DNA from: Nitzschia sp. DOCU1
Taxonomy: Eukaryota > Bacillariophyta > Bacillariophyceae > Bacillariales > Bacillariaceae
Assembly: GCA_951394045.1 (NCBI GenBank)
Contig: OX595997.1
Coordinates: forward strand, 806,001 to 870,000
Direction of reading: 5' to 3'
DNA length: 64,000 bases
Of this stretch, positions 1 to 64,000 are shown piece after piece. Position 1 is the stretch's first letter; each line of letters starts with the position of its first letter. Both the position numbers and the translations under genes were made by a program. Under the pieces are notes generated by a model, which worked only from the letters and a program-made list of their open reading frames with translations, searched no databases and was not told where the DNA came from.

Positions 1-1710
1 CAAAATTACCGTCTTTCCACCACTATTGGGTCCAGTCAACACCAATCCTTGATTCCCATTGGCGCCCAAATCAATGTCGCTGCCAACAACATTGGCAATT
101 TGACGCAACAATAACACAGGATGCTTGGCATCTTTTAAATCAATCACACCCTCTTCCATTACTTGAGGAATGACTCCTTGTAGTTTTCGTCCCAGTAAAC
201 ACCTCGCCAGAACTAAATCTAGTTGACCGACGGCTCGAACCGAACGCTCCAGGTCCCGACGATTGTTCCAGACTTGCTCCGTCAATAGTCGCCACACCCG
301 TGCTTCTTCAGCTTTGAGTTCTCCTTCAGTCTGTCGCAATTCATTGGTCGGACCGACCACTTCACTCGGTTCCACATATACAGTCTTTCCGGATCGCGAC
401 GAGTCATGTACGATTCCATATTGGGTGGCATATTTGGGGTCCATGGGCAAGACGAGCCGACCTCCTCCATTGGAGATTTCCGAATACAAGGGACCCCCAC
501 TTTCGAGTGCCAGCTTGGATCGGACGGATGGCATACTCACGAGGGTATCTAGAGTTTGTAGAATATCGGCTCGAAGCGTTCGAATCTTGGCCCGAAGGCG
601 ACCCAACAACGGGAATGTCGTGCCCGATAATTTACCGTCATTGTCAAAGGCTTCTTCCAACAAATTTTGAAGCGTCGTATTGAGTTGGATTTCGGACACT
701 AGCTGCGGCAATGCTTGAAAGCGAATTTCGTCATCATCAATGCGCAACAAACCCAAGTTCCAGAGTTGCAAGTCTTCCATGGCATTCATCATGGTACTAA
801 CTTCTAAAAGTTCGGGACCTTCCAACACTTGTCCATTGGCAGCCATTTCGAGAATTGAATCCAAATCAAACGATAATCCATCCAAAGGGGGAGGATTGCC
901 ATTGCCCAATGTCACTTGATAGCCTTTTCGATTCTTGTAATAAGCACCCTCTAGAGCTTTGGGAACAGTATCGTATCCATCTTCTAATAGCCACTGCATT
1001 TCTTTGACAGCCTCGTACCGCTCTTGGACGCCTCCTACCGTGGTCGCTACAAGTGGTTGGTAGGCCCGGCCCGGCGGCAGTTTTTTCTTCGTCTTGCCAT
1101 TATCATTGGTTATATGCAATGATTCTTGTACCATGGTCCGAGCTGGTGTCGTGAAACATTCTTTTTGGAGTGCCTTCAACACAACTGGAAAATCCAGAGT
1201 GTCGACGGACCGTTGCAAGAGATTCAATCCATCTTCTAACGATGCCGCGCCCTCGTCCATGTCATCATCACCCGCAGTCGTTCCCACGGTTCTAGTTGTT
1301 GTTTTGGATCCCGATTGTTTCTTTTGTTGTTGCTTATTGGACCACCATTGCAGATTTTGCAGTTGTGGGTCTTGATCTTCTAGGGATTTTGGGGCTTGAA
1401 AGGTGGGATCGGAATTCGGATCCCAGCTATCCTTGAGGAGAGGTTGTCGCAAGAGGGAATATCCGTCTTTACCGGCTCGAAACTTGTTGTTATCGTTGTC
1501 GACAGTAATGGTGGTTGTCGACTCGTCTTGTTGTTGTTCTCCATTCTGAGCGTTGAGTACTGGAGCCCAGCGGCAACGCATCACCGATGACGAAGAAGAA
1601 GAACGACATGTCGTCGTCGTCGTTGTCGGCGCCTGCTGCTGAGAAGCAAGGAATCCCCAGCAGGCAGACGCGAAAATGAAAATAGGTGCTGCTATCCGTA
1701 GATTTCTCAT
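1..1710 (-). CDS. MutS2-family ATPase, probably plastid-targeted (C-terminus beyond window)
   Basis: The minus-strand frame stays open from ATG 1708-1710 to the window edge, giving 570 codons. The N-terminus (about residues 1-25) is a hydrophobic signal peptide ending in FASACWGF, close to the diatom ASAF plastid motif, followed by a Thr/Ser/Gln-rich stretch. Downstream the MutS2 core is clear: the clamp region with GIVHDSSRSGKTVYVEPSE (about residues 430-450), then TGPNSGGKT, the Walker A loop of the ATPase, just before the edge. MutS2 proteins are MutS-like ATPases that lack the mismatch-reading domain and act on recombination intermediates or stalled ribosomes. The Smr nuclease domain, if present, lies outside the window. 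The family call is firm. Plastid location is inferred from the leader, where Cys-Trp rather than Phe follows the putative cleavage site. Confidence 0.9.
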   Translation of the reverse strand, partial: MRNLRIAAPIFIFASACWGFLASQQQAPTTTTTTCRSSSSSSVMRCRWAPVLNAQNGEQQQDESTTTITVDNDNNKFRAGKDGYSLLRQPLLKDSWDPNSDPTFQAPKSLEDQDPQLQNLQWWSNKQQQKKQSGSKTTTRTVGTTAGDDDMDEGAASLEDGLNLLQRSVDTLDFPVVLKALQKECFTTPARTMVQESLHITNDNGKTKKKLPPGRAYQPLVATTVGGVQERYEAVKEMQWLLEDGYDTVPKALEGAYYKNRKGYQVTLGNGNPPPLDGLSFDLDSILEMAANGQVLEGPELLEVSTMMNAMEDLQLWNLGLLRIDDDEIRFQALPQLVSEIQLNTTLQNLLEEAFDNDGKLSGTTFPLLGRLRAKIRTLRADILQTLDTLVSMPSVRSKLALESGGPLYSEISNGGGRLVLPMDPKYATQYGIVHDSSRSGKTVYVEPSEVVGPTNELRQTEGELKAEEARVWRLLTEQVWNNRRDLERSVRAVGQLDLVLARCLLGRKLQGVIPQVMEEGVIDLKDAKHPVLLLRQIANVVGSDIDLGANGNQGLVLTGPNSGGKTVIL

Positions 1711-2210
1711 TTCAATCAAAGTGAATGTTCGTTCCTGGCATGGGTGGTAGTAGTAGCAAACAGGAGTGGAGGAAAGGCTTCGACGATCCTCGTCATGGCG
1801 AATGAAGTTTGCCACCAAGGGAAAAACGCACATTGAAACGTGGCACGAAAAAAGGCGCCCCACATTTCGATTGGCTGACGTGTCATTTCACGCGCATCCA
1901 CTCATGCGCGACCGTCGCGTGCAGTCACGAGCCGCCGTGTCGTGACTGGATGAATACACTGCGTCGGCGAGCGCATAGTACGAGAGTCAAAGGAGTTGGT
2001 CTCCAACGTAGCTACCTTTCTTGATGCATCTCTTGTCCCATTGGTTCATGGCTCCCTACTTGTAGATAGATGTTGCTAAAAGACATTGGAACAATCATAC
2101 CGTTTACTACTTATCGTTCTAGTTCAATCGCTGGCCTTTTCCATTCGAGACTTTGCCATTACCAGGTATCATGAACCCCCAAGTGCATTCACGTCATTAC
2201 ACTACATCTA
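1711..2210. other. Intergenic: MutS2 upstream region and hydrolase 3' flank
   Basis: No convincing gene. It should hold the MutS2 promoter and the 3' end of the hydrolase transcript, since both genes are on the minus strand. A perfect 9-bp hairpin lies at 1922-1948. Confidence 0.5.
1922..1948. repeat. Perfect 9-bp inverted repeat
   Basis: CAGTCACGA at 1922-1930 and TCGTGACTG at 1940-1948 are exact reverse complements separated by 9 nt. It lies about 215 bp upstream of the MutS2 start. It could be a palindromic protein-binding site or a hairpin. No known factor was recognised. Confidence 0.55.
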
Positions 2211-3989
2211 CTAGTAAATAACAGCCACCAAAAACACAAGCCCCATTGATACCACTAGAGAAAACACCCTGGTCGTGGAACTACCAGAGCCCCCAACGGG
2301 AGCCTCGGTGCCAGACGGTTCCCCCGGCATTGCCGAGCCTGGTGAAGAGGTGACGGGGGAAGCCGTAGGAGAGGGGGTGGTGGGTGCAGGAGTGCCAACA
2401 ACGGGAGCCGTCGTGGGTCCACTGGAAGGTGGATTCGATGGCGAGAGCGTGGGCATGGATGTGGCCGAGCAATTTTGGCCGTCGAGGCTTTCTGCAATGG
2501 GGATGGCCTCAAAAAAGTCTGGATTTTCCCCCATCCAAACGGTGATGCCAGCAAAGCACTCAACATTGGAATTCACATGATTGGAGTTGGGCTCCATGAA
2601 TGGTAGGGGAGCTTCGTAGGGAGTGATCAGACCGTCGGTAGGCAGAATCTCGGTGGTCACGGAAGGCACGACGTCATCATTGGGGCTGTGGCAAGTTTGA
2701 ATCGGAAACTCGGAATTAAAGAGCAATGGATAGACATCGGCATTATCGCGAATAGCTTCACACAGGAGATTGGTTTGCTCAGTGATGAATTGATCATCAC
2801 AGGGGCGGCCACCCGAGAGGACTGCCTCGACCGAGGCATCGCCATAGGCCTCGTTGACCATGGTCGGTACGATGTCAAGAGGCTGAATGTAGCCTACCAA
2901 TTCTGTCAAATCTCGATCCTCTCCGAACCACCATTCCGGAACGTTACGGCTGATATCACTTTCGTTGCGCCACGACTCTGCGATGTAATATTGTTCCGGT
3001 GAAGCCGCATTTGCAAGATAGGTGGCATCGGGATTGGAATAACTTGCCATCAACGCAGATCCAAAGAGAGCTGCCGATGGACCGATCACCACACCGTCGT
3101 TAGTTTGCTGAACGTAAAGAAACGAAAACAGACTTTCAATATCGTAGGGTCCCGCCTGCATAAATCCCTGCACAATTTCTACCCCCATTTCTTGCAGGGT
3201 TGCACTCGCCCACATGGCATCATGCGCGCCCAAGCTGTATCCAAACATAAACGCACGATTCTGAAGTGTCGTGCAGCCATTAGTAACTTGGGACGTGTAG
3301 TTTTGGACGGCGTTCCAGGTAATGGCAGCGCCTTGCTGGACGGGGAGCCTGATGCCCCAACTTCGGTCATAACCGACTTCCGACTCGCCGGTACCGAGAG
3401 GATCGAAAATCATGCCAATTCCTCCAGACGAAGCCGTCATGAGCGAGTGAAAGACGTCGATCATTGCAACCGTGAGTCCGTTTTCCTCGCCAGCAAAAGT
3501 ATTATCGATTTCGCCAAGGAGCTCAGTGATGCTGTTGGGGTAGATAAGAGTTGGAGCCATGAAACGTCTCAAGCGAGTACTCAAGAGTGACATTTGCCCA
3601 TTCAACTCTCCATTGAGAACTCGACCATTTTCATCGAGAGGATGAAAGGCCAGGGCCGAATAGGTGGCGTCCGCACCATAGGTTCCCGCTTGGCACGGCG
3701 CAGGAGGTGCGTCAGGAAAGGAATCGGCACAGGAAGCACAAACCTTGGACACGGCCACATCGAACAAGACGGGTGCCGCAAAGATCTCGGCGGCGGCGGC
3801 CGTATCCGTCGGGTCCGTGGTAGCCCCGGCAAACTCAAAGACTTGAGCAAAGACCCCAGCCAATGTGCGAAGTTCGTCTGCCGTAGCGACGCTAATAAGT
3901 TCGTTGCAGGTTCTTTGGGCAAAAGTTGGGCTAAGCAGCTCGGTCGCCAATATGGCAACGGCAAAAATTGGGCCTCTCATCTCAAACAA
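2211..3989 (-). CDS. Secreted alpha/beta-hydrolase with mucin-like stalk and C-terminal anchor
   Basis: A 592-residue single-exon protein. Residues 1-24 form a signal peptide (cleavage likely near TFAQ). The body carries a serine-hydrolase nucleophile elbow GYSLG at 250-254 (Ser252). Candidate acid residues are at 438-439 (SPNDDV) and a candidate histidine is at 471 (NSNHVN), in the order and spacing of an alpha/beta-hydrolase triad, and there are many cysteines as in extracellular enzymes. Residues about 510-570 are Pro/Ser/Thr-rich, like an O-glycosylated stalk. The last 20 residues are hydrophobic with no basic tail, which fits a GPI signal or terminal membrane anchor. Substrate unknown: lipase, esterase or peptidase activity are all possible. 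Probably exported to the cell surface or frustule. Confidence 0.8.
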   Translation of the reverse strand: MFEMRGPIFAVAILATELLSPTFAQRTCNELISVATADELRTLAGVFAQVFEFAGATTDPTDTAAAAEIFAAPVLFDVAVSKVCASCADSFPDAPPAPCQAGTYGADATYSALAFHPLDENGRVLNGELNGQMSLLSTRLRRFMAPTLIYPNSITELLGEIDNTFAGEENGLTVAMIDVFHSLMTASSGGIGMIFDPLGTGESEVGYDRSWGIRLPVQQGAAITWNAVQNYTSQVTNGCTTLQNRAFMFGYSLGAHDAMWASATLQEMGVEIVQGFMQAGPYDIESLFSFLYVQQTNDGVVIGPSAALFGSALMASYSNPDATYLANAASPEQYYIAESWRNESDISRNVPEWWFGEDRDLTELVGYIQPLDIVPTMVNEAYGDASVEAVLSGGRPCDDQFITEQTNLLCEAIRDNADVYPLLFNSEFPIQTCHSPNDDVVPSVTTEILPTDGLITPYEAPLPFMEPNSNHVNSNVECFAGITVWMGENPDFFEAIPIAESLDGQNCSATSMPTLSPSNPPSSGPTTAPVVGTPAPTTPSPTASPVTSSPGSAMPGEPSGTEAPVGGSGSSTTRVFSLVVSMGLVFLVAVIY

Positions 3990-4939
3990 GATTGTAGACT
4001 ATCGATTGTCAATACGATGCGACCCAAGCTTTTAATGTGGTTGGTATAGTTGGGTGTTCGTTGGGACGACAAAGCGTTCACACAAATCTTAGCCGTCACA
4101 CGGAACCAAAAATCCAAAATCTAAATCCTTGACTCGTATTTGGCTTCAACGGGCCGTTCATTGGCATTGCTCGAATCTTTCAGCACGACCGACCGTACTA
4201 GTGGACTGTACTTCTCACTTCCATGCCGACTTTTAAGACACAGTCCATGGTCGGATGAGTCAATTGTCGTCCAGCTCGCTCAAGGGCAGAAGAAGCATTG
4301 CACTCCCAATTAGGCTCTAGTAGTAGAGAGCGGGTGGTGGGCAAACTGTCCAAGATATAATGTTTTCAAAGACATTATTGCTCGAGGGAACCATCTAGTT
4401 CGAAATTTTGAAGACATGAGCATTATTGTTTTACTAAACCTTGCAAGAAATCGCATCTCCGCCTTTTACGCAGACTGGAAATCGTTGGCTCGATCGCAAG
4501 GAGGGTTCCTAGTATGCAAAGTTGATCTTTTGAAGTATCATTGATGGTCGACAAGAACCTGCACGTCTGTTATTTCAATCTTGTGTTGGCACGAGCACGC
4601 TGTCAATACGGTGGGGCGGGTCTGCATCAACTTTGATTGTGTTTGTTGTGATCTGGCCCGAGAGCCCTTTGAATTAGGAACGAACGTTCCAGGAAATTGG
4701 TGTCCAGGAACGGCGTCCGAGAAAAGCTGTGGGACCTTTGCCGCACCAGACTTGATGAATGAAAAGAATCGGGTTCCAAAATGAAGTCCCACACCTCCAC
4801 TCGACTGATATTAACAACTTGTAGATGATTTCCTTGCAATCGTCCTGTCAACAAGAGGTCGCACTTGCCAGCAATGACAATTCCGACAATCGCCGTTCGT
4901 TTGCAATTTATGTGATGGCTTCAAACTATACATTTGCGC
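3990..4939. other. Intergenic, no gene recognised
   Basis: About 950 nt between the hydrolase start and the end of the first Nudix gene. Only short uninformative frames are present. It presumably contains the hydrolase promoter and the Nudix 3' UTR. Confidence 0.5.
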
Positions 4940-5572
4940 TCACAACAGGGCTCCTTTGGTATGCAATTCTTCGGCGCGTTGAATAACTCTGACCACGAAC
5001 TTCGAAACTTGACTCTCGTGCATGTTTTCAATTTCTTGGAGTGTATACCACTTGGCATCCAACGCATCGTCACTTGGAACTACCGCTGGCAATCCATTGG
5101 ACGCCCTGGCAAAGCAGTGAGCAATCAAATAGTGAAACTCCGCTGCTGCTGCCTTGTCTTGTGGTTGTTGTTGTTCTTCCTTCGTTCCCTTGACGTTTTT
5201 GTGAACAAAAATAGCATCCGTCGTCATGAATGGGTAGTCTAGCCATTGACATGTTTCTACTGCAAGCTGCGTTTCTTCGGTAATCTCTCGTTTGGCAGCG
5301 TCCAATGTCGACTCTCCCACGTCAATTTTTCCTCCTGGCAAACTCCATTTGCCTTGATCGGGAGGATTGGCGCGTTGAATCAGCAAATAGTAGGGCGATA
5401 ATGACGACATTTGCAACGACTGGATTGTCACGGCCACGGCGGCACGGGGATAGGCAAAGACTGAAGACGAAGAAGAGGACGCTCTCATGGGAACAACGGC
5501 GGTGGACCGTCGTGCCGCAAACTGTAGTAGAACACCAGTCGTTACTAGCGGAAAGGATCGAAGAAGAACCAT
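4940..5572 (-). CDS. Nudix hydrolase (paralogue 1)
   Basis: A 210-residue protein with a complete Nudix box, GKIDVGESTLDAAKREITEE (about residues 82-101), matching G-x5-E-x7-RE-x2-EE. The usual Gly after EE-x is replaced by Gln. Nudix enzymes cleave nucleoside diphosphates linked to another group. The specificity cannot be read from sequence. The N-terminal 45 residues are hydrophobic then Ser-rich, suggesting an organelle leader. The start is the first ATG, and the PRAAVAVT strand that opens the Nudix fold begins near residue 42. It is paralogous to the gene at 8251-8922: both share PRAAV, WSLPGGK, EETQ, the EFH(Y/F)LIA block and a GxLL C-terminus. The two lie in opposite orientation around the MYND gene. 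Confidence 0.9.
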   Translation of the reverse strand: MVLLRSFPLVTTGVLLQFAARRSTAVVPMRASSSSSSVFAYPRAAVAVTIQSLQMSSLSPYYLLIQRANPPDQGKWSLPGGKIDVGESTLDAAKREITEETQLAVETCQWLDYPFMTTDAIFVHKNVKGTKEEQQQPQDKAAAAEFHYLIAHCFARASNGLPAVVPSDDALDAKWYTLQEIENMHESQVSKFVVRVIQRAEELHTKGALL

Positions 5573-6010
5573 CAGCTACTATTTCCCCGATCTTTCTTTT
5601 TTCTCGGATTGATAGAGATGGGGTATGCTCAATGACAAGATGGAGGCTTTGATTGTTGCTGAGGCGGCGGTCGGTCGGGGAGGATACCCCATTGGCCGCG
5701 ATCCATGGCCATTGTCCATGCCACCACCCACCATGGCGGGAAGCCGGACGTGCTCGTCAAATTTATGATTACAATGGCCAAAGAGGAATGGCTGCCTCGC
5801 TTTTCCATGTGTGTCACACATAGATTCTCCGTAGGGCGTGATCGATGCGTCCTGCCTTGCATCCCTCTGTCGGTCTTTTTGCTAAAAAAGAGTCACAACA
5901 AGGATTCTCCATTTTTGTCCTGTGTCGTGTGAGCGACAACGAGTGGTGGAAACCTCCGTTTCAAATCGTCACAATAGGATTCCTTCCTTGCCATTCAAGC
6001 AACAACGAAT
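5573..6010. promoter_or_regulatory. Divergent promoter between Nudix 1 and MYND gene
   Basis: 438 nt separate two outward-facing start codons, so both promoters must lie here. No specific element was recognised. Confidence 0.45.
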
Positions 6011-7777
6011 ATGAGTTCCCAAAGTACTACAACAACGATGCAACGGATACGCGGTGGTGTGTTCATTTCCAACAATCCCAATGGATTACGAGGAGACATT
6101 ATCGCCCGCGGCGGAAGTGAAGCAACGAGTAGTACCATTGAGAATTGTGACCAACAACCACCACACAAGGAAGAATTAGTACTGCGATGGCGAGGATCGC
6201 AAGAGGAAGTTCCACTCAATGACTCGGATTTGGTTGAATTTCCATCCAACGATACCACGAAACAAGAAGAATTGATTCGATTTCACATTTCTCAAAAAGC
6301 TCGAGCCATTCCAGATTTATTTTATTTACAAGAGAAACTATTGACTCTGGAATTGGGCGACGAATTTACCTTTTTGATTGTCTCGCATTCCAAAGAAAAC
6401 AACTCTGAAACACTGGAACCAGAAGTGGAAGCCAAAGCATTAGTGAGACTCGTGGAAACTTATTACGTCGGTCAAGGGACCTTTGTCGCCCACGGTCGAG
6501 ACTTGACGAGTTATCAAAAGGCGCTCGAGCCCTTTTGGACGATACAAGGGGATGGGAGTTACGCCAAAGTACCTGGGGATACCGTCCAGGATTTACTGAC
6601 GAATATTCGTGGGATCTTTGAACGCAACTTTAGTGGTCTTTTGTTTTGTCGGGCATTTAATTACTGCTTATTTCGATCCGAATACTTTCAAGAAAATGAA
6701 TCCATTTTGGATGCCTATTGCGTGGCCTTTTATGCCATCAAACTCTTGCAAGGAGAATTGGATGAATTTATGAATATGGAATTCGGGGATGTAATTGAAG
6801 AGGAATTGACGCACTATAAAAGTGCCAATGTGGACATGACGGCCGATGATTTGCTATGGTGCTTTTGTATGATTTTTCTTCGCATTGGCACGGACGTACG
6901 GCGAGTGATTGGATCTTCCAACTTGAACAAAATGGTACTGTCCACGTTTGGACGGCCCGTCGCCAATGAAGAAATCATGGTGGCTCAATTGGCAGTTCGG
7001 ATTCGACCAGAAAGTCCCGTCAGTTTTTTATCGAGCTACCGTGCGGCCATGGACCTCAAACCATTGGTGCCATTTCCCTTTCGGCCCGATTGGATGCGCA
7101 CTGTCTATGACTTTGTCATGCATGGAATGGAAGTTGCCGAGAACTGGGGAGATCCTTACTATTTATACACATTCCAAATGATTACGGCCTACTGGATGCC
7201 GACGACCAGCTATCATACAACGTACTCTCATCAACAGTTGCAAGATCGGATAAAGACGGCCAATGAATTCAAGGAAGTGTGCAAACCAGAAGTTCCAGAC
7301 TATTTCCTGTGGGTTGGAGAACAACATGAAGAGTCGCTCCAACATCTTTTGGCGCTGCATGTTTTCGATCGAGACGCGGCCGTCATGCCAGCTTTGGTCG
7401 ACGCTTATCGCTATCCAGTACCACCACCGCCGACCAGTTTGAGTTCTGTTTCTCGGTCGTCATCTCCTCCCAGTAGTAGTGGTCCAATTTGCTATCAATG
7501 CCGCAAATCATACGATAAAGTTGTCAAGTGCACACAATGCCATATTGCAGAATATTGCAGCATGGCGTGCCAAGGCGCCCACTGGAGAGCCCGACATTGC
7601 GACGAATGTATTCCGCTAGGGGCTCATGCCTGTGGACATTGTGGCAAGGTACTGCAAAAGAAGTTGAGCTGTTCCAAGTGTGGCATGATCAACTACTGCA
7701 ATCGCAAATGTCAATTGGCGCATTGGAAAGGGGGTCACAAAAAGGACTGCAAGATACTGTGTGGTCTAGGTGCGTAA
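6011..7777 (+). CDS. Tandem MYND zinc-finger protein
   Basis: A 588-residue single-exon protein. The C-terminus carries two MYND-type zinc fingers in tandem. Finger 1 begins at Cys494 (CYQCRKS) and finger 2 at Cys541 (CGHCGK). Each ends with the diagnostic C-x3-C-x3-HW-x4-H-x3-C pattern (ACQGAHWRARHCDEC and KCQLAHWKGGHKKDC). MYND fingers bind proline-rich partner peptides. The roughly 490 residues upstream match no family I recognise. They look mainly helical, and a Pro/Ser linker precedes the fingers. MYND proteins without a SET domain are numerous in diatoms, and partners and process are unknown here. Confidence 0.85.
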   Translation: MSSQSTTTTMQRIRGGVFISNNPNGLRGDIIARGGSEATSSTIENCDQQPPHKEELVLRWRGSQEEVPLNDSDLVEFPSNDTTKQEELIRFHISQKARAIPDLFYLQEKLLTLELGDEFTFLIVSHSKENNSETLEPEVEAKALVRLVETYYVGQGTFVAHGRDLTSYQKALEPFWTIQGDGSYAKVPGDTVQDLLTNIRGIFERNFSGLLFCRAFNYCLFRSEYFQENESILDAYCVAFYAIKLLQGELDEFMNMEFGDVIEEELTHYKSANVDMTADDLLWCFCMIFLRIGTDVRRVIGSSNLNKMVLSTFGRPVANEEIMVAQLAVRIRPESPVSFLSSYRAAMDLKPLVPFPFRPDWMRTVYDFVMHGMEVAENWGDPYYLYTFQMITAYWMPTTSYHTTYSHQQLQDRIKTANEFKEVCKPEVPDYFLWVGEQHEESLQHLLALHVFDRDAAVMPALVDAYRYPVPPPPTSLSSVSRSSSPPSSSGPICYQCRKSYDKVVKCTQCHIAEYCSMACQGAHWRARHCDECIPLGAHACGHCGKVLQKKLSCSKCGMINYCNRKCQLAHWKGGHKKDCKILCGLGA

Positions 7778-8250
7778 CTACAACATACACAGACAATTCA
7801 GCAGGTCGTACAGTACTGCCAAGTAGTAAAAGATAGAAGTGGAGTTGCCGCCTTGGACGAATACCGAATCAAAATACTACAGTATCTTTCTACGATTCTA
7901 GTGGATATCCTTTGTTCGTCGTTGCGATACCCTATGATTGTTGCTCCTCTGCTAGCTATAGTACGAAGGCCAGTCTACCCTTGGTCATGTGAGTCGAAAA
8001 CAAGTAATCGAATAAATCATCCTTCGTCTTCCCGCCCGCCCGTAAACCAGCTTCGGATTGCGTCGTGGTGCAGTCGCCTTGCACATCGGATCGGATAAAT
8101 CAAATTTCCGTCTGTCCGTCAAATCGTTCAATGTCTCATTCGTTCGGCATCTCGATCAGCATCCATAACCACACATGTCGCTTTCTCAGCGTCTCTCATA
8201 TCGAATGAGGAAATGATTGATGTTGTTGGTGAGATTCGTTCCGGCAGACA
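7778..8250. other. Intergenic: MYND 3' flank and Nudix 2 promoter
   Basis: 473 nt between two plus-strand genes. No gene, repeat or recognised site was seen. Confidence 0.45.
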
Positions 8251-8922
8251 ATGATGACAATGTTTCAATCACGGCCCATTCTCCTGGTGATTGGTGTCTT
8301 TGGCGCGATGGCTCAATTCACGCGAGTATCCGCATGGGTCATGACCCCACTTTGTTCCAGGACGACTTTTAGCACTCGACGTACCATTGGCACAACTTTC
8401 ACAACTCTTTGTGCTACTAATACTACGACCCCCGCCACCATGCCCTACCCTCGTGCTGCCGTGTCGGTGGCTGTTCGATGTGAATTTGACGATGACGCCT
8501 ACTACTTGCTCGTCAAGCGAGGGAAGGCTCCCAATAAAGGTCGATGGTCCTTGCCGGGTGGAAAAATGGAAATGGGCGAGACGGCGATTCAAGGTGGCGA
8601 ACGAGAGCTGTTGGAAGAAACCCAGTTCAAGGGGCAAAAGGACCTTGAGTGGTGCCCCGAAATCATTGGTACCACGGATTCCATTGTATTTGCTGCCGAC
8701 GACGACGACAAGCCAGAGTTTCACTTTTTGATTGCCATTTGCTTTGCCGAGTTAAAAGACGTCGTCGGGTCCTTGCCGACTGTCACGCCCATGGACGATG
8801 CGGCGGACGCACAGTGGTGGCGGATACAGGACGTGGTGGACCAGGGGATCGATATCACACCAGGGTTGGTGGAAAGACTTCAACGAACCGAGCTTTTGTA
8901 TAAGCGGGGGGTTTTGCTGTGA
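8251..8922 (+). CDS. Nudix hydrolase (paralogue 2), probably plastid-targeted
   Basis: A 223-residue protein with a full Nudix box, GKMEMGETAIQGGERELLEE (about residues 108-127). Residues 1-30 are a hydrophobic signal peptide ending RVSAW|VMTP, an ASAF-like junction, followed by a Ser/Thr/Arg-rich stretch as in diatom plastid transit peptides. The mature enzyme starts near PRAAVSVAV (about residue 69). It is clearly homologous to the gene at 4940-5572 along the whole catalytic domain, so the pair arose by local duplication with the MYND gene left between. The leader is the main difference, which suggests the two copies serve different compartments. Substrate not predictable. Confidence 0.9.
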   Translation: MMTMFQSRPILLVIGVFGAMAQFTRVSAWVMTPLCSRTTFSTRRTIGTTFTTLCATNTTTPATMPYPRAAVSVAVRCEFDDDAYYLLVKRGKAPNKGRWSLPGGKMEMGETAIQGGERELLEETQFKGQKDLEWCPEIIGTTDSIVFAADDDDKPEFHFLIAICFAELKDVVGSLPTVTPMDDAADAQWWRIQDVVDQGIDITPGLVERLQRTELLYKRGVLL

Positions 8923-9922
8923 GGAGTTGCAGCTATAGTCCTCTTGTGCATAAAAACCCTGATCGTTTTCGATTGCCACGGCGTTGGAGGGAAGTTTCAA
9001 GATTTTGAGGTGAACACCGTGTGGGATCCTTTTGGATACGTTTGTCGTAGAAATCGTACGGTACGAAAAATTCGTATGGATGTCCAGCGTAGAGAGCACA
9101 TCATTACGGCGATCAAAAGTTGCCAATCGCGAAACGAGCTCACAATTTGAAGCATCAAGCGTCAAGTTGTCTTTCGTGCACTAGTCCACAAGCTTTCCTT
9201 TCTTTTCGGAGAAAGGTACGTCTATTGCTTCCGCTATAACGTCGTCCTTGATTGAATCCTTCCGGCTCTTCCAAGTGTCAACGGTTCATATTTCCAACCA
9301 AAATCTGACTAAACCTTTTTTGTACTCCAGGACGTCGCTTGTATTAGGCTCAAGCGTCCTTCTTTACCTTCGTCGGCAAGGCATTCGTGGCGTCGGACAG
9401 AGTTCGGCCACGACATCTGCTCTCTTACTTTCTGTATCGTTGAAAAGAAAGTTAGGATACTCTGCTGCTTCGAAGGAGCTAGCAGCATCTCAAGACAAAG
9501 AGCGAAACGCAGCCAGTTTCGTTGACAAGCGTCCCGTGCCATCGTCGCGGTACAAAAGAAATCGGAATCGCAAGCCGACCACTCGCGAAGTATCTTTTGC
9601 GTCTTGCCTTCGCTCGTGCTCTACGACGATCATAAGCCCTTCGATTACTTGGATCAAAGCAAAAGATTTGGCGTGCAAAACGGATCGTGGCCTCCCGCCA
9701 AACGACTGCGAAACGGATTGATTCATTCATTCCTTCCGCGGGAAGCGATTAGTGTGTCGTCCAGCTGGCTGCGATCAGCCATCAGGCGCGCGCAAAGGAT
9801 CTCACAATCTGGTTGTCATTCCAATCGAAAAGAAGCACATCTCGTCGTTTGCTTGTGATTGATTGATAGTGGCTTAATAGATATATTGAGTGATCAGTGA
9901 GTAGCAGTGAAGAATCGTCAAG
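8923..9922. promoter_or_regulatory. 1-kb upstream region of the giant SecA-like gene
   Basis: It holds the 3' flank of Nudix 2 and the presumed promoter and 5' UTR of the 9923-19219 gene. A 157-codon frame at 9248-9721 shows no domain, leader or homology and is treated as chance. Confidence 0.45.
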
Positions 9923-12900
9923 ATGTCGTCGGAAGATACGAACATGCTGGAAGATACGATTCCTATGGAAAGCGTCATTGGCCGAGATTCGGTCATGGCA
10001 GATGCGGAAGAAGAAAACTCGTTGCCGGAGGAGGTGTTGCCATCATTGATGTTGGCTAACACTCAAGGCACTTCGGGGTCATATTCCTCGTCGGAGGGAC
10101 TGGCGGAGTCTCCAACGGGATCGACCCCGCCGTCGTCTGGGTGGCACGAGGTTGAGGACCAGGATCTCAACTCCTATGGAAGTGATGAATCATTCTGCTT
10201 CAGTGACGATGAAGTCCTCGCTGAGATTGAAGATTGCGTGATTTCGTCAAAGCCATTCGATATGGCGCTCTTGAAATCGTGCATTCAACGTGGCAGCCCC
10301 ACGCTAGACAAGATCGCGGGCAAGGATGTTGTTCTTGTTGTAGGGAAGACCGGCAGCGGGAAGTCAACATTCATCCAGGGAGTCGCTGGCAAGAAGTTTC
10401 GAGCAACGAAGCACGCTGCCTATTCCAAGGGTGAAAGTTTCGAAAAGCTTGTATTCGAAGCTGAAGAGCCTTTGCAAGGTTTTGAAATTGGGCACGAGAA
10501 GGTCTCCAAAACCACGGCAATTAATTGCTTTGAACGATCGACCGGACGTCGTGATCCGGCACAATTGTTTTATGTGGACTCTCCAGGCTTTGAGGACACC
10601 AGCGGGCTCGAGGTCGATATTGCAACCTCAGTGATGCTAAGCAAAGTTGCCCAGCAATGCAAGAGCTTGCGCTTTGTAATAATCATCAACTACACATCGT
10701 TGATGGAGGCACGCGGTGACGCCATGCGAGCTGTTTTGAAAATCATTCGCACTTTTGTTGAAGATTTCGAAAAAGACAAGAGAAGTTTTCTATTTTTGTT
10801 CTCGCACACCACCGGGTTTCTACCAGAACATACCAAGGCTGCAAACCGACGTCTGCTTGGCGAAATCGTCCATACGTTGCAAGGAACGAAGGACGAAGAC
10901 GTCATGACAGTGCTTCGCTTCATCAAGACATGCCTCGAGAGAAATTATCCTTTCGTGAAAATCTTTCATCCACTACAAACGGATTTTGCCGACCTTACGA
11001 AGTTTGTTGAGTCCAAATTAGGTGCAATCAAGAAACCTGCATTGGCGGCAACCTGTGGGTTGACCTTGTCCTCGCAACTACGGCTCAGAGGTGAAGTCAA
11101 GTCGATGATTTTGAATCTCAGGAATCTGCTGGCAAGTGTACCTGTTGACACTGCCCAAGTGATTTCTATCAAGGAGACGCTGGAATACCTCGGCGAGAAC
11201 ATCGCCATTGCGGACGTGTCCAACGCCATCATCGAATGTAAAGATGCAGTTGATCGTTTCTGCCTTCAAGAGAAACTTGTGATCGACGAGGAAATTGAAC
11301 GTGGGACAAATCTGGCCCAGCAATTTAGTCGAGAGAACACCCTCGCACTGTACCATGCTATGCGCCATCTTAAGGACCTCATCGGTCTATCGGAGGATAG
11401 CCTGGTAAAGCGCTTGACTCCAAAATTACAGTCGTTCAAGAGTGATATTTTGATCGAATCGTTCCACGATTTTCGCACTGTTGCCCTGACGCTGGACAAG
11501 CTTCGTGTATGGGGGGATGCGTTCAATGAGTATGATATCTTTTACGAGGAGGCAGTTCAGTTCCTCCATGATCGATTCGAGGTGCTCGAGAAAAGGTCAA
11601 CTATGTTTCTATCCTTGGATTTGGGGAATGCAGCAGAGCGAGAAATCAATGCAAGCAGTGAAAATATGAAGATTATGTCTTCTATTATCGACCACAAAGA
11701 CGCATTAGCCGAACATTCCCTCCGGGTTGACAAGATCTTCGCCTTGCAAGAAGGAATTAAGAAATATACACTCGACTGCCTTTTGACCTGGAAAGACGAC
11801 TTTGATAGACGAATGTGGTCCGACCCGCTGTCCAGCTCAGAGCTTCGCGAGCTAGGGACTCGCGCAAAAGCCTTGTCGCTGTTGGGCTTGCTCTTCGAGA
11901 CCGTAGCGTACCGCGAGTTGTATGAACTGTCGTCGGAACTGCTGCAGGACATCAAGCATGTGGTCGTTGGCTACTACCAAAATTCTTCTCGAACCTGGGC
12001 GACATCGATCAGTCCTTTGACCCGGTATTCTTTTGATCAAATCAAGACTTTACAGGAGGGAGCACGTTTTTTTTCAGAACTGGGGGACCCGGACTGGAAG
12101 GAGACGGGTTTTGCTTGCGTTGCAATCATTGCAAGCGTACGTTCCCGGTTGTTACAACTAGCCCGCAGCGTCAACGCGAAAGCTGAGTCTGCTAGAAAGA
12201 ATGGAATTTCGGACGCGTCTGTCGAAGGGTGCGCTCTTGTCGGGTTTGATGATCTGATTTGCTTCGACGAGCTCTTCGATCTGAAGGATCGTTTTATGAA
12301 GAATTCCTCGACTAAGATGCACCATGACTACACAGACAGAATGAATTTTGTATCGAAAAGTGTCCATGCATCTCTGCAGAAGCTTTTGAATCCTAATGCA
12401 GACTCCTCTATAGCCCTGAACGACATGAAGATCCAACTTGCAGAAGCTCAAGAGGTTTCTCATCTTGCTTGTCTTCTTGGTGAAGAAGAGTTTTCTCATC
12501 TCGAAAACGACGTCAACTCAAAACTCCTAGAGTTTGTGGATAAAATGAGTCGGCGGGGCGAAGCCTGTATCAAGAATTGGAATGAGTCCTTGGAAAATGG
12601 TCCGAATCTCACAAGGTTGAAGAAGGAAACCGCGAAGCTTGATAGTCTTCTTCACGAGATGAAACATCTAGGAGAGCTCTCAGTCAGTGCAGGGGTTCGG
12701 GCGGGAGCTGACTGTGTCGCGCAATTGATTAAAGATTCTTTTGCCAGCTTTACGCACACCGTCGATAACGAATTCTCCTCTAATGGTGATTTCGAGGTCA
12801 TAAAGAAGCGCCTTGCTTGCATTGAGCAGTTCCAGGAGTTCACCAATGCCATCAAGTTCCTGCCGGCATTTGAAGTCTGTCGGCAGCGGGCAGCGGACGT

Positions 12901-15900
12901 GGTTTCGGAGAAAGCTCGGTCCATCGAAGGTCTGGTAGAAGAGACTGCCGAGTTTGATAAAATCGACCAGCTCATCGTAGACCTCGAAAGAGCCACCGCC
13001 ATCGATGAGTTCATCAACTTTCAGGCTTCTTCTCGCTTGGGCCCGTTGCGCAAACTTCGTGTTCAGAAAGAAGATGACGTGGATACAGTTTTGGTCGAAA
13101 TGATTTCCAAGAACGATTTTAAGGGCATCGGACAACTTCTTTCCCCTTTAGCAGATTCCCAGGACCAGTTGAAGCGCAAAAAATTTAATGCATATGCAGA
13201 TCAGATCTGCTCTGGCCTCCGAGAGCAAATTTCTCAAATCAAATCATCTCTATCCTCATTTCTCAATGATCAAGCCATGAAGTCGATTGTTCACAGCCTC
13301 AAGACTCTTGAGGACGCGGAAAGTGAGATCGGAAGGCACTTGACGGCAAAATTCAATCTGCAAATGGAAGTACGATGTTTGAAACGATCCATCGGAGATA
13401 AACTTGATTCCTATCTCGCAAACTTTGAACTGGCTAAGAAGGAGCTAAACTTTGGGAGGATGGCGGTCGCAAAGTCCAGAGCAAGTTTGTTTGTTCAGTA
13501 CCTTGGCATAAATGCTCCATTTGGTGCGGAGAGGAAAGTTGCTAAAGCGAGTCGCGAATACGATGCGATGCTGCACTCAATCTCGGTACAAGTCGACAAA
13601 TTCCTCAATGAGAGTTTCTCTAACAGTCTGGAACTGTTGAAGCTTCTGGACGGATTGAAAAGAGGAGCCGAGAATTCACACAAGGCCACAGCCGAACTTT
13701 CAAACCTCTATAACAGGCATACAACGAAGATCGAGACAGAACTAGTGACGATTCTCCAGCGCCTGAACAGACGCGTCAGCGAACAGCACTGCTACCACGA
13801 TGGCATTGAACTCCTACTTCCATTGATTCGTGACATGGCGGCGGGCCTTGACAAGCATGTAAACGAGGCTAATTTCCCCTTTGACTGCAAGATCCAATTA
13901 AAAACCTGGCAGGACCTGGCGGAAGAAGAGGATTATGGTTTCAACTTTGACACTGAAGGTGCCGAAGAAGCTCTCAAGAAATTTGCCTTGAAACTCGACG
14001 GCATGAAGTCGCCTAGCTTCTTCTCCGTCGCGGGCATTATGGCAAAGGCCGCACCTTTGTTTGGAGGCATAACATACGAAAGACACTGCCAACAGTGTGC
14101 AACGAGAGCCGCCCAGTTGTACTCTGAAGGCATAGCCTCGCTGCGGGGAGGCGATTTCGATGGCATTCAAAAACGCGTCCTGGCCTTGAATCTGATGAAC
14201 CGCCACCTTGCCAAACATGTACCCATCGCAACAAGCAAATATGTCGATATCAAGCGAGCTATCCAGAAGAGATTGGTGACGATTCTGGAAGACGCTGTTG
14301 CGGCGCTGACGAAATCAAACGTGGTTGGCTTTGAAGGACTTTTTCTGGAAATGAAGGGGATTGTGCTTGGAGTCCCGTGCTCAGTCGAACACTCCCAAGC
14401 CGAAGAAAAAATCCGCCTTATGAACCAACTTGTTCTCCAGACCTTGAACAAACAGATCGATAGTGTGCTGACAATGCTCAGAATGGAAAGTGATCCGCCT
14501 GATTTCTTGGCAGTCAAGAAATTGGTTGAAGACGCACGGTACTTTGGCAGCTTCGCTGCGGACCATTTCACGCTTTTCCATGAGCAGGCGAAGGGTGCAG
14601 GGCATGTGCCCAAGGACGAGGCGCTTTCCAACATTGTCATCCTATGTCATCAACACTTTGGAGCAGGCCGAGATTTCAGCAACATGAGATACTTTGCTAC
14701 CCTGGGACTTGTCCCTTCTTCAAATGAGCAGGATATAAGGCGAGCGTACAAGGCAATGGCGTTGCTCTTCCATCCTGACAAATCGCGCGGTGATACAGAG
14801 GCAAAGTTTCGGGAAATAAAAGAAGCTCATGATGCTCTTCTTGGTGCAGCATCGAAGGTCCATGCTGCTGGCTCCAGGGCTTTCGATCACGAAATCAAAA
14901 GCATAAGCGAAGCTCTAAGGAGAAAGGCGAAGCAGTTCTTGAATGAAGAGCGCTACGATGCCATCGACAGGCTATTGTTCTCTCTACCAGGGCTCAATGA
15001 TGTGAAAGACCTTGTGGATCCAGAGCTGGACTCGCAGCGTATTCAACATGAAGTTGAAGCGCTTGTGAAAGAACATATCAACAAAGTGAAAGTCGAGGTC
15101 GACAGTCTCTGGGCACTACGCAAATACCGAGACCTGAACGACACGATAGAGGACTTAAGGTTGATGGAGCAGCACCTGAAATCCCATGCTCGCGTCTTTT
15201 CAAAATCTTGGAATGAGGGTATCATCCGAACCATCGAATTGGAAATCAAGGACCTTGGTAAAGAGGCTCGAAAATTGCTCTCGTCCAAGACAGTGGCGAA
15301 GGAAAATGAGAGTGAGTTCCGTAGGTGCTTCCTTGCTATGGGCTCCGTTCTCGTCGAATTGCCGACGTTGAAAGATTTTACAAAGAAAATCATGGCCGAC
15401 GTTCTCGAAAGTTGTTTGGTTTCTGAGTGGGGCTTCAGCTACCTCTTCGAGCTTGGATTGAGCCTCCATTGGGGCGGGGACGATGACGATGGTGGTGACA
15501 CAGCCCATGTTGCTCATTTCATTCTAGCCGAGTTTAGCCATTTCAAAGAGGTGCTGACGATGGCGTGGAACACCGAGACGACTCAAAAACCCGCAGAAGA
15601 CACAGTCAAGAGAATCATGGCGCACTCTCTGCTTGGTTCGTCGCAAGCAACGGTTGAGCAGGGCCCGCTACTGGAGAGCTTTGCCATTTTTGAGACACAG
15701 TACAATGCAATGCTTGGTGAATATATCCGGCCCGAGGCCGACAAGGCGGTACTCGCACATAAAATTATCCGTTTTTGTAAATCAATCCAACCTGTTACAT
15801 GCTCTGGCGGATGGAGCCTGGATGTGCGTCAAGGCATTCCGAAGATTCTTGGCGGAGTCTTCGCTCTTTTCACAATTTGCAAGTCCGGCGATAGCTTCAA

Positions 15901-18900
15901 TCGAATCGGGGAGTCCATGGAGGCCTCCAGACTCGGCCAACAAATTCTGATGAAGCCGCACAATATTCAAGTATTGACCTTGCTGTACATGTTTGGTTGT
16001 AGCTCTGGATCGGGCGATGATCTTGAGAGTCAACTTCTGCAGATCCGGACTGGTGAGGGGAAATCCATGATTCTTGGTGCAGCTGCTGCTGTCCTTGGAC
16101 TTCTCGGCTTCCGGGTGCGTTGCGTATGCTACAGCGAGTATCTTTCGAACCGTGACTACGCTCTCTTCAAGGAAGTGTTTGCTTTTTTGGGGCTTGAATC
16201 TCTTATCAAATACAGCAAAATAACCGCTCTTTCGGAGGACACAACAGCGTCCAAGGGTGACATCAGGGGCTTGACGGGAGCCCTTCTCCGCGGAGATCTC
16301 AAATCCTTTTCGACGCCGCAGACTTGCGAAGCACAGTCCAATTGCCAGCATCGGCCCAGTTTGATCAACGAAGAACACCCAGTAGGCAAAAGCAGAGAGG
16401 CAAAAAAATCACCGAAATCATTCGTCGGATATAAGGATTCCGGTGTCAACGAAGTCGATTTCAAGGTGGATGAAGTCGGGAATTCTACTACTTCTGCTAC
16501 TACCGGTAGTACTAATGTCTCCGACTCATTAGTTGCTTGCCCTCAGATAAAGCACGCCGGTGCCGCCGGGGAGGAAGAGATCTTGCTGGTGGATGAAGTC
16601 GATGTTTTCTTCGGCGCTGAGTTTTATGGCCAAACGTACAACCAGGTCTCTCAGATCCGAGGACCTGAGATCCAGACCATTCTGAAACAAATATGGGCCG
16701 CTCATAAGAATGGAGGTCGCAAACTCCGCCTCGCGGACATCAAGGCCACGGATGCATACGGGGGTTTGCTCGCCAAGTTGCCGATGTACGAGTTTGTCAT
16801 CGAAAACGAAATTTCATTGATGCTAGATGATGTACGTCAACTCGAAGACGAACCATACTTCCTCGGTGCAAACGGTCGGATTGGCTACAAGATTATGGAT
16901 ACAATTTGTTTCGACGTAACCCTTGGATATCGGACATCCTTCGCGTATCTTAAGGAGTATGATGCTGGGAATCTTGACGACAAGATACTGGAGAAGGCGC
17001 TCAGCATGAATGTCTCGTGTGGTCAGTTCTCGTACGCCAACATCCATCCAGCAAGAATATTGGGGGTGAGCGGGACACTTGACGCGATGGGAGCCTATGA
17101 AAAGCAAGTCCTCGGAAAGTACGGCGTTAAGAAATTCATCTACATGCCCAGCGTGTATGGTCAATCGAACTTCGAGTTTGAAAGAACTGGTGATGGCATT
17201 TTCATTGAATCGGGAGAGAGCGACTACTTCCACAAGATCTGTAGTGAAATATCCGCGGCAACCGGGACGAACCGTGCCGTCATCGTGTTCTTCGAAAACG
17301 GAAGGAAGCTGAGCGACTTTTCTGCATCAGCTTTTTACCGAAAGCTTGGCCGCAAGAAAACAAAGCTGTCCGAAGATATGGATGCGACAGAGAAGGATTT
17401 CGTGATAAAGAAGGCCTCCACAGCTGGTCAGCTGACGATTTGTTCAGCTGTATTTGGACGTGGTACCGATTTCTTCTGCAAGGACCAGAAAGTCCAAGAT
17501 AATGGCGGCGTCCTAATCATTCAGACGTTCTTGTCGTCCGAGAAGAGTGAGGAGATTCAAATTCAAGGCAGAACAGCTCGTCAAGGGAAACGTGGCGCCT
17601 ATAAACTGGTTCTGTTGGATTCAGACCTGGAGACGAACTTTGGTGTTCAAAAGAGCTTCAGGGACCAAGTCCCGAAGAACAAGTGGTATGAAGATCTCTG
17701 TCGTGCTCGCGACAAGCGATATGGCGAGCAGTGCACCGGGATGGACGCAAACCTGGCGGACGCAAGCAGCCGTGACAAGAGTACGCATCAATATTTCGAT
17801 GCCCTACTCGCTGGGGACCAACGAAATGCAGGAATACTCTTCAAAGAGATTTATTCCTCGATGAAGAAGCGTGCAATGCCTTCTTGCGTTGAAATTGATC
17901 TTGCTTGTGTCATTGACGTCACGGGAAGCATGAGCCCCTACGTTCAGTCCGTCAACGAAACAATGCAAAGTTTGCTCCATGGCAAGGGCGCAATTGTGAA
18001 GAAGCTAAGCACAAAGTTCCCCGAAATTGAATTCAAGCTCCGAGTGGGGCCTTTGGCGTTCCGTGACATTGAAGATGCCACGGACCAATTTTGCGAGAGT
18101 CTTTCTGGAACTGGAAGCCACTTCTTTGAAGATGTTGGCCAGATTCTGCAAGTCATTCAGCGCTTGACTGCATCCCCACGTGGCGGGCAGGATTTGGCAG
18201 AAGACATTCTTGGGGCCTTGAATAGGTGCGTGAGTTGGGACAAGCCTGGCGACTGGGCATCAAACATGAAATTCGTTATGTTGATGACAGATGCCCCCGC
18301 CCATGGGATGGTTCCTTCGTGCTCACGCCAAATTGCACACGTGGACAAGTTCTCGCAAATCCATCCTCTTGGGCTTGCCGCCGATTATGTTGCGGGTACT
18401 TTGGTGAAGAAAGGAATTGATTTGTTCTACTGCTCATTCAATCCGAATGCCACTGCAGTCACCGAGGAACGTCTTTCCAAGGCTTATCAGGATCATCCTG
18501 ACAATACCGAAGGCAACGAAGTCACTTGCATCCCAATGGTCCCCAAGCAGCAGCTGACTGCTGGAGTACCTGCGCTCTCGGGTTGCCAATTCCAACATAT
18601 CATTTTTGTTCTGGACATGTCTAGCTCTATGCAACATAACTGGAGCGGAGTCGTTGTTGCATATCAAAATTTCGTATCAAAGCGGCTGGCAAACCAAAAC
18701 TCGGCGGATCTTGTTTCGGTTGTACAATTCGACGACGCTGCGCATGTCACCGTGAACAAGGTAGCTATCGAGTCAGCCCCAGGGCAACTTGGTTACGGTG
18801 GTCGCGGAACATACTACACCCCAGCTGCACACGAGGCTCGAAACTTGGCCATTTCAACTCCTAGCTCTCATACCCCAGTCGTGATATTCATGAGTGACGG

Positions 18901-19219
18901 GGAAACGTCCGAGGCGGACGCTCTCAACACAGCTCAGATCTTCCAAGATCTTAATCAACAAGTTCTTGCCCAATGGGGAAGGGAGATTGAATTGCATGTC
19001 ATTGCCTTTGGACACGGACTCGATCAACGCCAGCTTTCTTATATCATGAGGTCATCAGGCGGCGGAAGGATTCACACAAGCGTGGACGTTGATCAATTGA
19101 ACAATATTTTCGTCCAAATTGCTCAAACGTCGGACGTGGCCCAACTTTTGGAAGAAGAGATTGCGAGACGCATTTCCGAGGCCGTGTCGAATAAGGTCGC
19201 GCTTGAATACTTGGGATAG
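9923..19219 (+). CDS. Giant GTPase / J-domain / SecA-like motor / double VWA protein
   Basis: A single 3098-codon exon. Residues 1-110 are acidic and disordered, with no targeting leader. A P-loop GTPase-like domain follows: Walker A GKTGSGKS at 141-148 and switch II-like DSPGFED at 219-225, resembling AIG1/GIMAP-type GTPases. Residues about 400-1580 are long, charged and mostly helical. A J domain spans about 1588-1645 with HPD at 1617-1619. A SecA-type motor spans about 2020-2600: RTGEGKS (TGEGKS at 2043-2048), the matching SEYLSNRD block, DEVD at 2224-2227, GVSGT at 2381-2385, GRGTD at 2512-2516 and GRTARQGKRG from 2549. Two VWA domains follow, with MIDAS motifs DVTGS (2665) and DMSSS (2898). 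Plausibly a cytosolic ATP-driven unfolding or remodelling machine that recruits Hsp70. The function is inferred from domains only. Confidence 0.88.
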   Translation: MSSEDTNMLEDTIPMESVIGRDSVMADAEEENSLPEEVLPSLMLANTQGTSGSYSSSEGLAESPTGSTPPSSGWHEVEDQDLNSYGSDESFCFSDDEVLAEIEDCVISSKPFDMALLKSCIQRGSPTLDKIAGKDVVLVVGKTGSGKSTFIQGVAGKKFRATKHAAYSKGESFEKLVFEAEEPLQGFEIGHEKVSKTTAINCFERSTGRRDPAQLFYVDSPGFEDTSGLEVDIATSVMLSKVAQQCKSLRFVIIINYTSLMEARGDAMRAVLKIIRTFVEDFEKDKRSFLFLFSHTTGFLPEHTKAANRRLLGEIVHTLQGTKDEDVMTVLRFIKTCLERNYPFVKIFHPLQTDFADLTKFVESKLGAIKKPALAATCGLTLSSQLRLRGEVKSMILNLRNLLASVPVDTAQVISIKETLEYLGENIAIADVSNAIIECKDAVDRFCLQEKLVIDEEIERGTNLAQQFSRENTLALYHAMRHLKDLIGLSEDSLVKRLTPKLQSFKSDILIESFHDFRTVALTLDKLRVWGDAFNEYDIFYEEAVQFLHDRFEVLEKRSTMFLSLDLGNAAEREINASSENMKIMSSIIDHKDALAEHSLRVDKIFALQEGIKKYTLDCLLTWKDDFDRRMWSDPLSSSELRELGTRAKALSLLGLLFETVAYRELYELSSELLQDIKHVVVGYYQNSSRTWATSISPLTRYSFDQIKTLQEGARFFSELGDPDWKETGFACVAIIASVRSRLLQLARSVNAKAESARKNGISDASVEGCALVGFDDLICFDELFDLKDRFMKNSSTKMHHDYTDRMNFVSKSVHASLQKLLNPNADSSIALNDMKIQLAEAQEVSHLACLLGEEEFSHLENDVNSKLLEFVDKMSRRGEACIKNWNESLENGPNLTRLKKETAKLDSLLHEMKHLGELSVSAGVRAGADCVAQLIKDSFASFTHTVDNEFSSNGDFEVIKKRLACIEQFQEFTNAIKFLPAFEVCRQRAADVVSEKARSIEGLVEETAEFDKIDQLIVDLERATAIDEFINFQASSRLGPLRKLRVQKEDDVDTVLVEMISKNDFKGIGQLLSPLADSQDQLKRKKFNAYADQICSGLREQISQIKSSLSSFLNDQAMKSIVHSLKTLEDAESEIGRHLTAKFNLQMEVRCLKRSIGDKLDSYLANFELAKKELNFGRMAVAKSRASLFVQYLGINAPFGAERKVAKASREYDAMLHSISVQVDKFLNESFSNSLELLKLLDGLKRGAENSHKATAELSNLYNRHTTKIETELVTILQRLNRRVSEQHCYHDGIELLLPLIRDMAAGLDKHVNEANFPFDCKIQLKTWQDLAEEEDYGFNFDTEGAEEALKKFALKLDGMKSPSFFSVAGIMAKAAPLFGGITYERHCQQCATRAAQLYSEGIASLRGGDFDGIQKRVLALNLMNRHLAKHVPIATSKYVDIKRAIQKRLVTILEDAVAALTKSNVVGFEGLFLEMKGIVLGVPCSVEHSQAEEKIRLMNQLVLQTLNKQIDSVLTMLRMESDPPDFLAVKKLVEDARYFGSFAADHFTLFHEQAKGAGHVPKDEALSNIVILCHQHFGAGRDFSNMRYFATLGLVPSSNEQDIRRAYKAMALLFHPDKSRGDTEAKFREIKEAHDALLGAASKVHAAGSRAFDHEIKSISEALRRKAKQFLNEERYDAIDRLLFSLPGLNDVKDLVDPELDSQRIQHEVEALVKEHINKVKVEVDSLWALRKYRDLNDTIEDLRLMEQHLKSHARVFSKSWNEGIIRTIELEIKDLGKEARKLLSSKTVAKENESEFRRCFLAMGSVLVELPTLKDFTKKIMADVLESCLVSEWGFSYLFELGLSLHWGGDDDDGGDTAHVAHFILAEFSHFKEVLTMAWNTETTQKPAEDTVKRIMAHSLLGSSQATVEQGPLLESFAIFETQYNAMLGEYIRPEADKAVLAHKIIRFCKSIQPVTCSGGWSLDVRQGIPKILGGVFALFTICKSGDSFNRIGESMEASRLGQQILMKPHNIQVLTLLYMFGCSSGSGDDLESQLLQIRTGEGKSMILGAAAAVLGLLGFRVRCVCYSEYLSNRDYALFKEVFAFLGLESLIKYSKITALSEDTTASKGDIRGLTGALLRGDLKSFSTPQTCEAQSNCQHRPSLINEEHPVGKSREAKKSPKSFVGYKDSGVNEVDFKVDEVGNSTTSATTGSTNVSDSLVACPQIKHAGAAGEEEILLVDEVDVFFGAEFYGQTYNQVSQIRGPEIQTILKQIWAAHKNGGRKLRLADIKATDAYGGLLAKLPMYEFVIENEISLMLDDVRQLEDEPYFLGANGRIGYKIMDTICFDVTLGYRTSFAYLKEYDAGNLDDKILEKALSMNVSCGQFSYANIHPARILGVSGTLDAMGAYEKQVLGKYGVKKFIYMPSVYGQSNFEFERTGDGIFIESGESDYFHKICSEISAATGTNRAVIVFFENGRKLSDFSASAFYRKLGRKKTKLSEDMDATEKDFVIKKASTAGQLTICSAVFGRGTDFFCKDQKVQDNGGVLIIQTFLSSEKSEEIQIQGRTARQGKRGAYKLVLLDSDLETNFGVQKSFRDQVPKNKWYEDLCRARDKRYGEQCTGMDANLADASSRDKSTHQYFDALLAGDQRNAGILFKEIYSSMKKRAMPSCVEIDLACVIDVTGSMSPYVQSVNETMQSLLHGKGAIVKKLSTKFPEIEFKLRVGPLAFRDIEDATDQFCESLSGTGSHFFEDVGQILQVIQRLTASPRGGQDLAEDILGALNRCVSWDKPGDWASNMKFVMLMTDAPAHGMVPSCSRQIAHVDKFSQIHPLGLAADYVAGTLVKKGIDLFYCSFNPNATAVTEERLSKAYQDHPDNTEGNEVTCIPMVPKQQLTAGVPALSGCQFQHIIFVLDMSSSMQHNWSGVVVAYQNFVSKRLANQNSADLVSVVQFDDAAHVTVNKVAIESAPGQLGYGGRGTYYTPAAHEARNLAISTPSSHTPVVIFMSDGETSEADALNTAQIFQDLNQQVLAQWGREIELHVIAFGHGLDQRQLSYIMRSSGGGRIHTSVDVDQLNNIFVQIAQTSDVAQLLEEEIARRISEAVSNKVALEYLG

Positions 19220-19282
19220 AGGCACAGCTGGACTGCGTATCAACGTGGAATTCTAGTATACTTTATAGCTTTTACAATTTAT

Positions 19283-20338
19283 CTATTTGAGAGAGACCAT
19301 CAGTCCTGCTAGGGATGGATCACCAAACGCTGTTGTCAAGAGCCCACTGGTGCCGTACCATAGAAGAATACCGGCAGTGAATGGCGTCACCCAAGGTGCA
19401 ATCTTGCCATAGATGGATGTTTGATCGTCGCCCATTTGCTTTAACCGTACCAGCGCTTGCCCACCCGTAGCGGCCGTAAGAAGTAGCGGTGTTGAATATC
19501 CCAGAGTATAAAAGAAGAGTAGCAGTGCTCCCAGCGCTGGATTCGAGCTATTCGCAACAAACGCCAGAATGCTCGTTAGCACCGGCGTCGCGCAAGGAGA
19601 TGCTATTAGAGCCGACGACCCTCCAAGAAGAAAGGTTCGAAATAACGATCCTTGCTCCTTTTCCTTGTCTTTGCTAAGGATATTTCCACTTGCATCAATC
19701 AGAATAGGTTCGTCTCCTTTCGAGGTCGTCGAAGGTTGGAGGTTTGGGAGCGGCAGATCGATCAACTCCAGAAGCTGCAAGGCCATCAGGCAACAGATTC
19801 CGTTGGAAAGAAGCGGGAGCAATATATTGGTATTACCACTGTTTCCATATACAGCACCACCCACCAACGCGGCAATGAGTCCCAGAGAACAAAATACCAT
19901 CGCTAGACCACCGGCAAATGCAAGCGTCGGGAGCGTGGTAGCCTTGTCTTTACGCTCTCCCGCCGCCGTGGAGATATAGGACATTGTGAGAGGGAGCAAA
20001 CCCCACACACATGGCGAAACAGACGTCAAAAGTCCTGCTCCGTACATGACTGGAATAGATGAAACAAGATTGGAAGGATCTTTCAGGCTCGTTGACGCCA
20101 TGCTGTTCGCGGCGTTCTGGGCATTGAAGACGAGATCTTCCCAATTTGTCATTTGAAGGGAAACGTCGCGGCTATCAATATGCCTGGATGGCCCGGGGCT
20201 GAAGGGTTGTTTGCCAGAAACATTCACATCTGTCATTCGCGAGGGGTGTACAAACGCCGCCGAAAGCGATATTCCGGTTGACGCCGCTGCCAAGAGCGCA
20301 CCAATGATTCTCCGCTTATCAAAACGCTTGTGGATCAT
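19283..20338 (-). CDS. ccdA: CcdA-type thylakoid thiol/disulfide transporter
   Basis: The frame extends up to 20605, but I place the start at Met codon 20336-20338. From there the protein (351 aa) opens with KRR, a hydrophobic signal and LSAAFVHP, an ASAF-type plastid motif; the upstream 89 codons look like translated 5' UTR. The membrane domain carries the two hallmark half-repeats, each with one redox cysteine: SVSPCVWG near the first helix and IASPCATP in the middle. About six helices are visible. CcdA proteins carry reducing equivalents across the thylakoid membrane for haem attachment to c-type cytochromes. The gene is convergent with the giant gene, and only 63 nt separate the two stop codons. 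Confidence 0.88.
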   Translation of the reverse strand: MIHKRFDKRRIIGALLAAASTGISLSAAFVHPSRMTDVNVSGKQPFSPGPSRHIDSRDVSLQMTNWEDLVFNAQNAANSMASTSLKDPSNLVSSIPVMYGAGLLTSVSPCVWGLLPLTMSYISTAAGERKDKATTLPTLAFAGGLAMVFCSLGLIAALVGGAVYGNSGNTNILLPLLSNGICCLMALQLLELIDLPLPNLQPSTTSKGDEPILIDASGNILSKDKEKEQGSLFRTFLLGGSSALIASPCATPVLTSILAFVANSSNPALGALLLFFYTLGYSTPLLLTAATGGQALVRLKQMGDDQTSIYGKIAPWVTPFTAGILLWYGTSGLLTTAFGDPSLAGLMVSLK

Positions 20339-21343
20339 ATTTGCGAAACGCGGCTGCAGGTATTCCTTCTCAAACGGAATCTTCTGGATCGAGTAGTTGA
20401 CACGAATAGTTGCAATTGCTTTTAAAGCTTTTGAATGATGAGCACTATGCAACAGCGGCAGGTTTGTTCTCAAACGACACAGTTCTGCTTCATCATCACC
20501 ATGGTGTCGTGGTGGAATGAAATAGCGTGTTGTTTCGGATGTGACGTGTTCCGCAGTCACGCAGGTGTCTGGAAAAACAGCGATCCCTCCGATTCCGTCA
20601 ACCACGTTGAAGTCGGCTGAGTCAGCATTATGTCCCGCTAGCGCTCGCGCATGCGAGGCTATTGGTTAGTACCACGATGGGTTTGCAACTACGACAGATG
20701 CTTGCTAGAGTAGCACTATTGAGCAATACGTAACAACAACTAAGTCACCAAGTAGAGATTCACAAGACAATGGGCTGCCTCTATAATCTTGACAGATTTT
20801 GGTATCCTTGTGAGATGTTATCGTTGATGGTGCAGTCAAATTTCCGCGACTGTGATGCATTTTCTGCCGATGAAGTATCGACGGTGAAGTATCGACCGTC
20901 GTCGAAGGTCGTCATGCGCCCTTCGTTGTACGAGAGGTTTCGTTCAAGATAATCCTTTTGTCCTCCGGAATACGTAATTGAGCTCTACAAAGTCATATTG
21001 TAATACCAGCAGTAACGCAAAACGACCAATCCTTGCGCATACGCTCGACAATTTCAGGTGTCATAAAAGGAAAGTTTCTAGAAGACAAGCAAACATGATT
21101 GTTCGTCTTTTTCTATACATAAACTAGCATTTCATAGTTTCCAGGCCACATGCAATCCTCGCACAAATGAGCATTACCATGCGTTCCATGACTCGCATTA
21201 ATCTTCGTGTGGTCAGGTCATTAATCCATCCATCAATCCATCCAACTTCCATTTCAGCGACAAGTCCTCCGGTCGTAGCAAATGAGACGGACACAGATTA
21301 TCTCACCGCCAAATCATCATCCCAGATATTCAACACAATAAAT
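20339..21343. other. Intergenic: CcdA upstream region and aldolase 3' flank
   Basis: About 1 kb. It contains the CcdA promoter, including the in-frame upstream codons 20339-20605 that lack a recognisable domain, and the aldolase 3' UTR. Nothing else was identified. Confidence 0.45.
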
Positions 21344-22810
21344 TTACTTGGTGATGACCTTCATGAGCAGGGTGGCAGCAGATCCGACAATGGCACCGGC
21401 AGCCATAAGGACGATGGGGCTGGCCAACATTTTGGGTGTTCCAATTTGAGGGTATCCAGGCTCATCCTCAGTGGGAGCGTACTTTCCGGTGCATCCCAAT
21501 TTTTCACAACTGACCATCACACGCTTGACCATGCTCTCTTCGGCCTTGCGGACCCAGACACGGGGATCGTAGAATTTCTTGTTGGGCTTGTCGGGTCCGT
21601 CGGGGTTTCCAATTTGGCCTTGGAGGTAGTCACGCTTTTCTTTCTCAAAGAGACGGAGACCATCCCAGTAAGCCCACTGAGTGTCGGTATCAATGTTCAT
21701 CTTGACAACTCCATTCTTGACGGCAGTCATGATTTCGTCGTCGGTGGAACCAGATCCTCCGTGCATGACAAGGAAGATGGGCTTGTCCAAAGAAGAGTTG
21801 AGCATCTTCTTGGCGTATTCTTGGTGCTTTCCAAGACGATCGGGGGAAAGCTTGACATTTCCGGGCTTGTAAACTCCGTGCACGTTTCCAAAGGCGGCGG
21901 CAATGGAGAACATGTCGCCGATCTTGGAAAGGGCTTCGTAAACGGCCCAGACCTGTTCAGGGCTGGTGTAAAGCTTTTCGGGGTCAACATTTTCGTTGTT
22001 AACACCATCCTCTTCTCCTCCGGTGATACCGATCTCCATCTCCAACCAGATCTTCATGGGTGCCATGCGCTTGAAGTATTCGACGCAAATGGCAATGTTT
22101 TCGTCATCAGGCTCTTCCGAGAGATCCAACATGTGAGAAGAGAAAAGGGGCTCACCATACTTGGCGTAGAAGTCTTCGTCGGCCTTGAGCATACCGTCGA
22201 ACCAAGGAAGCAACTTCTTGGCGCAGTGATCCGAGTGCAAGACAACGGGGATTCCGTAGTACTTGGCCACGGAACGAACGTGCATGGCAAGGGCGACGGA
22301 TCCAGCAACATCAGCGTCTTTGGCCTTGATGCCCTTTCCGACCATGAAAGCACCACCTCCATTGGACACTTGGATGATGACTGGGGACTTTGCCTTACGA
22401 GCGGCCTCCAACACGGCATTCGCAGTGGACGAACTGTGAAAAGAGGAGAAAGAAGAAAATACAAAATGAGAATTTTTGGTCGACGATTCTTCTCCTTCCT
22501 AAATGACAAATGCAATGCCAAAGCAAAAGAACAAGTCGACCCCCAGATGACTTGTCTTTAACAATCAAGGATTTAATCCATAGTCTGATCTTGAAAGTTC
22601 AAAATGACTGAATGAATCCGTTGACCTTTGACTCCAGCTGCAACGCAACCGAACCTTGAATCTTAAATTCCGTAGCGAACAGGTAGTGACGTACCTGGTG
22701 CAGTTGACGGCAGGGATGGCATAGCCGTTGGCACGAGCGTGCTCCAAAAGGGTTAGGAGGTCATCTCCAGTGACGACTCCAGAGGGGACAAGGTCGTTGA
22801 GGGAAGCCAT
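21344..22810 (-). CDS. Class II fructose-bisphosphate aldolase with hydrophobic tail
   Basis: Two exons: 22695-22810 (ATG 22808-22810) and 21344-22433, separated by a 261-nt GT-AG intron at 22434-22694. Joining restores the conserved NCTSSSTANAVLEAARKA block and gives 401 residues. Class II features are present: the metal-binding HSDHCAKK motif, HGGSGS and the MNIDTDTQWA phosphate-binding region. The enzyme interconverts fructose-1,6-bisphosphate with dihydroxyacetone phosphate and glyceraldehyde-3-phosphate using a divalent metal. There is no N-terminal leader, so it is probably cytosolic. The last ~30 residues are odd: ASPIVLMAAGAIVGSAATLL followed by MKVITK, which reads as a C-terminal membrane anchor. 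Confidence 0.93.
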
Positions 22811-23888
22811 TGTTGCTGTTGGTGTGTTAATATCGACACAAGATAAAAATTGTGTTTTCGCAAACGCAAGTGGTCGTGTGGAATGCTTTTCGCACGACGG
22901 CGAAGCTTTCGATGGGTGGAGTGTGGGCATCTCGCGAGAGAGAAGATCAACGAAAAGCGGAAGGCGAGATCTTCTCCCGACCCCGCAAAAGATACGCCGT
23001 AGTAACTTCTACGCGGAGTGGTACGTCCACCACCACGAGTTCGCATCCAGACGAGAATCCAAGCCCCCTATTTTGTCACCAAGGTGGACAACGTGTTAAT
23101 TTCTACGTGTTCCACGTAGATTCGCGACAGTCAAAACTCCACGTATGCGCGCGAAACGAGTCGTCGATTTATTTAGCATATCTTTTGGTCGGAGGGATTT
23201 TTCAGCCCTACCACGCAAGACTGCTCCACAATATGGTTGGTCGATGTCGAGATGAAACCTCCAATAAAACGACAATGATACCACCACCGTCACAAGAACA
23301 GATGTTCTTGTCGACAGAGGATTTGCATTGCGTCGGTCGACGAATCTTGTTGTGTGACGAGAGTCCGATGACTTGCCGGTGGAGTATGACGACGATGGGG
23401 ACGAAATTTGGATCTTTGGGATGGTGAGTTTACCATGTGGAGTATGACAATGGCCGCATTGAAGTTGAGGCGCCGAAAGAAATGAATGGGTGACAAGTCT
23501 GGGTCCTTTTTTCTTGAAAGAAGTGCTACAGAACATCTCAAAAATGCGTGCGGCTACATCACAATCGATTCTATAATGGAATCAAGAGGCTCACAGTCTA
23601 CTTCTCATAGTCTTATGAGAGCGACCGTGGCCATGGCCTCCCGTCGATCCCTGTCGTTACTATTGCTATCAATGTCCCTGCGGACGCCGACGACGAGCGC
23701 AAAAAGCGACGGGGCAAAGATCCGAGTTCATTCTCGAATCTGCTTTGTATCGACGGACAATAAACCCCACCCCGCCTTATACTTTCTAGTACCTCACTTT
23801 TTCTCATTGCATTGGTCGTTCGTACAATGCAGGACTTTTAGTTTCAACGGACCGAATGACGACCCAACAGAATGAGGAAAAGACATGA

Positions 23889-24175
23889 GTGTTAGACAAT
23901 TGGAAAAATGCCACAAATCCAAAGAAAGAACTTGTTTCTCCCTCAATCATCCATTCCTCTAGGGACCGAAAAAAGGTATGCGTATCCAGGCCCAAAGGCT
24001 CTAGCATCCAGAGTGAAGCCCCTCTCCTTCATCGATAATTTCGCGACGTTGACAGAGCGCACGCACCTTTTGTTCCGTTCGTCGGTCAGGCCAATCCAGT
24101 AGAGCGGGAACCAGTAGGAATCTACATGAGCAAATCAGCCAAAAAGGTGTTGGATAATTGGAAAAATGCCACAAA
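23889..24175. repeat. Diverged 29-nt direct repeat
   Basis: Copies at 23889-23917 and 24147-24175 share ATTGGAAAAATGCCACAAA and differ at 2 of 29 positions. Flanks show further weak similarity (a shared TCTCCCTCAA a little downstream). Probably remnants of an old duplication or small mobile element. Confidence 0.5.
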
Positions 24176-26307
24176 ATCACAGTCGCTGACTCGTGTCTCC
24201 CTCAACTATCTGTCGTTCATCTGGGGGCTGAAAAATTGACCATGCGCAATCGCTCAATGGCTCGCCAGTCAGAGTGTATTCCCCCGTCAGTCGGTGATGC
24301 GTCACTTACCATCGATTTGTTGGCTGACTTAGCTACTACACGACTACTCTTGCTGAGTAGCGGCGAACGGGATCTGCACCTGTTTCGTAGACAAAACAAA
24401 AGAGAGATGTGAGCAAGAATCCACTATGATGTTCTTCGTCGTCGTTGGAAAACGCCACGTCAAGACTATCAACTCTCAGGACTTGCAGCAACAGGAAAGG
24501 ACTAAAAAATGGAACCAAGTGGAATGTACGGGCAATAGTGATACCAGAACGGCACCACAGCCGCACCTTGGATATCCGGCGCCCAATCCTGCGATACTTT
24601 CCCACAAACGTAACGGAGTACACATTCATGGTCAGGAAGTTGTGTATCCTGACTAATTTGTGGGGAATAGAGAAGAAGTGTCGAACAATTAGTTCCAGAT
24701 AGCTGAAGCAAGTACTGACCTGCTTTGATTCTCGAAAAGGACCTGGTGCAGAGTTAATAACCACGTTGTTAGAATCGTCGTAATGCCAGTAATACGACCT
24801 AGAATAGATTGGATGTTCGAACGCTTGTGACTCTTCCTCCCACGATGAAAGGAAAGAAAAGTGTCTGGGAACGAATCGATCTAGCGACAAACATCACTTT
24901 TTCAAGAAAAAGCCGGTTTCGCAGTGACCGTAGAAATAGAATTCCGAGTCGATGGAACCATGATTGTCGCCTTGAAATATGCACCGCAACAATGAACAGA
25001 GGGAAACTCACCAGTAGTTAACTTGTAGCGGGGGATCAAGAAGTAGTTCGAAGGTGTTCATTCAGCTTTGACTTTGCATATGTTCGACCTTGAAATGATC
25101 GGTTGCTGTTGATCACAGGAGAACTGTCACGGCAAATGGAGTTCATCGCGCATCGTGTGGTTCCAACGCAACAAAAATGGTTGCTTCCGACGATTGGTTT
25201 CGCAGTAAATGTTTTCCCCAAGTAAGCCGGCCATTGTCCATTGCTTTGGAACCGATTGCTGTTGTTGCTGTTGTTGTTGTTATGATACTATTACTTCGAA
25301 TCCTCGCAGCCACCCGATTGCAATAGGATCGATGCCAAAACCAACAACACCGCGTGAAGGATATGGCGAGCCAGCCAAGCCTGGGTTTCACGCAGGTGGA
25401 AAAAGTTGGTCCTGGTGGTCAATTGCCCGCAACGGGCGGCAGTTGCTATGGATTCGAAAGAAATGAAGTCGTGCCACGCCTCTTTGGAATCTTACAGTAG
25501 GAGATTGTCGACGAATCATGGTCGACTGGAGAGCTATGCAGATGAACGCCGAAATGATGCTGTCGTGCGATAAAGAAGTGAGAAGAAGCTAGTGGTGGCG
25601 AGAAGACGGAAGCCAGCACGTTTAAGACTGCCTGAGTCGTCGGAGTTCTAGAGGAAAGACTAGAACAAAAACACGTGATGAATAGCAAAAAACTGGTGAA
25701 ATAATCAATAGTTTAGTCAACAGAACACGAAGAAACTGCTGGAAGAAGAAGGCTGCTCGATTGTTGTAATACTACCAAGAACTACCGGCGTTCGCGCGCC
25801 GCTAGCTGAATAATTTCTACTGACATCTACGGGGAGGTGACAAGTAAGTCCCCGGAAGTAGGAAGTTTACGTGGTATCGCAGCAAAACAGAATCATAGTA
25901 GTAGGTCTGTGTAGCCACCCTTGTCCCAAATCAAGCAGCTGTGAGTGAAACGACTAATCCGATTGAACGCACGGATCCAAGTGCGCGAGAGGACAAAACT
26001 ATTTCGGACGAAGGCCAGAGGGCGTTCCATCAATTGATTATTATATATTTCTACAAATATGGAGGAAAATGATATCAACTGCCAATGATTCGATTATGCC
26101 CCATTAAATATAAAGCCTATATACCTGAATATCTGTATTTTTCGCCCAAGCAGCCAGTTAACGCACCTTTACCAGCTTCGGCACCGATCGCGAGCTTATT
26201 TTTTCCGTCGTAAGCCGAGCCGCTCGACAAACCAAGCACGCTCTCCTCTCGGCGAAGACTTTTTTGACGTTCACACCTTTTTCTTCCAACTACAACAACG
26301 ACTGCAG

Positions 26308-26588
26308 GTAAGATTGACGACCATGGATGTTGTTGAATTCAATTCAAAGAGGACGCATTGGTAGAGAATCATTTTATGGTTAGGCGACTGGCGTTCGATT
26401 GGCGATGGAGCAAGAAGTCTTGCTCTTCGAGAACTTCGAATGGGGCAGCTTTCCTTCGCCTGCGATCCAACCGTAGGCGTTTTCTACGCGCGTTCAGTAC
26501 TGGGTATTGTGTAGGGCGCACTCAAGGACAAACAATCGCTCACATAATCAACGTGCTTTTTTGCTCATTTCATTTCCCTTCGTTTCAG
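26308..26588 (+). other. Probable 5' UTR intron of V-ATPase c gene (copy 1)
   Basis: A donor CTGCAG|GTAAGA at 26308 and an acceptor TTTCAG|CCC ending at 26588 bracket 281 nt just upstream of the ATG at 26614. Leader introns are common in highly expressed genes. Predicted by splice motifs only. Confidence 0.5.
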
Positions 26589-26613
26589 CCCAGCAAATCA
26601 AATTTAAATTACC

Positions 26614-27223
26614 ATGTCTGTCGAAATGGAAACGTGCCCGGCCTCTGCGCCCTTCTTTGGCTTTATGGGAGTGACTGCCGCTCTGGTGTTTGCCAACATT
26701 GGCGCTGCTTACGGCACTGCCAAGTCCGGCGTCGGCATTTCGTCCATGGGTGTGATGAACCCCGGACTTGTTATGCGTAACATCATCCCAGTAGTCATGG
26801 CTGGTGTGTTGGGTATTTACGGTTTGATTGTCGCTGTTATCATTCAGGGATCCATCGTTGCCCCGTCGAATGGACTGAGCCAATACTCGCTGTACACGGG
26901 ATTTGCACACTTGGCTGCTGGTCTTTGCTGCGGTCTGTCCGGTCTTGCCGCCGGTATGGCTATCGGAATTGTGGGAGATGCCGGTGTCCGAGCTGTTGGA
27001 CAACAAGAGAAGCTGTTTGTCGGTATGATTTTGATCTTGATTTTCGCCGAGGCCCTGGGTCTTTACGGTACGTTATAGTTTGAGTGCGGTGGGTAGAAAA
27101 GTAGCCGTTGAACCACGAACTGTTCTAACAACACCTCTTCGTTTCTTTCTATGCAATGTTACAGGACTTATCGTTGCCCTGATCTTGTCGCAAAACTCTT
27201 TCATCTGCGAAGGAAACAACTAA
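26614..27223 (+). CDS. V-type H+-ATPase proteolipid subunit c (copy 1)
   Basis: Exons 26614-27067 and 27165-27223 flank a 97-nt GT-AG intron and encode 170 residues. Four hydrophobic helices are arranged as two repeats. They include [26 protein letters not shown] in the first half and the [11 protein letters not shown] segment in the second, whose Glu is the proton-carrying carboxylate. The protein forms the rotating membrane ring of the vacuolar proton pump, which in diatoms also acidifies the silica-deposition vesicle. The second copy at 55277-55886 encodes an identical protein. Over the 610 nt from start to stop I count 8 differences: 5 silent coding changes and 3 in the intron. The gene is convergent with the F-box-like gene, 274 nt away. 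Confidence 0.96.
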
Positions 27224-27497
27224 AGTAGTTGAGTTGTTGATCATTCTACTGAGATATCCCTGTTGTCGACCACGATCCCATCAAGTCAGCCGATAGCGCG
27301 GATGCAACCATGTCGCGTGCACTATAGTACGCGGAGGCTGGACTGCTGGGCTGTACAGTAGTTCTAACATAGATTGCCGAAGACTATCTTATCCTAAGTC
27401 AGCCGTAGAAAAGGGTCGTGATCGTGACGAATCATTCTTTTGTTCGTCTGCGTTTGTGTTACTGGTATAGTATTATCTCCAACAAAAGGGAGGCCAA

Positions 27498-29489
27498 TCA
27501 CATGACCATGATGGCCTCGTTGTCAACTGCCCCCAGCACGGGGATTGTCGATTTTGTGTATTCCACAAGGCTCTCCAAGAGCTCTACCATGCAAGCGAGA
27601 CTCTGTTCGTCGGTCAAAAAGCCTTCCGATGCCAACAGGTTGTTAAGCGCGTTGTAACTAGCTCCTGGCGCAGCAGTGCCTTGTTCCTGGCATTGCCGCA
27701 ACGTTGACGCAACGGCCAAAAGCAAGCCAAGATGAAAGGGACTTTCGGATCTCACTTTTCGAGATTGAGCGTTGAGGCGGCCAAGGAAACGCTGCATTAC
27801 CCGCAGATTAGATTCCTCCTTGTCGTCCAACACGGACAAGTGCAGTTCCACGTCTTTGATCGTTGCCCGTGATGACACACTGGTCACCACGTACAAGTAG
27901 TACGCCTCCGCTGCAGGAATCACGTCGCATGATGAATCGCTAAGATCCACAATGCGTTTGACCATTGTCAATCGACAACCATCGTCTAGTATCAAATCAC
28001 CATCGGTCCAGTGATTACTTTGGACAGCCCCCGCGGCCGCATCCAAAGGGCTTTGCGGCATTTTCGCAAAGACTATAAGACTTATATCTCCAGAGGCGTT
28101 GTCGTGCATCCCACCCCGCACTCCAGTGAGCCGGAAGCTCTTCGTTTCTGGCGTTAGTGGTATCGTCGTAACAAAGTGAGGAATTGTCCTTGTCTGATTA
28201 TCATCGGAGCCGTACCATTCCAGCTCGACTAGTAGAAGAATTGGTGGGAGTGTCACGAGGTGGTGGTGATCTGACGGCGGGGCCGCGCCATGGGTCAAAG
28301 GATCAACGTGAAAATCCCCAGGGAGTGTAGCACCTGAAGAAGAAAGCCGTGGCTCTTTGCGTTCGACCAGTTGTAAGTAGATCATGGCGACCCGTTTCAA
28401 AGCAGCCAAAAGTCTTCCATTCAACTTTGCCCAAATTCCTTGTTCGGTGGATTCGAGAAAGTTCGCAATGATGGAACCTGAAGGTGTGATGCCATCACCA
28501 TTTGCCTGTAAAGTGTTCGTTTGACTAGTAGCAACCACATCATTCCCCGGCGCTTCACCTGGAATAGATACCGTTTCCAGTGAAAGCACAAACAGTTTGG
28601 CCAGGAACTGGAACGCGGGTCGTTCGTAGTCATTCGAGAAACCTAAATGATCAGCGAGTTGAAAAAGCTCCTCGTCATCATCTCGTTCTTGCTCCACTTG
28701 TTGATCCCATTCGACACACTTTCTATACACATGTTTTCGAATTCTGTGCGGAGAGTTGTTGCTGGTTTTGTCCCAGACCAACCATTGGGCCGACACCTCA
28801 TCGACAATCAGGTAACTACCACTTCCAACAGGGATTTGATACCACAAAAAGTAGTCTTTCGATGGATCCACACAGAATAAGATATTATCAGTGAAATAAT
28901 CATAGCCTTCTCCTATGGGAGGAGACTCCCAAACAATACTTCCAAGACGACCGTCCTGGTCTCGGACGGAACGGCCCTTTTTTGCCAGGCGATGTTTTGC
29001 CTTGTCGAGTTTGGACCCATTTTCGACTTTGGACCGCGAAACCACAATAATACGTCCCGGATAGCGTGAGACAGACCACTTCACATGAAGTCTCACGGAA
29101 TGACAATCCTTCGGGAAGAACAACATGGATATTTGTTCCGCTTGTTTGATTGGATGGACAAGGGCCCGAGGATTGCCCACCAGAGGAACGTCCCCATGGT
29201 ACATTAGTCCATAAATGAGTCCAAATGAGGGGGATAGAATGGATACTGGCAGATCACGCTTCATAGCCGAGCAAGTCTGGACAAGTGCCAACAGATCGTC
29301 GGCATGGCAGTAGTCTCCAATCTTTCGCTTCAGGGCAGCAGGAAGGCTCAGAAATGTGGTCGAGCTGTTCATGATGGGTGATATGGCGGTGGCACATTGA
29401 GACACCAATACCTTTTTGCGTCTTTTGACCCCTGGCGGCGTCAGTTGGTCTGACCTTTTGCTGTTGGTGTTTTCCTTATCGGTGGGCAT
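27498..29489 (-). CDS. F-box-like protein (copy 1)
   Basis: A 663-residue single-exon protein. The N-terminus is basic (PPGVKRRKK, about residues 18-26) and could be a nuclear signal. An F-box-like motif follows at about 46-80: FLSLPAALKRKIGDYCHADDL and LLALVQTCSAMKRDLP, matching the LPxxL...ILxYL...DLLxLxxxC pattern of Skp1-binding F-boxes. The remaining 580 residues match no substrate-binding repeat I recognise. If the motif works, the protein would be an adaptor of an SCF ubiquitin ligase. It is paralogous to 52879-54981. It shares a divergent promoter of about 260 bp with the SR-protein gene and is convergent with V-ATPase c. Confidence 0.75.
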   Translation of the reverse strand: MPTDKENTNSKRSDQLTPPGVKRRKKVLVSQCATAISPIMNSSTTFLSLPAALKRKIGDYCHADDLLALVQTCSAMKRDLPVSILSPSFGLIYGLMYHGDVPLVGNPRALVHPIKQAEQISMLFFPKDCHSVRLHVKWSVSRYPGRIIVVSRSKVENGSKLDKAKHRLAKKGRSVRDQDGRLGSIVWESPPIGEGYDYFTDNILFCVDPSKDYFLWYQIPVGSGSYLIVDEVSAQWLVWDKTSNNSPHRIRKHVYRKCVEWDQQVEQERDDDEELFQLADHLGFSNDYERPAFQFLAKLFVLSLETVSIPGEAPGNDVVATSQTNTLQANGDGITPSGSIIANFLESTEQGIWAKLNGRLLAALKRVAMIYLQLVERKEPRLSSSGATLPGDFHVDPLTHGAAPPSDHHHLVTLPPILLLVELEWYGSDDNQTRTIPHFVTTIPLTPETKSFRLTGVRGGMHDNASGDISLIVFAKMPQSPLDAAAGAVQSNHWTDGDLILDDGCRLTMVKRIVDLSDSSCDVIPAAEAYYLYVVTSVSSRATIKDVELHLSVLDDKEESNLRVMQRFLGRLNAQSRKVRSESPFHLGLLLAVASTLRQCQEQGTAAPGASYNALNNLLASEGFLTDEQSLACMVELLESLVEYTKSTIPVLGAVDNEAIMVM

Positions 29490-29749
29490 CTGGATGGATG
29501 GAAGCAGTATCTACTGTAGTGGTTGACAAAAGGCCTCCGCCATCGTCGACGGTCGAAGCAAGGAAAGATCTTCGCATTGGTTTGACTGAAGCATTATCGG
29601 CGCGCGCTCGTTCTGCTCTTCCCGCCAAAATGAGACATGACCGGCGCGACCCGTTCCCGAAGCTCCAACAGCCCATCGCTCTGGCCGTCGCTCGTTGGCC
29701 AAAGCGGTGCGTCGCACTGCTGATACCCCACAAAACTTAGATTTTGACC
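29490..29749. promoter_or_regulatory. Divergent promoter between F-box-like copy 1 and SR-protein gene
   Basis: 260 nt separate outward-facing starts. The F-box-proximal part (to about 29645) is conserved in the second arm of the duplication. The SR-proximal part is not. Confidence 0.5.
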
Positions 29750-31317
29750 ATGGCGGACAACAACGAGGACGACAACCAATACGCCGGTGTAAAACCCGAG
29801 AATCCCGAGGCTTCAAACGAGCAAGAGGGGTCCGGTGGCGATGATCTCATTGGAAGTCCCGCCATCCGTCCAGTCTTCCTGGGGAATCTTCGACCCGAGT
29901 ACTCCAGCGATAAAATCGAGGAGTTGTTCACTCGTCCGATTCCTCCACCGGGTGCCACCGAAGGGACCTACAAGCCGATCCCTATTGACCGCATTGATGT
30001 GAAGCGGGGATTCTGCTTTGTCTTTTTGAAAGATGCCGCTTCGCAGAAAGACAAGGAGCAAGTGGAAAGCTTCGTATCGGCCATCAACGGAATGTAAGCA
30101 GGAGCCTTTCTACGTGAATTCTACGTGCGTTTTGTACTACGATTGGGTCATTGGAGTCAGCCGCCCCCTCATTTTTTCATCAACGCCATATTCGATGCCA
30201 TAACCGAGTCTCCTCTCCGCAATAGCAGCTTGCCTACTTCCCTTGCGCCACTCGCCAGTGTTATTGGTCCATCACTCTGTCTTTTACCAACGTACCACAT
30301 CCTACTACGTTTTCTCAACGAATTCTGACTCCCTCTCTTTTCCTTCCTCCCCTTTTGTTGCCTACGATTATGATTATGACATTCATTCTGAACCCCATCA
30401 TCAACAGGGAACTAGATCAAGTTTCATCTGCTCTCCGAGTCGAATTCGCCCGTGGCGATGGACGCGTCAAGCGCAAGGAAGACGATCGTCGCCGGAACAT
30501 CACGCCCTCCGAGACTCTGTTTGTTGTCAACTTTCATGAAGAAACCACCAAGCGAGAAGACCTTCAAATGCTCTTTGAACCCTACGGAGAACTCGTCAGA
30601 ATTGATATGAAGCGTAACTACGCCTTTGTGCAATTCCGTACTATCGATGAGGCCACCCGGGCCTTGGATGCGACAAATGGGGGCAAACTCGACCAGAGCG
30701 TCCTTTCGGTCGAGTATGTCGCACGCCAACGAGGAGATCGGGATCGTCGTCCACGACGGGATGATCACCACTCGAGAGGTGATCGCCGAGGAGGATATGA
30801 TCGAAGGGGAGGTGGCGGTGGCCCTGATCGCTTTCGCGGAGGTCCTCCGGGTGGTGATCGAGTGGGCAACCGAGGATACGGAGGTACCAACGACCGCGGC
30901 TACGATCGCGATCGAAACTATGATGACGCACGTGGTCCTCCGCCCCGCGACGATGCCCGTGGTGTTCGAACCAGAGATCGATCTCCGGGTGGATACCGCG
31001 GCAGCTCTCCTCCCATGGGCTATCGTCCTCGAGAATCGGGCGGATACAGAGGAGAGCGTGGGGCCTCTCCCGGCGGCTACGGACGTCGAAGCCGATCTCG
31101 ATCCCGATCTCCTCGTGGATATAGATCTCGAAGTCCGCCTCGACGATATGATGATCGTGAAGGCCGCGTGGGTAGATATGACGATTATCGAGATCGAGGG
31201 GGACGCGCCCCTGCTCAAGGTGCCGCGTGGAGCCCTGACGATTACCGTGATCGAGGACGAAGTCCCGAGAGAGAGGTGTACCGGGGTGGACGAGACGATA
31301 GAGGATATCGTCCATGA
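29750..31317 (+). CDS. SR-type splicing factor with two RRMs
   Basis: Exons 29750-30093 and 30408-31317, with a 314-nt GT-AG intron (30094-30407), encode 417 residues. RRM1 lies at about 38-115 (RPVFLGNLRPEY, then RGFCFVFLKD). RRM2 lies at about 150-220 (TLFVVNFHEETT, then RNYAFVQF as RNP1). The C-terminal ~190 residues are Arg/Gly/Asp/Tyr-rich and end in RS and SPRGYRSRSPPRR repeats. This is the architecture of SR proteins that bind exonic enhancers and recruit the spliceosome; the RS dipeptides are substrates of SRPK/CLK-type kinases. The intron sits between the two RRMs. Retention of such introns is a common autoregulation route in SR genes, but that is only a possibility here. Confidence 0.92.
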
Positions 31318-31824
31318 TCTTTTTACGCTTTGTGGGAAAGCACAGAACGATTATTAGAATAGCACGCGTGATTCACCAAAGAGTATGTTTTTGTTACAAT
31401 AAATTTGTTGGGTTCCTCAACTATGCCTACTTTCCTCGACCTAGCTACCTAGTACTTCAGAAAGTAGACTGGAAGATGCAAAGTAAACCCCAATTTCTAG
31501 CATTCTTTGATGCCCCTATCCCTCTAAAAGCAACACTACTACTCAGCGAGTTGCTGGTATGTGAAAATTCTAAAATGTAGCGGAATGAGTTGTCACCCGC
31601 GGCTACAAGGCTTCATGGCGGCAACGTGCGTAGCAAGCACAGGCGCATACGAAGCTGCACTAGCCTCAACTTGCCCTCTGGAAAACCACAAGACCGGACA
31701 GAAGTGTATATACTTCTCCGAGATAAGTTTCATCCCGCTCGAAACTAGTAGCGTCGTCCATGCATAGACCAGGCGATCACACGCCCATGATGATTTGTGG
31801 GAATCTGCCAAGGTTTCCAACCCA
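31318..31824. other. Convergent 3' flanks
   Basis: 507 nt between the stop codons of the SR-protein gene and the disordered repeat-protein gene. No gene was seen; two 3' UTRs are expected. Confidence 0.45.
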
Positions 31825-33621
31825 TCAACCAATTGGGGGCACAAGCTTTGAAACTATTGCAGGATTTTCCAGGGACTCCTGCTGATGGTCATCGTCATCG
31901 GTTTCAGCCTCGTCGTTCATCGTGTCGTCAGCCTCCTCGTTCATCGTGTCGTCTTGTTCCAATTCGGCAACTCCAGTGGGAGATTCGCTGGAGGTCGCGC
32001 TACTCACATCTTTGCCAGGTTTGGTTTCAGACTCCGACTTTTCAGTCAGTTTCATAGATGAGAGGTCCAGTGAAGATTCAGAGCTTCCCTTTCTGTGATT
32101 ATCAATTCTTGGTGTCTCGCCTTCGGTTTTCTCTTCGTTGGCAGAATCCTCCGATAGAAGCGAGGAGAAGGATGACTGCGCCGGTGGTGGCGAGGGATGT
32201 CGTGGTCGACTAATCGACGATAGGTCCTTGGGACGACAAGAGGCTTCATTCAGGTCTGCAATAGGTACAATATCTTTTTTGGTAGGTAGCGGGGATCCGG
32301 ATTCGGATCCAAATTCTTCGATGCTCTTGAGCTCTTCGTCCGAAAATGTCGAATCAAAGGAAAAGGCAGCCGAGCTCGCCCCGAGTTCTTCGTGAATAGT
32401 CGAGCCGTTGAAACGATTCATCAAACCATGATCACTTGTATCGTTTAAGTTGAGTTCCCCATAGCCGTTGAAACGATTCAACACATAATCATGTTCACTT
32501 GTATCGTTCAAGCTGAGTGACCCGTAGCCATCCAGATCCATTACCTCTACGAACGGGAGGTCACCTCTCATGCTTCGCTGCCCGTACTCTACGCCAATGC
32601 CACCACCATGTTCCCCCTCAAACTCGCCAGAGTCCTCAAAGCCCAGATCCCCAAATTGCATTGATTCTTCTGTTGCATATGAAGCGATGTCTGTGTCATC
32701 ATTCAATATGAACTGCACTCGCCGCCGTCTCAGAGATACCCGCCGACTGATACTTATACTTCCGGTAGTACTATCATCGACTGAGGGATCAGGACTGACG
32801 CTGCGCTCGCGTACTCTCTCCTCTGGTGGTGGGGCACCTTGACTGAACTTCCCCCGACGCAAGATGCTCACTAGTTCTAGTTGCCCCTTCACCATCTTTA
32901 AGGACGAGCGCCTTGGCGCTCGGAACGATCGGTTTCTTGTACCCAAAAGTGCTCCAGGGGATCGACTTCTAGCTCGGGCACTACCCCCCAGCAATGGACC
33001 TGGCGACGTGCTTCGTATTCTCCCATGATTGCTTCCACTCAATTGACCAGGAGACTTGCTACGAGGACGTATTCGTCCACCGAGGGGACCTGGGGAACTA
33101 CTCCTAGACGATGTTCTCGATCTCCCATGCAAGCTTCCCCCCAGGACCCCCGCTGACGCCCGTGGCTTCCCATGCGAGCTACCCCCTAGTAAAGCACCTG
33201 GCGACCTAGGAAGCCCGTGCGAACTGCCGCCCAGAATCGGCCCAGAACTGTTTCTCCCAACCGTTCGCCGCCCACCTAGGGACCCCGGAGAGTTGTACGG
33301 CGATGATAACATTCCCCGGCCCAGAGTCTTCTTCTTGGGAGGAGGAGAAAGTGGCACCGTTCCTTCTTTTGAGAGTTGCTCGGTTAAGCTCCGTAACGAC
33401 GCAGACTTTGCTGGCATCGTTCTTCGTTCGCTGTTGCTCGCACCATCTTCTTTCTTGAGAGGGATAATCTCGTCTCCTAGATCATATCCAAAGCTACCCC
33501 CAAGGGAAAACGACCCATCGCTGCTATCATCGTCGGAAGGATACTTGTTTTTCTTGAAATCAAAGGAATGTTCGCTGTTCTGGGGGACATCAGTTTCTGT
33601 TGCTGTTGGTTGTGTTTTCAT
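31825..33621 (-). CDS. Disordered repeat protein with a PP1-docking-like motif
   Basis: A 598-residue protein, not recognised as a known family. Residues about 108-238 contain some seven degenerate repeats built on SPGxLLGGSSHGxxRS, rich in Ser/Arg/Gly. Residues 293-304 read RRVSLRRRRVQF: an Arg-rich stretch containing RVQF, which fits the RVxF docking site for protein phosphatase 1, next to RRVS, a basophilic-kinase site. A second repeat near 365-410 contains two copies of LNDTS followed by LMNRFNG or VLNRFNG. The C-terminus is acidic with DTMNEEA/DTMNDEA repeats. Almost all of it is low complexity and probably disordered, as in a phosphatase-targeting or scaffold protein. This role is inference from motifs. 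Confidence 0.65.
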   Translation of the reverse strand: MKTQPTATETDVPQNSEHSFDFKKNKYPSDDDSSDGSFSLGGSFGYDLGDEIIPLKKEDGASNSERRTMPAKSASLRSLTEQLSKEGTVPLSPPPKKKTLGRGMLSSPYNSPGSLGGRRTVGRNSSGPILGGSSHGLPRSPGALLGGSSHGKPRASAGVLGGSLHGRSRTSSRSSSPGPLGGRIRPRSKSPGQLSGSNHGRIRSTSPGPLLGGSARARSRSPGALLGTRNRSFRAPRRSSLKMVKGQLELVSILRRGKFSQGAPPPEERVRERSVSPDPSVDDSTTGSISISRRVSLRRRRVQFILNDDTDIASYATEESMQFGDLGFEDSGEFEGEHGGGIGVEYGQRSMRGDLPFVEVMDLDGYGSLSLNDTSEHDYVLNRFNGYGELNLNDTSDHGLMNRFNGSTIHEELGASSAAFSFDSTFSDEELKSIEEFGSESGSPLPTKKDIVPIADLNEASCRPKDLSSISRPRHPSPPPAQSSFSSLLSEDSANEEKTEGETPRIDNHRKGSSESSLDLSSMKLTEKSESETKPGKDVSSATSSESPTGVAELEQDDTMNEEADDTMNDEAETDDDDHQQESLENPAIVSKLVPPIG

Positions 33622-34664
33622 GGTGTATGGATGTTGCGTGTGATGTTAAGATAGCCAAGACTTTATATCCCTGACCACCTCACGCAACTGAATCATCCAA
33701 TAGTCGTGGTGGCCTAGCTAGTTGTTGAGACTGTTGCCAACACGAACTTTTATTTCAGGAACTTCCTGGTCTAGGTTCTTTGTGCCTTTGATGCAATGGT
33801 GTCGCCGAACAAAAAGGTGTCCTCGCACTTGCAGCGAGTGGCCGCAACTAGGTAACTGCGGGAAACGCCCTTTCGCCCGCGTCGTTCGCGATGTCCGACT
33901 CTTTGAGACTTGCTGGACTTCTGATCGTCAAATCTGGCGGGCTGGGCAATTCCGGCACTGGGCACTTATGAGGATCCGCACACCTGGCATCGCAAAGCAT
34001 AAGATAACCTTTCAAAAAGTCATTGCATGAACGAATGGCTATTACCCCCTATGCCTCTGTTCGCGAGTTGATTTTTCGATCTAACGCAGCACGCTTATGC
34101 CGCATTATTTTGGTTGTACGGTTTTCAGGTTCTACTTCGTTATTTCGATTTGTCCAAGCCTCGTCATCTTAAACTTCATTTCTGGTACCTGGTACGAATC
34201 CAGATCGTATCATAGAACCCCAAGCAAGTCGGCCATCGAGCTTCGCTCTGCGGTGGTGGCGTTATGGTAGTACCAGCACTCCTAAATTTGACTTCTTCGA
34301 TTAACCCTTTTGTAGCGCGCCTGCCGGCTGGTGCCACGTATGCTACTTCAACGAAATTGTGCGTAGAAAGAGTGGCCAATGAAATGAAAGGCGCCGTCAC
34401 AAAAAATGACGCCAAGGTGAAAACGCGCAAAATCATCGTGAAGGAAGTTCTGCGACATCGACAACGTCGTTGGTTTTATCCCTCATCATCACTGCCGTCG
34501 TCGCTGCCGTCCGTTCTCAGTTGTCTTGTAGTACGGTTTCAGCCGCGTTGTCATTATCCGCACAGTAAGATCGCACGTTGCTCTTCCTTGCTGTTACGCG
34601 CTGTAAGAGATCACATTCACTACACCTCGTTCCTGTTTCGCTACTTTAGTATTCAAGAAGAAGA
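33622..34664. promoter_or_regulatory. Divergent intergenic region, about 1 kb
   Basis: It lies between outward-facing starts of the repeat-protein and TLC genes. No coding sequence or recognised element; frames at 34176-34436 and 34264-34725 have no support. Confidence 0.4.
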
Positions 34665-35693
34665 ATGTGTAAAGGACAAACCAAAACCGCAGCCCCCGCC
34701 AGGTCTGCGCCTCGCATGTTGTTAACCTCGGTGGAGTCGTTTTCTGCCGACAGCAAAAGTGGTCCACCACTGCCGATTGAGATATTTGCGACGGGCCTTT
34801 TTGTGATCGCACTACTCGTTACGATTGAGTACAATTTGAAGCAATTCATGAACAAGTTTCAGGTATGTACATGTTTTATCTCCCATGAATCGAAGTCGAA
34901 TGCGAACGCTAACACTCCGCTATCTTTATACGATTCTTGGTAGCATCTTCATCCCCTGTTGGAAGACCCGACGAACTGTGCAATTCTTGCTCGTCATATC
35001 GGTGTCGATGCCTTTAGTTGCTTTGTCGTTGCCTATCTTGGATGGAGGGCCCGTCATATCAATCGGGATTTGTCGGATACTGTTTTGAGAGGGAAAAAGG
35101 ACATGCTGGTGGAAAACTATTCGAAACGCATCTTTGAATACCATCCGGAGGCCATGCGTATTACTGTCTTCTTCTTCGCCTATCAGATCAAGAATTTTTA
35201 TGATACCATTGTTTGGAACGACGGTCCTGAATTCATTGCTCACCACGCTCTGACGTTAGCGACGGCGTGGGGAGGAATGTTCCCTCCCACATGCCATTAC
35301 TATGTTATGTTTTACTTTGGAATGTCCGAAGTTTCGACGGGAGTTTTGTGCTTGTTGGCAAACTTTGACGACGTTCATGGCGTGAAGGGTCTGGCGGACG
35401 CGTGGCCCCTCGGAAAGGTCGTTCTGGGCGGTTTGTTTGCCGTCTTGTTTCTTATTTGCCGCGTGTTGATGTGGTCAACGTATAGCTATCACTATTGCCG
35501 CGATGTATGGCAAGTTCTAAAGTCCGAGGATAAGAGGTTGGATGGACGAAGAGCTTGGCTTCGGTACACATTTGTCTCATTAGCTCTGCTCAGCTTGTTG
35601 CAAATCATTTGGTTGGGAGAAATCGTTCGACTTGGGTATGCGGAACTCAAGGCGATGGGATTTATTGCTGACGGAACGGATTCAGAGCTGTAA
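34665..35693 (+). CDS. TLC-domain (TRAM-LAG1-CLN8) membrane protein
   Basis: Exons 34665-34862 and 34944-35693, with an 81-nt GT-AG intron, encode 315 residues. The first exon contributes a polar N-terminus and the helix IEIFATGLFVIALLVTI. The second begins HLHPLLEDPTN. Multiple hydrophobic helices follow, with TLC-like landmarks: MRITVFFFAYQIKNFYDTIVW, FIAHHALTLATAW (the conserved His pair) and MSEVSTGVLCLLANF. TLC proteins include ceramide synthases and lipid-handling proteins of the ER. The short length and the HH motif without a Lag motif fit the TMEM56/CLN8-like lipid group better than ceramide synthase. The exact lipid role is unknown. Confidence 0.8.
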
Positions 35694-35884
35694 ATAGTAC
35701 ACCATCCGAGAGTAATGTAGTATATCAAGAATGCGTATCCCATGGCCGGTTATATTGACTTTCTATTATTCATACTGCATGGTTTCGGCTTTTAATCACG
35801 TTTATGACACTGGACCGCTCAAATCCTCAAGGTAGTCGGAAGCGATCCTCTAACCCTCGATCAGTGCCGTCCGTAGACTCCCAT

Positions 35885-36694
35885 CTACTTGAACATCATT
35901 CTGCAAAATTCCTGGTAGTTGATTTGACCATCCCCATCGACATCAGCCTCTTTTACCATGGCCTCCACTTCTTCTTGGGTAAGCTTTTCTCCCAAGTTCT
36001 CCATGATCTGCCGCAATTCGTCTGCTGAAATGTTGCCGTTTCCGTCTGAATCAAATATCTGAAAGGCTTCCATCATTTCCTCTTCCGCGTTCCCGTCCCT
36101 TTCATTCCTTGTCGCTGCAGGCATCATTTGAATAAACTCTTCAAAATCGATTGTTCCGTTTCCGTCTACATCGGCCTGAGTGAAAAAGCGAATAACAACG
36201 AGAGGTGTGAGATGTCACCACGTAACACCTAAATTCTCGTCGAGGTCCAATAGTGCGCTCAACGGAGGCTAAATCGAAGAAACACTCTAACGATCTGCTA
36301 CCAAGCAAGCATCAACATACCTCTCTGATCATATCTTCAATGTCCTCATCGGTCGGTTGGTGCCCTAGAGATCTCATCACAGTTCCCAATTCGTTGGCGT
36401 CGATAGTGCCTGTGATGAAGATAAAACGAGACGACGCAGTGATGAGACGAAGAAGTACGCCAAGTGGAAACCAGCAAATGCCCCAATAGAAGATAAACAG
36501 AATTCATAAAGCACGACACCACCGTTACGATCCATACGCAACACCGCAGAATTTCGATGAAAGGTGAAGGGCTCCGTTCACTGCGAATCTTGTGTCGTCT
36601 CGGCTATCTTACCATCACCGTCTTTGTCAAATAGAGAGAATGCCTCCTTGAACTCGGCAATTTGTTCTTCTGTGTAGTCGTCAATAGTCGCCAT
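35885..36694 (-). CDS. Calmodulin-like four-EF-hand protein
   Basis: Three exons, 36613-36694, 36321-36409 and 35885-36175, with introns of 203 and 145 nt, encode 153 residues. The N-terminus is near-canonical calmodulin ([20 protein letters not shown]). Four EF-hand loops are readable: [36 protein letters not shown] and [12 protein letters not shown], each with acidic residues at positions 1, 3, 5 and 12. The linker between lobes ([19 protein letters not shown]) and the C-terminal FCRMMFK differ from true calmodulin. It is therefore a calmodulin-like sensor rather than the canonical protein. Expected to bind Ca2+ and switch target peptides. The first intron falls inside EF loop 1. Confidence 0.9.
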
Positions 36695-37558
36695 GGTTGT
36701 TGCTGAAGATAATAGTGCACCAAAGAGAGAGAAATAGAATAGTCAAGTAGCTAGTATGGACAACATCGGGCGGCGGGAGTACTATGATGAGATGATGCCC
36801 GATTCCTCTCGGACTTCGCTCTGCTCTCTGTGTTCGGGAGGGGATGGTGGCATCTCGGCGACAATTCGACGTTGACGGAAGGAAATTTTGTTGAAGAGGC
36901 CAGATTCCATATTTCTTGTCAAAATTTCATTATTTCCCGTTACCTATGGAACCTCTGAATCTCTGTAGGTGAGATTTCCAGTCGCATGTCGACGCCAAGG
37001 ATACATCGCACGAAGAAAAGTCACTTTAGGCAGGCCTAAATTCGGTCATTCCTCTTAATTAAATATGACCTCGCCCAGCCGCCACCAATAAAAGGGGCTT
37101 GTCTATTGACATTCGCTGACGCCATCTCTCGCGTTCGCGAGACCCTTTTCCCCCGAAGTTGCCCCATGATGCCCCGGGTAACGACTTCCGGTACAAACCA
37201 TCGCCCCCCCCCCCCGCCACCCGCCCCCCAAATACGGAATAGCTTTAATATGATAGTATTAGTACTATTGGTACCTGGTAGTCGTTCGCGCAGTAGCGAA
37301 GTATCTATCATAATTTCGCGTGCTATGTAGCTAATACTAGTAACTAAGCAAAGATGGCGAAGAGGTAGCCAATGGGAGCACAAGCAAACGGGGCATATAA
37401 TTGATTAGAGTCAGGCCGAAAGGAATACCCATCAGCTCGTAAAATTGTTTTTGAAGTCTATCATCAAAGCTATGGTTTGGTAATGGGCTCAAATACTCGG
37501 CCATGTAGTGAAGCTACGTACTCGATTCGTTTCGAACTGCTATCTAAACGCTCGCTGA
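36695..37558. other. Intergenic with a poly-C tract
   Basis: 864 nt between the calmodulin-like start and the stop of the 1448-residue gene. It contains a run of 12 C at 37204-37215, extended by C-rich sequence to 37228. No gene recognised. Confidence 0.45.
37204..37228. repeat. Poly-C / C-rich tract
   Basis: Twelve consecutive C followed by GCCACCCGCCCCCC. Prone to slippage and to G-rich strand structures. Confidence 0.7.
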
Positions 37559-40500
37559 TCAACTATCGTTCTTGTTCGACTTCTTCGGATTCCTTGCGGC
37601 GGACTTCTGCCGCACCATTTTCGGAATATCAACGCCTTGGCTGAATAGCCATTTCAAGATTAGGAATTCGTCAGAAGCGGTCTTGACGCACACGTTCTTG
37701 GCATCCCAACTAGCGCGAATCAAGGTGTAGATCGTGCTTTCGACCGCGGGGTGGCTAGGGCCGACCAAATGACAGAAGATGAAAATCTTGTAGCCTAGCA
37801 CTTCGGCCTTCGCAGGAATTGTCTCCAGGGAAGATGATGACTGCCGTACCGGCAGGCTCTCCGTAGATTGGGTTTGATCGGGACTCGGGGGCAGCCGTTC
37901 GTCGTAAATAGCATCACGATCCTTCATGGATGGACTCATTGCTCGCCGCTGTCGAAGTCCTTCCCTTGTTGGGATCCACCCAATCATGCCTGGATCTAAA
38001 AAATCTTCACCGCCATGGGCTGGTAAGCCACATTCCAGAATCTCGGCCGTTGATTCTTCCAGTTTTCGAAGCACCGGGTCAGTTGCCGGCTGAAACCGGC
38101 GCGGTTGAAACCGGATCTTTGGTTCCTTAAGTTGAAGCAAAGAGGACACCCACCATTCTCTGTTTTGGCCCCACCACGTCGAGTTGCCGTTCTGATATTC
38201 ATGATTCACTATCCTGGGGTGCCGGAGCACGTTGCAATGATCGCACTTACTCCTGTGCTCACTTGCATCACTAACAGAAGCGGGACATTCACCCACAGGC
38301 CCCAACACCTGCACAAGTTTGCGCCAGTGCTGGATATCACCGGGATCGTTTTCCACTTCGGCGGCCCAAAAATCTGCAGTCTTGGAGCTTTCGACAATCG
38401 ACTGCCGAGCAATATCAGAATGTTCCTGTAAGAAGCGTTGGTAGGAATGGTACCGATGTAGAGAGGATATTCTTTCGATGTTTGCGTCCAATGTTTCTCC
38501 GGCCAGAAGAGCAACCACTTGCTTCCACTCGAGAACTGATACCAAAGTCAAATGAGCCTTAGTTGCGCCTCCCTGATGCCGAGTCAGGGTATACAGAACT
38601 CGAATGGCCAAAGAGAGCTGCGAGCCAACCTCTTCATACTTTGGGAGTTTCTCGCGAATTTCATGCTTTAGGTAGTCGCGATCGCTGCCCAAAAGCTCGT
38701 ACCCCTTGCGAGACCGGCTGGAGGAGTATCGCCGTGCGGCAGATCCAATGCGATTCCCAGAACACAAAAGAAAACACACGGCAAGCGCTCCGATATACCA
38801 AGCATGGTAATCAGGTTCCATGGGTGTAGCCTTGAGGCATTTCTCAAATATCTCGGCCACCTCAAAAAACATGTATTCCCATTCACCTGCTCTCTTCGCC
38901 TGGTCACCGTCCCCGAATCCCGAATCCTCTGCTCCTAGAATGTACCCATTACTTTCAAGGTATTCACATGTTTGACGCATGATGTGCAGAGGTGTGGGGC
39001 ATTCATTTTTGTCCAATGCTCGAGTTAAGATCTCCGCGGCTCCGGCGGGAAGTTTACGGGCAACAGAGGCGAGGGCATAGGTGGCGTGCAATCGAGGAAA
39101 GCGGACAAGTCCATTGTGCTGAATACGATGTTCGAGAAAGTCAAACAGGTGGTTTGCAACCCGGCGCGTATCCACCACATGCGATTCACCTGTGATATAT
39201 AAATCGTCGTCCGGTTCTTCTTTGATGGGAGTATCGACTTCTTGCTTGACCTTTGCCTCGTCCTGCGGTGCAAGGATGGGGCAACCATTGGCCCAATAGC
39301 TGCAATAGCTCTGGATAGCACGATAAAATTGGACCAAAGGCACATCTTTTATTTCGCCTCTAGAGAGCACAAAAGTTCTTCGATATGCCTTATTTTCGGC
39401 AATATCGGCATACTTCACCAGCAGGGATTGAATTTGCTGGGCGACCTTCACTCTTTGCTCCTGGTCACAGCGGACTACCCGTGACAGCAATGTAGACAAT
39501 GCGAGTTGAAACATTCCATGATGGACTCGAATTTCTTGATGATCGTGCTTAGAATGACGGTCAAAGGACCCGTATATGATCCCAACTGGATCCAATGGAA
39601 ACGGTGGAACGGGAGGTGATGTTCCAGGCATATGAGCGAATGCGGTGGTGGGAACGAGCTTGGCCTCTGTGGCAGCGATTTGCTCATTCTGGTACTCCTG
39701 TAAGACATTTGTCTGGAGATCGATAATTACGCCTCCTGTGCTCGTGCCATCTACCGTTTCTGCCGTCTTGACCCTTTCATGAAGTTCTTCAGAATCCATT
39801 GGAAGGGAAACAGCTCGAGGCTTGCCAGTTTCAACGCCGCGTTTGGGTTCTTCGTTTTGTTCTGTTCCCGAACCAACCTGTTCGTCTGGTTCGGTCTTCA
39901 CATGGGAAGTCATGACATCACTCGAATAATCACGTTTTCCCGATTCAGCACTACCCTCCTCACCAAGTGATTCGTTGATTTCAGAAGGCTCGGCCTTTGC
40001 GTCCATTTGAATAGCTTCCAAATGACGCTGGGAATCAGCGGTCTTTACCTGCACTCCAACAAGTTCATAATGCTTCTCTTGTTCATCTTTCTTCTCGGCA
40101 GCTTCCGAGTCTACCGTGGCGATGTCTTTGTGAATCCAGGGCCGCGATCCCAGCTTGTATGCCCCTGCGACATTTTTCCGCCGTGTTTTGAAAAGGCTGA
40201 GAACAGTGCTTGGATTTTGCATCCGACCGGCCAGAACATTATTGGAGGCCACGGGAGACTCTTGTAGTAGACACAGCTCTCGAGCCACTTTCGCAGGATC
40301 GGACCAAGTATTTCTCGAAAACAGCAAAGCGTTGCGGCCCAATTGATGAGAGAGTCGAAGATACGTCATGGATGGTGCAAACCTTGCCAGCCATCGTGAT
40401 TCTCCATCGTGATGCACCAAGGGTGAAAAAAGCAGCCGCAAATATCGATTTTCCGTCTGAGGGTCTTCTCCCAAGGAACCACCACACAAATGCCGCGTTG

Positions 40501-41905
40501 CTAGACTTTGCATCAACCTATACTGGTAAAAAAGTGGACTCAAATGCCCAGGCTTCTTGGTGGGAAAATACGACGGTGCCCACTCGGCTCCCTGGGGTTC
40601 TGGATAGTCCATGATGGCGCTCAATGGCAGTCGAAAGCCCGCTTCATTTGCGTCTGGGTCCTCCAACTCTTCGTCTTCGTCGAGCCGCGGAGTCAAGTCA
40701 ATATCGCCGGGGTCAAACTCCACATCCTTGGGTGCAGCAAAGCCGTAGTCCCAATATTCCATTCGGTCTCGATACGCAACACTAACGTCTTCGGATGTCA
40801 ATTGATCAATAGTATCGTCAACAGTATACTGACTTGTTGCGCCAGACTTGGCCGTAGCACTAGTCGCAATAGTGGCGTCGTCTTGGTCCTTCTCGTCAAT
40901 GACGCTTTGCTGCGTCAAACGATCTAGAACATCTTGCTGTTCTTGTACAGAATCTTCGTCGTCGCCCTCCTCGTGGTGAGCTTGCTTGGCCGCTTGCTGC
41001 TGCTGCAGCGCCTGCTTCGCCTCATGTTGTTGTTTTGCCTGTTCTAGTGCCTCGAGTCGAAGCTTGTGACGTAACTGCCGCCTCGCACGTTCCAGCATGG
41101 CACCTCCAACATCTTGTTCATTTCGTAAATCCACATTGCGTTGTTTCCATCGCTCCGTAATATGAACAAGTTCGTGGCGCCGCATTCCCACGTCAAATCG
41201 TCGTTGGGCTTGTTCGGGTGTTTCTTCGACTGTCTCCCAAGTTTTAGTCTTGGCATTACGCCGTTTGACAAAGCGAGGCTGCTTTCGTTCGTGGGGCAAA
41301 GAATATTGTACTGGAGGAGGAACGTTTGGCACAAGGACTTGCTCAATCGTTTGCAAGTAATCGTCTGTCGGGGCGACGCTACTACTACTTCTCGCAGCTG
41401 CTGGCACGACTGCTGGACCATACACCACTTCAAAGGCTCTTGTATAATGATCCTGAAAGGCTTCCGGATCAGGGAATTTTTGTTGCATTTCACTTTCGTC
41501 GCAATCATCAAGATACAACGAATCATCGTCATCATCATCATTAGCAGTAGCACGGTCCTTTGGATTTCCAACACCCGAAGAATCATCGTTGTCATTATTT
41601 GTTCTTTGCCGCCGTTTTCGTTTAGCAGCAGGTTTTCGCTCGTCTTCTTCCTCCAGATGACGAGAAGTAGTATTGCCTTTGTTGGAGGAAGGTGACACTC
41701 TAGTAGTTTGGCGGCGTCTCGACGTGCCGAGATTTTGTTCTTGTCGAGTGGATGTGGGATCCTCATCGCCCGGTAAAAGTTTCCTCCGTCTTTTGGCCGG
41801 ACGGTCTTGAGATATTCCTCGTTCCACTTCTAGCGGTTCCTGAGAATGTTGTTGATGTTCTTGCTTCTGCTGTGCCTGAGCAATCAAGGCACTCAGCGAG
41901 GACAT
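37559..41905 (-). CDS. Large nuclear-looking protein of unknown family
   Basis: A 1448-residue single-exon protein that I do not recognise. The N-terminal ~330 residues are charged and low complexity. They include basic clusters PAKRRRK (36-42) and AAKRKRRQR (about 93-101) that look like nuclear localisation signals, an acidic run (DDDDDDSLYLDD) and a Gln/Ala/Lys-rich coiled-coil stretch. The middle contains an acidic/Glu linker and VKQE plus IKEE, both fitting the sumoylation consensus. The C-terminal ~700 residues are more ordered, helical and Leu-rich, with a Cys/His set (SKCDHCNVLRHPR) and a basic end (NPKKSNKNDS). A nuclear scaffold or chromatin/transcription complex subunit is plausible, but no domain proves it. 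Confidence 0.75.
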   Translation of the reverse strand: MSSLSALIAQAQQKQEHQQHSQEPLEVERGISQDRPAKRRRKLLPGDEDPTSTRQEQNLGTSRRRQTTRVSPSSNKGNTTSRHLEEEDERKPAAKRKRRQRTNNDNDDSSGVGNPKDRATANDDDDDDSLYLDDCDESEMQQKFPDPEAFQDHYTRAFEVVYGPAVVPAAARSSSSVAPTDDYLQTIEQVLVPNVPPPVQYSLPHERKQPRFVKRRNAKTKTWETVEETPEQAQRRFDVGMRRHELVHITERWKQRNVDLRNEQDVGGAMLERARRQLRHKLRLEALEQAKQQHEAKQALQQQQAAKQAHHEEGDDEDSVQEQQDVLDRLTQQSVIDEKDQDDATIATSATAKSGATSQYTVDDTIDQLTSEDVSVAYRDRMEYWDYGFAAPKDVEFDPGDIDLTPRLDEDEELEDPDANEAGFRLPLSAIMDYPEPQGAEWAPSYFPTKKPGHLSPLFYQYRLMQSLATRHLCGGSLGEDPQTENRYLRLLFSPLVHHDGESRWLARFAPSMTYLRLSHQLGRNALLFSRNTWSDPAKVARELCLLQESPVASNNVLAGRMQNPSTVLSLFKTRRKNVAGAYKLGSRPWIHKDIATVDSEAAEKKDEQEKHYELVGVQVKTADSQRHLEAIQMDAKAEPSEINESLGEEGSAESGKRDYSSDVMTSHVKTEPDEQVGSGTEQNEEPKRGVETGKPRAVSLPMDSEELHERVKTAETVDGTSTGGVIIDLQTNVLQEYQNEQIAATEAKLVPTTAFAHMPGTSPPVPPFPLDPVGIIYGSFDRHSKHDHQEIRVHHGMFQLALSTLLSRVVRCDQEQRVKVAQQIQSLLVKYADIAENKAYRRTFVLSRGEIKDVPLVQFYRAIQSYCSYWANGCPILAPQDEAKVKQEVDTPIKEEPDDDLYITGESHVVDTRRVANHLFDFLEHRIQHNGLVRFPRLHATYALASVARKLPAGAAEILTRALDKNECPTPLHIMRQTCEYLESNGYILGAEDSGFGDGDQAKRAGEWEYMFFEVAEIFEKCLKATPMEPDYHAWYIGALAVCFLLCSGNRIGSAARRYSSSRSRKGYELLGSDRDYLKHEIREKLPKYEEVGSQLSLAIRVLYTLTRHQGGATKAHLTLVSVLEWKQVVALLAGETLDANIERISSLHRYHSYQRFLQEHSDIARQSIVESSKTADFWAAEVENDPGDIQHWRKLVQVLGPVGECPASVSDASEHRSKCDHCNVLRHPRIVNHEYQNGNSTWWGQNREWWVSSLLQLKEPKIRFQPRRFQPATDPVLRKLEESTAEILECGLPAHGGEDFLDPGMIGWIPTREGLRQRRAMSPSMKDRDAIYDERLPPSPDQTQSTESLPVRQSSSSLETIPAKAEVLGYKIFIFCHLVGPSHPAVESTIYTLIRASWDAKNVCVKTASDEFLILKWLFSQGVDIPKMVRQKSAARNPKKSNKNDS

Positions 41906-42468
41906 TATGGCAAAGCGTTTGGTGCGTATGTTCTTGGGGTCTCTGCCGTCCCTTTTGTCTCCTCAACCAGCAAAGATCGTTCAAGGATCTGTAGTCATAA
42001 CATATCAGCAAGAAGATCTTTTAAACGACCAGCCGACGACTAGCTCGATGAAAGAGCTTGTGCGTTTAGGGATACGGTTTTTCGTTGCCCAACATGTAAA
42101 GAAAAGACATCGTAGGCGCCCGAAGGAAACGCTCACTTCTTCAGCGCCCACCACCACACAGCACACCATGGTGACTTTTTTGGTGGAGGATGTGGACACG
42201 AGATCGGGGGGTGAAGTCTGTCTGGCGCGTGGCGCGCAAACCCACCCGCGGGCGGCGGAAGAACCTCCCTCGACTACTACGACTAATGAACTAGGACTGT
42301 TTTCGGACCACCATGATGCGTGCGCTTTCGCTATTTGGTTGTAGGTATTGTGTCTTAGACTGGTAGTACATCATCATCATCATTATCATGTACATGATCT
42401 TGAGGAAGAAGAAGAAGGACGAGAACGACGACATCAAGGAGGAGAACAGCACTCTAGAAAGAACCTCC

Positions 42469-42963
42469 TACCGGTACTATGATAGCTACCTAGATGATTC
42501 TTGTTGTTCTTCGTGCTTGCTGATGGTGCCAACCGGCGTCCGTCAGCATCATCATAATCTCCCACTATCACCACAACTACCGGTATAGTACCAGGTACCT
42601 TGTATGAACCTACCGTACTTTTCGTCCGTCATCCTGTTTCCGGACGAACTGCATAATGATAAACGGCATGATTTATGTGTACTTTGAGGCATACCGGTAG
42701 GTTGTTGTTCTTGTTGTTGATTTTCCAATTTCAATGGGGGCATACCGCCGTATTGCCCCCCGTGTGCTGTGCTGTAATGTGGTGCTGGGAAGTTCTCGTT
42801 TGAGGAGCGTTCTTCGTCTTCTTGTTCTTGTGCCGATGATACTAGTATGTCCACCACTACAATACCTCCGGTGCTAAAAGCCGCCGGCGATGTACTACCG
42901 GTAGTAGTGCTGGAGCATCATATCATACGATAGCAGGAAGTAATTCACCCCCCCCTACCGGTA
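42469..42963. repeat. Cluster of five TACCGGTA palindromic octamers
   Basis: Exact TACCGGTA occurs at 42469, 42578, 42692, 42896 and 42956. The word is its own reverse complement. Single further copies were noticed at 45961, 49613 (inside the AP-3 beta gene) and 52610. Five in under 500 bp is far above chance for an 8-mer. Several are extended to CTACCGGTAGTAG. It may be a binding site array or the end motif of a small repeat. Confidence 0.7.
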
Positions 42964-43671
42964 GTAGCGGTTGACTTCTTGTGCTCCCAACAAGAAGGTG
43001 GCGTTTGGGGCTCATTGCTTATTAATTAAAGACCATGTCTCACAACACATTGTCTCGTGTTCTCCCTGGTAGCTGCAGTAGCAAAAGGTACATAGCAAAA
43101 TAGCTGGTATAGTATGAAATACACCATTCATGTATGATAGCTCGGTAGCAATGTTGCGGTTCAGGTACTCGTAATAGCGCAGTGACGAACGATGCTATTC
43201 CCCGCCTTCTTGCTTGTTGCTGCTGATGGAATTTATCAGGTACGATACACAAGAGCGGGGTGGAAATCGACATGTTCGCGAGCAATAGTTAATATAGTTA
43301 ATACTTTTGCATTGGTCTGTGATTGAGAAGTGCCCACGCCATCAATCATCCAAGAAATATTGTGAAGGGGCCAACACTCGGAGAAATTTCCTTAAATGGA
43401 ATTTGTTCTCAAACTGGGAGATGTATCAACGTCAGATTTCTCCCCTTGATACTCCCCCTAACAAGAACCGCACACTCTGTTCTTGCGTCGCCACTTCGAC
43501 AAGGTGTTTGTTAATCCAGGTGGCTTGCTAAGCAATCACCTTCAATGTTCTTTAAGTAAATAAATAGCAAAAAAATTGTTGATACACGACGTAGAATGGC
43601 TACAGGACACAAGTACCAGGTCAAGGAAAAATGGCAAGTCTTTCCCTACCTTGATGCACCGACAGGATACG

Positions 43672-43832
43672 GATTTTTCGTAGATATGGTTCATACCTAT
43701 GTACTACAACCCACAACATTGTGGGTCGGGCTAGCGCGAGAAGTAGGTGCGCGCGTGCCGAACCCACAACTTTGTGGGTTCGAAACGAGCATTTTCCGTA
43801 GATATGGTTCATACCTAGTAAACATATGCTAA
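43672..43832. repeat. Hairpin-bearing dispersed repeat, copy A
   Basis: About 160 bp matching 44340-44497 in direct orientation. Each copy is framed by CGTAGATATGGTTYATACCT at both ends. Inside copy A are two palindromes: ACCCACAA/TTGTGGGT (43709-43716 and 43719-43726) and GAACCCACAA/TTGTGGGTTC (43760-43769 and 43772-43781), with 2-nt loops. It looks like a non-autonomous foldback or MITE-type element. No transposase is nearby. Confidence 0.75.
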
Positions 43833-43971
43833 GACGGATTGGCAGGCGCGCTGTGTTATTTGCAATACGAGTACGCCGGCGGGCCTCCAGTCCACCGACA
43901 CCGCTACTTTGCATTCGTGCGATCCGTTTCAGACAGTCGTGGACGGCGGAGGATGGACGAGTGTTCCTGGA

Positions 43972-44053
43972 ACAAGTTGAACAGGAGCGCTGCATCAAGG
44001 CCATCGGCGTTCACAAGTTGAACAGGAGCGCTGCATCAAGGCCATCGGCGTTC
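43972..44053. repeat. 41-bp perfect tandem duplication
   Basis: Unit 43972-44012 is repeated exactly at 44013-44053. Perfect identity implies a recent slippage or unequal-exchange event. It sits between the two hairpin repeats. Confidence 0.85.
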
Positions 44054-44339
44054 CATTTTTCTTTCTTTACTGGGTCCATTGTTGTTGATGATTATGGGAT
44101 TCTTGTGAAATGGCTTTGCGCCACAAGATGGGTGATGGGTGGAGGGATGGATGAAGTGCACGACTGCCTCCATCGCTAGAAGGGGCATATGGTACGATCA
44201 TTGAACATATACTGTATCCAACTCTCAAGATACAACTCTGAAATGGGCAGGAAGTCGGCGAGCGATGGCGGTGTGGGCTTCCATGTCTAATCTTTTTATC
44301 CACTTGTCTAGGCCCTCATAAGGGAAGGCAGGCGCGGGT

Positions 44340-44497
44340 GATTTTTTCGTAGATATGGTTTATACCTATGTACTACAACCCACAACATTGTGGGTCGGGC
44401 TAGCGCGACTTGTAGGTGCGCGCGTGCCGAACCCACAAAGTTGTCGGTTCGGCACGCGCGTTTTTCGTAGATATGGTTTATACCTAGAAAGCATATC
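44340..44497. repeat. Hairpin-bearing dispersed repeat, copy B
   Basis: Second copy of the element at 43672-43832. Here the second palindrome is larger: CGCGCGTGCCGAACC at 44419-44433 pairs exactly with 44446-44460, and the 12-nt loop contains ACAA/TTGT that can pair further. The flanking CGTAGATATGGTT repeats are present on both sides (44348 and 44466). Confidence 0.75.
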
Positions 44498-45109
44498 CTA
44501 CAACTTTGTCGGACCGGTGGAATCAGTACAAAATCTACATATGATTTCCGTAGAAATATTCCTCGATTCCCTGTGTATCAAAGTTTTGCCTGTGTATCAA
44601 AACGGGACTGCACTTATGGAGACGGTATTTTCCCGCGCCACCTCAGCAAACAGCTAGCGCGGTAAACTAAAAAATCGGAGAACTTAGGGGGCAATGGTTA
44701 ACAACAGGGGAACTGTTAATTTAGGGGGAATAGCGATTTTGACACATTTCCCTGAGTGCGAGATGTAGCGCGTGAAATTTTCTTCCTCGGTAATGAACGG
44801 TAGAAAGCAGGCTAAGTGTGGATAAAGGGCATGTTAATCTTGGTCGTAAGAACCAAACAATATAGCTCCATTCTTGAATCATTAATTCAAACTTTATTGC
44901 CTCCATTCTTTCCCGTTCGTCTTGCTCTGCCATAGATATTGGGCTATCTAAAGAGGATGCTATTTGCAAAGCTGTGGTGTTGTCATCGATTGGGGCGCAC
45001 AAGCAATTTGATCACCTTCTTCTGCATCATCCGTCGCCATTTCGTACTACCCGTTCAAATCATCCGAAACAGACATATATCACCTCTGTCCACAAAACAG
45101 CCACAAAAC

Positions 45110-45790
45110 ATGAGAGATAGTAGCAACGAACTCACAACCATGAACTCCGCACTGAGCCAGTTCTTCAAGGGCCTGCGGTGCTCTTTTGCCGATATCTCGG
45201 TTGCACTGGACCCAGCATGTTACGATATTGACGAACCATCTGATTCCTCGTCCGACAGTTCTAGTCGTTCCGCTGCTACGACTCGGTCATTACCAATTTC
45301 CGCGTTTCGTGTAACGATAATCTCTGACAATGCAAGACTTGGATCTGACACTCCTTCGGACCGTGCCGCCAACCTTGAGGCAGCAAAGAAAGGTCCTCAA
45401 AGACGTCGACACCGCAGCTCACCAGACATGTTTGGATCAAAGGCCGGTCCATCTCGATCCTGCTCAGGGAGCGTTTTGCACCTAGCCAAAAAGGTCGTCG
45501 AACGCCGAGCATCTCTCGACCCAAGCAGTCACGAGATCGTTGGGAAACGAAGGAGTCGTTGGCAAAGTGGCGATGAGATTTCACCAGAGACACTCCGCAA
45601 GTCCCTGGTGCAGCCCAAAAGACAGGAATCCGTGGATAAGAATGTGGCGCCAAAAGCAATGGTGCAAAAAACGAAAAATGCGTCTATGAAGCAGCTACCA
45701 ATGCTTCCGCGACGCCGATCAGCTGTGTTAATCCTCAACAACGCCAACGACGGCTCGAATTGGAACTCAATTTTTGGACGTGACCCATAA
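45110..45790 (+). CDS. Small basic Ser-rich protein of unknown function
   Basis: The frame opens upstream at 44939, but I favour ATG 45110 (MRDSSNELTTMNSALSQFFKGL), giving 226 residues. The upstream part has an unrelated, hydrophobic and Cys-rich composition. The N-terminal helix is followed by a Ser/Arg-rich disordered region (EPSDSSSDSSSRS), a basic stretch and a C-terminal RRRSAVLILNN segment. Many R-x-x-S sites suggest phosphorylation. No domain recognised. Its length and composition favour a real but fast-evolving gene. Confidence 0.5.
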   Translation: MRDSSNELTTMNSALSQFFKGLRCSFADISVALDPACYDIDEPSDSSSDSSSRSAATTRSLPISAFRVTIISDNARLGSDTPSDRAANLEAAKKGPQRRRHRSSPDMFGSKAGPSRSCSGSVLHLAKKVVERRASLDPSSHEIVGKRRSRWQSGDEISPETLRKSLVQPKRQESVDKNVAPKAMVQKTKNASMKQLPMLPRRRSAVLILNNANDGSNWNSIFGRDP

Positions 45791-46250
45791 GCTAATAAAG
45801 AATGAGCAATTGCTTTTCTGCAATCGTTGTTTGTGCAATCCTACGGTAGTTAATCTAGCCTCCAGAGATGTATCTTGACGCCTTCCAAGCAATTTGCGAG
45901 TCGCGGTAACGAGACGACGAGTACTGCGGGTCAACGAGAGGAGCGTCTAGTGGAGTATCCTACCGGTAGCTACTATTTGCCATGTGTCACCAAGTGACCA
46001 GACTTCGCACCAAATTCTTTACTATCAAACCTGTCTGTTCCTCATGCTGAATGTATAATCACCGGGCCTCTTGGTCTCCGTCCGTGTGCTGCTATGATAC
46101 TGGGGCTAAATTGCTGCACAGCACTGCTGTGCAGGAACGCAAATGAGATAGTTGCAACAGCTCCTGGAATCTTATACTTCTCCCGGATTCTACGTCGGAT
46201 CACCTCCGAACGAAAGCACATCGATTTCTTCGACGTCACGAAGATTCCAG
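45791..46250. other. Convergent 3' flanks
   Basis: 460 nt between two stop codons. Contains one TACCGGTA octamer at 45961. No gene seen. Confidence 0.45.
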
Positions 46251-47081
46251 TTACCATATTGTTTCGCGAACTTTAATCCAAATCCGCACGGCCTCTTTGA
46301 GTCGTCGTATGATTGCTCGTTCACTCGAGTATTTGATGACGGTGTCCTTGCCTATATCGCATCGCTTCGCCTCTAAACGCAACCAAAGTAACCCCCGTGG
46401 TTTCTTCTGTAGAAGCAGCGGCAAGTCATTGTCATCATCGTCAGCCACTACCGATACAAGCAGTTTGATTCCGCCGGGGCTCCAAGCGTCTACCTTCCCG
46501 CCTTTTCGGTCTGGTAACACCCCCTTTTCCATGCCCTTTTGTTCCTTGTAGCTCAGATATCGTTTGGGTGGTCGAAACTTGAGTGTCATGGAGACATTTG
46601 GAGGAAGCTTGGACAAAACAAGATTGTTGTGCAATGTGGATTGATCGCCGTCCAAAGTGCTGTCCAGAAAGCGATATGACGACGATGAATTCCGAAAGTC
46701 TGTGGCTGTAATCTGTGTCGTCAGCCCCTTGTCAGGCTGGACCTCCAAGTTGCGAGCCCAGAGCTGCAGATAATTGGTCAAGCTTTTGTAGGCGGCGTTC
46801 AAAGCAGAAGTGTCGTTGAATTGCTGTAGTTCAAAGGTTGCCAATACCGCTTCGGGGTCGACGGCAGCGATTTGGGTATCGTCGTCGGGGAACAGAGTCT
46901 TGACCACAAACGTGTCCATGACTTGATCGAGCTTATCCCAGAGCCTCAAGGCGGTTATATACATGAGTTCATCCCTGCGAAGTAAAGTCGTCCGATGGGA
47001 TTGGAAAGCCCACGATTCGGTCAGAATCCTAGTGAACCAAAACAACAAAATCAGCGTCGCAGCGCAATGACGTGGGATCAT
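46251..47081 (-). CDS. Putative plastid protein of unknown function
   Basis: A 276-residue protein. Residues 1-25 are a strongly hydrophobic signal peptide ending TESWAF|QSHR, an ASAF-like junction with Phe, followed by a short basic Ser/Thr stretch. This is the diatom bipartite plastid leader. The mature part holds a helical segment (DKLDQVMDTFVVKTLF), a predicted beta-rich middle with many Thr/Asn/Ser, and a basic C-terminus. No known domain was recognised. Possibly a diatom-specific plastid protein. Divergent from bL34. Confidence 0.65.
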   Translation of the reverse strand: MIPRHCAATLILLFWFTRILTESWAFQSHRTTLLRRDELMYITALRLWDKLDQVMDTFVVKTLFPDDDTQIAAVDPEAVLATFELQQFNDTSALNAAYKSLTNYLQLWARNLEVQPDKGLTTQITATDFRNSSSSYRFLDSTLDGDQSTLHNNLVLSKLPPNVSMTLKFRPPKRYLSYKEQKGMEKGVLPDRKGGKVDAWSPGGIKLLVSVVADDDDNDLPLLLQKKPRGLLWLRLEAKRCDIGKDTVIKYSSERAIIRRLKEAVRIWIKVRETIW

Positions 47082-47519
47082 CGCAGCATGATCGGTCGTG
47101 CAGACAGCGACGGAACTAACTAGCGAGACCTCTTATTTCGGAATTCGATCACTCGAGTTGCAACGATGATCATTCTGTCCGAAGGTGAAATCTCTTTGGG
47201 ACGTGGCCTTTCCCATTGTCTTCTTTTTTGGAAATGAATCAGGGAAAGGTGGCGTGGAGTTTTGATGTAAGGGAAACATGGAGTGAGTCAGAAAAATGAC
47301 TCCACCGACTGCCTATTTGGTTTGTTTGGGGTGACTGGAAATACTGGTATAGGGGGAATGGCTTCCCCCGAGAAAACGATTTCCAGGACCAGCAAACCAA
47401 AACAACTGCGACGACGATGGGAGTGGAGAGAAATACCTTCAAAAAGCCTTAACACAAACGGCACTCTAGTCGTAAGGCTGCTTTCGAACTGACGTGGATA
47501 ATAGCAGTTTGAAGCGACT
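47082..47519. promoter_or_regulatory. Divergent promoter region
   Basis: 438 nt between outward-facing starts of the plastid unknown and bL34m. No recognised element. Confidence 0.45.
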
Positions 47520-47885
47520 ATGATATCGTTTGCCTCCAAAATGATGACGGGACGCCTCTGTCGTATGGGGAATCGACTAGGCCAATCGAGCGTGGGGCGG
47601 TCCGTGTCGGCATGGCCGCGTTATTTCCATCAACAAGCAGCCTTGGTGAATCATCATACTGCCTCCATGCCAGTTCCCGCTGCCTCCTTTTCCAACATGA
47701 TCTCTACAGTTCTGAATGAGTACCTTACATCACTATCGGTGTGGTGGATCAAGAGAACCTTTCAGCCGTCCATACTCCGAAAGAAGAGAAAATATGGGTA
47801 CTTGAAACGATCGGAATCGCCGGGCGGACGCAAGATCTTGCGGCGAAGAAAAGCCAAAGGTCGGGCTCGACTTTTCGGTGCTTAG
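47520..47885 (+). CDS. Mitochondrial large-subunit ribosomal protein bL34
   Basis: A 121-residue protein. The C-terminal 44 residues (about 78-121) are a complete bL34: [20 protein letters not shown], then [16 protein letters not shown]. The N-terminal ~75 residues are rich in Arg, Ser and Ala and poor in acid, and lack the signal peptide plus ASAF motif, which fits a mitochondrial presequence. bL34 stabilises rRNA domains of the large subunit. Only 93 nt separate its stop from the stop of AP-3 beta on the other strand. Confidence 0.92.
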
Positions 47886-47978
47886 AAAACGCCATGTGAA
47901 CTACGAGGCAGCGGGAATTCATTCGTTCTATTTGTATAGCTTTTGATTTACTAATATTCCATTGCTACCGTTTCATTC

Positions 47979-50900
47979 TTACGAGGATAGTGCGTGTTTC
48001 AGAATCGCCATCATGTTGTTAACTGCCAGGGCATGATCGCAGCATACAGTAATCATGCCCGAGCCGCTAGTGCGATCGCAATCGACCTTCACGAGCACCA
48101 AATCACTAGTTGCTGGCAAGCCACCAATGAAGCGTAGTTGGTTGTCTTGCCAGGCTGCCTTTCCAACTGCCGTGAGAGCGGCACTTTTGAGGATTGCCTT
48201 CGGCACTGAATCAAGATTGGAAGACTGGAATTTGGAAGTGACGCGCTGAAATCCTTGCATTCGGTTCATCGACGTATCAAACTCGGCGGCAGAGGGTGCC
48301 TTTTGTGGCATGAGCAAATCTCCCAAGGAAGGTTTGATCTCGATTGGAATGCCGCCTCCGGTCGACGACTTGATATCGAATCGAGCCACCATGTCGCCTT
48401 CGCGATTAGACGCCGAAGCAAACTCTAAGCACAACGTGGCGTTGGCTACTTGGCCGCACTTTAGTTCCGCAACGTCAGGAGGGAACAGCGCCTTTTTCAC
48501 TTGGATACCACCACCCGAGCTCGCTTTCGGGAGGATTCGAATACGCCGCAATGAGTTTCCATCGGTTTTCCTGTAGAAACAAAGGTTTTTGAAACGTTAG
48601 AATGTTCTCAGTATTTCGCCCACTGGATCAACTTATTCGAGCGCCAGCAGACTTACTTGTTTCCGAATTGTACTTGCACACAAACCACGCTGGGCTGTTT
48701 GGGATCTAGACCTTTCATTTGCGCTTCGCGCACCCTGGTGGGGCCTCGAAGGAAGCGGGCTTGAACAGACAGCCCCCCACCCACAGCAGGGCGCACAAGC
48801 TCAATCCATCCACTGGAATCGCGTTCGACGTCAGGATCTGTTGCTTGGGATTCATCCATGGCAATGGGTGCCATTACTAATCCTCGCAGGTCATCAATGG
48901 CCGACGAGGAGGAGCCACTTCTTCCAGCAGATCCGGGTCCAAACGCTGCATTCATGCTTTGCCCTCCCATTGACAGGAGGTTGCCTTCTGGGGGAGATCT
49001 ACGATTTGAACTCGATTCATCTCCTTGGTAATCGTCCTCGCTCGAAGAGGAAGATGAATCGTCATCACTGCTGCTCGAAGAAGTCTGCATCATACTGGTG
49101 GGGTTGTTGTTCATCACGGGTACCCCACCGCCCATTGTTTGACCCATTGGCTGCATGAGATTCATTCCCATCATGATGTTATTGTTGTTGTTGGGGATGT
49201 TCATAATATTGTTGTTGGCACCACCCATGGCATTTCGATTGTAATTATCATCGTCCGAGCTCGACGACGAATCACCGTCACTATCAGCGTCACTCGAACT
49301 TTCACTGTCCGCATCATTCTGTCCTTCGGTCGATGATTCACTCGAGGAGCTGTCATCGCTGGAAGATGAATCGTCGCTGTCATCCGATTCTTCGGCTCCA
49401 TAAAATCCAGGCGTACTAGGCCCTGGGCCGGCTGCGGCGGGCACGCCCGACACTTGCTGCTTGGCTTGTTCAATTGGATCTCGCAGAGCTTTGGGGCTAT
49501 TCTTGTCGTTCCACGGAGGTAATGGCAAGTACGTACCGCGCGCTTGATGTCCCACCAAGCTGCTGAGAGTTCCAAATCGAAACGAGCTCCGGTCAACCAG
49601 AGTCTCGTCTTCTACCGGTAAAAAGGACGGTGCTGGCTTTTTCGAAAGCAACAATTTCTTGGCCTTTTCAAGTGTCAACTTGGTTCCCATGGCAGGCGGC
49701 GTGTCCAAATTGTCCGTATCGTACTTGAGGCCAATCGAAGTTTGGAGGATTCCACTTTCCATACGAGCGCGATCCTTCACATCGGGATGCACATCAATGC
49801 GTCCCATGGACAAGACATGTTCACAAAGAGGTGCTTCGCTCGCTCCATTCAACAGAATTTTGGCACAAAAATGGATCCCTTGGCACTTTTCTGCCAGACT
49901 CATTTCAGGAAACGTTTGATCAATCAGACGGACAATTTCCGCTCGCATCTTGGACTTTGTTGAATCGTCCACCTTGGCCCACGTTGACGAAGACGCGGTG
50001 AACCATTCTCCCAAAGTCCACAATGCCGAAGCCACTGCTGGTTGCGGTAATTCCAATGACAATTTCTCCAGCTCGGATGGACCTTGTTCATCATCGTCGT
50101 CGTCATCGTCGTCTCCTTCACTACCGCTTTTCGTTGTGTCCTTGGATCGACTCGACAAGGTATTCACCAACATGAGCAGAATTCGTCTCAATGCAAAACT
50201 TTGCACTTGATTCGGGTCTTCCACACAGTGCAGACTACCAGGTTCATCTCCGGCATCTGATCGCAGCATGGTTAAGATCGATTGCATGACACAGACTGCT
50301 TCTCCCACTACCAATTTGCTGTCTCCTGTTTGCGTCACCACTGCCAATCCATACAAACAATCCAAGGCAATACGATTGGCCGTTTTGCGTTCTTGAATGG
50401 GATCATTGCCCGACTTTTGTCCATGACGATCATACACAATACGAGCCAATTCTGCGACGCGTCCGACCGCCCGAATAGCGGCACAAACAAATTTCTTGTC
50501 ACCACTCCGAATATAGGTCCGTAGTTCCTTTAATACAGCTTCAATCGCTGCCGGTTCGAGAGCCAACGAGACCAAAATGTCTACCTTGATGATACGAGTA
50601 TGAGGAGGATCCAGGGCCTATAGAATGATAATATGTGAATGATAGGCAAGTTAGACAAACACAGGACAACAAGATGTGGCCCCGCCAACAACAAGTTCGT
50701 AGCAACCCATGTGTACACGTACCTTGACAAAAAAGTCATGTAAAAATGGAGCAAACGCCGAAGGACATTCACTCACTAATGTACGAATCGATGTCAAGAC
50801 GACATATTGAATTTCTCTGCGTGACCGATGAATTCGTACCAATGCTTTTCCAATGGACGATCGAGTCTTGATGCTAGACACACCACAATAATACAACAGT

Positions 50901-52156
50901 GAACAAACACCCAAGACAACGCCAGCATTGCGACTTTTCAATAAAGGCATGGACGACTGTAATAGTAGTTTGTGATCTTCAGCCAAATCCATGTCTTCGT
51001 CGGCGTCTAACTGGACATGAGGATGAATGCCGGGCAATCCCAAAATGTTACGTGTCGATGTCAAGGGCGTTTCGACGGCTGCTTCTACCTCTTGTTCGAC
51101 TTCTTCATCTTCTTCGTCGGAATAAAAGCCCTTTTGGAGTACCACACGACGTTTCACCACTGTTTTGGAGGAAGGCGCATTATCCGAAAAGCCCCCGCTA
51201 TTGCTGGCAGTCGTAGTATCGGCGCCCCCACCACTTAATAATAGGAATGATGTGGTACCGCCTTGTTGTGTCAATCCTTGAATATTTCGTCGAACTCGTC
51301 GTTCTCGATCAATCTTTTCGGCAGTCCCACCTTTCCATCCTCTTGGTTCCTTGAAGAATTTTCGACAATATCTCGCCAATACATCTAAAATAACGACTTG
51401 TCCCCATTCATCCATATCGGTCAATAAATGACAAATTTTGCGATAACTTGCATGCAACAACTCTAATCGAGTCGGACATAATTCATCAAAGGCAATCAAA
51501 GCACTCGACAAGACCATGGTCGATGTATCGCTATCCAACAATTGCACCATGATATCCAATAACATGTCTTTTTGTTGGGCGTCGTCTTGACAACGCACGT
51601 ATAATTTCGAAAGAGCATTGGCCGCACATTTGCGGACATACGGGGAATGATCTTTGGCACATTTTTGCACGGCCAAAATTTGAATTTGCAAAATATCGGA
51701 AATGCGAATACTTGAAAGCACTCTTAAAGCCAAAGCTCGAATCAATTGTTCACTATCGGCCAAACCCCGTTGAAAGCTGTTAATGGACAATAACGATAGC
51801 TCGCGGGTAGTGGCATCATGATCGGCATATTGTACCAAGTACATGTAGACCATTTTTCGAACTTCCAAACTAGTAGCACCTACTAATTTGACCACGTGGG
51901 GATAAAAGTCGGAGACATCGCGGCCTTTAGAAATGCTCGCCAAGAGCCATTTCATGCCTTTTAAGAGTGTGGCAGTCGAATTCGGATTGGAAGGATCGCT
52001 GGCACTGAGTTCATTGCGAATCGTGGAAGGACTAATCGTTTCTTCCCAGAATTGAGCATCTCCCAGAGTCGAAAGAGCGGATGCCAATTGAGTATTCAAA
52101 AGAGAGGTTGGGTCTGTCGACGACGAAATGACGGCGCTGCTCATGGTAGTTGCCAT
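47979..52156 (-). CDS. AP-3 complex beta subunit (beta3-adaptin)
   Basis: Three exons, 50723-52156, 48657-50617 and 47979-48570, with introns of 105 and 86 nt, encode 1328 residues. The N-terminal two-thirds is an adaptin HEAT/ARM solenoid (for example FYPHVVKLVGATSLEVRKMVYMYL, YVRKCAANALSKLY, FVCAAIRAVGRVAEL). A long Ser/Asp/Glu hinge follows (DSDDSSSSDDSSSSESS and similar), the hallmark acidic phospho-hinge of beta3, then a Gly/Asn/Met-rich linker and a C-terminal appendage in exon 3. AP-3 sorts membrane proteins from endosomes to lysosome- or vacuole-related organelles. An insertion between residues about 300 and 400 (STRNILGLPG region) carries an acidic EDEEVEQEVE stretch. Splice joins keep frame throughout. 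Confidence 0.9.
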
Positions 52157-52878
52157 GTTGATAGTGCTGGGGGAGAAGTTTGGTGTATATCAGGAAACAG
52201 AAGGTTGGATTCAGGTAAATAGTAAAATGTAGAGTGCGCAAATGAACTGCGTGCAAAGAACGCAATGGATTGCTTCGTCGTCGTCGTACTAGTTCGTCGT
52301 CGTCGTCGTCGTCAACTCTGGGAGAGATTGCAGCTTCACTCTCGTCTTAACGATAGGATCAATGGCGAAGGTCTTCGACGTCTCGCTCTAGTTTTCGCTC
52401 CATCCCATCCTGCCACCGCCGCGGCGAAAATGCACGCAGTCCCTGTCGATTCGACTGACTCGATCCTACTGAATACGACTCGATGGACTGATGCTGGGTC
52501 GGGACGTCTCGAGCGCCGGTCAGACGGGGAGTCATAGTGAGGAAACACACCCATCCACTACAGTATTACTAGAGTAGAATCAAATTTCCTCAAGAAAGCA
52601 AAGTCTGGATACCGGTAACACAAGCTAGATAGCCGTAGCACTAATCGGTCCTCGTTGACTTAGACAATATCATAGACGGCTTGGCCGCCGATTGACGGCC
52701 GCAGGTCATATGCCTCATTTTGGCGGGAAGGGAGCAAGCGCACAGACCGAATCAATAATCCAAGGCATCTCAATCAATGAGTTTGGCTTCTTTTGCTTGT
52801 TGTTTGGACCCTCGACGATGGCGCGGAGGCCTTATTGTCAAACACTAGATACTGCTGCTGCTGCTTCCATCCAGAAAG
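52157..52878. promoter_or_regulatory. Divergent region between AP-3 beta and F-box-like copy 2
   Basis: 722 nt between outward-facing starts. The last ~180 nt (from about 52700) are homologous to the F-box copy 1 upstream region, marking the end of the inverted duplication. A TACCGGTA octamer lies at 52610 and CGTCGT repeats near 52276-52312. Confidence 0.5.
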
Positions 52879-54981
52879 ATGCCCACCAGTCAGGGAAACA
52901 CCACCAGCAAAAGGCCAGACCAACTGAAGCCGCCAGGGGTCAAAAGGCGCAAAAAGGATTTGGCGTCTCAAGAATGTGAAACCGCCGTAAACGCGATCAC
53001 ATTTTTGAGCCTTCCTGCTGCCCTGAAGCGAAAGATTGGAGACTACTGCCATGCCGACGATCTGTTGGCACTTGTCCAGACTTGCTCGGCTATGAAGCTT
53101 GATCTACCAGTATCCATTCTATCCCCCTCATTTGGACTCATTTATGGACTAGGGTACTATGGGGACTTGGACTTTGTTCCTGTGGGGGGAGGATTGCATC
53201 CAATCAAACAAGGGGAACAAATCTCCATGTTGTTCTACCCGAAGGATTGCCACTCCGTGAGACTTCATATGAAGTGGTCTATCTCAAGCTATCCGGGACG
53301 TATCATTGTGGTTTCGCGGTCCAAAGTCGAAAATGGGTCCAAAGTCGACAAGGCAAAACAGGCAAAAAAGAGCCGTTCCATCCGAGACGAGGACGGTCGC
53401 ATCGGAACCATTGTGTGGGAATCTCCTTCCGAACCAGATAGTCCAGACGCGTATGATCCAGAACGCGATATTCAAGAAGGGTATGATGAATCTCCTCCCA
53501 TAGCAGAAGGCTCTTTCATCGATCAAGAAGGGTATGATGAATCTCCTCCCACAGCAGAAGGCTCTTTCACCGATCAAGAAGGGTATAATTATGGCACCGA
53601 TAATATCTTATTCTGTGTGGATCCATCGCAAGACTATTTTTTGTGGTATCAAGTCGCTGTTGGAAGCGAAAGTTACCTGCGCGTCGATGAGGTGTCCGCC
53701 CAATGGCTGGTCTGGGACAAAACCAGCAACAACTCTCCGCACAGAATTCGACAACATGTGTATAGAAAATGTATCGAATGGTATCAACAAGTGGAGCAAG
53801 AACGAGATGATGACGAGGAGCTTTTTCAACTCGCTGATCATTTAGGTTTCTCGAATGACTACGAACGACCCGCGCTCCAATTCTTGGCCAAGCTTCTTGT
53901 GCTTGCACTGGAAACGGTATCTATCCCAGATGAAGTGCCGGGGAATGATGTGGTTGCTACTAGTCAAACGAATACTTTGCAGACAAATGGTGATGGCATC
54001 ACACCTTCAGTTTCCATCATTGCGAACTTTCTCGAATCCACCGACCAAGGAATTTGGGCAAAGTTGAATGGAAGACTGTTGGCTGCTTTGAAACGGGTCG
54101 CCATGATCTACTTACAACTGGTCGAACGCAAAGAGCCAGGCGTTTCTTCAAGTACTACACTCCCTGGTGATTTTCACGTCGATCCTTTGAGCCATGGCGC
54201 GGCCCCGCCGTCAGATCACCACCACCTCGTGACACTCCCACCAGTTCTTCTACTAGTCGAGCTGGATGATAATCAGACAAGGGCGACTCCTCACTTTGTT
54301 ACGAGGATACCACTAACGCCAGAAACTAAGAGCTTCCGGCTCACTGGAGTGTGGGGTGGAATGCACAACGCCTCTGGAGGTTTAAGTCTTATAATCTTTG
54401 CGAAAATGCCGCAAACCCCTTTGGATGCGGCCGCGGGGGCTGTCCGAAGTAATCGTGAACAATGGACCGATGGTGATTTGATACTAGACGATGGTTGTCG
54501 ATTGACAATGGTCAAACGCATTGTGGATATTGGGGATCTTATCGATTCATCATGCGACGTGATTCCTGCAGCGGAGGCGTACTACTTGTACGTCGTGACC
54601 AGTGTGTTATTACGGGCAACGATCAATTACGTGGAACTGCACTTGTCCGTGTTGGACGACAAGGAGGAATCTAATCTGCGGGTAATGCAGCGTTTTCTTG
54701 GCCGCCTCAACGCTCAATCTCGAAAAGTGAGATCCGAGAGTCCCTTTCATCTTGGTTTGCTTTTGGCCGTTGCGACAACGCTGCTGCAATGTCAGAAACA
54801 AGGCACTGCTCCAGATGCAAGTTACAACGCGCTTAACAACCTTTTGGCAACGGAAGGCTTTTTGACGGACGAACAAAGTCTCGCGTGCTTGGTGGAGCTC
54901 TTGGAGAGCCTTTTGGAATACAGGAAATCGAAAATCCCCGTGCTGGGGGAAGCTGACAACGTCGCCATCACGGCCATGTGA
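52879..54981 (+). CDS. F-box-like protein (copy 2)
   Basis: A 700-residue single-exon paralogue of 27498-29489. The basic start (PPGVKRRKK), the F-box-like motif (FLSLPAALKRKIGDYCHADD, then LVQTCSAMKLDLP) and nearly the whole downstream sequence align with copy 1. It differs by scattered substitutions, short indels and an insertion of roughly 45 residues around 185-232. The insertion contains two 17-residue repeats, QEGYDESPPxAEGSFxD, and the start of a third. It is expected to bind Skp1 if the F-box is functional. The repeat insert is acidic and may add a new interaction or phosphorylation surface. No stop or frameshift was seen, so both copies look intact. Confidence 0.75.
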   Translation: MPTSQGNTTSKRPDQLKPPGVKRRKKDLASQECETAVNAITFLSLPAALKRKIGDYCHADDLLALVQTCSAMKLDLPVSILSPSFGLIYGLGYYGDLDFVPVGGGLHPIKQGEQISMLFYPKDCHSVRLHMKWSISSYPGRIIVVSRSKVENGSKVDKAKQAKKSRSIRDEDGRIGTIVWESPSEPDSPDAYDPERDIQEGYDESPPIAEGSFIDQEGYDESPPTAEGSFTDQEGYNYGTDNILFCVDPSQDYFLWYQVAVGSESYLRVDEVSAQWLVWDKTSNNSPHRIRQHVYRKCIEWYQQVEQERDDDEELFQLADHLGFSNDYERPALQFLAKLLVLALETVSIPDEVPGNDVVATSQTNTLQTNGDGITPSVSIIANFLESTDQGIWAKLNGRLLAALKRVAMIYLQLVERKEPGVSSSTTLPGDFHVDPLSHGAAPPSDHHHLVTLPPVLLLVELDDNQTRATPHFVTRIPLTPETKSFRLTGVWGGMHNASGGLSLIIFAKMPQTPLDAAAGAVRSNREQWTDGDLILDDGCRLTMVKRIVDIGDLIDSSCDVIPAAEAYYLYVVTSVLLRATINYVELHLSVLDDKEESNLRVMQRFLGRLNAQSRKVRSESPFHLGLLLAVATTLLQCQKQGTAPDASYNALNNLLATEGFLTDEQSLACLVELLESLLEYRKSKIPVLGEADNVAITAM
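53473..53574 (+). repeat. In-frame 51-nt tandem repeat
   Basis: Units at 53473-53523 and 53524-53574 differ at two positions (Ile to Thr twice) and are followed by a partial third unit. Absent from copy 1, where the same site reads PPIGEGYDYFTDN. Confidence 0.85.
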
Positions 54982-55276
54982 TTGGCCTTTCTTATCTCTG
55001 AGAGTACCAGTACAAACAAACGTACGCCAACAGAAGCATGATTTGGCATGATGACGACCCGTCTTCGGCATTCGTGGCCAACTCGATACGAAAAGTAGAC
55101 GGGCTGGGGTTTCCATTCACAGTGACCTGGGAAGCATCGCAACCACTCTAGAATCAAAAGACAATTACGTACACGTAGCAATCGCTAAGAACAGAATTAG
55201 CTAGAACGTCTAGTATATAAATTGACCAATGATAACAGCACTAACTACGCGGCGCGTTCGATCACTCGGGCGACGA

Positions 55277-55886
55277 TTAGTTGTTTCCTTCGCAGATGAA
55301 CGAGTTTTGCGACAAGATCAGGGCAACGATAAGTCCTGTAACATTGCATAGAAAGAAACGAAGAGGTGTTGTTAGAACAGTTCGTGGTTCAACGGCTGCC
55401 TTTCTACCCACCGCACTCAAACTAGAACGTACCGTAAAGACCCAGGGCCTCGGCGAAAATCAAGATCAAAATCATACCGACAAACAGCTTCTCTTGTTGT
55501 CCAACAGCTCGGACACCGGCATCTCCCACAATTCCGATAGCCATACCGGCGGCAAGACCGGACAGACCGCAGCAAAGACCAGCAGCCAAGTGTGCAAATC
55601 CCGTGTACAGCGAGTACTGGCTTAGTCCATTCGACGGGGCAACGATGGATCCCTGAATGATAACAGCGACAATCAAACCGTAAATACCCAACACACCAGC
55701 CATGACTACTGGGATGATGTTACGCATAACAAGTCCGGGGTTCATCACACCCATGGACGAAATGCCGACGCCGGACTTGGCAGTTCCGTAAGCAGCGCCG
55801 ATGTTGGCAAACACCAGAGCGGCAGTCACTCCCATAAAGCCAAAGAAGGGCGCAGAGGCCGGGCACGTTTCCATTTCGACAGACAT
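55277..55886 (-). CDS. V-type H+-ATPase proteolipid subunit c (copy 2)
   Basis: Exons 55433-55886 and 55277-55335 flank a 97-nt intron and encode 170 residues identical to copy 1. All five exon differences are silent; the intron differs at three positions. The 5' flank is not similar to that of copy 1, so the two genes probably have different promoters and could be expressed at different levels or times. Convergent with F-box-like copy 2, 295 nt away. Confidence 0.95.
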
Positions 55887-56762
55887 GGTTATTTAGTTTG
55901 TTTGTTTGGTAATGACCTGAAGTATCCAAGAGAAAAGAAAGGAACAAAACATCAAACGACAAACCACGAGTGAGAATCGGCGACTGAAATGACCCGCATA
56001 ACGGTGTTTGACTCAAGAGACTAAAAATGCAGCGCTGATCCAACGGCGACCATGGGGAACCGATATCGAGAAACATGGCATGACATGGCCTCCTATGGTC
56101 CATCCTCCACAACACTGAATCGAAACTAACTCTCATCGCGTCCCAGATTGCGTTGGTTCGTTTCAAGAGTCGCCGTACTGCACATGAGACACGGTGAAGC
56201 ATCCAAGCCAACATCCAAAAATCTCTCCAACGTTCGCGCCATCAAAATCACCCAGAAGTGGTTTGTTGCTTTCGTCCCATGATCACAATATTACTCCTGA
56301 TCCCTTATCCAGTGTTATTCTCTTCCGTCCATACTCATTCACTGCAACGCCATGGCCTCACCTAAAAAGCTAATAATCCAGAGGATGATGATGGTGGTTG
56401 TGGGGAAACTGGCCTGCCGCGATATTGCCGTGTTGATTCGTGAGACGTTTTTTGGCTGTGCGCGTTGGTAACTGCGCCTGTCATCCCTTCGCCGGTAGGG
56501 CAGGCGCTATGCAGGATATACAAAGTATAGTTTCGAATTGACGGACCCGCTCGCGCCAGCCGACTGTCATTTTTTGGCTGGGCAGAAGAACTCGTAGAGC
56601 TCGTTGATGAATAAGAGCGACAGCGCACCCCCGCTTGCTTCCATGACAACATCATCACCTCTTCGTCGCCCCGCACTTTCTCATGTAACCTCTCTGGAGA
56701 CTACGATACAGAAAGCTGTTTGTGTGTGGTTCTTTTGGATTCCAAACGACGATAGCAGAATC
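55887..56762. promoter_or_regulatory. Divergent region between V-ATPase copy 2 and MoaD-like gene
   Basis: About 876 nt. A TTCAG acceptor-like site on the minus strand near 55917 suggests a leader intron, as in copy 1, but no clear donor was chosen. No gene recognised. Confidence 0.4.
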
Positions 56763-57056
56763 ATGGCAGCAGCAACGACGACGAATGAATTTGTCAAGAT
56801 CAAAGTGTTGTTTTTTGCGTCGGCACGAGAAGCGGCGAACGTTTCCGAGACGCAAGTGGAATTGGCTAGCAGTAGTGCGGATACGGCTGCTTTGAGGACA
56901 ACATTGGCCGAAACCTTTCCGGCCTTGTCCGCCATGGTATTGGATGAGGAAAATGTGACCCTGGCCCTCAATGAAGAATACGTCGTGGAAGGGCAAGTCT
57001 TGCCGCTCAAAACAGGCGATGTAGTGGCGCTGATTCCTCCCATTAGTGGGGGCTAG
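56763..57056 (+). CDS. Molybdopterin synthase sulfur-carrier subunit (MoaD/MOCS2A)
   Basis: I choose ATG 56763 (MAAATTTNEFVKIKVLFFASAREA), giving 97 residues, the usual MoaD size. An in-frame ATG at 56604 would add a 53-residue N-terminal extension of doubtful value. The fold is ubiquitin-like: KIKVLFFASARE as strand 1, LRTTLAETFPAL as the helix, TLALNEEYV and GDVVALIPPISGG at the end. The C-terminal Gly-Gly is thiocarboxylated and donates sulfur to precursor Z with the MoaE/MOCS2B subunit in molybdenum-cofactor synthesis, needed for nitrate reductase. Convergent with the next gene, 114 nt away. Confidence 0.9.
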   Translation: MAAATTTNEFVKIKVLFFASAREAANVSETQVELASSSADTAALRTTLAETFPALSAMVLDEENVTLALNEEYVVEGQVLPLKTGDVVALIPPISGG

Positions 57057-57170
57057 TACTACTACTAGCTCTGGAGAGACAATGGATGGAAACGAAGTGG
57101 TCTAAAAGATGCCGATTCGACTAATTAGCGTTTCCGTGTTCTAGATGATGTGGTGGCATCCCAAGTGGAT

Positions 57171-59533
57171 TTATTCTGCCGCTTGTCGCCTTAGAAATGT
57201 TCTTCGTTTGAAAATGTTGAGTCGGCCCTTGCCCCATTTGCCTCGCATAGCTTGATCTTGAAAGTCCATGGGTGGCGCTGCTTCGCGTTCTTCAACAACA
57301 TCGTCGTCTCGATCAAAGCTTCCTACCGTGCGTCGCAAATCATCCTCCATCGAATCCGGGGTACCAGCTACGGAAGAACTTAGAATACTTTCCATGTCCA
57401 GAGTGTTGGGCGAGTATAGATCTAGATTTTCTCGCGCTTCCCTCTCCTCGTCCTCCACAATATTGATATCGATAGGCTGTAATGAAAGAGCCATCGTTTG
57501 TGATACCAGCTGCTGCTGTAGGGTTCCAGAGTCGTTGGTAGGGGCCCACGACCGCACAAGTGGAAACGGCTGGTTCAGAAAGGGCGCCACCCTTTCATCC
57601 TCCTCATCATCAGTATCGTGGGATACCAAACGGGAGATACTTATCAGGTCCAACTCAAAGGAATCAATCAGTGCTTTTAGATCGTCGTTCGCAATGGTCA
57701 ACATCTGTCGATAAACATGGTGCATCGCACGTGCCACCTCCAAATCGTCCATCTGGTTTTCGGCCATCTTGACGCATTCCGCACTGAGGGCGTCAAACGA
57801 CGTGCAAACAGTTTCCATCGACTCCCGAACATTTCCTCGTCGGAGAAAGTGATTCGATCTCTTGGTGCCCCTGTCAGGACTGACGGCAGAAGTAATGGTA
57901 CTGGTCATGCTCACGTTGGACGTATGCGGAGTCGCATCGTTCGCCGACTCCGACGGCAATGAAAAGAGTGAAGTGTCACCTCCCCGAACAGTCTGTGGAC
58001 TTTGTGGAACTTCATCAAAACCAAGTGCTCCTCGGAATCCAGCGATACGTCGCCACCGATGAGTTTGCTGCGGAACAAAGGCCGAGTTGCAGCTAATAGG
58101 GACAAACAAACTGTTAGACTCTTGATTCGAGGAGATTTTGATTGAAATCAAAGCAGCGAAAAGACTTACTTTTGTACAGAGGCAACCTTTTCCGCAGTCG
58201 GAACGGCGGCATGAACCAGGGACCGACAGAACGATAGTGCGTCAACAAGATCGTGGTCAAAGTTGCCTTGTGCTCGCAGTTCCCCAATTTGAGCATCGAT
58301 ATTCTTCAGAATCTGCAATCGAACGCTCTGCTTGAAACCCGAAAATAAATTGTCTTCACCGGGTCTCATGGAGACGTCCCACTGACCACGGGTCTCTTTG
58401 ATTGCATCCATGACATCGAGAACGATATCATTGTCATCCTGTAGACGTTCCAGTGTGGAAAGCAAGAGGTCCTCCTTGATGCGACGATCGTTCTGAGTTC
58501 GAAATAACGACTCTCCATTTGGTGCATTCTTGTTCGAAAGAACTTCTGGGGGGCCGAAATCACCTCCCATGCTGCACAGGCTTTCCATTTCCTTGACCGT
58601 CGACTGGCTCATACAGCTCACATTCATCAGCTTATCGGGCTCGTCCGACACAATCAACTCCTTGTCGACAATCGGATGGAAGTCGTATCGGTCATTTTCG
58701 GATAGATGGCTAGTATCCGCCTGAAGAAAGGCCCTGGTAAAGCTGGTGTTCGGAAGGTTCCGTCCATATCCTTGGTGGCGATTGGAAGAAGGTGATGCAT
58801 GAATGGAGCAATCTTCGTCCGAAAGGTTGCCATCGCGGAAACCACAAGACTTGGGTGAAAAGCATCCTTGACTGTCATTGAGAGACTCATACGGCAGTAT
58901 TTCAAGGCTGAAATCATTGTCGTCTATTGATCGATCGTCCTCTAGCCAAGCTCGGGACGGAAGGATCGCCTTCTCTTGTGGAAGCCCCGATGTTCCATGA
59001 CAAGGTGACATGGGCGGGTTGTTCGCTTTGGAATCATTCAGAGCCAACAAAGCTCCGACTGCCGTCTTGGCGTGTCCTACTTTCAGGTTGGGAGACTCGG
59101 CAATGGCAAGGTTGCGAATAGAACCACTTGTCCTGGAGTAGAACGAGGAAATGGAAACTTGGGGCGAAGGCACAGTGCCACAGGTACCAAACATTGGGGG
59201 CAGAGCAGAGCACGCAGGGGAAGCACAAGCCACATTCTCCTGTTCCCATATTAATCTCTTTGGAGGGAGACCAAGTTCTTCTCGAATCTCTTGGGGTGAA
59301 CGTCGCACTCGCAAAGCATCAGGAGTGTACGGACCAGCAATGCATGAAGTGGTACTGCTGGTTCCAAAAAGAGAATCCGAACTGAAAGGATTCGATAATG
59401 TTTCGCCACTGGAACTTGCAGTTACTCCAGGATGATGAAAGTCGGTTTCGAACGATGGGGCGGATGGCATGGAACTGCTGCTGGTGGAAGCAGAGTTGGC
59501 TTTTCGCCATGCAAAGGCCAAGAGAGATGTCAT
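57171..59533 (-). CDS. Unknown Ser-rich regulatory-looking protein
   Basis: Two exons, 58170-59533 and 57171-58092, with a 77-nt GT-AG intron, encode 761 residues from ATG 59531-59533. An in-frame ATG at 59644 adds 37 hydrophobic residues and is less likely. Exon 1 is Ser/Pro-rich and disordered, then has a helical part (LLLSTLERLQDDNDIVLDVMDAIKE, then LQILKNIDAQIGELRAQGNF). Exon 2 contains another helical stretch (VCTSFDALSAECVKMAENQM through LKALIDSFELDL) and an acidic region, ending basic (GRLNIFKRRTFLRRQ). No family recognised. The helices could form a coiled-coil or bundle. Cytoplasmic or nuclear location cannot be decided. Confidence 0.7.
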
Positions 59534-60552
59534 CGTTGGTGGTGGCAAATGGAAAATAAATAAATGGAGATGTAAATATGGAATCAATCGTAAAATGAAG
59601 TAAAGTGGTAGAGACTCCCAATGATCTTTTATCAACGTGACCACTCCAACAAGTTATAGATAAGAATCAATGCAATGGAAGGAGTACGACCAACTCAATC
59701 ACCAGAAGACGAGGTACGAAATATTTGAATCACAAGTTGGAACAAGATTGGAGTCTATTGCCGGATGTCAAGAGATGGGAATGATTCTCGTCTCCGTACA
59801 ATATTGTTTTGGGTTTATGGCAGTGAGATGGAAGGAATCGAAACCCAACCGATCATTCCAGAAGTCCGAGAGGTGCAAGAAGATTTCCGATGCCGCCGTT
59901 GTGGCTATCTTCATCTTGGGAAAAGGTCGCCGCGCGCTCCGGGCGTGATTGAAGCATTTGAAGTATCTCCGGTCATGTAGATATATATAGTTAATCGTTT
60001 CTACCGCTGGATTTTTACCCGCAACGTATCCCGCGCGCCTGGCCGGTTCTGCTCGGTGCGCGTGTGACAAACCAGTCGGAGAAGTCATTTGGAGGGACTG
60101 GACTCGAATGAATAAAATGCGCCCCCGACGCATGCTTGCGTGGCGAGAGCCAGTCGGCCTCCGGAAGCGAATATTTGCGGTGGAAGCACATTTGGAGAAT
60201 GCGATTCCCTCTCCTTAGAAGTTCTTCTAATAATCTCACGTGTCTCTAGGAATCTCGAATAACTTCGTTTCCGTTCGCGGGTACCATCGATTTCTTTTCC
60301 TTTCGGTTCCAAAAAGCTCGGGGCGGGTCTCTCGTCTTCTCGTTGATTGGCGGCAGAGAGACGAAACCAAGAGCATTGTCCAGGTCCAGCCAACAACCTC
60401 ATTCTTTCGGAGACTCTCCAGACGCGGACGTACTTCCCGTTTTATACAAAGCATCTCCTCAAAATCTTGCTCTGAAAGCTCTCTAGTTGGGCTTTTCTCC
60501 TTTGCAGCTGTTGTTTATTCTTTGACGACTTCTATCTGTACATTCTCACAAT
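59534..60552. promoter_or_regulatory. Divergent upstream region of the Hsp40 gene
   Basis: About 1 kb between outward-facing starts. A 16-bp perfect palindrome TTAGAAGTTCTTCTAA sits at 60215-60230, about 320 bp upstream of the Hsp40 start. It contains GAA and TTC blocks, but with non-canonical spacing for a heat-shock element. Confidence 0.4.
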
Positions 60553-61886
60553 ATGTTTGGAGGAATTCCATTTGAACATTTTGCCCACGGCGGCGGCATG
60601 CCGGGGGGCATGGGCGGCATGGGTCGTGGTGGCGGCGAAGCCGTCGACACTGAAAAACTCTATGAAGTTCTGGGAGTAGATAAGAAGGCCGACGAGAAAG
60701 AAATCAAGAAAGCCTACCGCAAACTTGCCGTGAAGCACCACCCCGACAAGGGCGGAGATGAACATTTGTTCAAGGAAATTAACGCCGCCTATGAAATTTT
60801 GAGCGACCCCAAGAAGCGTGAACTTTACGACAAGTATGGTTTGGAAGGAGTCGAACAGGAAGGTGGCCCTGGTATGGCCGGTGGCGAAGATTTGTTCAGC
60901 ATGTTCTTTGGTGGTGGCGGTCGCGGACGACGATCGGCGGGACCGCGCAAGGGACCGAGTATTCAGCATCCTCTTCGGGTGTCGCTGGAAGACTTGTACA
61001 ATGGTAAGACTGTCAAGCTTGCTATTAACCGAAAAGTAATTGTGGGTGAAGCCCAGGAGTGCAGCACTTGCGGTGGGCAGGGTGCTGTCATGGAGGTTCG
61101 TCAAATAGGCCCGGGTATGATTACTCAAATGCAACGTGCTTGCAGCGCCTGCAATGGACAAGGAAACACGGCCAAGACGAAGAACGAGCGCAAGGTCGTC
61201 GAAGTTCACATTGAAAAGGGCGCCCACCATAATCAAAAAGTTACCTTCCGAGGCATGGCCGATGAAATGCCTGGACGGGAGACGGGAGATGTCCACTTTA
61301 TCATTCAAGAAAAGGAACATGACGTGTTCAAGAGAAAGGGTGCCGATTTGCTGCTGATGAAGGATATTTCATTGAACCAAGCGCTCACTGGATTTTCGGT
61401 AAGTTGGATGGAATTCGTGCGATTCGAGATTTCATTCAATCCCATTATTTTTCGTATCTAATTTACTTTTTGCTGCAACAGTACCGATTCAAGCACTTGG
61501 ACGGACGCGACGTTATCATCAAGACAAAGCCGGGACAAGTTATTCAATGTGAGGCCAAAGATACCGACTCTGGAAGAACTATGCCTTATATGATGCAAGT
61601 GCCTGGTGAGGGCATGCCATCCCGTGGCAATCCCTTTGTCAAAGGAAATTTGTACGTTGTCTTTCATGTCAAATTCCCGGATTCGATCTCTCCGGAATTG
61701 GCGGATCAATTGCGAAAGTTGTTGCCCGGTGCCAACGAAGAATCAGAATACGACCCAATGGAGGTGGAGGAACATTTCCTTGTAGATGCAGATTTGCGAC
61801 ATTTCGGCAAGGGTGGTGCCGAGGAGAGTGGCGAAGATGATAGCGACGAAGAGGGCGGCGGCGGTGTACAATGTCAACAGTCGTAG
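60553..61886 (+). CDS. Type I Hsp40 (DNAJA-like) with a reduced zinc-finger domain and CaaX end
   Basis: Exons 60553-61398 and 61482-61886, with an 83-nt GT-AG intron, encode 416 residues. The J domain (about 36-98: [26 protein letters not shown] with [18 protein letters not shown]) follows a Gly/Met-rich start. The zinc region has only two CxxCxGxG motifs, CSTCGGQG and CSACNGQG, flanking the conserved RQIGPGM segment; type I proteins have four. Motifs 1 and 4 are missing at the exact places expected. The C-terminal substrate domains ([27 protein letters not shown]) are intact. The protein ends VQCQQS, a CaaX farnesylation site as in Ydj1 and DNAJA1. Expected to be a cytosolic Hsp70 co-chaperone, possibly membrane-tethered. 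Confidence 0.93.
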
Positions 61887-62134
61887 AAAATCCCGGGAAG
61901 ATGTTTTCATTCACGCATGCCAGCATATATAACATAATTATAGTCAACCCTGTCAAATCATCAATTATTTTCGAAATAGATGAGTTTCCAGTCAAAACAC
62001 TGGTCTACCTTTTCGGGAGCACTAGCACTGGATCGAAAGGTCGAATACATTTGGGAATCGATTTCCGATGGTACTACTGAACGCACCATATCTATTAGGA
62101 ATCGACCGCTAGGTTATGGCAAGGAAAATGCAAC

Positions 62135-63190
62135 TCATTCGAACTTGCGCACGCGGGATGCCACCGGCCGCCGCCCGTATGTGCTTCTATTGGTAATCCC
62201 AGTTTGGGACATTTTTGTTAGGCCGCGTTTGCCAGGATTCAATTGGTTGCCGGTAGATTTTCTACTAGCATAGGGACTCATCATTGTCATATAATAGACC
62301 CAGGCTGACAAGAGGACGCATAATAGTATTCCCACAATCGTCCCCGTGCCATTTTTCGTCTCATACATCCAAATGGAATGCCAATCCTGCGGCATCAAAG
62401 ACGACGCGTCCTGCCAGAAATGGTGATGCGCAGGACATTCCAAAACGTCGCAAAGGCTGGTATCCGATACACGACAGTCTTCCAATATGGACCGACAGTT
62501 CGACCGAATCGTATCAATGTTGCACCGTATTGAATGACTTTCCTTCAAATATCGATGCTGAATGAATTGTCCATCAGCCTCCCATCCATCACTGCCTCGA
62601 CCATAGAATGGCTCATTACGAAGAGCTTGCTCGTGACAATTTGCTTCTCCCAGCATTCGGCACCAATCAACTGCAGGACAAACCAACATCGGATCCAATG
62701 ATGAGCCAGAAGCAGAATCACTTCCATCGCCACCAATTATCTGGTCAGGATTGTGATGAGTCTTTAAATGTAAATCCATGTAATACCGACTTGCAAAAAC
62801 CTTGGAGCATATTCCACATTTCCACCAATATTTTGTTTTTTTGGCATTTTGTTTCTTTCGCCGTTCCTTGATTGTCAAGCTGGGGTAGGCACCTTTGGGG
62901 TTGCTGGGTGGTTTGATCGGAATCGATTGTTCTTCGTCATACCGCAAAAGATCCCGAGACGGAAAGAGTGGACACTCGGAGGGTCTCGCATCCCGGAGCC
63001 AGTGCTCTAGCAATGTCCATATATCGTCCGAGTCATGGATCAAAGGATCTCCGCGCAACGCAACTTGCCGCAATGTGTTTTCCAATAAACTTCGAGCGGC
63101 GCGGCTCAATCTCCGATTGCAACGTTCTTCTTCGGGCGCTAACGGCGAGGCGTTGTCCTCATCATCGCCATGCTCCGCACCACCCGGCAT
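62135..63190 (-). CDS. C2H2 zinc-finger protein with a transmembrane segment
   Basis: A 351-residue single-exon protein. An acidic N-terminus is followed by a helical region and the basic stretch KERRKKQNAKKTKYWW. One C2H2 finger lies at about 125-146 (CGICSKVFASRYYMDLHLKTHH; Cys125, Cys128, His141, His145/146). The middle region is Cys/His-rich (CPAVDWCRMLGEANCHEQ, LECPAHHHFW). A single hydrophobic helix lies at about 283-304 (TGTIVGILLCVLLSAWVYYM), and the tail is basic. The combination suggests a membrane-anchored zinc-finger protein, perhaps in the ER or nuclear envelope. Whether the finger binds DNA, RNA or protein is unknown. Confidence 0.8.
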   Translation of the reverse strand: MPGGAEHGDDEDNASPLAPEEERCNRRLSRAARSLLENTLRQVALRGDPLIHDSDDIWTLLEHWLRDARPSECPLFPSRDLLRYDEEQSIPIKPPSNPKGAYPSLTIKERRKKQNAKKTKYWWKCGICSKVFASRYYMDLHLKTHHNPDQIIGGDGSDSASGSSLDPMLVCPAVDWCRMLGEANCHEQALRNEPFYGRGSDGWEADGQFIQHRYLKESHSIRCNIDTIRSNCRSILEDCRVSDTSLCDVLECPAHHHFWQDASSLMPQDWHSIWMYETKNGTGTIVGILLCVLLSAWVYYMTMMSPYASRKSTGNQLNPGKRGLTKMSQTGITNRSTYGRRPVASRVRKFE

Positions 63191-63708
63191 GGCTAAAGCC
63201 GAGTTAATTCACCACAAAACGAAGGAAGTGTGCTGATCGCCTTTGTGATCTATGAAACACAAGGACAACGTAATCAGCCGCTTCTTCCAAAATGTCGCAT
63301 GCTACACCTCAACTTGCAAACGAAGTCGAACGAGTCCGCCTCTGATAGAATAGTGAGTCGAGTCAGTCGTCGATTTCATTCCCGAACGTGTGAGTCACAG
63401 GGAACACCCTCCGAGAGCCGGGCGGCTGATGTTTCGGCTCCATTTTCGAATTTGATTGGTCCGATGATTTTCGATTTGACACGTCGAGTGTTCGTCGATA
63501 TGTCCCGTCTTTTCGCGATCGTTCTTCATCCTTTTGGGAATCTGTTCTTTACAAGGGATGACGACAGAGGAGGAGAGGTCACACGACGACGTTTTGTTGG
63601 TGTCGAACCCTGTCTTTACGATTCTCATCCGATTTCATCGTAGTTTGCACACTACTATTTATTTTGGAGTCAAAGACTTGGAGTTGTCTGTGTTGTTCCA
63701 CATTCCAA
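63191..63708. promoter_or_regulatory. Divergent promoter region
   Basis: 518 nt between outward-facing starts of the C2H2 gene and the kinase-like gene. No recognised element. Confidence 0.4.
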
Positions 63709-64000
63709 ATGTCGTCAACCATGTCGCTCAGCAACAAGAAGTGGCCCATCCTTCTCTTGGGTATCTTTTTGTCGACCGCATCGATCGGAGAGGCTTTTTC
63801 CGCATCTATCGCATCACGAGCCTTTACAAGAGTCAATAGTAACGATGTGGTGGACAAACCCAAACTCATTCTGATCGGTGGTTGCAGCGGCACGGGCAAA
63901 AGTACCTTTGGAATGAGTGTCGCCTTGGATCAAGGGATTCTCAAGTGCATTTCGACTGACACTATTCGTTCCGTCATGAGAAGTTTCGTGGACAAGGACA
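63709..64000 (+). CDS. 2-phosphoglycerate-kinase-like P-loop protein, plastid leader (partial)
   Basis: Starts at ATG 63709-63711 and runs off the window after about 97 codons. Residues 13-30 form a hydrophobic signal (PILLLGIFLSTASIGEAF) with an ASAF-like junction AF|SAS, followed by a Ser/Arg-rich transit region. A P-loop GGCSGTGKST lies at about 57-66, then ISTDTIRSVMRSFVDKD. The STD-x-IR-x-MRSF block after a GGxSGxGKS loop is characteristic of archaeal 2-phosphoglycerate kinase and the plant LPA1-type proteins implicated in phytate metabolism. The predicted plastid location is inferred from the leader. Confidence 0.75.
   Translation, partial: MSSTMSLSNKKWPILLLGIFLSTASIGEAFSASIASRAFTRVNSNDVVDKPKLILIGGCSGTGKSTFGMSVALDQGILKCISTDTIRSVMRSFVDKD

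Follow-up and report, generated by a model that had tools for sequence, protein, structure and literature searches.

A giant diatom protein carrying a GTPase, a J domain, a SecA-type motor and two VWA domains is one branch of a broad eukaryotic and bacterial family

SecA is the protein export motor of bacteria and plastids. Domains related to it also occur in other settings. The portions considered here of a 2013 study of Wolbachia wBol1 describe long eukaryotic secA-domain genes in insects, Daphnia, Tetrahymena, Polysphondylium and Salpingoeca, and exchange with intracellular bacteria, including transfers to Wolbachia and Amoebophilus (PMC3639933). The portions considered of three further papers place SecA among the eukaryotic-like domains of phage WO (PMC5062602), GIMAP-type GTPase and SecA-like domains among the effectors of Amoebophilus (PMC3482391), and describe secondary SecA_DEAD proteins, among them one that also has NACHT and TPR (PMC4452313). 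In those portions of the four papers we found no description of a GTPase-SecA core or of a J/VWA fusion. What was considered of PMC8195603, PMC5313232 and PMC8163844 proved irrelevant. Our search of the open-licence literature, in which most papers were judged by their listing, found none on a GTPase-SecA architecture, and no published assay of such a eukaryotic SecA-type motor.

The gene studied here lies in a window of 64,000 nucleotides, the whole stretch of DNA that was analysed, from the diatom Nitzschia sp. DOCU1. It occupies positions 9923..19219 of the forward strand, on which all of its features given below also lie, and encodes 3098 amino acids plus a stop. The frame begins with ATG and its translation is free of stop codons; because the surrounding open frame is 3102 amino acids in full, the ATG stands at its very beginning. 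A first-pass annotation, made from the sequence alone, had described a GTPase, a J domain, a SecA-type motor and two VWA domains in one uninterrupted frame, and the translation, Pfam and fold models bear this out. All of the motifs it named are present in the order claimed (residue numbers in brackets): GKTGSGKS (141), DSPGFED (219), HPD (1617), TGEGKS (2043), VDEVD (2223), GVSGT (2381), RGTD (2513), GRTARQG (2549), DVTGSM (2665) and DMSSSM (2898). Among the Pfam models that it had proposed to search, DnaJ (E = 4.2e-11), SecA_DEAD (3.5e-10) and VWA (5.5e-9) scored over the cut-off, but AIG1 and SecA_PP_bind (PF01043) gave no match at E ≤ 1. VWA_4, on the first VWA (7e-5), and P-loop_SecA (4e-4) fell under the cut-off. 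The claim that the protein has no targeting leader also holds, the highest 19-residue hydropathy mean being 0.31 among windows starting in residues 1-60.

Relatives match end to end, P0002 for example with residues 1-3098 of the query to 1-3077 at 53% identity, and such full-length collinearity excludes chance. Two relatives from the mmetsp source, which names them as transcripts, carry the domains fused in one frame each: P0044 has GTPase, J domain and motor, and P0028 has J domain, motor and both VWAs. These fusions argue against separate genes. Separate genes or a frameshift, which the first-pass annotation had named as the outcome that would overturn it, are rejected on the strength of the single open frame, the collinear relatives and the fused mmetsp frames together. 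Downstream, a DsbD_TM-type membrane protein is encoded on the reverse strand (19283-20605), convergent with the giant gene across a gap of 63 bases. A further reverse-strand frame of 1448 residues (37559-41905) has no Pfam match at E ≤ 0.001.

The motor spans residues ~1934-2650 (15722..17872), as delimited from Pfam, alignments, a structure model, and fold and profile comparison. The full SecA series (Walker A, DEVD, G-SGT, GRGTD and GR--RQG) is present. Motif searches and alignment place Walker A TGEGKS at residues 2043-2048 (16049..16066), the Walker B or DEAD-type box DEVD at 2224-2227 (16592..16603), motif V GRGTD at 2512-2516 (17456..17470) and motif VI GRTARQG at 2549-2555 (17567..17587), and GVSGT (2381-2385; 17063..17077) aligns to the G-SGT/G-TGT motif of SecA. 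The catalytic residues are invariant or almost so in the family alignment. This does not rest on another motor alignment, for which 81 of the 121 sequences had been picked by their Walker A and motif VI patterns, so that conservation at those two sites reflects the selection.

At the sequence level the second half of the motor already finds SecA chains in the PDB (7xha, for one, at E = 6.7e-8), and in the fold comparison the best SecA rows stand ahead of other superfamily-2 proteins by ~9.5 Z units. Profile comparison likewise puts the motor nearer to SecA than to the rest of superfamily 2. The first-pass annotation had singled out residues 2000-2620 as the region that might prove unrelated to SecA, and both comparisons favour SecA there. 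We conclude, with good support, that the motor is of SecA type and not an ordinary DEAD helicase. A nucleic-acid helicase or RNP remodeller that uses a SecA-like superfamily-2 core is very improbable given the lead of the SecA rows, the ~150-residue insert between DExD and GxSGT, as in SecA, and the lack of any Pfam RNA-binding domain at E ≤ 1, SecA_DEAD being the sole motor model over the cut-off.

In the model secondary structure that insert is a subdomain on a two-strand stem (residues 2238-2370; 16634..17032). It may be the counterpart of the preprotein cross-linking domain (PPXD) of SecA; PF01043 has no match at E ≤ 1, though the subdomain occupies its place in the model. Before the first VWA the motor model has one 45-residue helix (2585-2629; 17675..17809) and one 15-residue helix. 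From its position and the range of the structural alignment, the longer one probably takes the place of the long scaffold helix of SecA. Neither PF07516, which covers the helical scaffold/wing and the two-helix finger, nor the SEC-C zinc C-tail has a Pfam match at E ≤ 1.

The first half of the motor contains a predicted disordered insert (2133-2217; 16319..16573; pLDDT <50 at model residues 231-316), which is variable among J-bearing members. The distance from Walker A to DExD is 181 in the window protein and 160 in the mmetsp protein P0028; it ranges over 102-233 in 79 J-bearing proteins, as against quartiles of 101-103 (maximum 174) in 144 others. A retained intron at 2133-2217 was considered and rejected, short of proof, on the grounds that length at the same site varies among relatives, P0028 included.

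The N-terminal P-loop GTPase (residues ~109-380; 10247..11062) was recognized from a family HMM, a fold model and the conservation of G1 and G3, whose residues are invariant across 42 aligned sequences. Its P-loop GKTGSGKS was located by motif search at residues 141-148 (10343..10366). The HMM, built from the family including the window protein, matches residues 109-463 with E = 5e-140. Pfam is weak here, with MMR_HSR1 at E = 0.04 and Dynamin_N at 0.17, and GBP, like AIG1, has no match in the protein at E ≤ 1. The structure model of residues 100-760 (pLDDT 86.7) is a P-loop GTPase followed by helices, which agrees with the GTPase originally read from the Walker A and DSPGFED motifs. The matches of this model to known folds point to no single GTPase family: EngB (Z = 14.8), GIMAP7 (14.1), Era (13.9) and Toc34 (13.1) lie within two Z units of one another, and the top Foldseek match is GBP1 (E = 1e-5). 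Because Pfam AIG1 is absent and the fold matches favour no one family, the AIG1 label given at first is unsupported.

A long spacer (residues ~382-1585; 11066..14677), helical in the model up to residue 760, leads to the J domain (1589-1645; 14687..14857). The latter is intact as first described, with the Pfam match given above, an HPD motif found by motif search at residues 1617-1619 (14771..14779), and matches to DnaJ chains in the PDB (best E = 3.4e-10). The region between J domain and motor (1660-1933; 14900..15721), which is captured by a family-built HMM (mid1), is conserved in the J-bearing branch. Behind the motor stand the first VWA (2655-2870; 17885..18532), with DVTGSM and TDAP, and the second (2891-3067; 18593..19123), with DMSSSM. 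Both have the MIDAS-type signature and fold that had been claimed for them, the first on the fold model and its sub-threshold VWA_4 match. Within the matched stretch D-x-T/S-x-S is found in 65 of 65 members having VWA1, and the second VWA has D-x-S/T-x-S in 66 of 66.

A search with the motor region found 131 proteins. Among the 120 listed are diatoms (Cylindrotheca, Seminavis, Thalassiosira, Pseudo-nitzschia, Epithemia, Nitzschia, Skeletonema and Amphora), Chrysophaeum, Cymbomonas, Symbiodinium, Acytostelium, Monosiga and many unnamed proteins. A second search, with the bacterial protein L006, found 524, and the 120 listed add rotifers, Reticulomyxa, Tetrahymena, Blepharisma, Hydra, Hexamita and Arcella. 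The family thus spans diatoms, other algae, ciliates, a foraminiferan, amoebae, choanoflagellates, Hydra, rotifers, a diplomonad and bacteria. The first-pass annotation had known of no characterized eukaryotic protein with this architecture; the fused protein is real, but its architecture is not unique, belonging to one branch of an extensive family that eukaryotes and bacteria share.

Scanning bacterial and archaeal genomes gave 51 loci. Against the family profile, nine of these (L006-L014) reach 347-620 bits, the next-best locus 155. All nine are from MAGs, titled Legionellales, Gammaproteobacteria (three), Chlamydiae (three), Margulisiibacteriota and Actinomycetota, and the family GTPase is present in seven. 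Neighbours were checked for three of the nine: RNase E stands beside L008, and dnaQ and nhaA beside L014, all of them clearly genes of bacteria, and an ankyrin-type frame beside L006. Very long proteins with SecA motors also occur in Elusimicrobia (L033, L034) and Oscillospiraceae (L024, L030, L038, L040), at 1622 to 4359 residues with some frames open-ended; they score far below the GTPase-SecA family. A viral source of the gene is not supported: 85 stretches in viral contigs fit a pattern and none was confirmed by tblastn.

Domain content was counted in 130 proteins (the 120 listed motor-search matches, the window protein and the nine bacterial loci), all of which have the motor by selection. 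The GTPase was found in 93, the J region in 88 (69 with HPD), VWA1 in 49 and VWA2 in 66, many proteins being incomplete at one end. The 119 proteins newly listed in the L006 search have the GTPase in 93 cases and VWA1 in 17, with VWA2 and J region in none; Pfam DnaJ is absent from all 120 listed rows. Several of the 26 newly listed proteins that lack a GTPase may be incomplete, given lengths of 1624-2649 residues. From the P-loop to Walker A the window protein has 1902 residues. For 58 J-bearing proteins the 5-95% range of this spacing is 1895-2026, and for 96 others it is 1741-2172. In bacteria it measures 1948, 2042, 1897, 1286 and 988, as taken from four of the nine loci (with L006 represented by the full protein P0126) and from P0133, with P0126 and P0133 also counted within the 96. 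Based on the domain counts and spacing, the ancestral unit is likely a GTPase, a spacer of usually ~1900 residues, and the motor. The VWAs come and go within the family, whereas for the J domain a single gain in the algal branch, followed by losses, is the best reading. Since J domain and VWAs are optional and the GTPase and motor recurrent, Hsp70 recruitment is unlikely to have been the ancestral role.

The length of the protein, its helical spacer and this fairly constant spacing would also suit a large protein that acts as a scaffold or forms a vault-like shell, its GTPase and motor driving slow changes of structure instead of processive pulling. The strong conservation of the ATPase motif residues speaks against such a structure, which we regard as improbable.

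Two quick motor trees, both with SH-aLRT support only and several long branches, were compared. For the 95-row tree, a similarity filter reduced 156 motors to 101, and six secondary-SecA rows were then removed by hand; it includes many unnamed metagenomic proteins. The 94-row tree was hand-picked, with named rows kept separate, and holds named proteins, bacterial family frames, 16 unnamed proteins and six outgroup rows. In both, a branch with SH-aLRT 100 parts the GTPase-SecA family from secondary SecAs (in the 95-row tree, from 27 secondary and canonical SecA rows), and the window motor falls on the family side. All 37 J-bearing rows of the 95-row tree lie within one clade of 47 (SH-aLRT 100), with ten rows lacking J; its named members are algae. 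The clade of the window gene has 21 rows in the larger tree and seven in the other, both at SH-aLRT 100, and its named members are diatoms. In the 94-row tree some bacterial members branch first, and L006, L012, L014 and P0133 fall among eukaryotes. With quick trees and long branches, this mixed placement tentatively fits a bacterial start with repeated transfer.

The motor-region search found a single copy in the source genome. Searching the genome with SecA_DEAD yielded two further SecA genes: a full-scoring secA on contig C63 (58732-59841, L001; 385.8 bits), possibly on the plastid genome, and a match in two pieces with one TAG within (C2:3447565-3448724; L002, L003), perhaps an intron-split nuclear secA. 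The SecA-type motor, the nesting of the gene among diatom genes and the presence of Toc34 among the GTPase fold matches could suggest a SecA-like translocase acting at the membrane of an organelle, be it plastid, periplastid space or ER. The protein, however, has neither a leader nor a Pfam SecA_SW or SEC-C domain, the genome has the separate secA on C63, and relatives occur in plastid-free rotifers, Hydra and bacteria. We consider such a translocase the least probable of the readings weighed.

The fold and family membership of the window protein are well supported; that its motor pulls polypeptides is inferred. We tentatively favour, at a little short of an even chance, a cytosolic polypeptide-pulling machine that is SecY-free, GTP-gated and fed by Hsp70, and that unfolds or disaggregates proteins or remodels complexes. 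The motor would grip unfolded polypeptide in a SecA-like clamp and pull it with ATP. SecY would have no part in this, since the elements by which SecA docks on SecY and drives through it are apparently missing. The GTPase, ~1900 residues away, would set assembly or turn the machine on, the J domain would deliver Hsp70 together with a client protein, and the VWAs would use a metal ion to hold a partner protein and so govern the choice of client or location. The net result would be unfolding, disaggregation or complex remodelling. More speculatively, though still a serious possibility, such proteins could join AAA+ unfoldases and Hsp70 as a third type of machine that pulls proteins in the cytosol: a SecY-free SecA motor under the control of a GTPase ~1900 residues away, spread over eukaryotes and protist-associated bacteria, to which algae added a J domain of their own as a built-in link to Hsp70.

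The main rival is a machine of immunity or conflict, in which the GTPase would act, like those of GBPs, GIMAPs or NLR-like proteins, as sensor or switch for assembly, and motor, VWAs, kinase and U-box would be exchangeable outputs directed at intracellular invaders; copies in protist-associated bacteria would be opposing or borrowed versions. Several proteins per species are found in some lineages, with at least six in Epithemia, at least seven in Adineta steineri and at least three in Tetrahymena utriculariae (on equally long contigs) among the matches listed. Partner domains vary, two Cymbomonas members (P0087, P0095) having an extra protein kinase domain and a Gammaproteobacteria MAG protein (P0133, K2X50_00940) an N-terminal U-box of the eukaryotic ubiquitin-ligase type. 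Some bacterial members are nested among eukaryotic ones, GBP and GIMAP are among the GTPase fold matches, and SecA-type domains occur, according to the portions considered of three papers, in effectors of Amoebophilus, in Wolbachia and in phage WO (PMC3482391, PMC3639933, PMC5062602). Against this stand the single copy that the motor-region search found in the source genome, the near-invariant catalytic residues of the motor and the lack of a convincing match in PADLOC (best E = 9e-4, on the P-loop). We judge this reading rather unlikely, but it and the pulling machine may both hold, as a pulling motor could serve defence. In Pseudo-nitzschia multistriata, two paralogues (P0033, P0036), whose contigs are equally long (60350) and apparently one and the same, differ in that one has HPD and the other has lost it; a division of labour in a hetero-complex is possible.

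What gives the family its interest is a SecA motor that is broadly distributed in eukaryotes together with a GTPase, with the Sec-channel parts apparently missing and the catalytic residues kept. If the motor pulls polypeptides, eukaryotes own a further protein-remodelling engine. The J domain offers a direct handle, with Hsp70 stimulation and client capture approachable in one construct, and the exchange with bacteria, several of them from protist-dwelling groups, raises the question of its direction and purpose.

Set against known systems, the window protein shares with SecA and SecA2 a two-part DEAD-type motor, the SecA motifs, a subdomain inserted between DExD and GxSGT and a long helix after the motor. 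Unlike them it lacks Pfam matches to the cross-linking, wing/scaffold and SEC-C domains, is fused to GTPase, J and VWA domains, has no leader, and is separated by the branch with SH-aLRT 100. The eukaryotic secA genes of PMC3639933 are likewise very long with a SecA domain, and the motor clade here (94-row tree) includes Tetrahymena and the choanoflagellate Monosiga; the portions of that paper considered here name no GTPase, J domain, VWA or algae, and its Wolbachia and insect genes lie outside our comparison. As in GTPases of the GBP, GIMAP and dynamin types, a P-loop GTPase is followed by a helical stretch, but Pfam AIG1 and GBP matches are absent and Dynamin_N is weak. As in DNAJC-like proteins, an HPD-bearing J domain stands beside other domains; we know of no further J protein reported to carry a SecA motor. 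The VWAs share a MIDAS-type metal site with those of the vwkA and integrin types, and the DVTGSM...TDAP form of the first recalls vwkA, but here they stand behind a SecA motor in a protein with no leader. New among these comparisons is that the window protein is one branch of a broad GTPase-spacer-motor family.
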